From assembly GCA_037179385.1 (NCBI GenBank), contig CM074193.1, forward strand, positions 7,957,547-8,021,546: a stretch of 64,000 bases of DNA, in the 5' to 3' direction. Positions 1 through 64,000 of the stretch are shown here, in pieces. The notes beneath the pieces are model-generated. The model made no database searches, was not told where the DNA came from, and saw nothing but the letters and a program-made list of their open reading frames with translations. This DNA is from Holothuria scabra. Taxonomy: Eukaryota > Echinodermata > Holothuroidea > Aspidochirotida > Holothuriidae. Position numbers and translations under genes: made by a program. The first letter of the stretch is position 1. The number at the start of each line of letters is the position of its first letter.

Positions 1-1
1 A

Positions 2-1811
2 AGAAAAGCTGAAGGAGATAAATTCCAAGAGTCATTTGGTAGAAAAAAAGTTGGGCAAAAAGAAAACAGAAATGAAGTAAGTCCTCAAGAAGAATATAGT
101 CTGATGTTTTCACCAGTTGATTCTTGTATGCAGGATTTTCTTGAAAATTATGATTCCCAACAGGAGTTGATAGCAGTGTCTGCTTCTCCTGAACTTTCGA
201 GGGAGGACAAGAAAACTGTACCAGGGAAAGGAAGAGGCAGTCAGTGTAGAGAAAGTAAATCTAAGAATCCTCTTGTGAAAGAGAAAGAAAGTTCTGTCAC
301 TAGTTTTGGCAAAACAGACTTGCATGTTGGAGAAGACTTATCCAGAGATTCTGAATCTGAATGGGATCGAGATGGTCATGAAACTCAGCCTGGTGATGGC
401 ATTCCATCAAAGTCTAATTCCAGCATTAAAACAAGAAGGAAATCGGTTGAGTATCAGGGTGTAAGAAGAATGCAAGTCTCCAAGAAATCACATCAGGATG
501 GTTTTAAAGGAAGTATTTGTGATGCTGATGTTGATGCCAACATTTTATCAGAACCTACAGACCAGGATCAAGGACCTATTGGGGAAGGTGACGTTGAAAC
601 GCACGGTCATACAGGTGATGATAGTTTGGAGAAGTGTCTCAGTCCTGGTACTCTGGCTGTCCTTGATATGATGGCTGATGGGGATGTAGATGAAGTGACA
701 TTTACCATGATTAAGTCACCTGTACAGAGTGAAAGCCCAGATTTGTTCTCTGAGGAAGTGGATATCAACCAGTGTCATTCAGACAAAGTCTTAGGGGAGA
801 GGAAATTGTTTGAAAATTTGGAAAAGAGAGTTTGTGAGGAGGGTGACTTTGGCAAGTTGGTAAATGGTGGAGATAGGAATCAACAAAAAGATAAGAAAAT
901 CAACTGTGAGAGAGTTTCAGCTGCAGATGAGGAACTTACAAAAGATGATGGGATTACTGGAAGTAGGTGGGATGATTGCTTAAGGAATAAATCAGTCGAC
1001 CTTACGGCACCTGCATCAGGATCTTGGAAGGAGAAAAGAAGGAAAAGGAAAAGCAATGAAAAGACTCCGGCAGATAATTGTGAAGGCCTTAAAAGAACCA
1101 AAGGCACAAGGCACCATGACATTAGAACTAGATCTAAGAAGACTGAACAAATAGAATCTGCCTTGATTGGTGCATGTAATGAAAGTTTTAACCGTACCCC
1201 ACTTAAAGTTAAAACAACTTTGTCTTTCTTAAATGCAAGAAGTTCAAGATTATCTGGAGGTAGATCTAACAGGCAGTTGAGGTCATCTTCTTGTAAGCGT
1301 AAAGCCCAACTCTCATTTCAATTTGAAACACCAAATGATGTAGATATTGAAAATGTGTCATCAGAAGATGATGATTGGAGCAAAGTTGATGACTTGGATG
1401 TTGCTATGGACTCTGAAGAGTTGGACTTAGAATTGGGGTCCTCTCTAGCAGAGACACCTCAAACAACAGAAAAATGCAAACAGAATGAAATAAATGAAAA
1501 AGCTTCAGAATTGAAAGAAAATAAACATAGGGATGGAGTTTTAAGAGATTATTTGCCTTCATCAAGGGAAAGTGAAGCTGTTGAAGTAAGACTGTCAGAA
1601 TCCTCTAGTGGAGTGAGTATATGTGAATCCCCTTCTGTGGCTCAGTCTACCCCAAACACATTCTCCATCATCGATGTCTGTGCTAATACTGACCTTTTTG
1701 ATACATTTATTTCTGAATGGAGGAAGAGGAGGCGATATGCTTTCTCTATTGCATGTGAACATTTTGAAGTGCCAGTAGAGAGAGGAGGAATAGGTGCCAA
1801 GTACAAACAAG
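2..1811 (+). CDS. POLQ: POLQ exon: end of the large central-region exon
   Basis: The frame is open from base 2, upstream of the first ATG at 104, so this exon continues leftward out of the window; the ATG at 104 is internal. About 603 residues, rich in Glu, Asp, Ser and Lys with basic clusters, as expected for the disordered linker between helicase and polymerase. The last ~40 residues (FISEWRKRRRYAFSIACE) match the conserved start of the exonuclease-like domain. Donor GTAAGT at 1812; exon ends in phase 1. Like vertebrate POLQ, the linker is carried on one very long exon. Confidence 0.95.
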
Positions 1812-4800
1812 GTAAGTTTATATTTTTGAACTCACATCACACAATTAAGACATAATTTTAACTGTCCGTTTGATTTTCAACATTCATATATAATTGTGTC
1901 CTGTAATGTAACCATGGATACCTGGAACTGCAAATCAGGGGCCCATTCCACAAAGAGTTACGCACGATCTTAAGTATGATTTACTGTTGGCTTAGGTATG
2001 GTGAATCAAACTTAAGATTGTGCGTAACTCTTTGTGGAACGGCCCTCAGGTCTTTTGAAAGACTTTCTCTTAGCATCGTTTTGTGTAAATCTTCTTAACA
2101 GCTTTATCAGTGTTCTTCTGTGTGTGTGGGGGGAGGGGGTTGGAAAGGGGAAGATTATTATCTTAATATGTTTCAATATTAGTTTCTATATTAATGTTCA
2201 ATTATTGCCTTTTGTAATAGATAATACTCTGCTAATGGATTCAACTATGTCAGTGAGCTCATCTTATCCTCCCATAAAACATGACTAAGTAATATATCTG
2301 TGCACCCTCTATAGGTAAATTTTCCCATATACCAGATGTGGATGGACTACCTCTTGAAGGAAGCAGCCTTCTTATAACTGGCCTTGCTGTATCCTGGGGT
2401 GCAAAAGATGCTTACTTTATTTCCTTCCAGAGAGAAAATTCACCAGGTACAAAAATGATCAATTTTTATGATTTATTAAAAAATTATCATCCCTATTGGA
2501 ATGAGAGATTTTTGACCATTTGTTTACTCCTATGGAGTTTACACTTATTTGATTAATTACATAATTCTATATGTGTATGTGCTTGTAAAAGAAGAAAACC
2601 AAGTATTTCAACTGCGCAAGTGTATGTAGCATTCAATTGAATATTTTTACTGCCACGATTTCTGTTTTTTTTCTTTTAAATATTCCATACTTTGTTTTTG
2701 AAAAACTGTTTAAGAACTGTGTTTTACCTCTTTTTTGCAGTTGACTTGGATCAAAGTCTGTCTGCACCACCGCTTGACCAGTCCATCTCAGTTGATAAAA
2801 GAATTCAAGAAGTTACTTCTATTCTTGAGATGGCGTCTCTTTCCAAAGGACCAAGGTCGTCATCAGTCTGTAAAGTGGGCTTTGATATTAAAGAACAGGT
2901 AAGTTATTTACTTAAAGGGGCAATCAGAGTTTGACATAGAATGTTTACCTTTTGTTGCCACACATTGTCTTCCCTTTCTGAGGTAATTGTTTACCAGAAT
3001 ATAGAAACATTTTAGAGGTCTCCAAGATTAGGAGAGATGTTAATTTTGTGTTAATTACTGTTAGTTGGAAATATCTGAATAGTTTTAAGTCAATGTAAAA
3101 ATGTGGGGCAGAATTAAAATTATCAAAATTTCACACATATGCAAGACTAGACATCCTCCCCTACACTGTAAGCAATCTGAATGGTAATTTTAAGTTAGTT
3201 TTAAGTCAATGTAAAAATGTGGGGCAGAATTAAAATTGAAAAATTTCACACATACGCAAGACTAGACATCCTCCCCTACACTGTAACCAGTCTGAATGGT
3301 AATTTTAAGTTAGTTTTAAGTCAATGTACAAATGTGGGGCAGAATTAAAATTGAAAAATGTCACACATATTCAAGACTAGACATCATCCCCTACACTGTA
3401 ACCAATCTGAATGGTAATTTTAAGTTTGTTTTAAGTCAATGTACAAATGTGGCGCAGAATGAAAATTGAAAAATTTCAAAAACTAAATCTGAGTGCCGCT
3501 TTAATTATCAGAAGGTTAGACTGTCATATGAAGGATACTCTTTTACTGAAAAATCTGTTCTAGGAAAGTAGAGAGACTTTTACAGTGTGTTGCAGATGGC
3601 AGTATTATAAAGCTTTTTACATGTAAAAATGTGAGTGCTGTAGTAATAATGATGTATTATGGAACTTAAAATAAATCAAGTTCTGGAAATATTGGCCTTG
3701 TTCCCATTTGAGTGAGCATGTTGGTTTTCAGTCTACTGAAGATCAAACTAAGGGAAAAGTAGATCCTCATCACTCTCTGGAGATCAAGATTCTGTGATTT
3801 TGATCAATTAATTGGGGTAGACCATATTGACTGGTTTGTTATGTGAACACAGTCCAGTTGGTAGACAGTAGATCAAGTGAATCCTCAATATCAGTTTGAT
3901 TCCTGCCCAGTGTGACAAAATGGCAAGCCATCTTGCAGTCACTGGTGACTGTCACTCTTGCACATTGTGTTCATATGACAATCACATGGTGCTGATCTAC
4001 CATGGTCAAGCAAATTTGGGTGTGGCTCTGGACCAAGTTAACTAACAACCATTGGACAATAAAGTCATGATCCACACCAATGTCTGTGACTCCTAGTGGT
4101 GTATCAAATTCCACCAAACTTCAACAAGGGAATGATCTGGTTGGACAGGTTATGTGACATATATGCAGACATATAAAGAGCTGTGTCAAAATGTGTGGAT
4201 GATAATTCAGTTTTGTCAATCCTCTTTTGTCCATTATTTTATTAATTGCTAACTGCTTTGTGACAGCTTGGCGTGGGTACTAGTGGAGCACCCAGTTAGT
4301 TGTTAAGTCATGCATGGAGTAATTTATTAAAGAAATCAGGAACCAGAAAGTAAAAACTAGCTGTGTTATTCTATAAGTTCTTTCATGTCTACATTTAATA
4401 CTTGTGGCTGCAGGGATGCTAATGACATGGCTTTTGTCTTGAATGAAGCTTGGATGTGCTTAGAAAATTTGTGTTAGCTTTGTGATTCTTTGCTAAAAAT
4501 TAAATCGTAAGTGGCATTATCTCAGAGTTTCCTGTAATTCTGTCGCAACACAGGTCAAGGTTTTGTGTCAAGTGCTTGGTTGTTTGTTTCCTGGACCAAT
4601 TGAAGATCCTAAAGTGGCTCACTGGCTACTTGACCCTTCAGCCAAGGAGAAAAATCTGCATGGAATGGTGGCTATTTATACTCATGATCAAATAGGATTA
4701 TTAGAAAGTAAGTTTCCGAACTCATATAATTTATTTTAAAAAGTATGTAAAAATGTATCCTTTTTCTTTTAATTTTAACATTCTAGCCAGAATGTATTAG

Positions 4801-7800
4801 TTAATTTATAATACCATTTGTTTTTAAAAAGTTTAACTTTAAGTTGAGAAGCCTTTCTCAGTCTCATTTAGGCTCTTGGGGTAACATATGTTACATCTAA
4901 TTGCATCTAGGACTGCCATTTAACATACTTATCAAGAAGCTGCCCCTTGTCTGTAGCCAGTTGCCAATAGCCTAAATTGTATGTAAATAAAGACTCTTGG
5001 TCCGCCCCATTGCTTTACAGCTTTCTAAAGTACAGATCTCATGCAGACAAGACCCAAATTATTCTGCATTGAACACAGCTTGCTAAACAAGTAACATAAT
5101 GGCTTGAAAAACAACAGATAGTTATACTGGATTTGGAATTATGTCAAACCATCTCTTTCCATGGTTGTGAATCTTTGGTCCAATAACTTTGTTTATACCA
5201 AAATGCAGTGAAGGTTTTACAGGCATCCCAACTTCTGAAAAGAGCAGAATTTCTGTCAGACTACCAAATATTTCAAGAATTGTGTAGAAGGTTGTTATGT
5301 GGACAACCAAAAATTCTGAGTACAACAAATGTAGTTTCTATTATTTTAGTAATGAAGATGAAGTCAACCAACATGCTATTTCCTGATTTTAATATAAAGT
5401 GGAGTTGTACTCACCATATGTTTTTTTTTTCTTGATTTAGTGTCTGACTTAATATTCCTGAAAATTTCAGCATTTCTGCAAAATCAGTAGGGCTACCAGA
5501 ATTCCCACAGGACAACCAATTTTCTGCTAAACATTTGTCCAATTTCATTTTCCTGACATTCATACACTAATTAAATGTCTTCACTTTCCATACTTTCTCA
5601 TATCTGTATAAGTTTTATTAAAACTGAATATGCAACTCCTTTCCATCTCTACAATCCTTGACAAAAATGATGGGACAAAACAAGCAAAACAAGCAATGTA
5701 CGGAATACCATCCCCCCACTCCCCCATTCAATGTTGCGGCAGCCCAAGGCGTCCTGAAACTTCAACATTGATACGGGGAGCGGGGTTTGTCCCATGTACT
5801 TTTGTCGAGGATTGTCGGAAGCCTGTACAAAGGTATAGGAATTTCCAAATTTTCGTTTTAAATGCTCTGAAACGAGTATAGTTGCCTTTTTACTTTTCAG
5901 GCTACAGGAAAGTAGTAACAGTTGAATTTGTCCGACCAGTATACTGGCGTGTAAGATTAGCGATGGGGGCCCGAATAAAGATTTGTCTTCCTCAAGTAGC
6001 TCATACGAGGAAGGGGGAGGGGGAGATAGTACTTTGCCTGGTGAGAGATATAATTTACTTTAAAAATTTCATGTACTGTAATGGGGAAAAAACAAAGAAG
6101 TTTTTCCAACTTATTTTTCGTGTTAGGGGTTGGGGGTAACATATTTCACGATATACCCAATGGTTAAACACAAAATTCTCTCTTTTTTCGCATAAATAAA
6201 CATTGAATAATGATTTGAACTACAATCTGGTTAAAGATGAAATTATATGTAAGCATAAGGGGTAGTGGATGTAACAATTAACGTCAAGATTTCTCGAAAA
6301 TGAAACGGTTAACCATTTTTGCACAATGAAAGTTCCCTATAAATAGAGAGATCTTCTATTTGCACGATTAACCCTCGACACTCATTGAAATAGTGTGTAG
6401 GTCAATGGTTAATCATGTTGAGGTCAACGGTAAACCGTGGCGCTAATTAAATATTCTTAGTAATGGGGAGCAGTGACAAGTTCTACATAGGGATAACGAA
6501 TAAATTAGGCGTTATAAAGCCTACTTTCGGAGCTTTCTGTAGCAGTTCGGTTTCAAAAATTTAAAACGCCGCGTTTGTCCTGTATTTTATCTGCAATATG
6601 TGTTCCCCCCTCCCCTCAAGGTTGTTTTGATCTGCCTCCCTCCCCATGAAATATTTCTGGCTTGAAAGCGACCCCTCCCCCTCCCTTCGGTACCCTGCGG
6701 CAACGGGTCTTCTGAATAGGTAAAGGCAAAATAAACGACATTAAACCAGCCATGGGTACCTTATTTTGATCGTTTCCAGGTCCTAATTAGAAAAACCGAA
6801 TATGGACAGAAGTCCGCAATGCGTGATAAGTTACATTTCTTCCCCGTGAAACACTTAAAAGCCGCTTTTATTGTCTTGTCATGCAGCAATTGTTCTTCAT
6901 AATGCTAACACCGTGACATTTGTCTTCTCATCACTCCTTTCAAAGTACACAAACTTTATTCACCAACTGTCATTACGTTGCCCATGACCGAAAACTTCTC
7001 CATATACATTTGTACAGGCTTCCGACAATCCTCGACAAAAATGATGGGACAAAACAAGCAAAACAAGCAATGTACGGAACACCATCCCCCCACTCCCCCA
7101 TTCAATGTTGCGGTAGCCCAAGGTGTCCTGAAACTTCAACATTGATACGGGGAGCGGGGTTTGTCCCATGTACTTTTGTCAAGGATTGTAGATGATTTAG
7201 TTTCAAATTGTCGCTAAAAATTGATAAAAAACATTCAAATGTTTATTTATATCACAGGTATTGGTGGAGGAATTGGATTGAGTAGTCTCGGAATATCTCC
7301 TCAGAATCCAGGATCTGGTAGACTTAGGTCTTGCGTTGAATCAGTGGTACTATTGGACTTGATGGAAACATTGAAAGTAAAACTTAAGGAGAGTGATTTA
7401 TATAATGCATTTAGGGAGGTGAGCTGGCTGTTGGGTTCATTTTAAAACCAGTTCGGATTTTTTTTTTTAACAGAGAAAGGAATTTTTTTTCAAAGGGTAG
7501 TGGTATTAATCCTTGTTTAATAGGATCATTTCAAGTTTAGTAAAATTTATCCTAGTTATTGCACATTGCTTGGCTATGTTCATCAGATTGTGTATCTTTT
7601 CTTTATTTGTTAACATAAATTCCCTCATGGAATGAGATAATTTCTAGCTTTTAGTTTGAGTATTTGGAAATAACTTATGAGGGATTCTATGTTTCATTCT
7701 TAAAAGGCATATGTCTTGTGTATTTGCAGTGTTCAGCCACTTCCCCAAACACTAGGTAGGGGGGAGGGTGTAGAAGATCTTTGCTTTGAACCACTGCCCA

Positions 7801-10800
7801 ATAGCTGAATGGAACAGAACAGACAACTTGCTAAAACTGACAACTAGATACCTGGTCCAGTGTTAATCCCCCTACCTTATCATCACTGTGAAAAGCTCTA
7901 CAAGACAAGCAAATTAAGTCCCAAGAATCTGTAGAGGCTGTTTTACCTGGACTTAAAACCAAGAATGACTAGTTATCGTTTATCCCAGTTTACATAAATA
8001 CCAAGTAAAGAAATGGGCATTTTGACATGGAAACTGTACAAATAGTTAAAACTTCTCTTCTTGGGCTAGGGTAGAATAACATGTTATCATGAATTTAAGT
8101 CTTTTTCCTTCATTTTCTAGATTGAGATGCCATCCATTATGACTCTGATACATGTAGAGTTGAATGGCATCGGATTTAGTCCTGAAGAATGTGAAACACA
8201 GAAGATCTTCGTGCAATCTAAACTGACTGCATTAGAAGAACAAGCCTACCAGCTTGCTGGACGAAGTTTTTCCTTGACATCACCTGATGACATTGCTCAG
8301 GTATTGTAATGAATTATAAATAGGATCGAACTATTCATCATTTCAAAGTATAAGTAAATTAGTGGTTTAGGTTGACATGTTATTTAATTTGTGTGAGAAC
8401 TTGTGACTTGGGAGTCATATGTATAGACTTTTCGTAAGAGAAATATAACTTTCATAATGTACGATCGTTTCATATTAATGGCACTAGGAAGCAGTATACT
8501 TTGCGCATGTAATATGTATCCTGTACCATCCAATGTGGTGTTTAAACAATCTGTGACGTCATCTGATTTTTCCCTGTAGTATACACACATTTGTAGAGTC
8601 AAGTTGATTTTAATGTATCATGGTTGTTATAGTCTTTGTCATAAATAAAGATTTAAAGCACTACTATTGTCTTTTTTCCTTAGGTTCTTTACCTTGAACT
8701 GAAATTACCTCCTAATGGAGAAGTGAAAAACTCCAGCCAAGGAAGGGTTGCCATGCCAACAAGGAAGACTTTAGGTGGTAGAGGTAGAGGCCAATTACCT
8801 AAGCACTTCAGTACTTGTAAGGAAGCCTTGGAAAAAATCAAACATCTGCACCCACTTCCAGGTGAGGGACATCTTGATAATTTAAAGTGGATTTCAAGTA
8901 TAAAATATTTCAAAAGAATTCATGAGCCTGGAAAATGCATTTAAACAGTCCAACTCCCATCTTCATAGGAAATTCCTGAGATGACATATAAAATTTTAAA
9001 GCTTATTCACTCAATTTAAAATGGTAGATTGGAGAATAATTTATGATGTGATTTTTGTACTCAAATTACAGTTTTCATATCTCTTTGTTTTTCTGAAAGC
9101 TACTGAACCTTGTGCTAATATGTGATAGCAATCTCACTGTTATTGGGTGATATGATTAAACAAGCCCTCTCTGTGCAACATGCTATACAAGAAAACAGAA
9201 AGTGTTTAGGGTCATATAACCTTTTTTAATTTCAAAGGGAAACAAAAATAGGTAATGTGAGTTGTAAGACATAAATTATTGCACAATGGGTTGTTTTAAT
9301 TTAATTGATGTCCTATTAATGGAACAAGCCATGACAATGAGAGTTTGATGAGTAAGATTTATTTTGCAACAACTAAAGTATATATTTTTAAAATTCTAAA
9401 CATCAGGTGCACTTCACTGAATTTTTAAAGTTGTGAAAAATTAAGATTTGAATTGTCAGGTTTCAATAAAGTCATCACAATGCAGGAGAATTGTGAAACA
9501 GTGAATGAATTACTGCTCAACATTTTGTGTACTGCAATTTAATGTTGTTAAATCATTTTAGGTATCTAATGACTCCAAAGCAGTGTTGTCACTAAGGTGC
9601 ATGATTGTTCTTATTCCTGCATTCAATTCACAAATCCTGTAAACAAAGTAGTTGTCTACAGGAAACTCCTGCCCTGTCACCTATCTATTATCAGACATTT
9701 CATTCAACAAATTGTGGAAGGGGAGAATTTCCTTCACTTATTTTGAGTCCTACATCAACACTGCTTTAAAGATCAGTTTCATTGGGAAAACTTATGGCAG
9801 GGAGTCGTGTTGTAGTTAAGGCAGTTCAAGGTCAGCCTTGATATGAGGAACTTATATGTATGGAGGTCTCAAGGCTGCAGAGTGTGACACAGAGACTTTC
9901 TTTGACTGCAACACTGGTAGGAATGCAATTTTCTCAGACTCAGTTGACTAACCAGTTTGTGTCCCTTGTGACAGGATCTTGAAGCATTTTCTTTTATGTG
10001 TGTTCCAATTTCTCCAAGCAGTAGTTGGATTAATACTGGAACCATTTATGGAGTAAAGATAGACAAAAATTGTACCTGTTTGTATTAAACACTGCCTTGT
10101 AGAAACCATCTGGTAGCACTTTTGTACCAAAAGTAGTGCCTGAAATTTTTTAAGTCCCCAATTCTAAATATGACCCTATATCTGGTGAAATGTCTGTCAT
10201 TAATCACTGTTCAATAGCTTGCTTTTAACCTTGTTTGCTTTTACTCCTACCGTAGGACTGATTCTTGAATGGAGAAAACTTTCCATGTCATTAACAAAGG
10301 TGGTGTTCCCTCTACAGAAGGAGAAAATCTTCAACAAGAAGTTAGGAATGGACAGATTGTTTCCTGTGTATCAGACCCACACAGCTACAGGTAAATATTT
10401 ATTGGCCTGTTGGTTAGATTGCCCTCATATGAAAAAGGAGTTGTCAATTAGCACTTGCACTTAACATTCATTTCTGCCATGCATTGATTAAAGATCTAAT
10501 TTAAAAATTAAAGTAGCACGTTGAAGAATTTTTCCATAAAATTCACCAAATTTATGCTGACATGGGTTTTTTTTCTTCACATGACCCTCGTGGGCTGGTG
10601 GTTGTAGAACATGCCCATGGCATTTCCCGCCCGTTGTAAGAGGCGACTAAAGGGAAACCAAACTTGTACTTAAACCGTACTTGAAAAGCAATTTAAACTT
10701 TGAACTTTTTATGGAATTGACAGACTCTATATAACACATTTGTGTTGGTGTGCTCAGTGCTGTTATATCTAATCAAACTAATCTAATCAAAATTTTTTCA

Positions 10801-13800
10801 CATATTAATGTCAAATGGTAAAATTTAGATAATCCCATATCCTACATACAAATAAGTGTTTCACAAGTGGGTAATTAACAATTCAATTCAGTTTTAAAAA
10901 AGTTGTGACCAGTCTCTTTTTCAAATTACATATGCAATTGTTACAAACTGGGATGCAAAAAAATTCAAACTTTAAGTATTTTGCATAATTGTTGAATGTG
11001 GAACTTGACATATTATGCCAAATAAGAAGCACACCCTTTAAAAAACTACAAACAAACTTTGTCTTCATGGTTTTGATTTGATAAAGGACGAGTGGCTACT
11101 GTTGATCCTAACATCCAGTCAATACCAAAGGATTTTGAGATTTTGTTACCCTCGGTAATTGGTGAAAGCCCTCCACACTGGACAGAGATGAAGGAGGGCA
11201 CATCAAGACAGAAGAAGAATATTAAGACCCCTAGGTCGTCTAACCAGTGTAAGATGAAAGCTGGTGGAAATGAGAACAAACATGATGATTTGAAGACATT
11301 TGTTAGCTTGAGGAATGCATTCCTACCATTTCGTGGTGAGTGTCTTTGGTGATTATTTTATTGAGCAGGGGTGGGACTCAATAATGTTTGTATAAGATCA
11401 AGTTCAAGTTAAACTTTATTAAGTACCAAAAGGGAAATTCAATGCTCGCAATAACACATAAAAGTATCAAAAACATCAAAAGGTTAGCAAATATAGATAG
11501 TCACAGATTCAAACATAAAAACTCTTAAACACATGAAATTGTTAAAAGGATGTTAAGACTAATATTGAATGATATTAAACAATATATGAAAAGATAATAA
11601 CATAAATAATACAATACAAGACAAAGAAGATAATTAAGATGGGTAAAAATGTTCCAGTGATTAAAGTGATCATTGAAAAGATTAATACAATGGGGTATAA
11701 AAGCAGGTTTGTGCCTGTTTGTAGCGGCGTAAGGTAGTCTCATTCGACCACTACGAGGGATTATAGTACTATTAAGAATTGCATACTAGGGGATGGCTGC
11801 TATCATTGAGAGCAGTATTGATCTTTTACATCCATATGACGATGATATGATGAGTATATTGTCTACTGGTCTTCGCCTAAAATACGCCCCGTTTGTCTAA
11901 TAATTGAATCAATACGTTTTTTATCTGTTACGTCCACATTTCCGCCCCAACAAACAGTACAATACAGCCAAACACTGCAAATCACTGAGTTATAAAAAAG
12001 GCTTGAAATACAGCTATTGATGTTGAACTTGTTCAATTTATGGAGGCAATACAGTCTCGGGTTGACCTTTTTCACTACGTAGTCTATATGGTCATGCCAG
12101 GCAAGTTGATCATCCATTACCATGCCAAGGTACCTATAAGTAGAAACACGTTCGGCGACACTCTCTTTAATTATGACCTCTGAGGGTGATCTAGTAGTAG
12201 GCCTATTCCTAGAATCAATTACCATTTCTTTTGTCTTTTGTACATTAAGTTCTAGGAAATTATTATTACAATAATCCACGAAACGATCTCTTTGGTCCAA
12301 GTAAGTAGTATCTTCATCATTTACGATTAACCCAATCAAGGCAGTGTCATCAGCAAATTTTATTAAAGGACAGGAGTCATTGGACGATCTTGTATCTGAT
12401 GTGTACACTGTGAACAAAAAAACTGTACCTTGAGGTGCACCAGTGTCTGATCCTAAAATATTTGAAATACAACCAGAGGACTTGATATTGACATATTGGG
12501 AACGAGTAGTAAGATAGTTAAAAATCCATAAAATGAGATCATGCGGAACATTCGTTGCTAGCAACTTTTTCACCAATACATGTGGCTGGATCGTATTAAA
12601 GGCAGAGGAAAAGTCAAAATACATTATTCTAGCAGAGTGACCTGATTTAGTACGTTCAAGGTGTGAATACAGTTTTTCTGAACAATATAAAATAGCATCT
12701 TCTGTATTGCGTTTCGTCCAATAAGCAAATTGTAGGGGGTCTAAATATTCCTCCACAAAGGGTTTCATGTGCTTTAAAACAATGCATTCACATGACTTCA
12801 TTACCGCAGAGGTTAGTGCCACGAGTCTAAGGTCGTTCATACATGTTATAATTGGTTTCTTTGGCACTGGTATAATGCAGGAACATTTCCATAATGCAGG
12901 GATAGATTTCAAACAAAGTGAAAGGTTAAAAATATGCATTAAAATGTCGGCAAGTTGGTTAGCACAATTTTTCAAGACACGGGGTGTGAGCAGATCTGGG
13001 CCAGCAGCTTTCGACGCATTAAGACTAGAAAACTAATGGCATCTCTAGTTACACATAAAAATGGCTTAATATGTTATTCCCATTCAAAGACTTCCTGATT
13101 TCACTGGCGTGAGATGAGAAATCATAAACATCGAAACAATTGTAAAATTTATTTAGTTGATTTGCGTAGTCAGAAGAGGTATCAGAAGTATAAGAAGTTG
13201 CCTTGGTCAAAATACATATATACTGTGTAAGAATGCTCTGAAGAGCCTTTGAATCATGAAAACAACTTATGCAGTTTGTGAAGACACACAAATTGAATGA
13301 AACTGCAATATATGCACATCACTGTATTGTGTGGGTGATTTCAACTTGGTTAAACCATTATCTCCAACTGTTAAAGGTAGTGTGACATGTCAGCAAAATG
13401 ACCTCACTTTACTTGGTAGTTATAGAGTGAACTTTTCCATGGGAAAATCCATTGGAATTTTTCAATATCTTTTACAGTTCTCAAGTTATACCTCTTCAAA
13501 GCGTGAATGTTTCTAAAGCAAATTGTTGCTTATGCAAAAATATTGATGTTAGGGTGTTCCAAAGTGATGAAATTTCTTTTGTTAACCTTACATTAATTAT
13601 CTCTTAATTACTCATCAGATTGTTTATGGTTTGGCAATTGATCCTTACAAATTTCAAGGACAAAATTTAAACTCATGAAATAAAACCCTCAGGAAAAACT
13701 AGTGTTACAACTGTCCTTGAAATAGAGGTTGTAAATACAAAGGATAACATTAACCATATATGGTTTGTCCCTCTCATTACATCACAATATTTGCATATTT

Positions 13801-16800
13801 AGCTCATATTAATTATGGAGTGCAAATCAGAAATTGCCTTGTAAAATGGTCAATTTTTGACGGATTTTTGATGGGAATTGCGGCTACTTTCTTAATTTTT
13901 GATACCTCAGATATACCATTTTGTCATTTTCATGTCACACAACCTTTAAACAGCACACCCTGTTTTCAGCAGTGCACAGACAGACCAATGCAGTGTACAG
14001 TTCCTTGGTGCATTGCTCCTTGATATATATGTTGCCATGACTTTTTGTTGGACAACCCTGAAGAGAGAAGTTTATACACAAAATATTTACCAACTGTTGC
14101 TTTTGTGAATACCTTTCAGGAAAGATACATTGAGTAAGTCAGATGTTGAAAAGTTTTTGTTTATAAAAAGTCTTTGTGAAGCCAGTCCCTTGTTTTAGCT
14201 TGAATTATTACAACTGGTTGAAGTGAAAGGTTAAAATCATCAGTTTCAAGGGTGATATTGATGGTAGTGTTTGTAACTGTGATGTAGTATTTGAGAGTGA
14301 ACTCAGATTCATATCAGAGTTAGTAGGAATCATACTTGTCACTTCAACTGGGAAGGCAAGGACTCCATGGAAAACCATTTCTTAAGATGGTAAGAAATAT
14401 TTCTGCAAAGAACTGGGGAAAACTCTTCAAAATTTTTTTCAAAAGGATGTGAAGAAACCATACAAATTTGCCATCACACAGGGCATGTGCATCATTGTAT
14501 ATTAAATGATTTAATTTTCTTTATTACATCAGATGGTGTCTTACTGGCTGCTGATTACTCTCAACTTGAGCTTCGTATACTTGCACACCTATCCCAAGAT
14601 GCTAAGTTGATCCGCATTCTGAATTCAGATGGTGATGTCTTCAAACAGATTGCTGCTCAATGGAAAAACGTGGATGAGAAAACTGTAACAGATCAGCAAA
14701 GACAGGAGGCTAAGCAGGTAGGGAATCAATTGACCAATTGGGAAATGTTTGTGTGCAATGCATTATGGATATCTTCTTCACAACAGTAACAGGACCAGGC
14801 TTGGGGTAATCGTAATCAGCAATCGTAATCCATTGCAATCGATTACACATTTTGAAGTAGTTAATTGTAATCCCAAACAATTACTTTTGTGAAAATCGCA
14901 AAGTAATTGCAATTGTAATCGATTACAGTGGCAAAGTAATGGCAATCGTGGTTTCATTTCTGATTACATTGTTGAATTGAACAAAGAAGTAAAGTTACTA
15001 AATGATTGTTTCAGTGCTTGGTTCTTCTGTTAGAATGACAAAATTTAATTGTCCCTCTTTCTTGGATGTTCCAGCTAAAAATGAGTGAGAAGGGCATAGG
15101 TTCAATAATCTCTACTTTAGGAGGACTTGGTTCTGTCCAGGCTTATCTAGAGCAATGTCCATGGCCTTTTTTCCAGTTGTGGGAACTGGATTGTTTTGCC
15201 TACTACATTGTTTATGTGAAAAGAAAATGTAATCACAATTGCAATCATGATTACTCTGCAATGTAATCGCAATCGTAATCAATTACTTTCAATGTTAGCT
15301 GTAATCGTAATCATAATCGCAATCATAAAATATGAAGTAATCACAGTCGTAATGGATTACATTGAGATGTAATCGCCCCAAGCCTGAACAGGACCTTCTT
15401 GGCAGTTATGAATTCAGTACACTATGTACTTTAACAGTACAACCCAGGTGAATAAATGTTCCATGGGTAGACATGTATCGTGCCAGCATAAGTACATACA
15501 TAGACGAAAGGGTACTCTTGAAGTCTTGCTTAAATCAGAAGTGCTGAATTCCTAATTACTCTATTTATTTACCTTTGTTCTTTAAGTTAATCTGGAGAAT
15601 ACAGTCCTGGTGAGGAATGACTAAGAGGGTTGCCAAGCAATTGATTTTTGTTAATTCTTTGAGTTGTCATTAAGTATATGTACTTTAAAAGAGTGAAAGA
15701 GAGAAATTCAAGAAGCTTATTCCAAATCATGTTTTGATTTTTACTTTAGAATTTTCTCTTTTTTTTTTCAAGATTTGTTATGGTATGATTTATGGAATTG
15801 GTGCAAGAGCTCTCAGTGAACAGCTTGAAATCAGTGAAGAGGATGCTGCGTGCTTCATGGAAACCTTCCGTGATCAGTACAAAGGTAAAACAGTTGCTGA
15901 ATATTTCCCTTCAACATGTAGAATTATGTGACTTTATAGAAACTTTGATGTGAACAAATTTAAGTTTAGAAAATGCTTCTTTCATGTAAGGTAGTGCATA
16001 ATTTATATGGTGGCTTTGAATACAAGCAAACTTTATAAAGAAAAAGTTTGCATTTGATATTTTTAAGACTTTTTTTTATAAAGTATGTCCGCATTGCATG
16101 TCATTCTACAACATTTTCACTTATGGCAATTTTATTACCATGAAACCTTTCATCATTGTAATATTGCTTCCCACCCCTCATTACCCATTTTCTACCCACC
16201 CACCAACCCTGATCAGCTGTCTTTCTGTAATTGAATTTTTACCCTGATGATGAAGGAGACTGAATTTGCTAAAAGCTGATTCTTGTTTATAAAATTGAAA
16301 AAATACTGTTCTTTAAAACAGCAGTCATTTACTTTACAGGAATGAAATCTTACATCAAAGAAGTTGTTGAAAAGTGTCGGAAGTCTGGTTATGTGGAAAC
16401 AGTGTCAGGACGGAAGCGTTACCTGCCCTCTATCAATCACTCCAACACAGCAGCTCGTAATCATGCAGAGCGTCAAGCAGTTAATACAACCATACAGGGA
16501 TCAGCTGCAGATCTGGTTAAAACTGCTATGGTGAAACTTCAGCAGAAATTTGCAACAAAATTCCCACCAACAAATGTTTCACATCGACATAAAGATAAGA
16601 ATTTATTTGGTAAGTTGGCTATGATTGAGATGGGACTTCTCCTCCAGTTCTCTTTCAGCTCATTCAATTTTATGATTATGTCAGAGAAGGACTGGTAATC
16701 ACAAGTTTTGTGCAATGCAAACTTTGCTCTGAAGCTGTTGACCGGCTACACGGTCAAGTGGTAAGAGCATTAGACTTGCAGTCAAGAGTTTGAGTCTTGG

Positions 16801-17529
16801 TGGGGTCGTACCAAAGATTTTAAAAATGGGACCTACTGCCATTGTGCTTGTTGCTCAGCATAAGCAGTGGAGTACAGAAAACAAATCAGTGAGTCACAAC
16901 TGGAAAAAGGCTGTGGTCAGATGGACTTAACCCAATTGGTTAGAAACTGGGCTGTAAAACTCTCACTACAGCTGCTACATTGCATTGATGTATCTACTGC
17001 AAACTGAATACATGTAGCCAATATGATGACAACAGAAGACCCAAATTCTCAATGAGTTTCCTTGTGTAAGTTGAGTGTTCTAGTTAGATCATTAGAATCA
17101 AACTAACAGTTTCAACTAACTGAAAGAAAAGATAATCTTGAAATCATGTCTATTTGATAGTATACTATAATTGATCGAGATTGGCATCTCCCTTTTACAG
17201 AGAGTTAATAGACAGAGCATCTTCTGGCTATGGAAGCCTTAAGGATTAATCTTTCCTGATTCGTTTTAAAAGTTTCCATCTTTTATTTTTCAGTTTCTCA
17301 CTCAAAACGCCAAACAAGACGCTCTCAGATGACTCCGGTAGGTCAGCAAGGTGCATATCTGGTTTTACAACTACATGATGAACTCATTTATGAGGTACAC
17401 AAAGATGACCTAGATACTGTCATACAATTAGTTAAAAAAGAAATGGAATTAGCTATGACCCTTCTTGTCAAACTGCCCGTAAAGATCAAAGTCGGTCCTA
17501 CTTGGGGAAGTCTTTCAGAAGTTCCTTGA
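2..17529 (+). CDS. POLQ: DNA polymerase theta, C-terminal half (13 exons, 5' end outside window)
   Basis: Family-A polymerase of theta-mediated end joining, acting in the nucleus on resected double-strand breaks. Coding exons: 2-1811, 2315-2446, 2741-2898, 4554-4707, 7258-7418, 8121-8300, 8684-8861, 10256-10390, 11087-11335, 14533-14717, 15773-15884, 16340-16609, 17294-17529. Together they give 3960 bases, exactly 1320 codons with the TGA, and phases agree at every GT-AG junction. Residues 1 to ~570 are acidic, Ser/Lys-rich, low-complexity central region; ~580-800 match the inactive exonuclease-like domain; ~800-1319 are the polymerase. Visible motifs: A (DYSQLELRILAHLS), O-helix (QAKQICYGMIYGIG), B region (RQAVNTTIQGSAADLVK) and C (QLHDELIYEV, with the catalytic Asp-Glu). 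Theta-type insertions at three loop positions separate it from polymerase nu. The helicase half must lie to the left of the window. No frameshift or premature stop was seen. Confidence 0.97.
1937..2049. mobile_element. Short hairpin MITE in POLQ intron
   Basis: Inverted arms of ~37 bp, TTCCACAAAGAGTTACGCAC against its complement at 2013-2042 with one mismatch in the core, flanked by GGGGCCC/GGCCCTC ends and a ~40-bp loop. No coding capacity. A CA or TCA flanks both sides, perhaps a short target duplication. Confidence 0.8.
2315..2446 (+). CDS. POLQ: POLQ exon: exonuclease-like domain, first part
   Basis: Acceptor CTATAG before 2315, donor GTACAA at 2447, phase 1 in and out. Encodes the segment with LLITGLAVSWGAKDAYFISF, which corresponds to the first beta strands of the exonuclease-like fold in human POLQ. 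Confidence 0.93.
2741..2898 (+). CDS. POLQ: POLQ exon: exonuclease-like domain, second part
   Basis: Strong acceptor TTTTTTGCAG and donor GTAAGT, phase 1 in and 0 out. Encodes 53 residues ending VCKVGFDIKEQ, aligned by position with the human POLQ stretch before the conserved DPKVA motif. Confidence 0.92.
3081..3480. repeat. 115-bp tandem repeat, ~3.5 copies
   Basis: Units begin AGTTTTAAGTCAATGTA at 3081, 3197, 3312 and 3427 (periods 116, 115, 115). Copies differ by a few substitutions and short indels. Intronic, not coding. Confidence 0.9.
3481..4553. other. POLQ intron remainder, nothing recognised
   Basis: About 1.07 kb of AT-rich intron. I see no exon-like frame with splice sites and no terminal inverted repeats. 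Confidence 0.5.
4554..4707 (+). CDS. POLQ: POLQ exon: exonuclease-like domain with DPKVAHWLLDP
   Basis: Acceptor CAACACAG, donor GTAAGT at 4708, phase 0 in and 1 out. The 20-residue reading limit of the usual ORF scan hides it because it has no early ATG. It contains IEDPKVAHWLLDP, nearly identical to vertebrate POLQ. Confidence 0.93.
5651..7189. mobile_element. Composite palindromic element in POLQ intron
   Basis: Two 165-bp cores, 5651-5815 and 7025-7189, are nearly identical in direct orientation. Each core is itself an imperfect palindrome with ends ACAATCCTTGACAAAA. The 16 bp just inside each core (5816-5831 and 7009-7024) are a perfect inverted pair. The outer core ends carry CTTG/CAAG and the inner ends CTCG/CGAG. 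The 1.2 kb between has no recognisable protein and is richer in C/G runs than the surrounding intron. Confidence 0.8.
7258..7418 (+). CDS. POLQ: POLQ exon: end of exonuclease-like domain, start of polymerase thumb
   Basis: Acceptor TATCACAG, donor GTGAGC at 7419, phase 1 in and 0 out. Encodes SVVLLDLMETLKVKLKESDL and the helix that follows, matching the human segment ahead of the ALLELNGIGF motif. Confidence 0.92.
7419..8120. other. POLQ intron, nothing recognised
   Basis: Ordinary AT-rich intron with no repeat or gene signal that I can support. Confidence 0.5.
8121..8300 (+). CDS. POLQ: POLQ exon: thumb entry, LNGIGFSPEEC
   Basis: Acceptor TTTTCTAG, donor GTATTG at 8301, phase 0 on both sides. 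Encodes 60 residues with LNGIGFSPEEC and EEQAYQLAGRSFSLTSPDD, highly conserved in POLQ. Confidence 0.95.
8684..8861 (+). CDS. POLQ: POLQ exon: thumb with theta insertion 1
   Basis: Acceptor TTCCTTAG, donor GTGAGG at 8862, phase 0 in and 1 out. Starts VLYLELKLPPNGEVK and then carries a basic Gly/Arg-rich loop (KTLGGRGRGQ) at the position of theta-specific insertion 1 before HFSTCKEALEKIK. Confidence 0.95.
8862..10255. other. POLQ intron, nothing recognised
   Basis: 1.4 kb intron without inverted repeats, tandem repeats or exon-like frames that I can support. Confidence 0.5.
10256..10390 (+). CDS. POLQ: POLQ exon: GLILEWRK to QTHTATG
   Basis: Acceptor CTACCGTAG, donor GTAAAT at 10391, phase 1 on both sides. 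Contains LILEWRKLSMSLTKVVFPLQ and FPVYQTHTATG, the conserved segment that contacts the primer-template. Confidence 0.95.
10585..10790 (+). repeat. Dispersed repeat family B, copy 1
   Basis: Shares blocks such as GTAAGAGGCGACTAAAGGGA and CACATTTGTGTTGGTGTG with an inverted copy at 45050-45255 and a fragment at 29680-29745. Probably a retroposon tail; the class is unknown. Confidence 0.6.
11087..11335 (+). CDS. POLQ: POLQ exon: DPNIQSIPKDFE with theta insertion 2
   Basis: Acceptor ATAAAG (weak pyrimidine tract), donor GTGAGT at 11336, phase 1 on both sides. Opens GRVATVDPNIQSIPKDFEI, typical of A-family polymerases. A Lys/Asn-rich loop of about 45 residues follows at the theta insertion 2 site, then LRNAFLPF. 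Confidence 0.95.
11395..13300 (-). mobile_element. CR1/L2-like LINE fragment with reverse transcriptase
   Basis: A ~370-codon open frame (12975-11863) shows reverse-transcriptase motifs: PVPKKP, FDFSSAFNTI, GAPQG, KFADDTALIG and STYRYLGMVMD. The GAPQG block lacks about three residues usually present after it. Upstream, ASKAAGPDLLTPRVLKNCAN lies in the same frame. It connects to the linker region (13291-13049) only through a one-base frameshift near 13030. C-terminal sequence resumes at 11743-11525 (AATNRHKPAFIPHCINLFN). The 3' end at ~11400 has an AATAAA on the - strand. The endonuclease domain is missing. Inactive 5'-truncated copy inside a POLQ intron, antisense to it. Confidence 0.9.
13560..13950 (+). 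repeat. Dispersed repeat family D, copy 1
   Basis: Matches the complement of 20935-21305 over most of its length, with blocks CATTAATTATCTCT, AATTACTCATCAGA, GAGGTTGT and AAAGGATAACATTA. Non-coding and diverged. Confidence 0.65.
14533..14717 (+). CDS. POLQ: POLQ exon: polymerase motif A
   Basis: Acceptor TTACATCAG, donor GTAGGG at 14718, phase 1 in and 0 out. Contains motif A, LLAADYSQLELRILAHLS, whose Asp binds catalytic metal, and QQRQEAKQ leading into the O-helix. Confidence 0.97.
14796..15386. mobile_element. hAT-type non-autonomous transposon (MITE), 591 bp
   Basis: Terminal inverted repeats CAGGCTTGGGG at 14796-14806 and CCCCAAGCCTG at 15376-15386, flanked by a perfect 8-bp direct duplication AACAGGAC (14788-14795 and 15387-15394). 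The interior is dense in GTAATCG/CGATTAC words, so much of it can fold back. It lies in the intron between motif A and the O-helix exon of POLQ. An 8-bp duplication with CA..TG ends is the hAT hallmark. Confidence 0.92.
15773..15884 (+). CDS. POLQ: POLQ exon: O-helix ICYGMIYGIGA
   Basis: Acceptor with a T-rich tract ending TTTCAAG, donor GTAAAA at 15885, phase 0 in and 1 out. Encodes the fingers O-helix with the conserved Tyr-Gly pairs and LSEQLEISEEDAACFMETF. Confidence 0.96.
15885..16339. other. POLQ intron, nothing recognised
   Basis: Short intron, no feature seen. Confidence 0.5.
16340..16609 (+). CDS. POLQ: POLQ exon: GRKRYLP, motif B region, insertion 3 start
   Basis: Acceptor CTTTACAG, donor GTAAGT at 16610, phase 1 on both sides. 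Contains VSGRKRYLPSI and HAERQAVNTTIQGSAADLVK. It ends in a basic stretch (VSHRHKDKN) that starts theta insertion 3. Confidence 0.96.
16740..16970 (+). mobile_element. tRNA-derived SINE (family S1), copy 1
   Basis: Head resembles a tRNA (GGTCAAGTGGTAAGAGCA A-box-like, GAGTTTGAGTC degenerate B-box). The body with CCTACTGCCATTGTGC, CATAAGCAGTGGAGTA and GGCTGTAAAACTC is shared with copies at 29440, 54488, 55713 and 62274. Old copy in a POLQ intron. Confidence 0.8.
17294..17529 (+). CDS. POLQ: POLQ last exon: motif C and C-terminus
   Basis: Acceptor TTTATTTTTCAG; stop TGA at 17527-17529. Basic insertion-3 residues (SKRQTRRSQ) lead into motif C, QLHDELIYEV, with the two catalytic acids. The C-terminus KIKVGPTWGSLSEVP matches the human KVKIGASWGELKDF end in length and pattern. 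Confidence 0.97.
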
Positions 17530-17731
17530 TTCTTGAGTATTAACCCCATTATTTTGCTGCAGAACCATAATTCACCATTGCTACATGTGTATGGTACCGC
17601 TGCCAAAACCATGCATAGCGAAGGAGTCAATTCCCAAGAATCTCTACTACTGCATCCTGGAATAGTTCCATATAAACCTACAGTGTGTAGTTGTGTTTTG
17701 GACACAGAATAGGTTTGAGAAGGAGATGTTT

Positions 17732-18221
17732 TTACATGTGCATCCTCCTGGGCATAGTTGAATACAAGTACAGTGACCTCACGGACTTCCTTTACATGGA
17801 CAGAGCATAATACATGGTAGATTGAAGCTACCGTAGTGTGAGAAGAAGAGCACCAAGATGGCCATATGCTATCATTTTTGTGTGGAAGTTTGGACTTGCT
17901 CAAGTATATTCCCATATTTTGCAAGAAAGATGAAATATGTTTGAAATATGGCAAGGTTAGGTCAAAATCCCTTCACTTATTTCAGAAATATAATATTATT
18001 TACCCATTCAAGTTTAACTTTTGTTTAAAATATTACAGAGTCATCGTCAAATCAGATGATTTATAGGTTCACAGTGGCCATCTTGGTGCGCCTTTTTTGT
18101 CCTAGTCGGTGGCGACCAGCTACAGATACGACGTACATGTTACATGCTCTGTCCATGTATATACGTCCATGGGTGACCTCTGTACACAAATTTAGTATTC
18201 CCAGGACCTGCACATACGTAG
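17732..18221. repeat. Long imperfect inverted repeat after POLQ stop
   Basis: Arms about 17732-17870 and 18072-18221 pair in several blocks: CATGGACAGAGCAT with ATGCTCTGTCCATG, and GCACCAAGATGGCCA with TGGCCATCTTGGTGC, the latter perfect over 15 bp. Loop of ~200 bp. It lies 200-690 bp after the stop and before the first AATAAA, so it may be transcribed in the POLQ 3' UTR. Confidence 0.85.
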
Positions 18222-18340
18222 TGTGTAAAGGTAATATAATACATGGCTCTGTATGGTGGGGTGGATCTTGCTTAATAGCAAAAGGGTAAAGTATTTATCA
18301 GCTTTATGAACGATCATAATGAAGTCAAATATAAATCAGT

Positions 18341-18346
18341 AATAAA
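18341..18346 (+). terminator. Candidate POLQ polyadenylation signal
   Basis: This is the first AATAAA after the POLQ stop, about 810 bp downstream; further hexamers occur at 19400 and 21601. If it is used, the 3' UTR would contain the inverted repeat at 17732-18221. Variant signals could be used instead. Confidence 0.3.
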
Positions 18347-18349
18347 AGC

Positions 18350-19941
18350 TTTGAATTGACATATTTTATGGAATTAAAATTTTCTTTATAATTGTTAAAG
18401 TGACATTGTTATAACCTGGAGTGAAACCAGTCAACAACACAGTGACTGAAGTATCATTTACATCAAGAGTGTTGGATTTGTTACTTGAAGTCAAGTGGCA
18501 TTTTTAAAGCAACTTATGCTTTGTATTTATGACAACATTCAAATCCATATATTTTAAAAAATGCAAACTGAATAGAACTTTGTTTACATTAAATAGTATG
18601 CTGATTTATAATTAGTCATGTCCATCACAATAATTGAAGTACAGTGCCACAGATATTTGTGTTATAAAGAGTGCAGTCAGTTGAATTTGCATTACCTCTA
18701 TTGTATGAAAGAATGAGGTGAAATGTTAGTCATATTAACAAGAATTGAAATGAAAGTGTCACTTAAATTTATTTACTCAGATATAAATAGTAAAATTACC
18801 TGACATCTTTATAGTCAAGTGGAATGCACTGATAATGCACCGACAATTACACAAGGTACATATACCATATCAGTCAACCTTCCTTATTCTGTAAAAATTA
18901 AATTGACCTATTACATTGAATAATTACTATATTTCACTTGGAAAAGTGAGGTACACATTGAATTAACAGATACAAGGTGCACAGCAAGTAAAAATTGTTT
19001 GTATACGGGTAAAGTATGATTTAAAATGTATGTTAGTAAGTTATCACTGAACTTACGGTTAATTAAGAATGAATTGCTGTCACTCAGTCACTCAGATGAA
19101 TTATTTTGTAAATTTGCTATAACTGAAGGACCACTTGATGTCACTGAAATAAATTTAAGTAATTATTTCACTCAGGGTATATTTCTGAATCAAGTGTGAA
19201 AGTAGGCCTAGTTCTATCCCTTGTCTGCTGCTCTCATAGAGCTAGTGTTGCCTAAATCATACTCAGATTATTAATCTAGCTCCAGTGTCCATTTATTGTC
19301 ACTGATGGAAATTTTGACATAGATTTATGACACTTTTTACTCAAGGGTGAAGAGTTAGGTGACTTAACTGTTAAGTAATGTGTTGCCCAATTTTTCATTA
19401 ATAAAATTCAGGTTTTCATTGCAATTGACTTTTGTTTAGTTGCAGAGGACAAAAAATATTCACTTTTGTACAAAACAAAAAAATTTGGGTCTCAGTTATA
19501 TGGCTATTAGAAGCATGCAAATCTGCAATATTTTTATCCTTGGTTCTTTTGTAGCATTGTTTGTATAATGTGTGTAGAAATAAGAGAATAATCTTAGGGG
19601 GACTGTTCTGGGAGGGGGGAATATATCTGCATAGTTTGGACTACAATGGGCTATACCAAAATGGGGTTTGAGAAGGGGATGCTTTAAAGTGGGGGTGTCA
19701 ATGGGAACAATAAGAATAAGTGTCAATGCAAAGTTTGAAAAATTCTTGGCTATGTGTGTTTATTCAAAAATGATATGCAATTTTTGAATCTTTATATTGA
19801 AGAAATGTTCATTATTTCCATCCAATTTTGTATCCTTTTATATTCAATTTATATTTTTAAATTTACATGAATCTTTTGTGAATGAGCCAAAATGTTTGCA
19901 AGATGTTGGAAACTTTTTTTCTGTGCTTCCTTAGTATCTAT
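18350..19941. other. Intergenic, nothing recognised
   Basis: AT-rich, with only short frames and no splice-supported exon. It may include distal POLQ 3' UTR. Confidence 0.5.
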
Positions 19942-19949
19942 GCAATGGC

Positions 19950-20221
19950 CAGGGTTGTAGCTACGGAGGGCAGCGCTGGGCAGCCCCACCCAGCACTTGA
20001 TAGTACCATCGAGCACTCCAGGCAAACACAAATCTCCCTGCCTACCACAAATCTACCCACCGAAACATAAAACTAGCCCAAAATTTACTCCACAAATTCA
20101 AATGAGGGGAAAATGTTAAATTAATGGCTGAAAAATGGGGTAAATACTATGGGACAGGGTGAGCCACCTTTGCCAGATCAGACAATTACCCAGCACTCAA
20201 ATATGGCTAGCTACAATCCTG
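19950..20221. mobile_element. hAT-type MITE, 272 bp
   Basis: Ends CAGGGTTGTAGCTA (19950) and its near complement TAGCTACAATCCTG (to 20221), with a perfect 8-bp duplication GCAATGGC at 19942-19949 and 20222-20229. No coding capacity. Its TIR differs from the hAT-type element at 14796, so it is a different family. Confidence 0.93.
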
Positions 20222-20934
20222 GCAATGGCAGATCATCCTAGTGTGTGGCGAGCTACCAGCCGTATGTACGAGTGACGGCTGGTATCATTGTGTATGTGAT
20301 GACAGATCAGGCATCTTTTCCAGTGTACATTTGACTTTGCAGTACCAATTTAAGGAGAAGAATTAAAGCTTTTTGTTGATACTGAAACAATGTAATCTAT
20401 AATTGTAATATATATGTCAAAGGTCGTACTACCGTCTACTTTCAGTAAAGATACAAAACTAAATCAACTGTGTTGTATCTCATATTTTGATCAGTTTTTT
20501 GGCATACTTATAAATTGGCAAAAATTTAGTTCAGCATTGTGCCAAATGTGGCTTTTAAATATTTTTGAGTTTAAAATGGTCTTGCAGGAGCAACAACTAA
20601 CAGGAGTGCTACCTTGGTGCTCTTGTCAGTGTATATTGTATATGTGTGCAATATTGCACACATAGGTTCAATTTTGCAATTTTACATTATATAGTGAAAA
20701 AATTGTTAAGATTTCATAATGATGATAATGGTGAAGCTTTCTTTATGCTTTGAAATTTTGTTAATGTCACTTTTTTTTTTGAAAATGGAAGTTTAAGTAC
20801 TCACCCATAAAACAGTTATCTGTATGTAGGTTGTGGTGACTGCCTAAATTTGACCAACTGTCATTGGTATGCCAAGAAAACTTAACAGGTTTGGAAAAAT
20901 TTGTTGAATTTCAGGAACCAACTCAGTGAGCCAC

Positions 20935-21305
20935 TTTAAAAGGTATGGTGACATGAAAATGACAAAATTGGGTATTTGATGTGAAAAGCATTAAAAACCA
21001 TGAAAATAGCCTTAAATTCCCATCAAAATTCATTAAATATTGACCATTTTATGGGGTAATTTCTAATTTGCACTTTATCATGCATAAACAGGAGCTTATA
21101 TGTGCAAATCTTTTGCTGTCAAGAGAGGGACATGGCTAATGTTATCCTTTGTTTTAACAACCTCCATTTCAAGGGAATGTATCACAATTTAGTTTGGAAG
21201 TTAATAAAGATTCCTTGAACACCATCAATATCACTTGCCAAATTGTCAACTATCTCTGATGAGTAATTCAGAGATAATTAATGTAGAGTTAACAAAAGAA
21301 ATGTC
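20935..21305 (-). repeat. Dispersed repeat family D, copy 2
   Basis: Inverted relative to 13560-13950. Followed at 21405-21460 by an impure GATA/GACA-rich simple repeat. Confidence 0.65.
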
Positions 21306-21539
21306 AACACTGTAAGACAGTCCACTTCATTATTTTTGCTTAAGCAAGTTATTCCAAAAACATTCAAAATTTTGAAGAGGTTCATCTTGAGAACAGTACA
21401 GAACAGTATAGATAGATGGATAGACAGAGGGATGGACAGAAGGACGGACAGAGCGAAGGTGGCAGATCACAATTGCTCAAACAGCTCTTTGAGCTGGTTG
21501 GAGCTTATAATGGGGATAGTTTGTCTGGGATGAGAGTAC

Positions 21540-23870
21540 AGTGTCTTGAAGAACTCTTAAATGATGACAAAAGAGAGGTGATAAAGTAAATATTCGTTGT
21601 AATAAAATTTTATAAAATATACAAAGGAAAGGCACTTTGTTTTTTTTATGGCACCTGAATACTCTGAACCAGAAGTTACAAGTAAGTACTTAACATATTA
21701 ATGGACTTATGAATATGCTCACTGAATACTACATGATTTCCATAACTCTGCATTTACATAATTGTATGCAAAAAATCATTGTTCAAAAATGCCAAAAGTA
21801 ATTAAATCTGGTTGTACACATTAATATCACAGAATTTAAAATCTGCTTGCATAGAAAAACTTTTATTTCACCACAGAGTATGCATGACCTTCAATTGTAT
21901 TAACAGCTAAGTTTAATATGTATCTCTCTTAATTTAAAATAGCCAAACATTTGTATCTCAAAACAGCTTACAAATTTTAGGTCACCTCTCATTACAATGT
22001 CCTCCTATTAGTCTTGAAAATCCATTTAAAGATGCCCTTTTGTACATCCTTGACATGATACCTCCATGTAACAAAATAGAGTTGTAGATTAAATAGAAAG
22101 ATAGGTTGTTATGGAAACAAAAGATTGCATAACACTAACTCTAGAATATACAGTGACCTAGATGTATGATAGTGGTGAGACACCATAAATTTCAAACCAG
22201 ACTCTACAGCCTTGAACGGATCAATAAGCTCCATGTACTTTTCAGTCCTCTTGACTCTCTCACAAAGAGCTGTTCCACAAAACCAAACAGAAACTCCTGA
22301 AGTAGTTTTGCCTTCCAAGGATGCTACGCTGAGAGGAAAAGCAGATTTTTCAATAATACCTCAACTTTTCAAATTTCATTTTAAGAAACCAAGAATCAAA
22401 ACTTTTCTGCATTACAAATTCCATTTTTAGCAAAGATGTTCAACCTTGAAAAAAAAAATCAGAGAATTTGAGTGCTTGCCCCCTGGCATTGATGTGAGGG
22501 GGTGAATTATTGTGAGGTGGCAAGAGCAATTTTTGCCTGAATAATGGCACCATTTATCATGTTTTACCCACATGGAGCCCCCCTTGTAGCACCACCTTGT
22601 ACCCCTATGCTCCCCAGAAGAAAGTCTACTTATGCCCCTTCTTACATTATAGGTGAGGCTTGTTGTTATTACCTTTTGGCAACCCCTGACCCTCATCATC
22701 CATTCTTTTGAATGCTAACCAGTCTCTTACGATGTTAAATTGCTACTATATACATAGTGTGTAAAGTAAAATGTTACACTTGCACTAACTGTTATTACCA
22801 CTTACACTACCTGGCAGATAAAATATCTCCTTTTGATACTTATTGAAATTAATGATGATTAAAGACTTAAAGAACCAAGATAATTTTTCCTGCAAATCAA
22901 GGCAAAATCTTTTTTTTCAAATATAAAGTGGCCAACCAACTGGCTTTCATACAAAAATAGTACTTCAGTCATCAAGGTTAATGTATGAAAGAAACATCTT
23001 TGAAATCTTTTAGACATAATTTCTAAAGGATTGTTTCAGTTAAAGGGAAAATATTGAAAAAATTCTTAGTGAACCTTTCAACAAACAACAAAGAATTTCA
23101 TACATAAAATTAGACAGAGCTTTTAGTCTTGTTGAGTACACAAATGCTGGATATGAACACAAGATGATTTTCAAATTCTCTAAAAACTCGAGTACTATGC
23201 GGAAGAAAACGAGAAATTTGGGGAGATTTTCACAGCAGTTTACACAAAGCATTGATACATTCCTCCATCCAACAGATCCTACTATCAACACTTTTCAAAC
23301 ACATGGCAAAATTTATCTTAAATGTATGTCTGTAGTTATGATCTCCTACTACACAGGGAGGCAGATGTGGTTCAGTAACTGATGATTAAGTCTAACAAAC
23401 AGAATTCATTAATTGCAATATTTAATATGATTATGCCACATATTTATTCCTTTTCAGTTTCTAAATTGGTTAAAAAATTCTGTTCATGATAAGTTATTTT
23501 GTAATCTTATTAATAACATGCCTGACTTTTTCTGTCTGCATATCACATTATAATGATTGAGTATTAAATATATGGTTAAAGTGTGTCATTTATCCCAGAC
23601 CCATGAAATGCACTCATAATTTCAACTGTTCATTAACAGATATTAATTAGGGCTGTTCAACTGTGCAGCATTCAATCATTGGATTTCATTTTTTATCATG
23701 CATTGAACTGAGATCTAAATACTTCAAGCTGTCAATTAGTACTACAGAAAAACATTTTGCCAACAGACCTTTAAGTTTACCCTCAGTTATTTGAAAAGCA
23801 TTAAACATCTTGACACTTTCTGACTGCTATTGAAGTATTCCCCACTATCTCAAAGTGAGACTCACAGCCA
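21540..23870. other. Intergenic, no supported gene
   Basis: Contains several 60-90 codon frames but none with recognisable similarity. One - strand frame (22318-22109) follows an acceptor-like TTTTCCTCTCAG and is discussed as a weak finding. Confidence 0.45.
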
Positions 23871-23872
23871 CT

Positions 23873-24312
23873 ACATCCTACAGTGGTGATAAACACAGTT
23901 ACATCCTGTAGTGGTGATAAACACATTTACATCCTGTAGTGGTGATAAACACAGTTACATCCTGTAGTGGTGATAAACACAGTTACATCCTATAGTGGTG
24001 ATAAACACAGTTACATCCTATAGTGGTGATAAACACAGTTACATCCTGTAGTGGTGATAAACAGTTACATCCTCCAGTGGTGATAAACACAGTTACATCC
24101 TGTAGTGGTGATAAACACATTTACATCCTGTAGTGGTGATAAACACAGTTACATCCTGTAGTGGTGATAAACACATTTACATCCTGTAGTGGTGATAAAC
24201 ACAGTTACATCCTGTAGTGGTGATAAACACAGTTACATCCTATAGTGGTGATAAACACAGTTACATCCTATAGTGGTGATAAACACAGTTACATCCTATA
24301 GTGGTGATACTC
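23873..24312. repeat. 28-bp minisatellite, ~16 units
   Basis: Unit ACATCCTGTAGTGGTGATAA plus ACACAGTT. Variants alternate CAGTT/CATTT and CTGTAG/CTATAG, and one unit near 24055 is 4 bp short. Continuous repeats without spacers. Confidence 0.95.
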
Positions 24313-24319
24313 ACAAATA

Positions 24320-27140
24320 CACCCTTTCAGCTTCACTTCAACTACCCAACCTACAGACCCTATCCACCCCAGGAGTTGTCTCCTCCACAAACTCCTGATT
24401 CAGCTTTCAATTTGTATACATTGGTGTTTTTTGGTTTTTTTTCATGTTTCTGACTTTGTGCATTTTTTTAAATTCTCACAGAAACACTTTCACTCCTTCA
24501 TTACTCTGTAAGAGCAAACGATCAGCTGCCACCTACTTTAAATTAAAAAAAATTTATGCAGCCTTACACAAACACCTTGCAGCAGGCCGCAAATGGCACC
24601 TGAGATTGAGCAAAACTAGTACTATGTTTATCTGGCAGTGACACTGTAGTAAAATGCATTGTCCTCAACAATTTTTCCCTATTTATTTTCAACTTTCCAC
24701 TTCCTCTGTCACATTCCTCATACCATGAGAAATAATTTATAGCAATAGCAATACCATCTAAAGCAGTAACATTTCATTAACAAATATGGTTTAGTAGTCT
24801 CAAAGTAACAGAGAAAGATTAAATAAATGCTCTAAAAGTTAATACTTCTGGAGGATTCAACACACTGCTATGCTTTAAGATGACTTCAACATCCACACAA
24901 CAGCCACAAATTCTTACACCCATCCTTCCTCCCCCCCTCCCCTACACACAAAGATCCCCCCCCTCACCCCCACCCCCCTACACACACACAAAGAGATGCA
25001 TTCATTTATAGGAATGACTATCTCAACTGTTGTGTGAGAATAAAAGAATTCTCAATTTTGTTTCTTCTTATATGAGTATTTGAACTCATCCAATCTTTAC
25101 AAAGGTACTGTCTGTCATTACTCTGGATAAAAGAGAATGCTCCATCTTTCTACCTTAAAGAATACATGCACTCACCTCTGAGTTGCATCAAGGAGATATA
25201 ACCAAGGAATGACTAATATTTTACTCAATGTAAAAAAATGTTTTGGTTCGTTCCACATTCCTCTGCTCACTCATGTGTGGAAAGCACATAAATAGCTGGC
25301 AGGAATGATTCAAGTACACCCAAGGTATTTCAAAGTAACCTTGAGTTTGTTTTGTTTATTTAATAATGAGGGAGCATCACTGATCCCATTGGTTCATTCA
25401 AAAAACACTAACAGTATAAAAATCAATTTGTCAACAGTTCAGTTATTCCACATAACCTGGAAAGTTTTGTGATATGAGGATATAAAAACAGGACAAGATC
25501 TAAGTTTTGTAGGTATTATATGTGGAAGGAATGATACAAATCTGTATAAAATATATAAACATTAGTTACTATCTGGTAAGACTAAGATTAAAAAAGACAA
25601 AATGGTCGCCTGACTGAGAAAATTTAGCGTTACAGTATGATTCCATCCATGATTCATGTTTTTGTATGTAACGGCTTCGGCAAGCAGAGCACTAAGAAAC
25701 TTTTGAAGAAAGCTCAGAGAATTTCTTACTGCTGAACAGCTTTGCAACCAAAATAAGATAAGAATGTTGCACATCTTCAATTAACTGTGACATATTTACA
25801 TAGTTTTAGGTGAGTTTTTCACTGGTTATGTACCAAAACATAGCAACTTCTAAAAGCCACAATTTTCACAGCAAGATTATTTAGTGTAACAATTCTCAAA
25901 TTAATGTTATGTAGATTAGGCAAGGAATGAGAAATGGGACATGAATTTACTGTTATTTGTATTCAAGACTTTATACCAACATGTATTTAAAAAATAATTT
26001 ATGCAAAAATATGCAGCCCATAATATATTATGAATATTATTAAAGCTGCATATATATGTATATGTATGTACTCAGCTGATAATGGGCTGCTTTCTTTTCC
26101 ACACTTTACATAAAACTAAAACTACCTGACCTGTTTAATATGCATACAACAACTAAATCTCAAAAACAGTTACATAAGCAACACAGAAAAACCAAATTTC
26201 TATCCCACAATCCATTGCTATTACTATTTGAAAAAGGCTATGGATACGATATAAACAAGCTGACTTTCATCTTGTCTATTCTCTATTAATCGTTCAAGAA
26301 AGGCCTTTACAAACAAATCTCCAGTCCAGATAAGCTGACCCCCTCCCTCCAGATGTTTGGTCAGTCAGTCAATTGTGTTGTAATTGTTACTGATGCACAG
26401 AAGGAATTCAAAACAGCATATTGTTTTCTTTTTTTTTCACAAAAGGGATTCCAGCAGGGTGTTAGTCCAGGCAGATTTAGCATTTATAAAGGTAGTCCCT
26501 ACTTCAAAAATAGTTAAGACTGATTATACGTTTGATATTTTTATCCGATGGTCCTATTGAGATTCAAACTCAAGATTAATTTCACCTCTTATGAAGCATG
26601 TGTAAAAACAGGCTAGTTTTGATCAACTTGTTGGTCAGTTTTTCTTTGCAGAATTTCTTTTCAAACGATTAATTTTTGGGGTGAAAGCTATGCAGTTAAA
26701 GCTTGATTTATTATACATAAGAGAAAAGACCTCAAATTATCTTTCCCATTTGAAATGAGTTTCAAGTACAAGCATAAAGTACACATTACTCCACAAAACA
26801 TACAAACAGTACATTGACATTGTATAAGAATAAATGCACCAATCCCTAGCATTCTCTACATAAAATATGAATTATTAATATTTAAAAAATAAATTGATAC
26901 ATTGTAAATATATTGATTTCATATACAAATTCCCTTATTAACATGCCAAGCACCATTTTTGACAGCTTAAAAAATTTGGCATAAAATTAAATTCCTTCTT
27001 TAAGAAAGAGTCATTTATTTTCAACCAGCAGGATTTAAGATCCCAACAGAATCCCCTGCAAATAATCCACTTACTTAGAACAAGGTCCCACCATCTTTCA
27101 AAAAGTGGAACCATGGACCCTCCTCCATCATGGCCACACT
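24320..27140. other. Intergenic, probably including the ROS1 3' UTR
   Basis: AT-rich, with a C-rich simple stretch at 24935-24995. No gene, terminal repeat or RNA recognised. Confidence 0.45.
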
Positions 27141-27149
27141 ACAGCACCA

Positions 27150-27155
27150 TTTATT
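27150..27155 (-). terminator. Candidate ROS1 polyadenylation signal
   Basis: AATAAA on the - strand about 150 bp after the ROS1 stop. Others lie further on, for example near 27013. This is position evidence only. Confidence 0.3.
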
Positions 27156-27306
27156 TAAGGCAGGTCAATTGAAGGCATGTCACTGAGTTATAATGCTCAC
27201 TGATTGTGACATAGTGGCAGTGATATAGCATTTGCTACGAAAAACAAGAAATGGGTATTAAAACCCCCCTAACTTGAAAGCCTTCTTAATCAGCAACCAG
27301 ACTTCT

Positions 27307-28073
27307 TCATACATTATAGTACTCTACTTGCAATTTTCCATTTTCTCCCTCCTCTGAAAACTGTCTAAATGGATTTTGATTGGCTCTGGCTCCATGGGCC
27401 CCGGTGGTCCCATTGGTCTGAGGTCCTTGAATGTTAGCTGCAGGTGAAGGTGGCACTCCGCGAGCGCGTGTTTTCTTGCCTGATGGACGCGAGGGTGGTG
27501 GCCCACTTGGTCTTGATATAGATGATTGTGAGGATGTACGAGAAGAACTTCTAGAGGATTGTGATGGAGGGACGGGCGCTGGCCTCTCAGGCATTCCTAA
27601 ATTGCCTGATATAGTAGCTGGTCCTGTTGGTGCTCTCCTTTTTTTAGAATCGGAATTAAGTCTTCTAGGGGAGGCACCAGCAGGAATGTTTACACTACCT
27701 CCTCTAACAACACCAGGTGATGGTACAACATCAGGCTTTGAGCTAGGCTGTACAGATGAAGCACTTCTACCGACAGGCATGGCAAGGTATCGTTCATCTA
27801 TAGCTCTCTTGTTCTGGTGCCAAGATTGCTGGTTGGCAGCAGCGTCCAATATTGGCTGAGGACTTTTAGGAACATCTCCGCCACCTTTGAATAACCTCCT
27901 AAAACTACCTTCCCTCTTCTTTTCTCCAGGTCCTTCTGCTTTCAAATTTTCATCTTGCTCCACAACTAAATTTGGTGGTTTCTGTTTTGCTTTAATCTCA
28001 TCTTTATCCATTGGTTGAAGATAGTCATCACTATTAAGATTCTGATTCACCAAACTGTAGTTTATTTTTTCCT
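27307..28073 (-). CDS. ROS1: ROS1 last exon: Ser/Pro-rich cytoplasmic tail
   Basis: Acceptor TTGGCTTTCAG; stop TGA at 27309-27307. About 255 residues, roughly twice the human tail. It starts [20 protein letters not shown], where LNSDD is shared with human ROS1. The tail has basic patches ([14 protein letters not shown]), several PxxP stretches and a Ser/Arg run, and ends VEYYNV. INYSLV fits an ITIM-type SH2 ligand, and the terminal YYN fits a GRB2-type pYxN site. These docking roles are inference. Confidence 0.92.
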
Positions 28074-31000
28074 CTGAAAGCCAAATACCAATGATTATTA
28101 ATGAATATTTTGGCATTCAAAATACATCAATATTCATCATCTTTGATCAGGTACTATTTCAGGGAATAATTTAATGTACAAGATTTGAATACTAGTATCT
28201 TAAGTTCTTCACAGTTATAAAATGAAAGCAATGCAAAGTATGGCTTCTGCAGAATCCAACCATTAATACTTGGCAATGCTGATGGCATGTACACAAATTT
28301 TTCATGATTTTCTTTTTTAATAAAACACTTTGCCATTGAACAATTTTACTGAAAAGGAAAGCTTGTAAATGAAGAGAAAAAGAGATAAGACTAAAAAGTA
28401 AATCGGACTTCCAAGAAAATGTAGGCAAAGTATTAGATAAAGTCAGTAGTGGGAGAAATTAGGGTTAATAGATTAATTTAAAAAGCTAGCGATTGCCAAC
28501 TTTCCTTTCCATATCATACTGAAACTTAAAAATCATAATTAAGTATTCAGTAAATACCCAGCAATCCAATCAGAGACCTACTGACTGAGTGGTTCTAGAT
28601 TTAATCTTTACTTACACTGACCTCTCAACTTTAATAAATTTATTCCCCTTTCCTCCCCCCCCCCTCAAAGAACAAAAAAAAATGATCTGGAATCAGCCAC
28701 TCCATTTCAAGCCCTTTTTTTAATACCCAGTCTGTTTTGTGCAGGTGGCCGGTTAAGTGCAAGCTTTTTGCTTTTTCCAGAATTTCCTAGAAAAAGTTTT
28801 TGTATATTTACATATGTCTGTACTTTGTGATGTTTGTGGAAACTAAATGCAATGAAATAAACTGGAGAGAAAAAAACCCTTCTTAATAAGATCTCCATTT
28901 CAATAAGTACAATATGTTTTACTTGAAGCAATTTTTGTCACTTACAGAAGAAATATAAAGAAAATGAATTTCCCATTGAGGAAAGCCTACCTAAGAAAGC
29001 CTCATTGTCATAACCAGGACCATAGGACTTTCGGCGGAATGCCTCACATCTGTCCAAAATCACCAAAAATGAAGGCCTGGCCTTTGCCATTTTCTCCCAA
29101 CACTTGGTCATGAGTGCATACCTGTTAAAAAAAAAAAATTCAAGAAAATTTTTGTTTCCACAAAGGTTCTTCCACACATTTAGAAAAAAAGTCCCCATTC
29201 CTGCCATATTTCAAAGTGATTTTGTTCTTATCAAAGTATAATTTAATAGCAACTAAAAGGAAAACACAATCACATTTGCAGCTCTATTGAAATGTTCACA
29301 GTACCATTGTTCACTCTTGTGACAAAACATCCTTTTAATTTACATCTAATATGCAAAGATCTAATACGAAAGTATCTAGAAAGCAACTGATGAAAGATGC
29401 AGTTACGCTTCAGCTTAATAACCTGGTTTCATCTTGCGGTGTCCACTGTCGTTTTTCTAGTTGTGGAGCACTGTATTGTTTTCCTAAGTCCATTGTTTAT
29501 ACAGAGCACCTTACACTGCAGCAGTAGGTTCCATTTTTTGTAAGGCTCCATAAGGAAATCAAACGTGGACCTCCTGTGTGTGACACGGATTCTCTACCAC
29601 TTAACTAAACTAAACAGGTGTTCATGGTAGGTTGGTTGGTGGGTCCGTCCGTCCATCGGTCAGTCAGTCAGTCCATCCGCCAGTCAGTTAGATACGATTT
29701 AATAACACGTCAACACCAATGTTGGGACCACGAAGGATGTGAGTAATTTAGCTAATATGACATACTTAGGTTACACTGGTTGCTGGTGCTTCTTGAGACA
29801 GTATCCACTCAAATATTCAGTAAATAACAGCAAAACTGATACATGTATACCAATCAGTTTACACAGGATTCTTTCTACCACTTAATAGTATTCATGACTT
29901 TTCAACTACAACTCTCAAACTAGCAATGAACTCGATCTGATTTTTATGAAGAAAATTACAGCTAGAAAAAAGTCAAGTAAAGCTGTTCTTTAGAACCAAA
30001 CTTTTGATTCTTTACTTTTGAGAATTGAAAAGTGCAAATGTGTCATTTTATAACTTTCCATGTTCTTCATGATTTGCTGGAACTCCATGTTAAAGCACAG
30101 ATTGGGCCCATCAATTAAAAGCCTGACTAAGCAGACATATTGTTCAAAAGAAAGTAACCAGCACCATAACAACTGCTGGTATACTATGACAATATAGCTG
30201 TTCTTTGAAACTGAACACCATACCCACATTTATGCACCAGATAAAAAATGAGGTCATGTTGCACTGAGGCCACATCTCACTCTACAAACTAGTCACATAA
30301 CATAGCTCCCTCCCACAATACAAGACACAAGTCAAATTACTTGCCTGTAATACCATCATCAAGGAATAATAAATTTACTTACATGTCATCTGGACAAACA
30401 TCTGGTCGATCTAAACGTCCCCCCTCTGTTACAAACTTCAGTACTTCAATATTTGTTCTAGCTGGGTAAGGTTGTTGTCCGAATGTAAACACCTCCCAGA
30501 CTAATACACCAAATGCCCTGAAGACAGACACAAAATATTTGATCAAAACGTATTTCCATTCTACCACAACAAAATAAAAGGTTAATCATATGTGCAATCA
30601 ACTGACTGCCAAATGTCCAGTGAATAAAACTATTTTCCTATAGACGAATCCCATCAGGGCTTGTGTTTAGTGACTGTAGATAGCCATTAATCGAGTCCAC
30701 CAGTCTTAAATTGTCTTCAGTTTTGTCTATTTGTAATTTCTAGCCAACATATACAAAAAAAAATTGAGGGAACTAAGAGGTACTTTTATGTGCAACCATC
30801 CATGGTACAGATAAGCAAATAAATTGAAAGATTGAAAGATAATAGACCCCAGTAATGGCCAACTAGAATCAAACCATCACTTGCTGTCTGGATTCGTCTA
30901 TAAAGGATAAAAGTACACTCAGAAGGCAAAGTTAATGGGGATTTTGTAAAAATATGTTTTCCTGTCTTTTTTAAGTAAAACTGACATCAATATCCTTGAA

Positions 31001-34000
31001 GAGCTAATAATTATCCCCGAGAATGCTAGTCCTCAAAGAGCTAATAATTATGCATTACAAAGCTATATTTTTTTCTATCAATTAGTCCTCTAACAAGAAA
31101 GGAAAAGAAATTGATGTGTTGAGGGGGAGGGGGATGGACAAGGGGTATACTGTGACTCAAAAACTATCAATTGAAAGCCTCTGGGAGGGGTGGAGAAAAA
31201 TTTATTTCCCGGGGAGGAGGGTAATGCCTTATTTCCCCTATACATAAAAGGCAATTTTTTTCTTCTGACGGCAAAATTTCCCTCCAAATGAGGCAATTAA
31301 GGAAATACATATGTAGATAGGAGCTGGAGGAACCAAATAGACAATCAAATCTACAAGCATGGTCTTCAGGTTGGTAGGACAACTGCATTGAGGCATCTTT
31401 TCCTTGTTCTGAAGCATTTATTTTTTCATTCTAAAGTGATGGAACAATCAACAACCAAAGACAGCATTGTTCCTACAAAAGTGGCAACTGCAATGTTTCA
31501 AAGCCATTTATGGCAAACAGAGATGAGTAGTAGTTTACACAAAGATAATTTAAAGAACAGAGGGCAAGAATGCATTGATTGATATTTCAATGAATTCATC
31601 CCATATGAGTAATTAGAGGTTCACATGGAACTACAAAGTCCCCACAATGTTACTGATTTACACAATACATCCATCACATTTTAGAAGTTGTTTTAATATC
31701 AACCTTGAAATAAATACTGAGACCTTGAAAATAAACATGGCCTCAGCTGGAATATTCTGATTAATAAGGTTCAAATGTACAACATGAGATGAAGACAAGA
31801 CAGCATTCAACATATATGACAGTTCACTAATGTGAGGATATGATGTCACATGTGCTTGATTCATGTTCACCTTTTAATAGAAAATGTGACAAACTTACCT
31901 GTTCATGTCTTGAGAACCAAACTTCATATTTCAATGGAAATTTCACCACACTGCTCAGAATAAAACCCTCCAATCTATTAAGCTTTACAAGACCTTAGAC
32001 CCTTCTTTAAAACATGGGGGAAATTTCAACATTTTGGGGTTCCTAGCTAAGAGGTCTCATTTTACCCTTTATTTAAACTTATACTAATATTTACCAGATA
32101 TCAGAAGCATTTGTAAATAGTCCGTCAATCAGAGCTTCCGGCGCCATCCACCTGACAGGAAGCAATCCTTCACCTTCTTTCCTGTAATAATCACTCTTAT
32201 AAATATCTCGGGCAAGACCAAAATCTCCAATTTTGACAATTCTGCACTTTGCATCTTCATATCCTTTGCATGAAACTAGACAATTTCTTGCTGCCAAATC
32301 TCTGTGAAATGACATAGGTGCAGGAACATATAAACAGGACACTTAGGATAATTTATAAATGATTAAGGTATATTTAAACCAAAAATAAATATGCTTTATC
32401 TTACTAAAAGCTTTCCTTTACATTTTACAAAGAGGAAATTTCCCCTTTCAACAAGAGGATGGAAACTTTCACATCTTGCCTGAAAATTGTAGCAGATTTC
32501 AGCTGTGATATAAATGCACCTATGTATTACATCCAAAAGCAGTAATTGACTAACACTACATGTAATGATGCCATAAAATTTTGAACCTAAATTTGGCTTG
32601 TGATGTTAGATTTTTACACTACATAATACTACAAATATATATAAAATACTACATTTTCAAAGACATTTACAGAACATGCTTTCAACCTAAATTTGACCTC
32701 TAATGTTATGAAATTTACTATTAATCAGATTTTTACACTACATAATACTACAAATACATATAAAATATTAGATTTTCAAAGGTGCTTACAGAACAGAAAT
32801 CAATCAAGATTTCTGTTCCACTTTTAACAGTAATAGCATTAAGCTTCCTGCCACAGTCAATACGTCAGGTAGAATTGCCAAATATTTAACATGCCCACAT
32901 GACATGAACTGCTAACATGTCATTATACATTATTTTATCCTCCAATCATAACTGATTTGCAAGCATATCTGTTAATAACTTTCAGCTTTGCACTACATCT
33001 TTGCTTCAGTTAAGCAACAGATCTTTTCAGTCAGTGCATTCACTGAACTAGAAAGCCAAAAGGCTTAGTGATTCCTTGCCATATGATATATTGTAATAAT
33101 AATGAACATGGATGCCCACATGACAAGCATGAGATCCCTCACTAATACTGAGGTATACTAGAAGGTCAAAACCTTTTGAGATCATGTGACCCAAAATGAC
33201 CTTTCACACTCACTTAAAACAATAGGGAGCAACTACCTAAAAAGACCATCAACATGCTAAATATGAGCAATTCACAAACTGGGTATGGGCTCCCTCCACA
33301 GTTCAACAACCACATAAAATGTCATGTCTTCAAGGTTTTGCCCTTTTGTGACCCCAACCTTTGACCTCCACAAACAAAAGAAATCTCCCACGCAGTTACT
33401 GTATGATGCTGGTAAACTATGTTGTCTATTAACTTGATAAAGAGATATTTTTGAAACATGCTCCTTTAAATCAAAATTTTGGGTATTGAGGATAGCTCTC
33501 TATATAATGATGTCTCTATGATCCAAAAAGTTGACTGCATTGAGGTTAGTGTTACAACAAGCCCTAATCCTAACAGTCATCCATAAATTGGAACATACAG
33601 TAGAGACATCTCAACAGAAAGGTGTAACCTTGGCTATTTAGTGGTGGTCCTTTTGTAATTGTTTTTTGGTGTAATGACCTTCCCAATGACTATGAAATCC
33701 TTGAAAATTAACAAAAAATGGGAACACTAATAATCCAGAAATTAACAAGATTTGTAATTTGCCTTAATTTGTCTGCTTGTAGGAACACCACATAACAGAG
33801 TACAAGTCAAGTGTCCTTCGTTTGATACACAGTAGATACTATTAGGCTAGTTCTGATTACCTGAACTGCAGTACTTTCTGAAAAACAAGCCTTACTGAGA
33901 GGGCTAAATAAGTGTCAGACTAGATCTCCAGACAGGTAGGAAATGGTTAAAGCCATTGAGCTGTATGATTCAATCAGAAAACCCCTCAGGACACTGTGGC

Positions 34001-37000
34001 AGTCAAATGTGATGAATTAGGTATTAAAGATAACAGTGACCAGCAATTTTCACAGACTCTGGTGGGTCAGTTACAATTTGATTCATTCAGTTAGGCAATC
34101 TCAGTTCAAGCATGCTCAGGGGTATTTGATCCAAATGATCAGTTATTTAGTTCTTTTTATAAAACTAATTACCCGTGGTGTATTTAATTATCTAGTTCCC
34201 ACTTCCATGTCCTTATGAGGACAGTGGCACAAGGTTTGTCTGCAACTTTTAACAATCTTTGATACTAAATTTAATGTTCTCTTCATATTTTCTTTAGGGT
34301 TATGGAAGAAACAATGCTTGTATGTTCTAAAAGAAATTTTGGGCATCATACAGAGCACTTGATCTGTTCAAAGTTTACACTTATGAAGTTCCCCACTGAA
34401 CAATTCTTCTGCTTTGTGGGCATGGAAGCTTTCTCCAATATATTCAGACTATGTCCCCAAATAACCCTCATACAGCCTTTGTTTAACTCACATATTTCAT
34501 GAAAATCTATAGGCCAAGATACTTATGGCAAAATCAGCATACCTATGACAGAGATAAATTAACTAACATGTCAGCCTGATGAACAGTTTTTTCCTTTTTA
34601 ACTTTTCAGATTTTGTTCTACCCACTTACTCTTATGCGTATTTATACTGGCACTAAATGTTATAGGGCAAAACTTCAAACCAAAATCAACACTAGAAAGC
34701 CAACAGGCTTAGTGATTCCTTGCCATATGATATATCAATAGCAAACATGGAAACAAACATGACATGCATGAGATCCCATACAATTATCCTACTGAACTGA
34801 GATACCTTACCAGTGAGGCCAAAACTTTTTGACCTCATGTGACCCAAAATGACCTTTCGACCCCTTAAAAACAATAGTGATCACCTCACCAACACGTCCA
34901 TCAACATGAGCAATTCAAAATTAAGCTTAGTACAGTATGAGTATGGAAGTACTACCTCCATGGTATGAGATCCCTCACAGTTATCCCCCTAAAAATATTA
35001 TGTCTAAAGGGTTTTATCTTTTGTCACCTCAAACCTTTGATCTCCACAAACAAGAGGAATTTCTCACACAGCTTTAACATGCCAGAAAACTGTTTTGTCT
35101 CATTACTTGATAAAGCGGTATTTTGAAACCATTTTTATCCAAAGTTTGATCAATGGGGACAGCTCACCTTCTGAAGTCTCTGTCTTCCGATGCCTCTATG
35201 TTTCCAAAAGTCTGCTACTGAGGTTAGTGTTTAAACAAGCCCTCATCCAAACACTCTCCTACATGCATTGGATCAAAAACTGTGTTCTCACATACCCCAC
35301 GCTCGAGGTAACACTGTGTTACCGCACGCTCGAGTAACGTGGGACCGCAGGTTAACACAGGGTCGGTGTTTAAATTTCGATCCACCCCAAATCGCAGGGT
35401 TAAGCAGTTTTAAACATCGTGTTTGTTTTAATCAAGCAAGGTCACAGGTATTTATGGCACTGATGACAGGTATTTTCTTACATTTTACTGTAATCGGTGT
35501 GTAAAATATTTGACCTCGTTACTATGGTAATGCTATCCAACCAAAGAAACACTGGGTATGTGAGAACACAGACTAGAAAACACAGGGTTAGCCTGCGGTT
35601 TTGTCTGATTGTAAACACGAGTTAACACTAGGTGTTGCGGGGTATGTGAGACCAAGCCTAAAGAGACATCTGAACAGAGATGTGTCACCTTGGCTATTAG
35701 TGATGGCAATTTTTGCTTTATGGGGGAAATGCCCCACCCATTGTCTATGGTATCCTTTGCAAATTAACAAAAGCTGATATCTATATTAATCCATAATTTA
35801 ACAAGACTTTTAATTCGCCTTTTGTCTACTTATACTGTAGGTACAGCATAACACACAGTACAAGTTTTCCTTGTTTGATACACAGTATACAACATTACCC
35901 TTGCTCTTATTACCTGAACTAATTTTAAACGACAGCAGCAATGCAAAATAAAATCTTAATACTTTTGAAAAGTGTCATTAAGGGTAATCTTGAGGCAGTG
36001 GTTCTATGCATTAAGCTTAATGATACACTTTTTTTTTTTTGGGGGGGGGGGGGGGGGGGGATAGTGACATGGATAAAAATGAAATGTGAGACAAGAATTC
36101 CCACTCGATGATGATATTTGACATAACTATAATCCTTCACATAGGGGTTACTTTTTTGGTGCAGTTATCCAGATATATGCAGAGATGAGGCAAGTAGTAT
36201 GCTGATACATTTTATGCTATCAAAAATTTAAAACAAATTTTACAATGAAACTAAAGTGATAAATAATCACTGTAGAGCATATTGAAAATGTAAAGCAGAA
36301 GCACCAATGTAGATAGACACCAATGTTTCAATCTGTGTTCAACAAAAATCCTAACACAAACACACTATTTGTTCAATTCCACCAGCTTTTATGTAAAGGA
36401 CACTATTTCTGAAGGGTGTCAAGCTACAGTATTTCTAAGATGACTTTCAGTTTAGAAACTTGATCAAGTGTACATGAACTTCTCCATCTCCAGACAATGG
36501 CTAGGCAAACAACTTTTATTTGTGGTCAGATGAGACAAGATAATGTGGACAGTTATTTTATGCTTGATTTTGCAGAGGTGTGACTTTCATGGAGGTCTGA
36601 CATTTTGACCACAAATAGAGTACTAAATGCATGCAGGGAATGGCAGGAAATAGGAGTATATACAAACAATGGGCTGTCATGGTTGTTATGTAATGAGATA
36701 AAAATAAGCTTTCTTCAGAGGGTTTATAAGAGTCAATTAACACCACTTATACAGTAAAAAGCTTAAGTCAATTGAGCTGTATGTTTGTATGAGGTAATCC
36801 TTCAGGACACTGTGGGGATAACTGGCAGTCAACTGTGAAAAATAAGGCCAGATAACTGTTACCAAATGGCAAAGAATGGGTCAGTCACAATTTGATTCAC
36901 TCTATTAGGCAATGACAGTTCATGTGCACTGAAGGGTATTTGATACCAAATGATCAGTATAAATTAGGTTCTTTTTTGTAAAGCTAATTAACTGTGGTAT

Positions 37001-38393
37001 ATCTAATTAATCAATTCCCATTTCCAATTCATGCATGCTTGCATGCACATGTCCTCATGAGGACAGTAGGCACAAGGATTGCCAAACATTAGCACTTTTT
37101 GCCACTAAATTTAATGTTTTCTTCAGGTTTTTCTTTAAGATTATTGAAAAAGCAATGTAAGTATGTTATAAAAGAGATTCTTGTGCATCACACAGAATAC
37201 TCTCTGTTCAAAGTTTACACTTATGAAGTTCCACATCAGTCATCTACTTAGTGTGCATAGAAGCATCTTCTAATATTTTCAGACTATGTCCCTAAATGAA
37301 CCTTGTACAGACTGTTTAAACTCACATGTTCCACATCAGTTTCATGAAAATCTATTTACTTGTGGCTGCAAAATCAGCATACCCATGAGCATTGAAGCAT
37401 GTATGCTAGCCTGATGAACACATTTTGCCTTTTAAGATTTTATATTTTGCTCTGCCCACTTTTCATGTATTAATACTTGGAACTTAATGTAATAACAGGG
37501 TACAATTTCATGCCAGAATCAACATACTGCACAGTGTTCTACCATGTGATGTGCCTTTTTGTGCACCTAAGACCTTCTTCCTATGAGTTTGCTTCAGTAC
37601 TTTACAAATACATTTTCAAAATTACCTCACTAAAGAATTTAAATAGTGAAGTTAATGATCTGTTCCAAAAAAATTATATACCTATGCCTTTTACATTACC
37701 CATGCCAAATTATTCGTACGCTTTCACCCTAACCGCTCATGTATATTAACTTCAACAGTTATACTCTTTTGAGATTTAGTGTTTGCAAGGTTTAGATGTT
37801 TTGAACTCTGATGACCCCAAATGACCTTTGACATCCAATAAAAACAATAGGGGTCATCTACTCAATATGGACAATCCACTTGGTAAATATGAGACTCCTG
37901 GCAGTTACGTTTCTTGACATATGGTGTTAACAAGTTTTTGAGCTTTTCATCTCTAATGACCCCAAATGACCTTTGACCTCCACCAAAAATAATGGTGATC
38001 ATCTACTTGATATGGGCAATCCACCTGCTATGTATGAGATCCCTCACATATTCCCTTCTTGAGATACAGTGTTTACAAGATTTTGACCTTTTTTCCTCTG
38101 GTGACCCCAGATGACCTTTGACCTCCATCAAAAACAATAGGGACCATCTACTCAATATGGACAATCAGCATGGTAAGTATGAGATTGCTCACATTTTTCC
38201 TTCTGGAGATATCGTGTTTACAAGCAATTTCCAAGGTATTTACATTTTGACCTCTGGTGACCCCAAATGACCTTTGATCTCTACCAAAAAAAATAGGGAC
38301 CATCTACTCAATGTGGACATTCTACATGCCAAGTTTGAGATCCCTGGGGGTTACCCTTCTTGAGATATCGTGTTTACAAGCAGGCGTCACACA

Positions 38394-38436
<43 letters not shown>

Positions 38437-41400
38437 CATCACCATCGCATAGATTCCTTGCCTGCCTTCGGCAAGGAATCAAAAACACTAATGACAAACA
38501 AATTCATTTGTTTGTTTAAATCCACCATCACAAATTTGTTTTAGCAAAGTTGTGATGCAATTCAGTGACAACTTAGTTCTTCTCAAATAACTAGAGGCCT
38601 GATGTACCTGAAAGGAAAACTTCAAGAATTATGTTTCTCTAATTTTAGGCACTCCATAAAAAAATCTTGTTTTGTAAAACTATCAAATTTATTACAACTG
38701 AACTTCTGTTAAGGTAAATGGTTTACATTGGTAAACTCTTAATATAAACAGCATCCATTGATGACACTTTAGTTGCAATCAAATCTGTAGTTTTAAATAA
38801 TCATATTATAAATTCAATTACCTATGTACGAAGTGCATTTCTTCCAAATATTTGCATCCTCTTGCTACATCTGTTACTATGTCTACTAAATCTGCTTCAG
38901 TAAGTTTAGCTTCAGTTTCTTGAGTAGCTCTGGCAGCCCTCAGGTAACTGAGGAGGTCACCCCCTTCCATTAACTCCAGGATAATGTAATGTGGGTCATT
39001 GTCCAAACAGACTCCAAGTAAACCCATTATATTAGCATGGTGAAAGTTGCTGAAATTAGGAAAATCAGATGTAAAAAAAAAGTAAGATGGCATAATGTAA
39101 ACAGCAACCAAAATGCTAAACATTGTACTACAAGGACAACTCTATTGGTTTCCAGAACAGACCCTACTTATCCCCCCTCCCCCCCCCTCCCTGTAGCCCT
39201 GTAACGTGAATTACATGAACTTAGTTTTTGTGTTTGGTGAAAATAATATACAATAGCAAAACAGTTTCAAAACCAACAACAGCTTTGGAATGGTCAGCCT
39301 TACATTATCAAACTTTCCGCTATGATACTCCTGAGGGCCCTGGAGAAGCACACAACGTGTTTGTGTGCATCTCTGTAAGAGGATGTAGCCCTGTAACATG
39401 AATTACATGAACTTAGTTTTTGTGTTTGGTGAAAATAATATACAATAGCAAAACAGTTTCAAAACCAACAACAGCTTTGGAATGCTCAGCCTTACATTAT
39501 CAAACCCTCCAATATGATACTCCTGAGGGCCCTGGAGAAGCACACGTGTTTGTGTGCATCTCTGTAAGAGGATGATCAACATCACCGTACCACCACATCT
39601 ATCCTAAAGGAACTAAAGAGGTGACAAATTAAATGTCTGTCATGGTAGGTTTGCATTCAAATGTAAACTCCCATTCTCCCATCCGAAACTTACCAAAATG
39701 AAAAATTGTTAGCCACCAGTAGAGGGCATTTCTTGTATACATGACCACTGAGGGTAAAGCTATTGTCTAGGGCCTGAATTGATTTTCTTATTTCACCAAA
39801 TCAACTTGAAATGCATTTTTTTCCCCCAGGCTTTTAAGAAGCTAAATCCTTTTACAGAAAGTTGAGAAAACCTTGAGTATTGTGAAAATTCTATAAAAAA
39901 AAAAATGTATATTTCAAATCTGAGTGAAAAGCTTTTATGATAACACAGACACCAATTCCCTGAATAAGACAAAGGGCAATACTGCCCTCTATGATTATTC
40001 TGTGCCATTCTGAGTGTCACCTCCACTGACCTCATTAACATAGCTTCCTTCAAGAAATCTTCCTTCTCGTCATCTGTTGCTCCCTTCTTCAAAGTCTGTT
40101 TGAATGAAAATACATTAAAGGCTCAGCTACATTCTTTAATGTGTCTCTTTATTTTAACCAAAAACAAAAAAAACATAAAAAAGAAAATGTTCCATTTTTT
40201 TTTTTAATATTTATCCAATAAACTCAGACTAAGATACAAACGAGAACAAAATTCCCTTAAATCTGACCTTGATCATTTGATGGGCAAAATGACTTTCAAA
40301 AATGCAAACTAAACGGTGAGATATAGTACTATTATTCCACAATAATAAACTTTCCACTACAGATTTTTACTACAAAAATCTTCATTTCGAATAAAAAGGG
40401 ATTTCTTTACTTTCATCTGTTCCAATTGCTCTATAAACAAAATGAAAAAAAAAAAAGCAATAAACATAAAGCATACCAAATAACTAGGTAAATTTTCATC
40501 AAGACATCACAAGTGGCATGCCATATGGTATGTAAGTTCAGCTGTAATGTTTATGGATATGTTTTACGTTTTAATTACCTGTTTCCAATTTACCATGTTC
40601 TACTTAAGTTTTATTATGAAGATAGGTTTATGGAAAAAAACCCAACCAAATGACATATTATATTAGTTAGAAAGTCGCATTTAAAGAATAAGTTACCCAC
40701 CTTCACAGCAACTTTTGTCTTTCCAGATGTGTCTGTTAAAATGTTTAATGCAACACCCTCAAAAACCTCACCAAAAGCACCACTTCCCAAAAACGTAAGA
40801 AGCTTGAGCCTCTCTCTAGGAAACAGAGGGAGCTGTGATTTGCTACCATCAGCTGAAGTCCTATTAAAACAATGAAATACAAAGGATATTGAAGGTTGTC
40901 AAAAGTTAAGCTGCAAGAGCTGTATTGTTTTAACCTAACCATATATACATTTTAACAAAGCCAAGCTGTGTTTATTTCCCCAAATTTCATCCTAAGGTAG
41001 AACAGGAACACACATAAATAGTTCTATCCTTTAAAGCACTTATTGATGGAAGGTAAAAGAATGTGGTGGTCCATTCGAGGATTTCTCTCCATCCATCCTA
41101 TCAAACCATGAACTTGCCAAAGTATTACCACAGGTAAGTAAGGTTACATCATGTTAATATGAGGTAGAGGGCAGGAAGGGGGCAATGTATATAGATCTCT
41201 CCTTTATAGCACTTTCTAAAATCCAAATAAAAAACTACACAACTTTTCATTTTGTTTTTTGTTCAAGTGAACACTTGTAGCAAATCCCAAAATGTGGACA
41301 CTGCTTCACTTTTCAATTACACAAATATATTTTTCAGGTACTACCCCAACATCACTCACCCCTACACTACTAAAAACTCTTACAATGAACAGCAACCATA

Positions 41401-44400
41401 TGCAATCACTACTTTACTACACCTACAGGATTTTACCAATCTATTTCCTGTCCCACTCTTTCACCTTCTAACAAACAACTACTGCTGGTCTACACAGATA
41501 CAGTCAGCAGAGCAAGGCCAGGGCCATGCCCCCCTCCAAGTTCTAAAAAAATTATTTTGTGATGGAACAAAAACCAGAATGCAAAAATGCATTGAGGTTT
41601 CGATGATACATACATGCTCTTTTCAATAAAATGCTACATTTCTTGTAACAACTGGTGACCCAAAATAGCCTTTGTCTCCACCTGTAAGTGACTGGTTTTT
41701 CTTTCATACTGTGCCTTAAGATATTCTGCAAACAAGGTTTTCAGAGTTTGATGCCAGGTGATACCAGATGACCATTGACCTCCACAAAAAACAACAGGTA
41801 CAGTACTTTCAACTCACCATAGCACATCCACATACTAATTGGGAAATCCATCCAAGTTTCCTACCTTGAGATATCCCATTTTGACAAGTTTTTCAAAGTT
41901 TGACTGATCATGACCCCAGATGTCCTTTCACCTCCACAAAAAATAACCTTATACAGACCATCTTCTCACCATAATTCATTTACATACTAATTTTGAAATC
42001 CATCCACCTTTCATACCTTGAGCTATCCTAAACAAGTTTTTCTGAGTTTGACCCCCATGACCCCAAATGACCTTTGACCTCTACCAAAATCAATAGGATT
42101 CTTCCTCCCATTATAACGCATCAACATATCAAGTTTGAAATCAATCCAAGCTTCCTACCTTGAGATATAGCGTAAACAAGAAGTTCGGAGTTTGACCCCA
42201 TGTGACCCCAAATGACCTTTGACCTTCACCAAAATTTATTGGGTTATTTCTTACATCATAACGCATCAACATATCAAGTTTGAAATGAATCAAAGTTTCC
42301 TACCTTGAGATATAGTGCAAACCAGGATTTCGGGGTGTGACCCCATGTGACCCCAAATTACCTTTGACCTCCACGAAAATAAATAGGGTTCTTTCTTACA
42401 TCATAACGCATCAGCCTATCAAGATTGAAATGAATCCAAGTTTCCTACCATAATGTATCATGTAAACAAGGATTTCAGGTTTTGACCCCATGTGACCCCA
42501 AATGACCTTTGACCTTCACGAAAATAAATTGGGTTCTTTCTTACATCATAACGCATCAGCCTATCAAGATTGAAATGAATCCAAGTTTCCTACCATAATG
42601 TATCATGTAAACAAGGATTTCAGGTTTTTACCCCATGTGACCCCAAATGACCTTTGACCTCCACGAAAATACATCGGGTTCTATATTACATCATAACGCA
42701 TCAACATTTTAAGTATGAAATTGATCCAAGTTTTCTACCATGAGATATCATGTAAACAAGGATTTCAGGGTTTGACCCCATGTGACCCCAAATGACCTTT
42801 GACCTCCACCAAAATCAATAGGGTTCTTCCTTACATCATAACGCATCAACATGTCAAGTTTGAAATTAATCCAAGTTTCTTACCATGAGATATCGTGTAA
42901 ACAGGGATTTCAGGTTTTGACCCCATGTGACCCCAAATGACCTTTGACCTCCACCAAAATCAATAGGGTTCTTCCTGACATCCTAACACATCAACATATC
43001 AAGTATGAAATTGATCCAAGTTTCCTACCATGAGATATCGTGTAAACAAGGATTTCAGGTTTTGACCCCATGTGACCCCAAATGACCTTTGACCTCCACC
43101 AAAGTCAATAGGGTTCTTCCTGACATCCTAATGCATCAACATATCAAGTTTGAAATTAATCAAAGTTTTCTACCATAAGATATTGTGTAAACAAGGATTT
43201 CAGGGTTTGACCCCATGTGACCCCAAATGACCTTTGACCTCCACCAAAATCAATGGGGTTCTTCCTGACATCCTAACGCATCAACATATCAAGTATGAAA
43301 TTGATCCAAGTTTCCTACCATGAGATATCGTGTAAACAAGGATTTCAGGGTTTGACCCCATGTGACCCCAAATGACCTTTGACCTCCACCAAAATCAATG
43401 GGGTTCTTCCTGACATCCTAACACATCAACATATCAAGTATGAAATTGATCCAAGTTTCCTACCATGAGATATCGTGTAAACAAGGATTTCAGGATTTGA
43501 CCCCATGTGACCCCAAATGACCTTTGACCTCCACCAAAATCAATGGAGTTCTTCCTTACATCATAACGCATCAACATATCAAGTATGAAATTGATCCAAG
43601 TTTCCTACCATGAGATATCGTGTAAACAAGGATTTCAGGGTTTGACCCCATGTGACCCCAAATGATCTTTGACCTCCACCAAAATCAATAGGGTTCTTCC
43701 TTACATCATAACGCATCAACATATCAAGTATGAAATTGATCCAAGTTTCCTACCATGAGATATCGTGTAAACAAAGATTTCGGGGTTTGACCCCATGTGA
43801 CCCCAAATGACCTTTGACCTCCACCAAAATCAATAGGGTTCTTCCTGACATCCTAACGCATCAACATATCAAGTATGAAATTGATCCAAGTTTTCTACCA
43901 TGAGATATCGTGTAAACAAGGATTTCAGGGTTTGACCCCATGTGACCCCAAATGACCTTTGACCTCCACCAAAATCAATAGGGTTCTTCCTTACACCATA
44001 ACGTATCAACATATCAAGTTTGAAATTAATCCAAGTTTCCTGTCTTGAGATATTGTGTAAACAAGGATTTTGGTTTTTGACCCCCTGTGACCCCAGATGA
44101 CCTTTGACCTCAACCAAAATAAATAGGGTTCTTCCTCTCAGTATGGGGTATCTGTGTACCAAGTTTGAGAACTGTCAGATCTTCCCTTCTCAAGATATCG
44201 TGTAAACAAGCAAAGTGTCACAAACACACACACATACACACACACACAGTCGTGTTTTTACACACAACTGAGGACTTCATTGTTATATCCATTGTGTCTG
44301 CTTACTTAACCCTAACCTTCACAATAGACTGTCTATTGTTAGACAACCGAGGACTTGAGAAATCTATTGAATTTACTACCGAGGACCTGGAAGTCTATTG

Positions 44401-47400
44401 TTTAGGTCCTCTGTTTTACACAAAGACAAAGCCACACATACACACACACACACATACACACATACATACACACACACGCCATCATGAATGCATAGGTTTC
44501 TCTTTTCATCGAAACCAAAAATGACTAGATGGACCAAAAACGTCCAGTGCAGATAAACATTAATTCTACCCATGTCAGGTGATGCCTACAATCTTTTTAA
44601 TTTTAAATTCTTTTCAAGCCGATGAGGCAGGAGTGCCCAACCAACCAATCACTATTTGTTAAAGGTTTGGAAAATATGAAACAAAAGAACAAGAAAAAAT
44701 AAGAAAAATTGTTATGAGATTTGTTCCTGAAGAGAAATCCCCCAAACTCCTTAGTAGATTGACACATTTGGGTTTGCCATACTGGCACAGGACTGAAATA
44801 CCACATAACAGTTGCCACCAGTTGATGTTGGATCACAAAAATTTATGCACCCCTATCCTTATGGCTATGAGACCAGGCTCTGCTAGTAGGAACTGGAGTG
44901 TAACATTTACTTTACAGTTTTATCACTTCGTAACATTGTTTACATGCACACCTAGTAAAAATAGGATCTTCAGTAACAATTGACCTAGGGTTAAGTCTGA
45001 GTCTTCCTACAAAGAGACAATAGGCTAACCAGTTGGTGTAATTCCAGCAATTTTTGGCCCCACAGTTAGATGGGATTTAGCAACACATCAACACAAACGT
45101 GTTACATAGTGCTGGCTAGATAAAACAGTAAAATTCAAATATAAAATTTAAGTTCAGTTTCAAATACCATTCAAATATGATTCAAGTCCTCCCCTTTAGT
45201 TGCCTCTTATGATAGGCAGGGAAAACAATAGACATATTTTACAACCCCCCAACCCCCCGTCAACAAAGGTGGGCAGAGAGGGTTGAGCCTCTACAAGTTT
45301 ACATAATTATCTACAAGTTAAATAAGTACTTTCTAGTTACATAAGTACTTACAAGTTACATAAGAACTTACAAGTACTTACAAGTTTCCATAGGTACTTA
45401 CAAGTTACATAAGTACTAACAAGATACATAAGAACTTATAAGTACTTACAAGTTTCTATAAGTGATTCAAGTCACATAAGTAGTAACGAGTTACATAAGC
45501 ACTTACAAGTTTCCGTAAGTACCTACAAGTTTACAAAAGTACTTACAAGTGTGCATACATCTGGTTCCCTTCCATGGTGGTGGGATAATCCCTCAAAGTT
45601 GCTAACTCTGCATCTGTTCGGTATGAAACTGTTCCGACATAAGGAGCCTTCTTTTCATGGTTTCTTTGCTTAACTTAAAAAGAAAACAAAATTTTGGATC
45701 TGATTACAAATTTTCTACACTATCACTGGACCATAAAAGAAAATTTCAATGACTTTTACTTGATACATTGATCACATGAAGTAACTCATTAGACTAGCAG
45801 AAGCCAAATAGCTTATATCAAAATTCTTTGCCTCATACTTGTGGAAAAAAATACAAAAATAGATTACAGCCTAGAATGATTTAAAGGTCAAGAGCAGTAC
45901 CCCCAAACTTATTTTGAAGCAACAATTAAACATTACGATTTTCTCCTTATTTTCCTTTAAAGTATCTTCATCATATTTTTGGACTTCAGCATTGCATACT
46001 TAGGGTGAACCAAGCAGTAGATTTCACATTTGAAGGGAAACAATGAGGTCACATGACTCTAAACAGCCAATCATGAAATGGGATGGTCTACTACCCTACT
46101 TCAAGTTGGGATGACTGCTCTTGCCCTTTAATATGCTTTTTTTTTTACTTTAAAATATTTTCCAAAAATCTTGTGACTTTCAAAAAAAAAAAACAAATTA
46201 CACCAAAAGCAGTAAAATCATCAACAATACAAAAAATTTACATATACTATGAGTGACATGATACCTGGTCAGCTATATTGTCTTTAATAAAATATACTCA
46301 CCACAATATAATAAAAGAATAAGAAGCACTACAAGCACCAATACCACAGCCACCACGACACCAATGATGATACCTATGTTAGAATCAGCTAAAAAAGATA
46401 GACAATGGAAACAAAAAAACACAAACATTTCATTAAACACATTATTTATTTTATTTCAGATAGTTAAGTAAAGGATTTTGTAAACTGTTATGTATGAAAA
46501 GAGCTAGTTGGGAGTTTTATCCAACTTCTTTGATAAGAATTTCAACCTGTGCAACTAGATAAACATGCGCAAAAATGCAGATCACACAGGTGAACAGCAG
46601 AGCATACACTTTTCATAGCACCTGACAGACATTACTACCCAATAATTTAATTAGTCCGTTAAATTAGAATAGCACAGAGCAAACAAAAGTGCTTTGTCCA
46701 TTTCACTGAATGAAGTCATCTACTTTTTACTTGTACTCATTACTGACACATCACCATGTTCCCTATTGCTGTTAAAACAAGCATGATGAATAAATGTCCT
46801 TTTTTACAAATTTAGCCTACAATTAAGGCAAAATTTTCCTGAATAATAAAATTGTTGTTCCTTCAACAGCCTAAAGGGGCTAGTAGAGCTGATGTCAATT
46901 ACTTGTGACAAGTTTGAAGAACATCATACATTAATACTTTAACAACTCTTCTAAGAAGCTTCACTCATACTAAATTATCTTCTACTTACATAATCAAAAA
47001 AGGGAAAAATTTTACTTTTATCAACAGGGATTTGAAAAAGATTGATCTAATGGTTAAAGTCTCTGGCTATGAATTTGAAATAAACGATTTCAATCACTGA
47101 TAAGTCTATCATAACCATTCCAGTAGTCCGCCAGATGTAGAGAATCTATGAGTTTGACCATTTATCATCAAGATGAGAGTAATAGGTATGTCAAACACTA
47201 ATGAAACTGTGAACAAATACAGCAAGCCCCTTTAATACTTGTTGAAGGGTGAACCTACCTGCTGGTTCAGGTTCCACCATGAAAGGCGCACTTTCAGGAC
47301 CAAACTCTCCACTCCCGATATCATTCGCTGCTGATGCTCTAAATATATACATGAAATTTTCAGTCAGATTCAGTTTCCACTGTGTGTTTGTACCTTCATA

Positions 47401-50400
47401 AACTGTCGTCCAGTCTTCAAATGCTCTTTTGTTTAAGTTAGAATTAGTTGTAGTTCTGCAAAATAAAAGTATTGAAAATAAAGACAAAAACAAGTTATTA
47501 CCTTACTTGTCTTTTGATGACAAGTACCAGTGACTGATTTCAATGACTATTTTTGTCTCCCCTTGCAAACAGGTTGGCCTAATATAACACTTTTCATGCT
47601 TTCTTTATAAAATGAGTGCCACCACAAGTGTATATTTATTCATCCTAATTATATTTTCAGGTACATAACAAATAGCATATGACAATTCTGAATCAACAAG
47701 TGACAAAAAAAGACCTACACAGCAAAAACAACCTCCACACAACATGCAGATACAAAATGTGAACTCAAAACATATTTTTATCTACTGATGCTGAAATTTA
47801 GTCTATCGGACATGAAATTAGTCATGACACTCTTACGGTTTCTCCCATTACTGTACCATTTTCTGACTAATGTAAAGTACCATTTTAAAAGCACCATTTA
47901 TGGAATACCATTCCACCCTCACCCCTTATCCCTCCCCCCCACACACACACATACAGTCTACATCCCCTTAAATAATCACCAATTTATTTAAAAGTTTTAT
48001 GGCATACCTGCCAACTTTTTCCAAAGGAAAATAGTAATGAAGATACACATGGTGATCGCCGGCCCAGGGGAGGGGGTGTGTCCCCCTCCCCTTTGAAAAA
48101 TTTTTGCCTTTGTACGACAGGCTAGACGGAAAATGGTGCAACATTTGGTACAAGATTTGAATGAAATGAAACAACCTTCTTTGTTTATTTTTCTTGCTTG
48201 GTGAAATATCTTCAAGGAGAAAGTTGCATCTTTACTTACATGCAGTTAACTTTAAATCTGTGAGGAAACAGAAATGCATGAAATAGCCCCTTCGCCATCT
48301 ACATTTCCCTGGCCATCCCAAATCAACTGTAGGCTAGATACCTCATAAGAATGGCTATTTGTTTCCCTTTACTAGGCTTTTCTAGGCCTAGATGTTTTGC
48401 ACATTTTCACCCTCCAAAACTAAGTTACTAGGCCTAGTAAGACATAGGCTAGGCCCTACTACATTACATTTACCTACAAAAAGGCTGGGTGTTTGGGTCT
48501 AGTGATACTATTCTTCATAGTTTGACACACATTCCAACAAACCAGAGAGTGTAGAGGCCTATCATTGAAATGGAATCCTCACTCTGTCAATTGCATCGAT
48601 ATAATTATAAGCCAGTCAGCTAGCCTATACCAGGAATCTCATGTTACCCTAAAGCATACTGTATAGGCCTAGCCTACACTCAGATACTACAATAGTAGCT
48701 AAAAGTTCAATGAAATACATCGTGCATTACTTCACGGTCACATACAGTAGCCTAACGTTAGGCCTCACTGAGAAACATTCCAAGTTTCACTAACCAGAAT
48801 CGATGTTTCCAAACGTGGAGCAGTTAGGCGGTTTGTACAGTAAATTGAGGTTTGAATTTTAAAGAATATTCACTGGTAAGAATCTCAAAAAAGAAAGATG
48901 TTTACCATCAACAGAGAGCGCTACGTAGCATAACCATTAACACGTCATTGCCATATGCAGTACAGCCAGCCAAAGGAGGATACGATACGAACCACTGCAC
49001 CAGAAGTGCAATACATGTCACCGTGTTACATACCGTGCAGCCGTATTGCATGCTGCATGCATGCTATATAGAGCATGTGTGCTGTATCCGTACGTACACA
49101 CAGAAGCAGCGTGGCATTGCATAACACACACAGAAGCCAACTTAACACACTGCGAGGCAGTATATGGCAGTGCATGCAGCGCTGAGTGTATTTTCACTAG
49201 TTGGTGTATGCAGGAGCTTTCCACATTGCATGTTTACATTTGAAGACTGTACTTCAGGGATCGGGAAAATGAAAAATCGTAATTTGGGCGCTGTAATTCG
49301 GAATTCGTAGTCGGGTATAAAAAATCGTAATAATTACGCCAAAATCGTAAAAGTTGGCAGGTATGTTATGGTACTGATTAAACAGTCATTCTATCTTACA
49401 TGCTAAAACAATTCATGCAGGTAAAGAGGGATACTTACTTTGCCTGTAGGGTGTATACAAGCTCCCCTGGACCTCTCCTCTCTGGCTCTTCCCAAACTAC
49501 GAAATCTCCATCAACCATTGGTGTACCTACAGCACCAGGCACATCACCTGAACAACCAAAAACCGTAAATATAAGTCTAGAAGAACCATAAATGTACTTA
49601 AGGTGCCGTAGAATAACCATAAATGTAAGGTGTCTTAGAATAAAGTCTTCATTTATAGTGGGAATGGTTCTGTTATTTTAATGTTGGTTCCATTTAAAGG
49701 GGACGTTTAAAAGTAAAGAGCAGTCCCCCAAAACTTATTATGAAGAAAAAGCTAAAAAACACAATTTTTATCTAATTTCTCTTCAAAGTATCTTTCATTA
49801 CATTTTATGACTTTACTATTGCATATTCAAGGTAAAACAAGCAGTTATTTCTGGAAAATTTCACATTTGAAGAGAAAAAAAACATTGTCACATGACTTCC
49901 AACAGCCAATCATGAAACGGGACATTCTACTACACTTCTCCAATTTGGGATGACTGCTTCTCCCCTTTAAGCAAAAAAATACTTTCATATTTGAAAAAGG
50001 AAACAAATGTACATAGCCTGTAAAACTTCCATTCACATTGCACATGTACTTCTCAAGATATCAGTAAATGAAGTCACTTGGTTTGTGTTCCAAATTGAGG
50101 TTAAGGGCAGCAGAGGTCAAATCACTTCCTCCACAGTGACAAGAAATGTTTTGTTTTCCTTTGTTTTAACAGACTGTTGTGTTAACCTTAAAGTTAAAAG
50201 GTATAGGACCTCCCTATGAAGATTGCAAAGTTTGTAAGGTTCTCATGCCACTTGTGCAATTACATTCTGATAATATGGGATTGTCGAAGAGAACAATGGT
50301 TGTAAAGTTAAAAGAAAAACAAGAGACTGTCCATTAAGGTGAGGATATGTCGTCATATGTGCTTTTCCTGCTCATATCTTGAAAACCGCACATCGAATTT

Positions 50401-53400
50401 CAATGCAAATTTCACTGAAAAGCTTAGAATAAATACCCCTCTCACATATCAAAACTTGAAAGGACCTTAAACCATTCTTTTAAACCGTACAATTTCAATG
50501 CCAGAAAAAGACACTGGGTTATGATCAATGAAAAATTACATTCTTTTGAGTTTAACTAAGCTCAGTTTAGTAAAGCAAATTTTATTATGAGATTAGAAAA
50601 AGGGTGTATATGTATCTAGATGAAGTGTGGTTTTGGTGTTTATGTCAAGCTCTAGTTAGACCTCATTTGGAATATGATGCTTGTGTTTGGAACCCTCACC
50701 TGAAAGAAATATTGATTTATCAAAGACTTGCACTGAAACTCTTTTCATCCCTAAAAGGTTTATAATATCAAGATAGATTGCATGAGTTGCATTTACCTAC
50801 CCTTTATTACAAAAGGTTTAGGGGAGACATGACTGAGGTTTTTAAAATAATTTGTGATATTTATGACATTTCATAATGTTACCTTTACCATGCATTAGTA
50901 CAAGGAGAGATATTTCAAAAGGTCACTTTTTTAAACATTGTCAGTCACATTTAAAGAATTTTTTTAAAGAAATAGAGACTTCCAGCTAAAGTTGTTTACC
51001 CTTGAAAAAAGACTTGACCAATTTGGGGATATGATATTTGATTTTGAAGTTAGTCAGCATTCATATATTTTACAGTCTGTTGACAAGGTTCAGTCTGTAA
51101 CTGTGTTTCTGAAATTTGATACAGACATAGAGGATTGTAAACTCTGAAATCCATATCATTTCATATATCATATATCATATATCATGTGTCATATATCATA
51201 CCGTACCTCATACCGTACCCCATACCGTACCCCATACCGTACCCCATACCGAACCCCATACCGTACCGTACCGTATCGTATCATATCGTACCATATCGTA
51301 CCATACCGTATCATACCGTACCATACCGTACCATACCGTACCATACCGTACCATACCGTACCATACCGTACCATACCATACCATACCATATCATATCAAA
51401 TCATATCATATATCATTAAGTCAACACAATACACAGAAAGGCACCTGGTAAACCTTTTCTTCCTTTTATTCACAAAAGCAGAATTTATTGTACCAACTAT
51501 TTTTTTAGCAGAAGTATGCTTATCATGGTAAACAAAACACTGAATATTGATTAAAAACTTTAATTGGCAGGGGAAGCTTTCTGCTCAAAATGGCTGGAGC
51601 TTTGACTGATATTTAAAGTGAAGGTCAAGCAATTCATCATGATATGTGACACACGTTACTTGCAACCTGTATGTCAATTTATTAAAAACAAAGACTTAAA
51701 CCTGATGACACAAAATTTCAAAATCCCAATTCTTAAAGGGATAATCATCAGAGGTTGTGTTTGCAAGTTTTTTACCATAATTCTGCACCACAGTGGTACA
51801 CTGAGTTAAAACTAACAACAAAATACCTGTCATTACAGTCGAACAATGTGATTAGTAAAAATGAAAAGTACACTTTCCTTGTGAACAAACATGGAATATT
51901 TTCACCATGACTGAAAGGATATTAATAAATCCTCATTCAACAGTTACTGAGAGGTTATAGCTTTGCTATTATTTTTTCCAGACGATGATTGCAATGATGA
52001 CATAGGTAAGAAGGAGGCAATGAGCAGGGAGACAGACTTAAAGGGCAGGGGCAGTCACCCCAACTTGAAGCAGTGTAGTATACTGTGTAGTTCCATGACT
52101 GGCTGCTGAGAGTCATGTGACAGCATTTTTACTCCTCAAATGAGAAATTCACTGGAGGTTACTGCCAGGTTTACCTTTCATATGTTATATTGAAAAAATA
52201 AAATATTATGAGAGATTCTTTGAACAGAAATGGGATGAGACTTGTAATATTTAGCTGTTGCTTCAAAACAAGTTTGGGGGTACTGATCTTGACCTTTAAT
52301 GTTTCTTCTCATCTGAAAGACATTTTCAATTTCTCTACATTTTCTTAAAACTTCAGATTAGATAGAAAAATCAAGGTGCTGGAATTAAAGCTAGCTTTTC
52401 TCTCCCAAACAATGATTACCCCTTTAACCCAACATCACCAACCCCTTCAAAATTAACTTACCAAGAGTGGTAACTTCAATAGTGTCTTCTGCGGGTATAT
52501 CCTGATTTTCATACCAGAATTCTGAAATGAACTGAGCTTGAAGGCGAATCCTATATTTACTGTATGGTCTCAGAGCATCGGATGTGCCAAGGTATTGCTC
52601 ATAAATCATAGATTCTTCTTCTATTTCTTGCTCAGGTCCTCTTGTCCACTCTGTTTCCTCTGGTTGCTAATTAGGAAAGATAACAGTATATGAACTTTCT
52701 CATCAATTACATTTCTAAAATAATAATAATAATTAAGCATCTTTTTAGACACATAAATGTTAAAAACATCTCCATGCGCTTTACAGAGAAGAAAACATAC
52801 AATCAATTATATGACAAAAATATGACACAGGTTTTCTTGGATAATTGAGCTATGGGACATCCAAAAAATTAAACAAAGAGAAATTTTTTTAGACTTTTTA
52901 ATAAAGTTACAATGTGCAAAGTTAAGGGCCCATGAGGCATTTTGCTGGCTAGCATGCTTTCTCAAACTGTCTTACAAAGCACATCAAACTATCAAACTGA
53001 TCATCTTTCTCATCTCCCTTCCATACAAGAACAATTGTTCATTGAAGTATCCACACAGACTGGGACAACTGAGCCAAACATAAATACAAATAAAGTTTGA
53101 CTTTAATATACTTTTTGCATGCTCAAGATGAAAGTTAAAACATGAAGTGATTTGAGAAATATGGCAATAAATTATATTTGAGAGCATCCAAGGGTTGGCA
53201 ACATGAAATTTCTAAAGATTGTAAAAAACCTGATTAAATCTTCAAGAATCCAACAATCATGCTCAACTGACCTCTGTGATCTGTGAATCTATGAATCTAT
53301 GTTCCAACTGATAAATTTGAATGCTGCCATCTTCTGGTGATATCCATGTAACTTTTATTGTGTAAGGTGTTTCGCTCACAGCTTCTATCATTCCTGGTTT

Positions 53401-56400
53401 TTCAAATGTGATTCCACTTATTTCCTCAGATTCTCCTTGCAACTGTCGATCTTCTTCTCGGGCATTAGTGTGCATTACATATACCTGCCAATGACATTCA
53501 GATTATTTTTTCATTTTACTGGTTGGTTGGAACTGTATGAGAAAGATTAACATGCATAATAAAAAGACAATTTTTATATCTTAAATACAGGGATAAACTT
53601 GAGACTTCAGCAAAAAAAAAAAAAAAACGAGCCTGAGACATCTAAAAAAAGAGGAAATTGAGAAGCAGGCACTAGGGCAAGGGGTCCAGGGGAGAACTTA
53701 AGGGCCCCTAATGGCATTGATATCATTTTAATATGGACATCTGACTGGATAGAACTCTGAGGGCTGTTTGTATCAGTTCAATACCTGAGATTTATGATAC
53801 ATTTATTAAAAGAAATTTTTGGGGTACTTGACTTGACAAAAAGAGGAAATTTCCTCTAAAGAGAGGAAGTATCTCATGCCTGTAAATAACATTCCACTTC
53901 CAAATTAAATACCTGTTCTTTTGTGGGGAGCTACTCATGACAGACCAGTGTGATTCAGAGGTCTTATGCTTAAAAGTTTGGTCTGCTTAATCTTTTTGTT
54001 GTCCTTTTGAGGATCTTATTCCATGAGGGAACAGCACTTGTTCAGGAGTAATTGTTTGGAATTGGTGCTGGCTGTCGCCAGAGAGTGGATTGGGCTTAGA
54101 ACACTTTTTTATAGGAAAGAAACATTGAACCATAAATCCACATACAAAGAACTTATCTCGCACATACTTAATAATTCATAAACAATGTGTCATGTTGCTT
54201 TATTATTCAGTTTATGTATGTATATCAATTCCAATTTCCTTGTCACCTTTAAATATATTCCATCTTAAAATTTGTCACCCATAAATATGTGTTTCCTCAA
54301 AATGTGAAGGGCAAGAGTTGGGCATTATAAGTACGTCATCTACTGTTTCAAAAGCTCACAGGCAATAGTGAGGAATGCCGCTGTAAGTTGGAGGTGAGGA
54401 AGGATTAAAAACCAGTCGGCTTTATGATTCCTTGTCTATTTCGATCTGACGATTCAATTGGTACTTCAATTGGTTATTTAGTTAAATAGATGTGGTGCAC
54501 TGTCTTGTTTTCCCTATCCCATTGCTTATGCTGAGCAAAAAGTCCAATGGCAGTAGGTTCTATTAGACACACTGTACTGTGGCACAAGAATCAAAACACT
54601 AATGTATTGAGGTATTTAATTCTGTGGCAAACAGACAAGACGAAATGAAGGGTTCTAACTGTATCTACGATATTTTTCAAAGGATTAAATATGAGTCTTT
54701 GGCCAAAATGGCCTCAGATTTTTGCCTTCCTGGGAAATGTTAATAATCATTTTTTTTCTTTTGTTGAAGATAAAACTACAAGGTGCTAAAATTTATGACA
54801 GCAGATTTGTTCATTTGAGACAGTTACCAGTTAGCAGTTAACATGGTCAATTTTTTAAATATATGACCAAAATGGTGTGCTACAAAAAATTTTCATACAA
54901 CTGTGTGGCAGGTAAATAGGGGACAACACTACAATATATGCTTCGCTTGGTTTCATTCTATGTGATCTGCATAAAACACATGTTTGCAATAATTTCTTTC
55001 TCTCAACATTGCAAATCTATAAACCAAATTTGAAAAAAGGAAATAAATAACTGCCATGCTGCGACACCATGATTACAAGCCATTCAGGTCTGTAGCCTGG
55101 CAAGGGGCTGAAGGGGAAGAAATGTCTAGGGGAGTTTTTATCAGGGGAACAAATGAGCAAATGTGATAAAAGCAAAATTTACTCTCTACGAGGCAAAAAA
55201 GATTACAAACTGAAGCCAATTACAAAGTTTCGCAGTTTGAACTCTGGTACCATGTCCTCAAATGACCTTTGACCTGAACAAAAAACAATAGTGTTCTTCT
55301 TCTGCACAAGACAAATCTATACATGAAATATGAAGTGTTTGGCACTGCTATCTTGAGATAAACCATGCTATTTTCAAGGTTTTGGCAATTTCATTGGTGA
55401 CCTCAAATGGCCTTTGACCTTCACCAAAAACAATAGGGTTCTTCCTGTCAACATGAAAAATCTATATACCAAATATGAAAAGAGTTGGTCACACCTAAAC
55501 TGAGATATCCTATTTACAAAGTTTTCATTTTTTACCTCTGGTGACCTGAAATGATCTTTGACTTCCACCACAAAGTAAAGGGTTTCTTCCCCTCACCATG
55601 ACAAATCTACATACCAAATATGAAAATTTTCCAACCTTTCTACCTTGACATATTGCATTACAAGCAGTCTAACAGAAAAAAAACACACACGCACACCACA
55701 TCACCATTGCATAAGTAACAGAGTAGAGAAAACAAGCCAGTGAGCTACAAACGGAAAAAAAAGGACGTGGCCTGCTCCACTTAAACCAATAGGTTGGAAA
55801 CTGGCCATAAAACTCTATCTAACTAGCTTACTAACACATCACCATCGCATAGATTCATTCATTAACCTATGGCAAGGAATCAAAAACATGCAACTAGCTA
55901 ATTTTTCAAAGACTTGGTATCTTCGTAATTTATACTCACAGATAAAACGTACCTGAACAGTATACTCAGTTTCCTGCTCCAAATCTCTGGCTATATAACT
56001 TGTGCCTTGGGTTGTAAATGTCCGGTCACTGACCTCAACACTGTACTCTAACGTATCACTTGGTCCATTCAGTTCAGCTGGCTCCAACCAAGAAATTAAA
56101 GCTTGACTTGCAGTCTGAGATTCAAAGGTAACATTTCGAGGTGCTGACGGAACTAAAAATAAAAAAAAATGATGTTATTCTCTCTTTAGAGAAAACAAAG
56201 AAATAAAGTATTTAAAGGAAAAACTCAGCCAACCCAAATTAATTTTGAAATAACAGCCTAATCTCAGAATTTTCTTCTTATTTCTCTTCCAAATATCATA
56301 ATATATAATTCAAGCAGCAACTTCTAGTAATATTCATAATTAAGGAGAGAAATATTGCCATGGGATTCTCAAGAGCAATCCATGAATAGCTTAGTCAACC

Positions 56401-59400
56401 CTTAAGTTGGGTGACATGCCGTCACAGAGCCCATTACTGAAATGCTGCACCTCCTGAAAACTCAAAATCCCGTCGAGTGGCTGTCTCGACGGGATTTTGG
56501 ACATTGTTTATTAGAGCATGAGTCATCATCTCACACCTTGCTTCCTCACTCCTCTCTATCTTGTACTAATCCTGAAGGCTGAACAGTGGTACATAATCTC
56601 AAACAATTGATTCAATAAACAGTTAGCAGCAAGTAGTTCCAGTATATTGTTAGTAAGGAAGTTGTGGTCAATGGGGACTAATTGGGAGCTTGTTTGCTCA
56701 ATAGATTAAGCAGAAATAACAACTCTGGAGATAGGTGAAGAGAGCCACAGATAGTGCTGCACTTCTATAAGTTCTATAAGCACCTTTAATCCCCTACTCC
56801 ATATTAGGGAGAGAGGTAGGCTTTGTGGGGGAATTATTTTAAAGAATGGCAACATCTTTAAAAGCAGCACCCTCGAACACTTCAAAAACATGCATGACTG
56901 AAACTTCATAATTGATTGATTCAGTTTGATTAACCTCAATTCAAACCACACTCTCCTAATTTATTCTACTTTGATAGGTCCCTGTTTGGTAAAATGAAAC
57001 ATAAACTACTCAGCAGAATGTGGCCTAGAGATATTAAACAATAATTTCTTTTTCTTAATTTATGGAGAAGCTTGAAGTAAACAAAGCTGGGAGAATTTTC
57101 ACGGCGTGGGATGAAAAACTTGGGACTTCTTATTTCAAACCAGGATTCATACATGAGCCATCTTGTGAAGTAGTGACTGCAACCTATTGATATTTCATGT
57201 TCATGTTAACGAACTAATTAACGTTGGCCTTTGATGTCAGTGGTTTTAAAATGCTAAGAGACCATGAGAAAATAGGAAAAGCCTGTCTGATTCATTAATT
57301 ACAACTCCATGTTAGGTTGCTAACCAACTCCACAATTTAGATAAAATTTGGTTATTTTTGGAGCCATTTTGTATCCATGTGAAAACCATAGATTGCTCTT
57401 GTATGAAATCACATGACGGTGCGGCTCGGTTACTTGCCGTTTGGTCTACCCCCAGAAAATAAAATGATATTCCAGGTGTCACATGATCAACGAAGACACC
57501 AAATCTGACTTCGCTATCTCCAAAAACACAAAATCAAGACACCAAATCACATGATTTTGTGTTTTCAGAGATAGCGAAGGCACATTTGGTGTCTTCGTTG
57601 ATCACGTGACACCCGGAATATCGTTTCATTTTCCAGGGGTAGACCAAACGACAAGTAACTGAGCTGCACGCGTAATGCACACCATCTTTATTTTGACTCA
57701 GGGAAACTGAAGCACCAAACCATCCTGTTGCTAGGCTTCAAATGCCACATACTGTAAATGTAGGTAACTTGTAGAATACTATGAATGCAAAAAAATTTGT
57801 TCAGATATGACTTACTTCCAACCCAAGTTGTGTAGTTCACTTGCTCACTAGTGACAGGTTGAAGATTACTTGAAGCATCAGTGGAGGTATACATATTGCT
57901 AGCTCGAACAAACATACAGTAACCCGTGTAAGGCTCCAAACCATCTATTGTAGCTGAAGTACCTACGGTAGAAGTCTGTAGAAAAGAAATAGGAAGATAA
58001 AGAAACAAAAAGAATACTTTCCTTGAATAAATAAGCTTCATACTCTTCCATTTCATTTTTTTATGAGACTTGATTTCTTTTCATCTATTTTGATATTAAT
58101 CTAAACTACAGTTGCTCCATGTAATATGTTGAAAGAAAAACAAAATACATGGTCTAAGCTTTATAAAGAATAATATAAACATTCCTTTAAGCAGAGTTCT
58201 TGCACCTTTAATAAAAAAATTAAAATTTCAAGACATTACCATGACTATTTCATGACCTTAACATGACTATTTCATAACCAACCCAAGATTTGAGGAACTT
58301 TAATGGTGCAAATATGGTGACAAATAAACAGGTAAATTTATTTACTTGTAAAAAATTAAAAGACTAATCCCAGCTAAATTTCATGACCTACCAATGACTT
58401 CTCTTATTTTTATAAAATTCCATAACTTTTCCAGGTCTGGAAAATGCAAATAAAATTTCATGACTTTTCCAGGCTGTGGAAACCCTGTGTAAAGATTTGA
58501 AAGCTTTCAATTCCCGCAGCAATCAGCAGGGTTTACACTCAAATAACTTTAATAGTTAACTTCAAAAGTTACTTATCGGAAAGCTGTGCCCAAGCGTTGT
58601 TACTGGCAGCTAGAAATTTGTGTAATTTGTAAACAATAGATCAACAGTTTAGTGTTGGTGTGTTCAGAGATTGATGAGGGTTTTGCTGCCAGAGTTATAT
58701 AACCTGAACAAGCATGTGGCATACATCTGCATTGTCTATAGAATAAATCAGAGGATTCACTCTGAGTCTTTTAGAGGAATCTTAATGTCATGGATAGTGA
58801 TAAATGGGAAGTGTACAGAGGGAATACAACAAAAAGTAGAATCTTATTTTTGCATTCCATACATACGTAAAGCAAAGACTACTTAAGTAAAATGAACTTA
58901 GGCTGTACCTACTTGAAGAACAACAAATAGTGATAAAGGAAGATGAAAATCAAGTTTTCCATGACACATATTTTATGGAACATTTACAGTTTTTGCAGTT
59001 ATTTAAAACTGTGAACTACTGATGACTTCTCAGGACAACAGACCATTTTTGTGAAATTTAAGTACTTTTCAGTCATGAATTTTGATGGGTCAAAAACAAA
59101 GCACCTTTCAGGTTTTTTCAGGACCTGTATGAGCCCTATAGATCAAATATTTTATAAGCAATCAATGTGTCAACAACCAGAGTTGTATAATATCTACAGC
59201 TGAAATAGACAACTACACAAGATTGTAAAAGCATTCTTACAAAATCTTTGGCATTCATTGAAAAAGTGAAAAGGATCACAGTGCTCCCCAATGACCTGTT
59301 TTAATAGATGATTTCAAAATTAACATCTGCTCATGCATACGTGACCTTTCTGTTCAGGTCAACTCGTAACAAAGTATCTGAGCTCTGCGCCAGTTGCATG

Positions 59401-62400
59401 TAGCGCACTGTTTTACATGTGTTCACTGCTGATGGCGGGATGTACACATACGTAAAAGTGTTACCCTTTGACCTTTGACCTATTGCACAATCCTGTTCCA
59501 GAAAGAAACTTCCAACTACTGAGGCAGCTTTGTGATATTCTGCACTAACAATCACTATTAATTAAGGGAATAGTTTTGCTGTTAATCACAGGGCAATAGG
59601 CAAATACCAAAAATGACAATTAAGCAATCTAAGTACAGTCTTCCTCTACTAAAAAAACAACGGTTGTCACTGGATAGAAGAGACAGCTACCAAATAGTAC
59701 CACTGTAGCTTACCTCTCAGCAAACTTAATAATTGTAACTAATCTGTTACGTATGAGGTTTTACGCAGGTCAGTTTTTAACCAATTGGGCTAAATGGTTA
59801 TACATAAGTGATCTACTGGCCAACAGTACAGTACATGTATACGTTTACCATTACATTTGCACTGGTCTTTGCTAACACTTGAAAGATGCATCAAAATTTG
59901 TGCAGAAGATATATTAAGTTTGACTGAATATTACAAACTCAAGAAGACATTAACTTCCTGCTTTTCTTGGTCCAAAACAAAGAAATTTTGGTGTTAGTTC
60001 CTAAAGAGTCACCAAAAATTTTAATGATGTTATCTCCATAAAGGGGAAACTGCTCTGTCTTCTTACTATTATGGGTAGATGAGGCCTTTAGTTCTCCTTC
60101 ATACATCAAATTTTGCATGTTGAATTGTCTATAGTTTCAAAGATTTGCTGCAAAGTCCAACCTTTTATCCTTGCTCCTCTTGAATTAAAGAAACCACTCA
60201 AACTGAAAATGTTATATTAATAACTAGCAGTAGCAGCTTTACTAGTACCTTCAGTTACAACTACAGAAACAGTAACAGCTACAGTAGTACCTTCAACTGA
60301 AACTGTAACATCACCCACTGCTACAGAAGCACAAACATTTGCAACTGAAGAAATACCTTAAGGAGCATGTTCACTTACAATGTAGCTACAGTAAGGGTTT
60401 TAGAAATTACAAATAAAAGCTATATCAATAGCTACGAGTGCTCATTCTATTTTATTCCATATAAATATATAGACATATTTAACAACAAATAACAGAAAAT
60501 ATAAACAGAGAACATGGCATAGCCTGCAAAAGCTTTGAAAAAGCTTGTTTCTAATGAGATACCCTTATATGAAGTAAATTTGATCAATAAAACTCAAAAA
60601 TACAAACGATAACACGGTAAAAATTAAACCTAAAGTATAGAAACAGCTTTGAGGCTTGAATCAATTTGCTGGTTTTACTCACATAGTCATTACATGTCAC
60701 ACTACAGTTGCCTTCCTGTATGGCACTGTAACATATGGTGTATGTAGGGGTAGCAAGACTCACTGACCCACAGGCAGACAATGTTGATACTGGTGTCAGC
60801 TGTAACTGTAATCGATCCTTGTATGCACCATTCTCCTTCAATTCTGGTGCCATGACTGGATCAGCTGGGATAAGACACTCAGGGGCTGCAACAAATGTTA
60901 GTAATACTTGTTGTCCAATTACAAATTACAACTTTCAAGTGAAATGGTCAATTACATTGATTCTCATAATTAACTGTATAATAAGAACAAGGTTTAGAAA
61001 CTTTTCAATCTCATTTCACACAAATTACTGAAAATGAAAAAAGGTTGCTGTCAAGTTAAATCATATTTAAAAATCATCTTGTAAATTTTAAAGGAGTAGC
61101 AACGACATGGAAACCACAAACCCCATATTCCACACAGTAGATTTCATGGAATCAGTGGCATACCTAAGAAGGGTTGAGGGGGATTAGGGGTAAAATTCCC
61201 CACCACAGGAGATTTATAGAAGCATATGATTCCAAACAAGGAAATCACCATGAAATGATGAAGCTCTAGCAAATATCCACCTCCCCCCTTTTCACAAACA
61301 CAAAATTACTTCTGGCTATGCTACTACTGAAAGAGAATTCCCTCACCTGGAAAAGGTTGTAACTGGTCACCAACTGAGATAAATACCGTCTCTGAAGAAT
61401 CAGTAATCTCAAATTCAAGCCCCGTTACTTTGTTGATACTAGCAAGTTTTCCTGATGACTCATCTATCCAGTAAACTTTAACATGATCCACAGTCATTGA
61501 TGATGCTGGTAGAGCTGAAATTAAATCAAAATACTCACATCATACACAGTGCAGGGAATTTATCTTCAAAAGGTTTAAAAATGATTAGTTAACCTCTGAA
61601 CAACACAACATCAGTTTGCCATTAATTTTCATGCATTAAAAGTGTTTAGGATTCATTGGGCTTGAATACATCACAGCATTGCAACTTGGAAATCAAGACA
61701 CTTTCATTATATTTACAGTTAACTACAAGACAGTAGAAACCTGCAATCTTATTTTCTTCAATACCTGCATCACTTCTCCTTGCCTTAACCATACTGCTTT
61801 CACTTTTTTTCTTCAATTACTTTCAAGATATTTTTCTCATGAATTTCACTTTTTTAAGGTTTCTTTAGAGAGCCTGATGGGCTACTGGCTATGACATCAG
61901 ACTTTCAATCCAAGGATTGCTGGTTTGAGTCCTGCCAGGTTCATTACGTTGTAAGCAAAGCGCATTTCCTCAGTTGCTTCTCTTCATCCAAGGGTTAAAC
62001 GGATACCTGTGAGGTAACTTGCATCAACTTGGCACTGGTTTAGCTGTAGGCTTTCTTTTAAAGGGATTGCTTCTAGAATGGGTAAATGCTGATTAGAGGT
62101 AATACTTGTGTGAAGCACTCTAAGGAAATAGAGCTTTGTAAAAACCAGATGTTATTTTAATGAATTTACCCTGTGCATCACTATAGAACCAGTAGCTAAC
62201 TTGCAGGGTGGGGTCCAAGGGTCCATATACCTGCCACATATGTCTACTACTCTGTCTTCTATAGACAGTTAGTCAGATGGAGTTTTACGGCCCAGCTTCC
62301 AACCTATTGGTTCAAGTTGAGCCAGCCACAGCCTTTTTTCCAGTTGTGGCTCACCGGCTTGTTTTCCCTACTCCATTGCTTATGCAGAACATCATGCACA

Positions 62401-63442
62401 ATGGCAGTAGGTTCCATTTTTAGAGTCTTTGGTATGACTTGACCTGGGAATCGAACCTGGGCCTTCCGCATGAGAGGCGGATGCTCTACCGTTAGACCAA
62501 ACACGGGGTCTATCTTCTACAGAAACATTTCACCAGACATACACCAGTACAGAGATGGACCTAACCACATCTGGCACTGGTTCCTGTACATAATAACATA
62601 TGTACCGATGCTTCCACATTTATATGGGTTTAATGTGCATAATGTACACAAAGCCTCTACATGTGCGTCCACAATGGGCATAATGTCACAGGAAATGATG
62701 TCATTTATAATCATTTCAAACTTTTGTATTTTTGTGAAGCCCATTGATATGTTTGTAATATTTATGTGTGATACACATGCTGGTATCTTCTTTCAAGATT
62801 TTCTGTGTGACAAGTCAGGGATATAGAAATAAAGCAAGTTGTGTCTCAACCTTAACGGGCAAAAGCAATCATCTAAAACTTATTTTGAAACAATGGCTAA
62901 GTCTTTTAAACTTCTTTTTTATTTCTCTTCCAAGTACCTTCCATGATAATATGAGGACTTCACTATCACATTATCAAGGTAAACCAAAGGGTTACTCCAT
63001 ATCAATTCAGTGAGCAAAATGCTGTCACATGACTGTCACAAGCCATTCATGAAACAGGGTAGACTACTATACCAATCTTTTTTGGGATTACTACATTTTC
63101 TCTTTAACTGACCATAGGCATGCAAGGCAAATAATGAGCTTGTATACAATGCATTCCTTACCAGAGTCACCCTGACTTGATCCATTAAACAATAGTCTCC
63201 CATTACAACCATTTGTGTCAGATACCCAAATGCTATTGGTGGTTTCATCCGTAAAGTAAAGTACTGGGTTGCTTTCATTACTAGCATCAAGTGCAAAGGC
63301 ACCCACAATAGAAATGTTACTGAAACAATCTGCATCATCTGCTGCCCTCTTTCTTTTCCTTTGGTTAGGACCATCTCCAAGGGTATAGGATTTAAAAGAT
63401 ACAATATTTGTGTCAACATCCCTTTCACTCCAAATCAAAATG
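27307..63442 (-). CDS. ROS1: Receptor tyrosine kinase ROS1, C-terminal half (18 exons, 5' end outside window)
   Basis: Orphan-type receptor tyrosine kinase of the plasma membrane, ROS1/sevenless family. Exons in transcript order: 63442-63162, 61514-61347, 60885-60683, 57975-57816, 56152-55953, 53484-53272, 52666-52462, 49547-49439, 47455-47259, 46388-46302, 45673-45547, 40860-40701, 40095-40031, 39049-38822, 32301-32095, 30517-30383, 29121-28991, 28073-27307. The sum is 3643 bases: one split base plus 1214 codons including TGA. Order: YWTD propeller segment, fibronectin III modules, transmembrane helix (about residues 580-607), juxtamembrane, kinase (about 655-955), and a Ser/Pro-rich tail of ~255 residues. 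The activation loop [20 protein letters not shown] is the ROS1 form, not the ALK form. All catalytic motifs are intact. Confidence 0.96.
28074..28990. other. ROS1 intron, nothing recognised
   Basis: Contains a short poly-C run near 28657 and no other feature. Confidence 0.5.
28991..29121 (-). CDS. ROS1: ROS1 exon: end of kinase domain
   Basis: Acceptor TTTTAACAG, donor GTAGGC, phase 2 in and 1 out. [18 protein letters not shown] is the final kinase helix region with the invariant Arg-Pro. Confidence 0.95.
29440..29612 (-). mobile_element. tRNA-derived SINE S1, copy 2
   Basis: On the - strand a tRNA-like head (GTTAAGTGGTAGAGAATCCG) with GTTTGATTTCC as B-box, then the shared body GGAACCTACTGC. 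Followed on the + side by a GTCA/GTCC simple repeat (29640-29690) and a fragment of repeat family B (29680-29745). Confidence 0.8.
30383..30517 (-). CDS. ROS1: ROS1 exon: kinase C-lobe
   Basis: Acceptor CTGTCTTCAG, donor GTAAGT, phase 2 on both sides. Encodes [20 protein letters not shown] and [14 protein letters not shown], the conserved ROS1 C-lobe. Confidence 0.96.
30518..31830. other. ROS1 intron, nothing recognised
   Basis: Includes a G-rich stretch at 31118-31225 but no repeat unit or exon that I can support. Confidence 0.45.
31832..32010 (+). repeat. Dispersed repeat family C, copy 1
   Basis: Shares GTGAGGATATG, CATATGTGCTT-like and AATTTCA blocks in the same order with 50341-50490; this copy has a ~45-bp extra segment. 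Confidence 0.55.
32095..32301 (-). CDS. ROS1: ROS1 exon: HRD/DFG, activation loop and APE
   Basis: Acceptor ATTTCACAG, donor GTAAAT, phase 2 on both sides. [10 protein letters not shown] completes the HRD catalytic loop. [17 protein letters not shown] has the three activation-loop tyrosines in the Y-x3-YY pattern. VRWMAPEAL closes the segment. Confidence 0.97.
32579..32795. repeat. Local tandem duplication, ~2 copies
   Basis: Two copies share TTTTTACACTACATAATACT followed by ACAAATA; one begins near 32579 and the other near 32690. Confidence 0.7.
35286..35651. mobile_element. 366-bp TIR element nested in the 34.7-kb copy
   Basis: Ends TCTCACATACCCC (35286) and GGGGTATGTGAGA (to 35651), a perfect 13-bp inverted pair. 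It interrupts sequence that is continuous in the homologous 33-kb copy. No clear target duplication. Confidence 0.8.
36029..36060. repeat. T12-G20 homopolymer junction
   Basis: Twelve T followed directly by twenty G. The G run could form quadruplex or triplex DNA, or could be an assembly or sequencing artefact. Confidence 0.8.
37800..38385 (+). repeat. DR1 minisatellite, ~4 units, ~145 bp
   Basis: TGACCTTTGACCT-type boxes at 37822, 37967, 38112 and 38268 (periods 145, 145, 156). The boxes at 37967 and 38112 are exact; the first and last have one mismatch each. Confidence 0.9.
38387..38434. repeat. CA microsatellite
   Basis: Nearly pure (CA)n between the 145-bp repeats and the 3' stem-loop of the HINE-like element. 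Confidence 0.97.
38822..39049 (-). CDS. ROS1: ROS1 exon: hinge and start of catalytic loop
   Basis: Acceptor TAATTTCAG, donor GTAATT, phase 2 on both sides. Contains [20 protein letters not shown], with Leu at the gatekeeper position as in human ROS1 and the hinge glycines, and ends MHFVHR. Confidence 0.97.
39193..39573. repeat. 191-bp tandem duplication in ROS1 intron
   Basis: Two copies starting GTAGCCCTGTAAC at 39193 and 39384, differing by a few substitutions and a short deletion. Frames inside both copies are by-products of the duplication. Confidence 0.9.
40031..40095 (-). CDS. ROS1: ROS1 exon: kinase alpha-C helix
   Basis: Acceptor TTCAAACAG, donor GTCAGT, phase 0 in and 2 out, only 65 bases. 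[20 protein letters not shown] contains the alpha-C Glu that pairs with the catalytic Lys. Confidence 0.95.
40701..40860 (-). CDS. ROS1: ROS1 exon: kinase P-loop and catalytic Lys
   Basis: Acceptor TTTTAATAG, donor GTGGGT, phase 2 in and 0 out. [20 protein letters not shown] continues into the P-loop GEVFEG, and the exon ends KVAVK with the ATP-binding lysine. Confidence 0.97.
41596..44528 (+). mobile_element. Helitron-derived (HINE-like) element, subfamily 2, with large 145-bp array
   Basis: 5' subterminal GGTTTCGATGA (41596-41606), then about 17 repeat units (41650-44210), two CA-rich stretches (44221-44250, 44431-44477) and a 3' stem-loop GGTTTC..GAAACC. Its right arm, TCATCGAAACC (44506-44516), is the complement of the 5' word. 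CTAG follows at 44525-44528. The 3' subterminal words CCATCA and GCATAG also occur in the subfamily 1 elements. Non-coding. The whole element sits in the 4.7-kb ROS1 intron between the juxtamembrane and P-loop exons. Confidence 0.75.
42048..44110. promoter_or_regulatory. 15 nuclear-receptor-type half-site clusters at 145-bp spacing
   Basis: TGACCTTTGACCT, the complement of the perfect DR1 AGGTCAAAGGTCA, occurs at 42068, 42213, 42503, 42648, 42793, 42938, 43083, 43228, 43373, 43518, 43808, 43953 and 44098; one-mismatch versions sit at 42358 and 43663. In most units TGACCC boxes precede it at -20 and -10. On the - strand this reads four RGGTCA half-sites in direct orientation with spacers 1, 4 and 4. 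DR1 suits RXR/HNF4/COUP-TF-type dimers and DR4 suits TR/LXR-type dimers. Binding here is untested. Confidence 0.6.
45050..45255 (-). repeat. Dispersed repeat family B, copy 2
   Basis: Inverted relative to 10585-10790, sharing CATAAGAGGCAACTAAAGG and AACACGTTTGTGTTGATGTG. A fragment of the same family is at 29680-29745. Confidence 0.6.
45290..45546 (-). repeat. ~22-bp minisatellite of 5' splice-site sequence
   Basis: In the ROS1 sense the unit reads about ACTTGTAAGTACTTATGTA. CTTGTAAGT occurs seven times, one of which is the real juxtamembrane donor at the exon edge; other units carry near-matches such as CTTGTAGGT. The array starts at the exon/intron boundary and runs into the intron. Confidence 0.9.
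45547..45673 (-). CDS. ROS1: ROS1 exon: juxtamembrane
   Basis: Acceptor TTCTTTTTAAG; a second AG five bases further in is also possible but breaks the phase. Donor ACTT|GTAAGT at 45546-45541, phase 1 in and 2 out. [20 protein letters not shown] matches the position of the human juxtamembrane segment. The donor is the first unit of a tandem repeat that fills 45290-45546. Reading through the donor gives an immediate in-frame TAA. Confidence 0.92.
45881..46131. mobile_element. MITE family E, copy 1 (251 bp)
   Basis: Ends TTAAAGGTCAAGAGCAGTAC and the complement of CTGCTCTTGCCCTTTAA. TTAA at both outer ends suggests TTAA target duplication, as for piggyBac or Kolobok. Four more copies are in other ROS1 introns. 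Confidence 0.85.
46302..46388 (-). CDS. ROS1: ROS1 exon: transmembrane helix
   Basis: Acceptor CTTTTTTAG, donor GTGAGT, phase 1 on both sides, 87 bases. Encodes one uninterrupted hydrophobic helix ([20 protein letters not shown] and following Leu-Leu-Tyr-Cys), followed by basic residues in the next exon, which marks the cytoplasmic side. Confidence 0.95.
47259..47455 (-). CDS. ROS1: ROS1 exon: last fibronectin III strands before the membrane
   Basis: Acceptor TTTTGCAG, donor GTAGGT, phase 2 in and 1 out. [20 protein letters not shown] is the F/G-strand region, and [11 protein letters not shown] leads to the membrane. Confidence 0.93.
48004..49368. mobile_element. TIR transposon, ~1.36 kb, non-autonomous
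   Basis: CATACCTGCCAACTTTT at 48004 and its complement AAAAGTTGGCAGGTATG ending at 49368, flanked on each side by TTATGG, a 6-bp direct duplication. The interior has a G/C-rich snap-back near 48063-48092 and several TAGGCCTAG palindromes. I see no transposase frame; the superfamily is undetermined. Confidence 0.8.
49439..49547 (-). CDS. ROS1: ROS1 exon: fibronectin [20 protein letters not shown]
   Basis: Acceptor GTTGTTCAG, donor GTAAGT, phase 1 in and 2 out. Starts DVPGAVGTP and carries the Trp-x-x-Pro pattern of the last membrane-proximal fibronectin module. Confidence 0.9.
49707..49970. mobile_element. MITE family E, copy 2
   Basis: AGAGCAGTCCCCCAAAACTT at the left end and TGACTGCTTCTCCCCTTTAA at the right, with TTAA at both boundaries. 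Confidence 0.8.
50341..50490 (+). repeat. Dispersed repeat family C, copy 2
   Basis: Same block order as 31832-32010. Confidence 0.55.
50600..51150 (+). pseudogene. CR1/jockey-type LINE reverse-transcriptase C-terminus, decayed
   Basis: From 50652 the + strand reads [20 protein letters not shown] and continues to a [10 protein letters not shown] block before a stop. Further on come [19 protein letters not shown] and [11 protein letters not shown], with stops between. This is the standard C-terminal order of such LINEs. It is immediately followed by ATATC and CCGTA simple repeats that may descend from its 3' tail. Dead copy inside a ROS1 intron, antisense to ROS1. Confidence 0.85.
51155..51415. 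repeat. ATATC and CCGTA/CCATA pentanucleotide microsatellite
   Basis: (ATATC)n passes into (ACCCCATACCGT)n and then (ACCATACCGT)n, all on a 5-bp framework. It gives false Tyr-Arg-Thr-Pro frames on the + strand. Confidence 0.95.
52038..52299. mobile_element. MITE family E, copy 3 (inverted)
   Basis: TTAAAGGGCAGGGGCAGTCA at one end, TACTGATCTTGACCTTTAA at the other; TTAA boundaries. Confidence 0.85.
52462..52666 (-). CDS. ROS1: ROS1 exon: fibronectin [16 protein letters not shown]
   Basis: Acceptor TCCTAATTAG, donor GTAAGT, phase 0 in and 1 out. [16 protein letters not shown] is the fibronectin F-strand signature; ends DTIEVTTLG, the usual inter-module linker. Confidence 0.92.
53272..53484 (-). 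CDS. ROS1: ROS1 exon: fibronectin III boundary
   Basis: Acceptor CATTGGCAG, donor GTCAGT, phase 0 on both sides, 71 codons. Finishes one module ([12 protein letters not shown]) and starts the next ([20 protein letters not shown]). Confidence 0.9.
54488..54583 (-). mobile_element. SINE S1 fragment, copy 3
   Basis: Body segment only (GAACCTACTGCCATTG and CATAAGCAATGGGATAGGG on the - strand); the tRNA head is lost. Confidence 0.75.
55713..55835 (+). mobile_element. SINE S1 fragment, copy 4, with flanking duplication
   Basis: 5'-truncated body (GAGTAGAGAAAACAAGCC to CATAAAACTCTATC). Flanked by ACATCACCATTGCATA (55697-55712) and ACATCACCATCGCATA (55836-55851), a 16-bp direct repeat with one mismatch, consistent with a target-site duplication inside the HINE-like element. 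Confidence 0.85.
55953..56152 (-). CDS. ROS1: ROS1 exon: fibronectin III module
   Basis: Acceptor TTATTTTTAG, donor GTACGT, phase 1 in and 0 out. Begins PSAPRNVTF, contains [13 protein letters not shown], the B/C-strand Trp of fibronectin III, and ends EQETEYTVQ. Confidence 0.92.
56212..56426. mobile_element. MITE family E, copy 4, diverged
   Basis: TTAAAGG left end and AAGTTGGGTGACATGCC right end; internal blocks follow the other copies. Confidence 0.6.
56463..56499. repeat. Perfect 15-bp stem-loop
   Basis: CAAAATCCCGTCGAG (56463-56477), 7-base loop, CTCGACGGGATTTTG (56485-56499). No U tract or other terminator context, and none is expected in an intron. Confidence 0.95.
57418..57672. mobile_element. 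Foldback element with ~120-bp arms
   Basis: Arms 57418-57536 and 57552-57672 are inverted copies at roughly 88% identity by eye, with only a 15-base centre. Blocks include ATCAACGAAGACACCAAAT and GTTTGGTCTACCCC with their complements. No coding capacity. Confidence 0.92.
57816..57975 (-). CDS. ROS1: ROS1 exon: fibronectin [16 protein letters not shown] strand
   Basis: Acceptor TTTTCTACAG, donor GTAAGT, phase 0 in and 1 out. [19 protein letters not shown] is the characteristic F-strand region of a fibronectin III domain (L-x-P-x-T-x-Y). Confidence 0.92.
57976..60682. other. ROS1 intron, little recognised
   Basis: The 2.7-kb intron contains a Thr-codon-like low-complexity stretch at 60220-60360 and no gene or element that I can support. 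Confidence 0.45.
60683..60885 (-). CDS. ROS1: ROS1 exon: fibronectin III, Cys-containing N-terminal half
   Basis: Acceptor TTTGTTGCAG, donor GTGAGT, phase 1 in and 0 out. Opens [19 protein letters not shown] and contains five cysteines, probably paired in this extracellular module. Confidence 0.88.
61347..61514 (-). CDS. ROS1: ROS1 exon: end of propeller
   Basis: Acceptor TAATTTCAG, donor GTGAGG, phase 1 on both sides. Encodes [19 protein letters not shown], a further propeller-type strand, and ends VGDQLQPFP before the next fibronectin module. It has no useful ATG and so is missed by ATG-based scans. Confidence 0.9.
61868..62150 (+). mobile_element. Second tRNA-like SINE (family S2)
   Basis: Head GATGGGCTACTGGCTATGAC, then GGTTTGAGTCC as B-box and TGCCA close by. 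The body ends near AATAGAGCTTTGTAAAA. It differs from family S1. Single copy seen. Confidence 0.6.
62274..62508 (-). mobile_element. SINE S1, best-preserved copy, with tRNA-like head
   Basis: On the - strand the head from 62508 has a good A box (TGGTCTAACGGTAGAGCA), an anticodon arm CCGC/CTCTCAT/GCGG and B box GGTTCGATTCC. The loop position suggests anticodon CTC (Glu). The T and acceptor stems do not pair well, so this is a tRNA-derived SINE head and not a tRNA gene. Flanks CTATCTTCTACAGA and CTGTCTTCTATAGA look like a target duplication with two differences. Confidence 0.85.
62852..63107. mobile_element. MITE family E, copy 5
   Basis: TTAACGGGCAAAAGCAATCA left end, TTCTCTTTAA right end, and the shared internal block ATGACTGTCACAAGCCATTC. 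Confidence 0.75.
63162..63442 (-). CDS. ROS1: ROS1 exon: YWTD beta-propeller segment
   Basis: Acceptor ATATTTCAG, donor GTAAGG, phase 2 in and 1 out. Contains [18 protein letters not shown], a YWTD-type propeller blade like those in the ROS1/sevenless extracellular region. A basic [10 protein letters not shown] stretch sits in a loop. It is the most 5' ROS1 exon in the window; the next upstream exon lies past the right edge. Confidence 0.9.
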
Positions 63443-63711
63443 CTGAAATATTAAAGAAAAAAATTATTGACACATATGACATAACAAATGTAGTCTGTCT
63501 TTCCCTGGATTAAAGTATAAGCATTACCCCTTATCATGCTGAATTAAGTAAATTTATGGTGCCCCAAAATTTTGCTAGTAGTTTCACATTCTTCCTCTCC
63601 CCTCCCCCCCTCCCCCCATAGTACTATTATAGTTCTAGTCAAGCCACACCACCTAAAGCCTGAGCTAAGGAAGCTAAAAAAGGGCACTCTTTTAGTAGGT
63701 ACCACACTTTA

Positions 63712-63712
63712 A

Positions 63713-63749
<37 letters not shown>
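63712..63749. repeat. AT microsatellite
   Basis: Nearly pure (AT)n in the ROS1 intron close to the right edge; the remaining ~550 bp past 63442 hold nothing else recognised. Confidence 0.95.
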
Positions 63750-63752
<3 letters not shown>

Positions 63753-64000
63753 ATGTACTGTTTTAATGGGAATACATGAGTGTATAGTAAAATACATACG
63801 GGGGTACGTAATATACCTAATTACTTCAATGTTGACCAAATTACGGATGCCTATCTGTTAACACATACAACTAATGGACGATTGAATTTACATACATGTA
63901 TTTGTTTTTCCTCAAAGGCGAAATATACAGTTATGTATTTTATTGTTTTTCATCAAGATATACAAATTTCCCCCTAATGTTCAATCTAGAGGTATATATA

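What the first reader, a model, noticed from the sequence alone, without database searches (positions are those of the whole stretch)
41596..44528. Mobile-element satellite in which every unit is a four-half-site nuclear-receptor cluster (DR1+DR4+DR4)
On the - strand most units read AGGTCA-1-AGGTCA-4-GGGTCA-4-GGGTCA, all half-sites in one orientation. Thirteen of fifteen regular units keep an exact DR1. Chance cannot explain four consensus half-sites per unit, and the box is also conserved in the arrays at 37.8-38.4 kb and 55.2-55.6 kb. The element could act as a dispersed, multivalent nuclear-receptor platform, or the motif may serve the element itself. It lies inside a ROS1 intron.
Basis: partly seen in the sequence, partly recalled or inferred. 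Interest (0 to 1): 0.88.

Follow-up and report, generated by a model that had tools for sequence, protein, structure and literature searches.

The report
Transposon arrays of nuclear-receptor half-sites
A sea cucumber genome (very likely the sandfish) holds over 40,000 copies of a four-part motif spelled like nuclear-receptor (hormone-receptor) binding sites; the copies examined closely lie in arrays inside jumping DNA elements and their four parts differ less than the rest of the repeat, so a host receptor likely binds them, predicted to help the element spread.

Summary
At 41.7-44.2 kb, 15 regular 145-bp units read, on the - strand, AGGTCA-1-AGGTCA-4-GGGTCA-4-GGGTCA; 13 of 15 keep an exact DR1 and 11 of 15 all four half-sites. 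The array is the centre of a non-autonomous Helentron (HINE, 41572-44521). The assembly statistics match Holothuria scabra. The exact four-half-site cluster occurs 43,848 times (reversed control 0). In 154 units from 18 arrays not chosen by the box, half-site columns vary 0.41 times as much as the rest of the unit (bootstrap 0.35-0.47); spacers vary like the rest. In the main family, variants shared between insertions are 3.5-fold rarer in half-sites; private variants are not (transitions) or only partly (transversions) depleted. Constraint thus seems to act mainly while elements spread. I read the motif as a host-receptor docking platform serving the element; binding is untested. Against: one consensus per array gives a weaker signal, the conserved block extends past the half-sites, the outer spacing is not specially kept, and flanks of 3 of 69 Helitron Rep loci lack the box. 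Precedents: HSF-1 sites in Caenorhabditis Helitrons, MSL sites in Drosophila DINE-1-like elements, receptor sites in Alu.

The parts
41572..44521 (-). Non-autonomous Helentron (HINE) 'B', 5' end at 44521
   Evidence: ends defined from 12 copies; left-terminus pattern found 2,783 times in the genome with up to 3 mismatches
44506..44521 (-). 5' end: T-run (44517-44521) and 11-bp subterminal inverted repeat (44506-44516)
   Evidence: sequence beyond the run differs in the 8 right ends printed; run of 2-6 in 9 right ends
44495..44500 (-). internal inverted repeat complementary to part of the 5' subTIR
44433..44477 (-). microsatellite ((CA)n/(CACATA)n on +) between 5' end and array; a second CA run lies at about 44223-44249
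41714..44212 (-). central tandem array: 17 units as cut here, 15 of them regular 145-bp units; right limit approximate
42193..42225 (-). example of an exact four-half-site box: AGGTCA-1-AGGTCA-4-GGGTCA-4-GGGTCA on the - strand; 11 of 15 regular units have it exactly
41596..41606 (-). 3' subterminal inverted repeat
41578..41593 (-). 3' palindrome (stem-loop) AATGCA-AAAA-TGCATT, followed on the - strand by CTGGTT, the last bases of the element
   Evidence: 9 left ends: 6 identical, L029 one stem base and L039 one loop base changed, L036 cut off by the fetched stretch
37769..38485 (-). related element A: 4 boxed units, microsatellite 38388-38434, 5' subTIR and inverted repeat 38452-38480; its 3' end was not found, 37769 is the start of the array
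55221..55886 (-). related, diverged element C: 3 boxed units, short decayed microsatellite, 5' subTIR 55871-55881; left limit approximate
33046..33370 (-). related, decayed element D: 3' palindrome and subTIR (33070-33080) and box remnants at 33187 and about 33351; right limit approximate
34691..35060 (-). related, decayed element E: 3' end and subTIR (34714-34724), box remnants at 34840 and 35021; right limit approximate
40614..40898 (-). open frame holding the start of the ROS1-like kinase domain, downstream (in gene sense) of the element
   Evidence: Pfam PK_Tyr_Ser-Thr 4.9e-4, below the curated cut-off; frames 38818-39141 and 32091-32342 above it, the latter best matched by ROS1 in the PDB; an fn3 frame at 55839-56174 lies upstream

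Best explanation
The array is the centre of a non-autonomous Helentron (HINE) whose 145-bp unit carries four same-direction RGGTCA half-sites that differ less between sampled copies than the rest of the unit, and a host nuclear receptor of the DR1-binding kind likely binds them and would help the element to be copied. Shown: the HINE anatomy, the genome-wide copy number, the lower variation of half-sites than of spacers and flanks in the sampled units, and that the depletion of changes is strong among variants carried between insertions but absent (transitions) or partial (transversions) among private ones. Inferred: that the binder is a nuclear receptor (RXR, HNF4 or COUP-TF class, from recalled preferences); that binding raises copying, for example by opening chromatin or driving transcription in germ cells so that transposase supplied by an autonomous Helentron reaches the DNA; that tandem duplication raises the number of docking sites. 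After landing the sites are predicted to be mostly free to decay, so effects on ROS1 or other host genes would be incidental at most loci.
For: HINE parts in the order given in the literature. 5 of 5 loci chosen only by the element's end carry arrays of 11-15 units (box-masked hits) with 6-11 exact four-half-site boxes each. Half-sites point the same way relative to the ends in 11 of 11 fetched B loci with an end in view. Diversity in 154 units of 18 arrays not chosen by the box: half-sites 0.121, spacers 0.271, rest 0.298; halves/rest 0.41, bootstrap over arrays 0.35-0.47; half-site columns below the 25 bp on each side, p=2.9e-5. Template rank 1 of 145 positions there and in the B family, 2 of 145 in the 43 units of the arbitrary regions plus window, in non-B arrays and in all units. 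B family: variants shared by two or more arrays 111/2866 in half-sites, 134/1062 in spacers, 1812/13481 in the rest. Pooled private transitions 15/1872 in halves against 56/7154 in rest, OR 1.02. In translations held mostly from H. leucospilota, the two most variable of 13 box residues lie on the spacers (0.56 and 0.66 against 0.89-0.97). The genome has 48 matches to the nuclear-receptor DNA-binding domain, 16 of them over 59 or more of its 70 positions; their specificity was not examined.
Against: No binding data. Private transversions are depleted too (pooled OR 0.57, p=0.009; B family alone OR 0.54, p=0.11), so constraint after insertion is not excluded. With one consensus per array the 33-bp box ranks only 22 of 145 (H2-H4: 4 of 145), with one per family 29 and 14 of 145. 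The conserved block extends beyond the box: the template shifted by +10 scores 0.922 against 0.923, and half-sites against spacers is p=0.094 (0.027 with all units). The outer spacer has length 4 in 43,848 of 45,874 exact clusters with 3, 4 or 5, but in the aligned units it has more gaps per column than the rest (0.041 against 0.008), so spacing is no argument for DR4 binding. Flanks of 3 of the 69 Helitron Rep matches hold no unit and no DR1, so the box is not known in any autonomous partner. One A-type 5' end (L017) with its microsatellite has no unit behind it.
Confidence: 0.42

Rival explanations
1. Passive inheritance: the box is simply the best-preserved part of an old unit, for reasons of DNA structure, replication or local conversion among the four similar pentamers, with no bound protein.
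For: The conserved block is wider than the half-sites; on array or family consensuses the box is not the extreme stretch (ranks 22 and 29 of 145); S1 length is not specially kept; the four half-sites are themselves a short internal repeat, so conversion could homogenise them.
Against: Within the box, differences concentrate in spacer S1 (0.479) and are fewer in the half-sites on both sides of it (0.196, 0.109); in the main family shared variants are 3.5-fold depleted in half-sites but not in spacers; a similar pattern shows in translations from a second species.
Confidence: 0.25
2. Host platform: the dispersed clusters have been kept after insertion as nuclear-receptor enhancers or as a sink for receptors, wiring genes into a hormone or immune response.
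For: Private transversions are depleted in half-sites (pooled OR 0.57, p=0.009). In H. leucospilota coelomocytes, 3 of 20 published primer pairs listed for differentially expressed genes fit inside this unit. Precedents: HSF-1 sites in Caenorhabditis Helitrons (PMC6927752, abstract and one section read), HNF4 sites in Alu (PMC3252374, abstract read), MSL sites in DINE-1-like elements of D. miranda (passage in PMC4067079).
Against: Private transitions are not depleted (OR 1.02); three transcripts are anecdotal, and repeats occur in transcripts whether or not they regulate them; no expression or binding data here.
Confidence: 0.15
3. Another protein reads the box: TCF/LEF (CCTTTGA core inside the DR1; consensus recalled), a zinc-finger host factor, or the Helentron's own Rep/zinc-finger protein.
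For: The DR1 contains CCTTTGACC, one letter off a recalled TCF site, and the TTT before the outer half-site is also conserved. The oyster paper mentions, as a possibility, satellite motifs recognised by transposase-related proteins (PMC7492417).
Against: TCF would not explain the conserved TGACC of H2 and H3, which lack CTTTGA; Rep is thought (recalled) to act at the ends, and flanks of 3 of 69 Rep loci lack the box.
Confidence: 0.15

Closest known systems
HINE / non-autonomous Helentrons with central tandem repeats (DINE-1, Cg_HINE of oyster, Pearl, DTC84, MgE; DINE-1-like elements are also reported from sea urchin)
   Same: subTIRs, inverted repeat, microsatellite, central tandem units (mostly 140-180 bp in oyster) in fixed orientation, 3' palindrome, T-rich ends (PMC4067079 passages; PMC7492417 parts of results and discussion)
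   Different: a text search of PMC7492417 finds no mention of transcription factors, binding sites or nuclear receptors; here the unit has four receptor-type half-sites and the host is a sea cucumber
DINE-1-like elements as MSL-complex binding sites in Drosophila miranda
   Same: an element of the same class supplying binding sites for a host protein complex (one passage in PMC4067079)
   Different: MSL and dosage compensation there; original work not read; no link to receptor half-sites in a tandem unit seen
Caenorhabditis Helitrons carrying heat-shock elements (PMC6927752, abstract and one section read)
   Same: Helitron-class element holding several copies of one transcription-factor motif and spreading it through the genome
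   Different: there binding and heat-induced expression were measured and the factor is HSF-1; here the motif is of nuclear-receptor type, in a Helentron satellite, with selection inferred from sequence only
Nuclear-receptor sites in Alu (DR2, PMC1785376, search listing; HNF4, PMC3252374, abstract)
   Same: a transposable element multiplying receptor sites, direct repeats of RGKTCA in the first case
   Different: Alu is a retroposon (recalled); here a four-half-site box is the core of a tandem unit, so one insertion can hold many boxes (6-11 exact in each of 5 loci)

Membership tests
HINE (non-autonomous Helentron) | subterminal inverted repeats of at least 11 bp at both ends | tested here: met
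   11-bp GGTTTCGATGA / TCATCGAAACC at 41596 and 44506
HINE (non-autonomous Helentron) | inverted repeat near the 5' subTIR and microsatellite inside it (DINE-1 and Cg_HINE form) | tested here: met
   GGTTTC at 44495 and microsatellite at 44433-44477
HINE (non-autonomous Helentron) | palindrome at the 3' end | tested here: met
   41578-41593; of 9 left ends 6 identical, 2 with one base changed, 1 cut off
HINE (non-autonomous Helentron) | no target-site duplication, insertion at T-rich site | tested here: inconclusive
   T-run of 2-6 at the 5' boundary in 9 right ends and TT at the 3' boundary; no empty site examined
HINE (non-autonomous Helentron) | shares ends with an autonomous Helentron encoding Rep/helicase | tested here: inconclusive
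   69 Rep matches in the genome, not sorted into Helitrons and Helentrons; flanks of 3 of 69 fetched, no shared subTIR or box found
nuclear-receptor response element | RGGTCA half-sites as direct repeats spaced 1-5 | tested here: met
   DR1, DR4, DR4 exact in 11 of 15 units and 43,848 times in the genome
nuclear-receptor response element | bound by a nuclear receptor | not testable with these tools
   receptor DNA-binding domains exist in the genome (48 matches); no binding data
Helitron-dispersed transcription-factor platform | occupancy and response of nearby genes | not testable with these tools
   only indirect: 3 of 20 published primer pairs for differentially expressed transcripts of H. 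leucospilota fit in the unit

The most novel reading that the evidence does not exclude
A selfish rolling-circle element has made a four-half-site nuclear-receptor platform its own propagation signal and, by copying it in tandem, has seeded a sea cucumber genome with over 40,000 exact clusters, enough to act as a receptor sink and to place thousands of genes, immune-responsive ones included, under one receptor.
Probability: 0.2. Interest if true: 0.85.

Novelty: new variant of a known kind. Interest (0 to 1): 0.6.

Why it matters
Why Helentron elements carry central tandem repeats is, as far as I recall, unsettled. Here the repeats hold a readable motif whose half-sites look constrained during spread, which turns that question into a binding assay. 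If a receptor binds, it is a case of an element tying its copying to a host receptor, and a genome with one exact four-site cluster per about 27 kb on average (43,848 in 1.19 Gb) is an extreme natural test of receptor titration. Practically, translations of the unit are annotated as over a hundred hypothetical proteins in H. leucospilota, and published qPCR primers there fit inside it.

Tried and rejected
Exact pattern scans of viral contigs and of prokaryote genome contigs for the box: 0 matches each. Canonical Helitron (5'-TC, CTRR-3', A|T insertion), considered because CTAG or CTAA lies near right ends in the window: rejected, since copies differ right after the T-run and the other end carries subTIR plus palindrome. 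Box at 59,469: a lone DR1 without the rest of the unit, left out. Coding function of the ORFs across the array: rejected as translations of a repeat whose 145-bp period turns the frame with each unit. First conservation pass used column numbers off by one (144 model columns against 145) and the box-masked alignment, and gave a weak result (box rank 24 of 144, ratio 0.75; ratio 1.01 in 16 units of the arbitrary regions); realigning whole units gave the figures reported. That alignment uses all letters, which favours the box slightly. Simple singleton count (halves 12/2866, rest 62/13481, p=0.88) was replaced by a count that drops bases already shared in a column, since variable columns hide singletons; by family it gives for half-sites against rest, transitions then transversions: B OR 1.24 and 0.54, family 5 1.40 and 0.77, family 1 0.52 and 0.51, none below p=0.08 alone; all 212 units taken as one set 1.14 and 0.89. 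Spacing conservation as evidence: dropped. Search for a partner with the box: 3 of 69 Rep loci, negative. A text search for ATGACCTTTGACCT found 3 papers: one is PMC7161275, one a cloning oligo in a sea urchin paper (passage read), one a human gene paper (listing only).
Full report
OBSERVATION. The window holds a 145-bp tandem array at 41.7-44.2 kb. Of its 15 regular units, 13 keep an exact DR1 and 11 keep all four half-sites with spacings 1, 4 and 4. In the whole window 120 RGGTCA lie on the - strand and 26 on the + strand.

SOURCE. The whole assembly has 1,192,178,128 bases in 31 contigs, the longest 79,750,544 and the tenth 53,516,681. The published H. scabra assembly has 31 scaffolds, 1.19 Gb, longest 79.75 Mb and N50 53.52 Mb (PMC11082199, passages read). 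The identification rests on these numbers. A translation of the array matches hypothetical proteins of Holothuria leucospilota: 9 of 11 hits in the first search, the other 2 unnamed, and 111 of the 120 rows listed out of 339 in a profile search, the other 9 listed rows being unnamed and 219 not shown.

WHAT IT IS. Comparing copies shows fixed ends (9 left and 9 right ends from 12 copies). Read on the - strand: a T-run; an 11-bp subterminal inverted repeat; a short inverted repeat of it; a TG-rich microsatellite; the tandem units; the second subterminal repeat; a palindrome; and CTGGTT. This is the anatomy of a HINE, the non-autonomous form of a Helentron (PMC4067079, passages; PMC7492417, parts of results and discussion). 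The B element spans 41572-44521. A second family (A, D and E in the window, C in its right end) has another subTIR (GATTCCTTGCC) but the same plan and a like 3' end (AACCAGAAAGCC in L015, L023 and L027 against AACCAGAATGC in B, on the + strand; D and E differ in a base or two). The B end pattern occurs 2,783 times with up to 3 mismatches, a B unit-flank pattern 17,718 times with up to 2. The genome has 69 Helitron Rep matches, several in open frames over 2,000 aa. The element sits between frames of a gene on the - strand whose piece at 32091-32342 is closest to ROS1 in the PDB.

COPY NUMBER OF THE BOX. The 18 fixed letters of DR1+DR4, up to one mismatch: 110,173 places, reversed control 6. Four exact half-sites: 43,848, control 0; with the outer spacer of 3: 1,636; of 5: 390, controls 0.

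IS THE MOTIF CONSERVED? To avoid picking copies by the motif, units were found with a profile in which the 33 box columns were masked. The profile itself came from the window's 24 units. Searched: 20 arbitrary 10-kb regions (position 21.0 Mb of contigs 1-20; units in 4 of 20), the window, loci chosen by a non-box stretch of the unit (L029-L036), by the element's end (L038-L040), one arbitrary stretch without units (L037), and loci chosen by the box (L001/L008, L041-L044), which were analysed with and without. The window was handed to me because of the box, so its 24 units are not strictly blind. 224 hits gave 212 units in 23 arrays; 12 hits were dropped as short or cut off. L002-L007 overlap L001 and L008 and were left out; L051 and L052 came later and are not in these counts. 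Mean pairwise difference per column, 154 units and 18 arrays not chosen by the box: half-sites 0.121, spacers 0.271, rest 0.298; ratio to rest 0.41 (bootstrap over arrays 0.35-0.47); half-sites below the 25 bp on each side, p=2.9e-5; below the spacers, p=0.094; spacers against rest p=0.57. In the 43 units of arbitrary regions plus window: 0.140, 0.276 and 0.361. The same template slid round the unit ranks 1 of 145 in the 154 units and in the B family, 2 of 145 in the other sets; the spacer-minus-half contrast ranks 5 to 11 of 145. By part, all 212 units: H1 0.196, S1 0.479, H2 0.109, S2 0.195, H3 0.094, S3 0.056, H4 0.084, rest 0.331. Other families spell the outer part TGACCTCTGG, TGACCTCTCG or TGACCCCCGG, that is, another spacer but still a half-site; in winC and L010 the outer half-site is not exact. 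The result is weaker on consensuses: one per array, box rank 22 of 145; one per family, 29 of 145. The conserved block goes on past the box (CTCCACCAAAA and beyond), and shifts of +9 and +10 score nearly the same (0.922 against 0.923). An earlier pass with an offset error and a poorer alignment gave a weaker result.

WHERE DOES SELECTION ACT? In the B family (121 units, 11 arrays) variants seen in two or more arrays, hence carried through copying or recurrent, fill 111 of 2,866 half-site cells, 134 of 1,062 spacer cells and 1,812 of 13,481 other cells. Private changes, counted only for bases not already shared in that column and pooled over three families (two of which include box-chosen loci): transitions 15/1,872 in half-sites and 56/7,154 in the rest (OR 1.02, p=0.88); transversions 24/6,678 and 136/21,466 (OR 0.57, p=0.009). 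So constraint looks strong while elements multiply and weak or mixed afterwards. Private variants may partly predate insertion, since whole arrays are copied; the test therefore leans towards seeing constraint.

SECOND SPECIES. In 139 segments from the 121 proteins held (mostly H. leucospilota), anchored on a flank upstream of the box, the 13 residues over the box are 0.89-0.97 uniform except residues 6 (0.56) and 10 (0.66), which lie on the spacers S2 and S1; residues downstream range from 0.54 to 0.97. These proteins were found by similarity to this unit, so the check is not free of bias.

EXPRESSION LEAD. In an RNA-seq study of H. leucospilota coelomocytes under LPS, poly(I:C) or heat-killed Vibrio (PMC7161275; abstract, the section on DEGs and the section with the primer table read), 3 of 20 primer pairs listed for differentially expressed genes (Unigene6841, 1366, 1518) fit units of this window as facing pairs, the best with 6, 5 and 2 mismatches in total and products of 33-263 bp; the best of the other 17 pairs has 12 or more. 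The unit is thus very likely in transcripts there. It does not show that the box regulates them.

MECHANISM. I commit to an element-serving receptor platform. The genome has 48 matches to the receptor DNA-binding domain. DR1 of AGGTCA is the classic site of RXR, HNF4, COUP-TF and TR2/TR4 class receptors (recalled); RGKTCA direct repeats spaced 1-5 are named as receptor sites at the start of the abstract of PMC1785376 (listing). A receptor active in germ cells would open the element and help copying; elements that lose half-sites would leave fewer copies. Binding, the identity of the receptor and the effect on copying are untested.

KNOWN OR NEW. Helitrons spreading HSF-1 sites (PMC6927752), DINE-1-like elements providing MSL sites (passage in PMC4067079) and Alu spreading receptor sites (PMC1785376, PMC3252374) are known kinds. 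Searches that showed no report of this combination: satellite DNA + nuclear receptor + transposable element + direct repeat + AGGTCA, 0 papers; Helitron + nuclear receptor + hormone response element, 0; Helentron + tandem repeats + echinoderm, 1, the HINE paper; sea cucumber + Helitron + tandem repeat + Holothuria, 2 genome papers, one seen in passages and one in the listing only; sea cucumber + transposable element + transcription factor binding + nuclear receptor + tandem repeat, 1, a fish genome paper; Helentron + transcription factor binding sites, 6, of which only PMC4067079 was looked into. The library holds open-licence papers only.

Noticed in passing
window 33046-33370 and 34691-35060: Two more decayed HINE copies of the GATTCCTTGCC family with box remnants; sequence around them looks alike on both sides, so they may be a local duplication.
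   Followed up: partly
H. leucospilota proteins P0001-P0121: 111 of 120 listed rows are annotated H. leucospilota hypothetical proteins (two named 'Secreted protein' by one source) that match translations of this repeat array, i.e. likely annotation artefacts.
   Followed up: partly
PMC7161275, Table 6: Three of 20 published qPCR primer pairs for differentially expressed genes fit inside this dispersed repeat, so those assays are unlikely to be specific to one gene.
   Followed up: yes
window 11863-13032 (- strand): Reverse transcriptase ORF of 389 aa (RVT_1) lying among exons of a DNA polymerase A family gene (theta-like, name from recall) on the + strand.
   Followed up: no
window 23872-24309: 28-bp minisatellite, 15.7 copies, 95% matches.
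   Followed up: no
L017 5360-5470: A-type HINE 5' end with microsatellite but no boxed units found in that 10-kb region: a truncated copy or an element with another centre.
   Followed up: partly
window 59469: Single exact DR1 with little similarity to the unit around it; chance or a last remnant.
   Followed up: no
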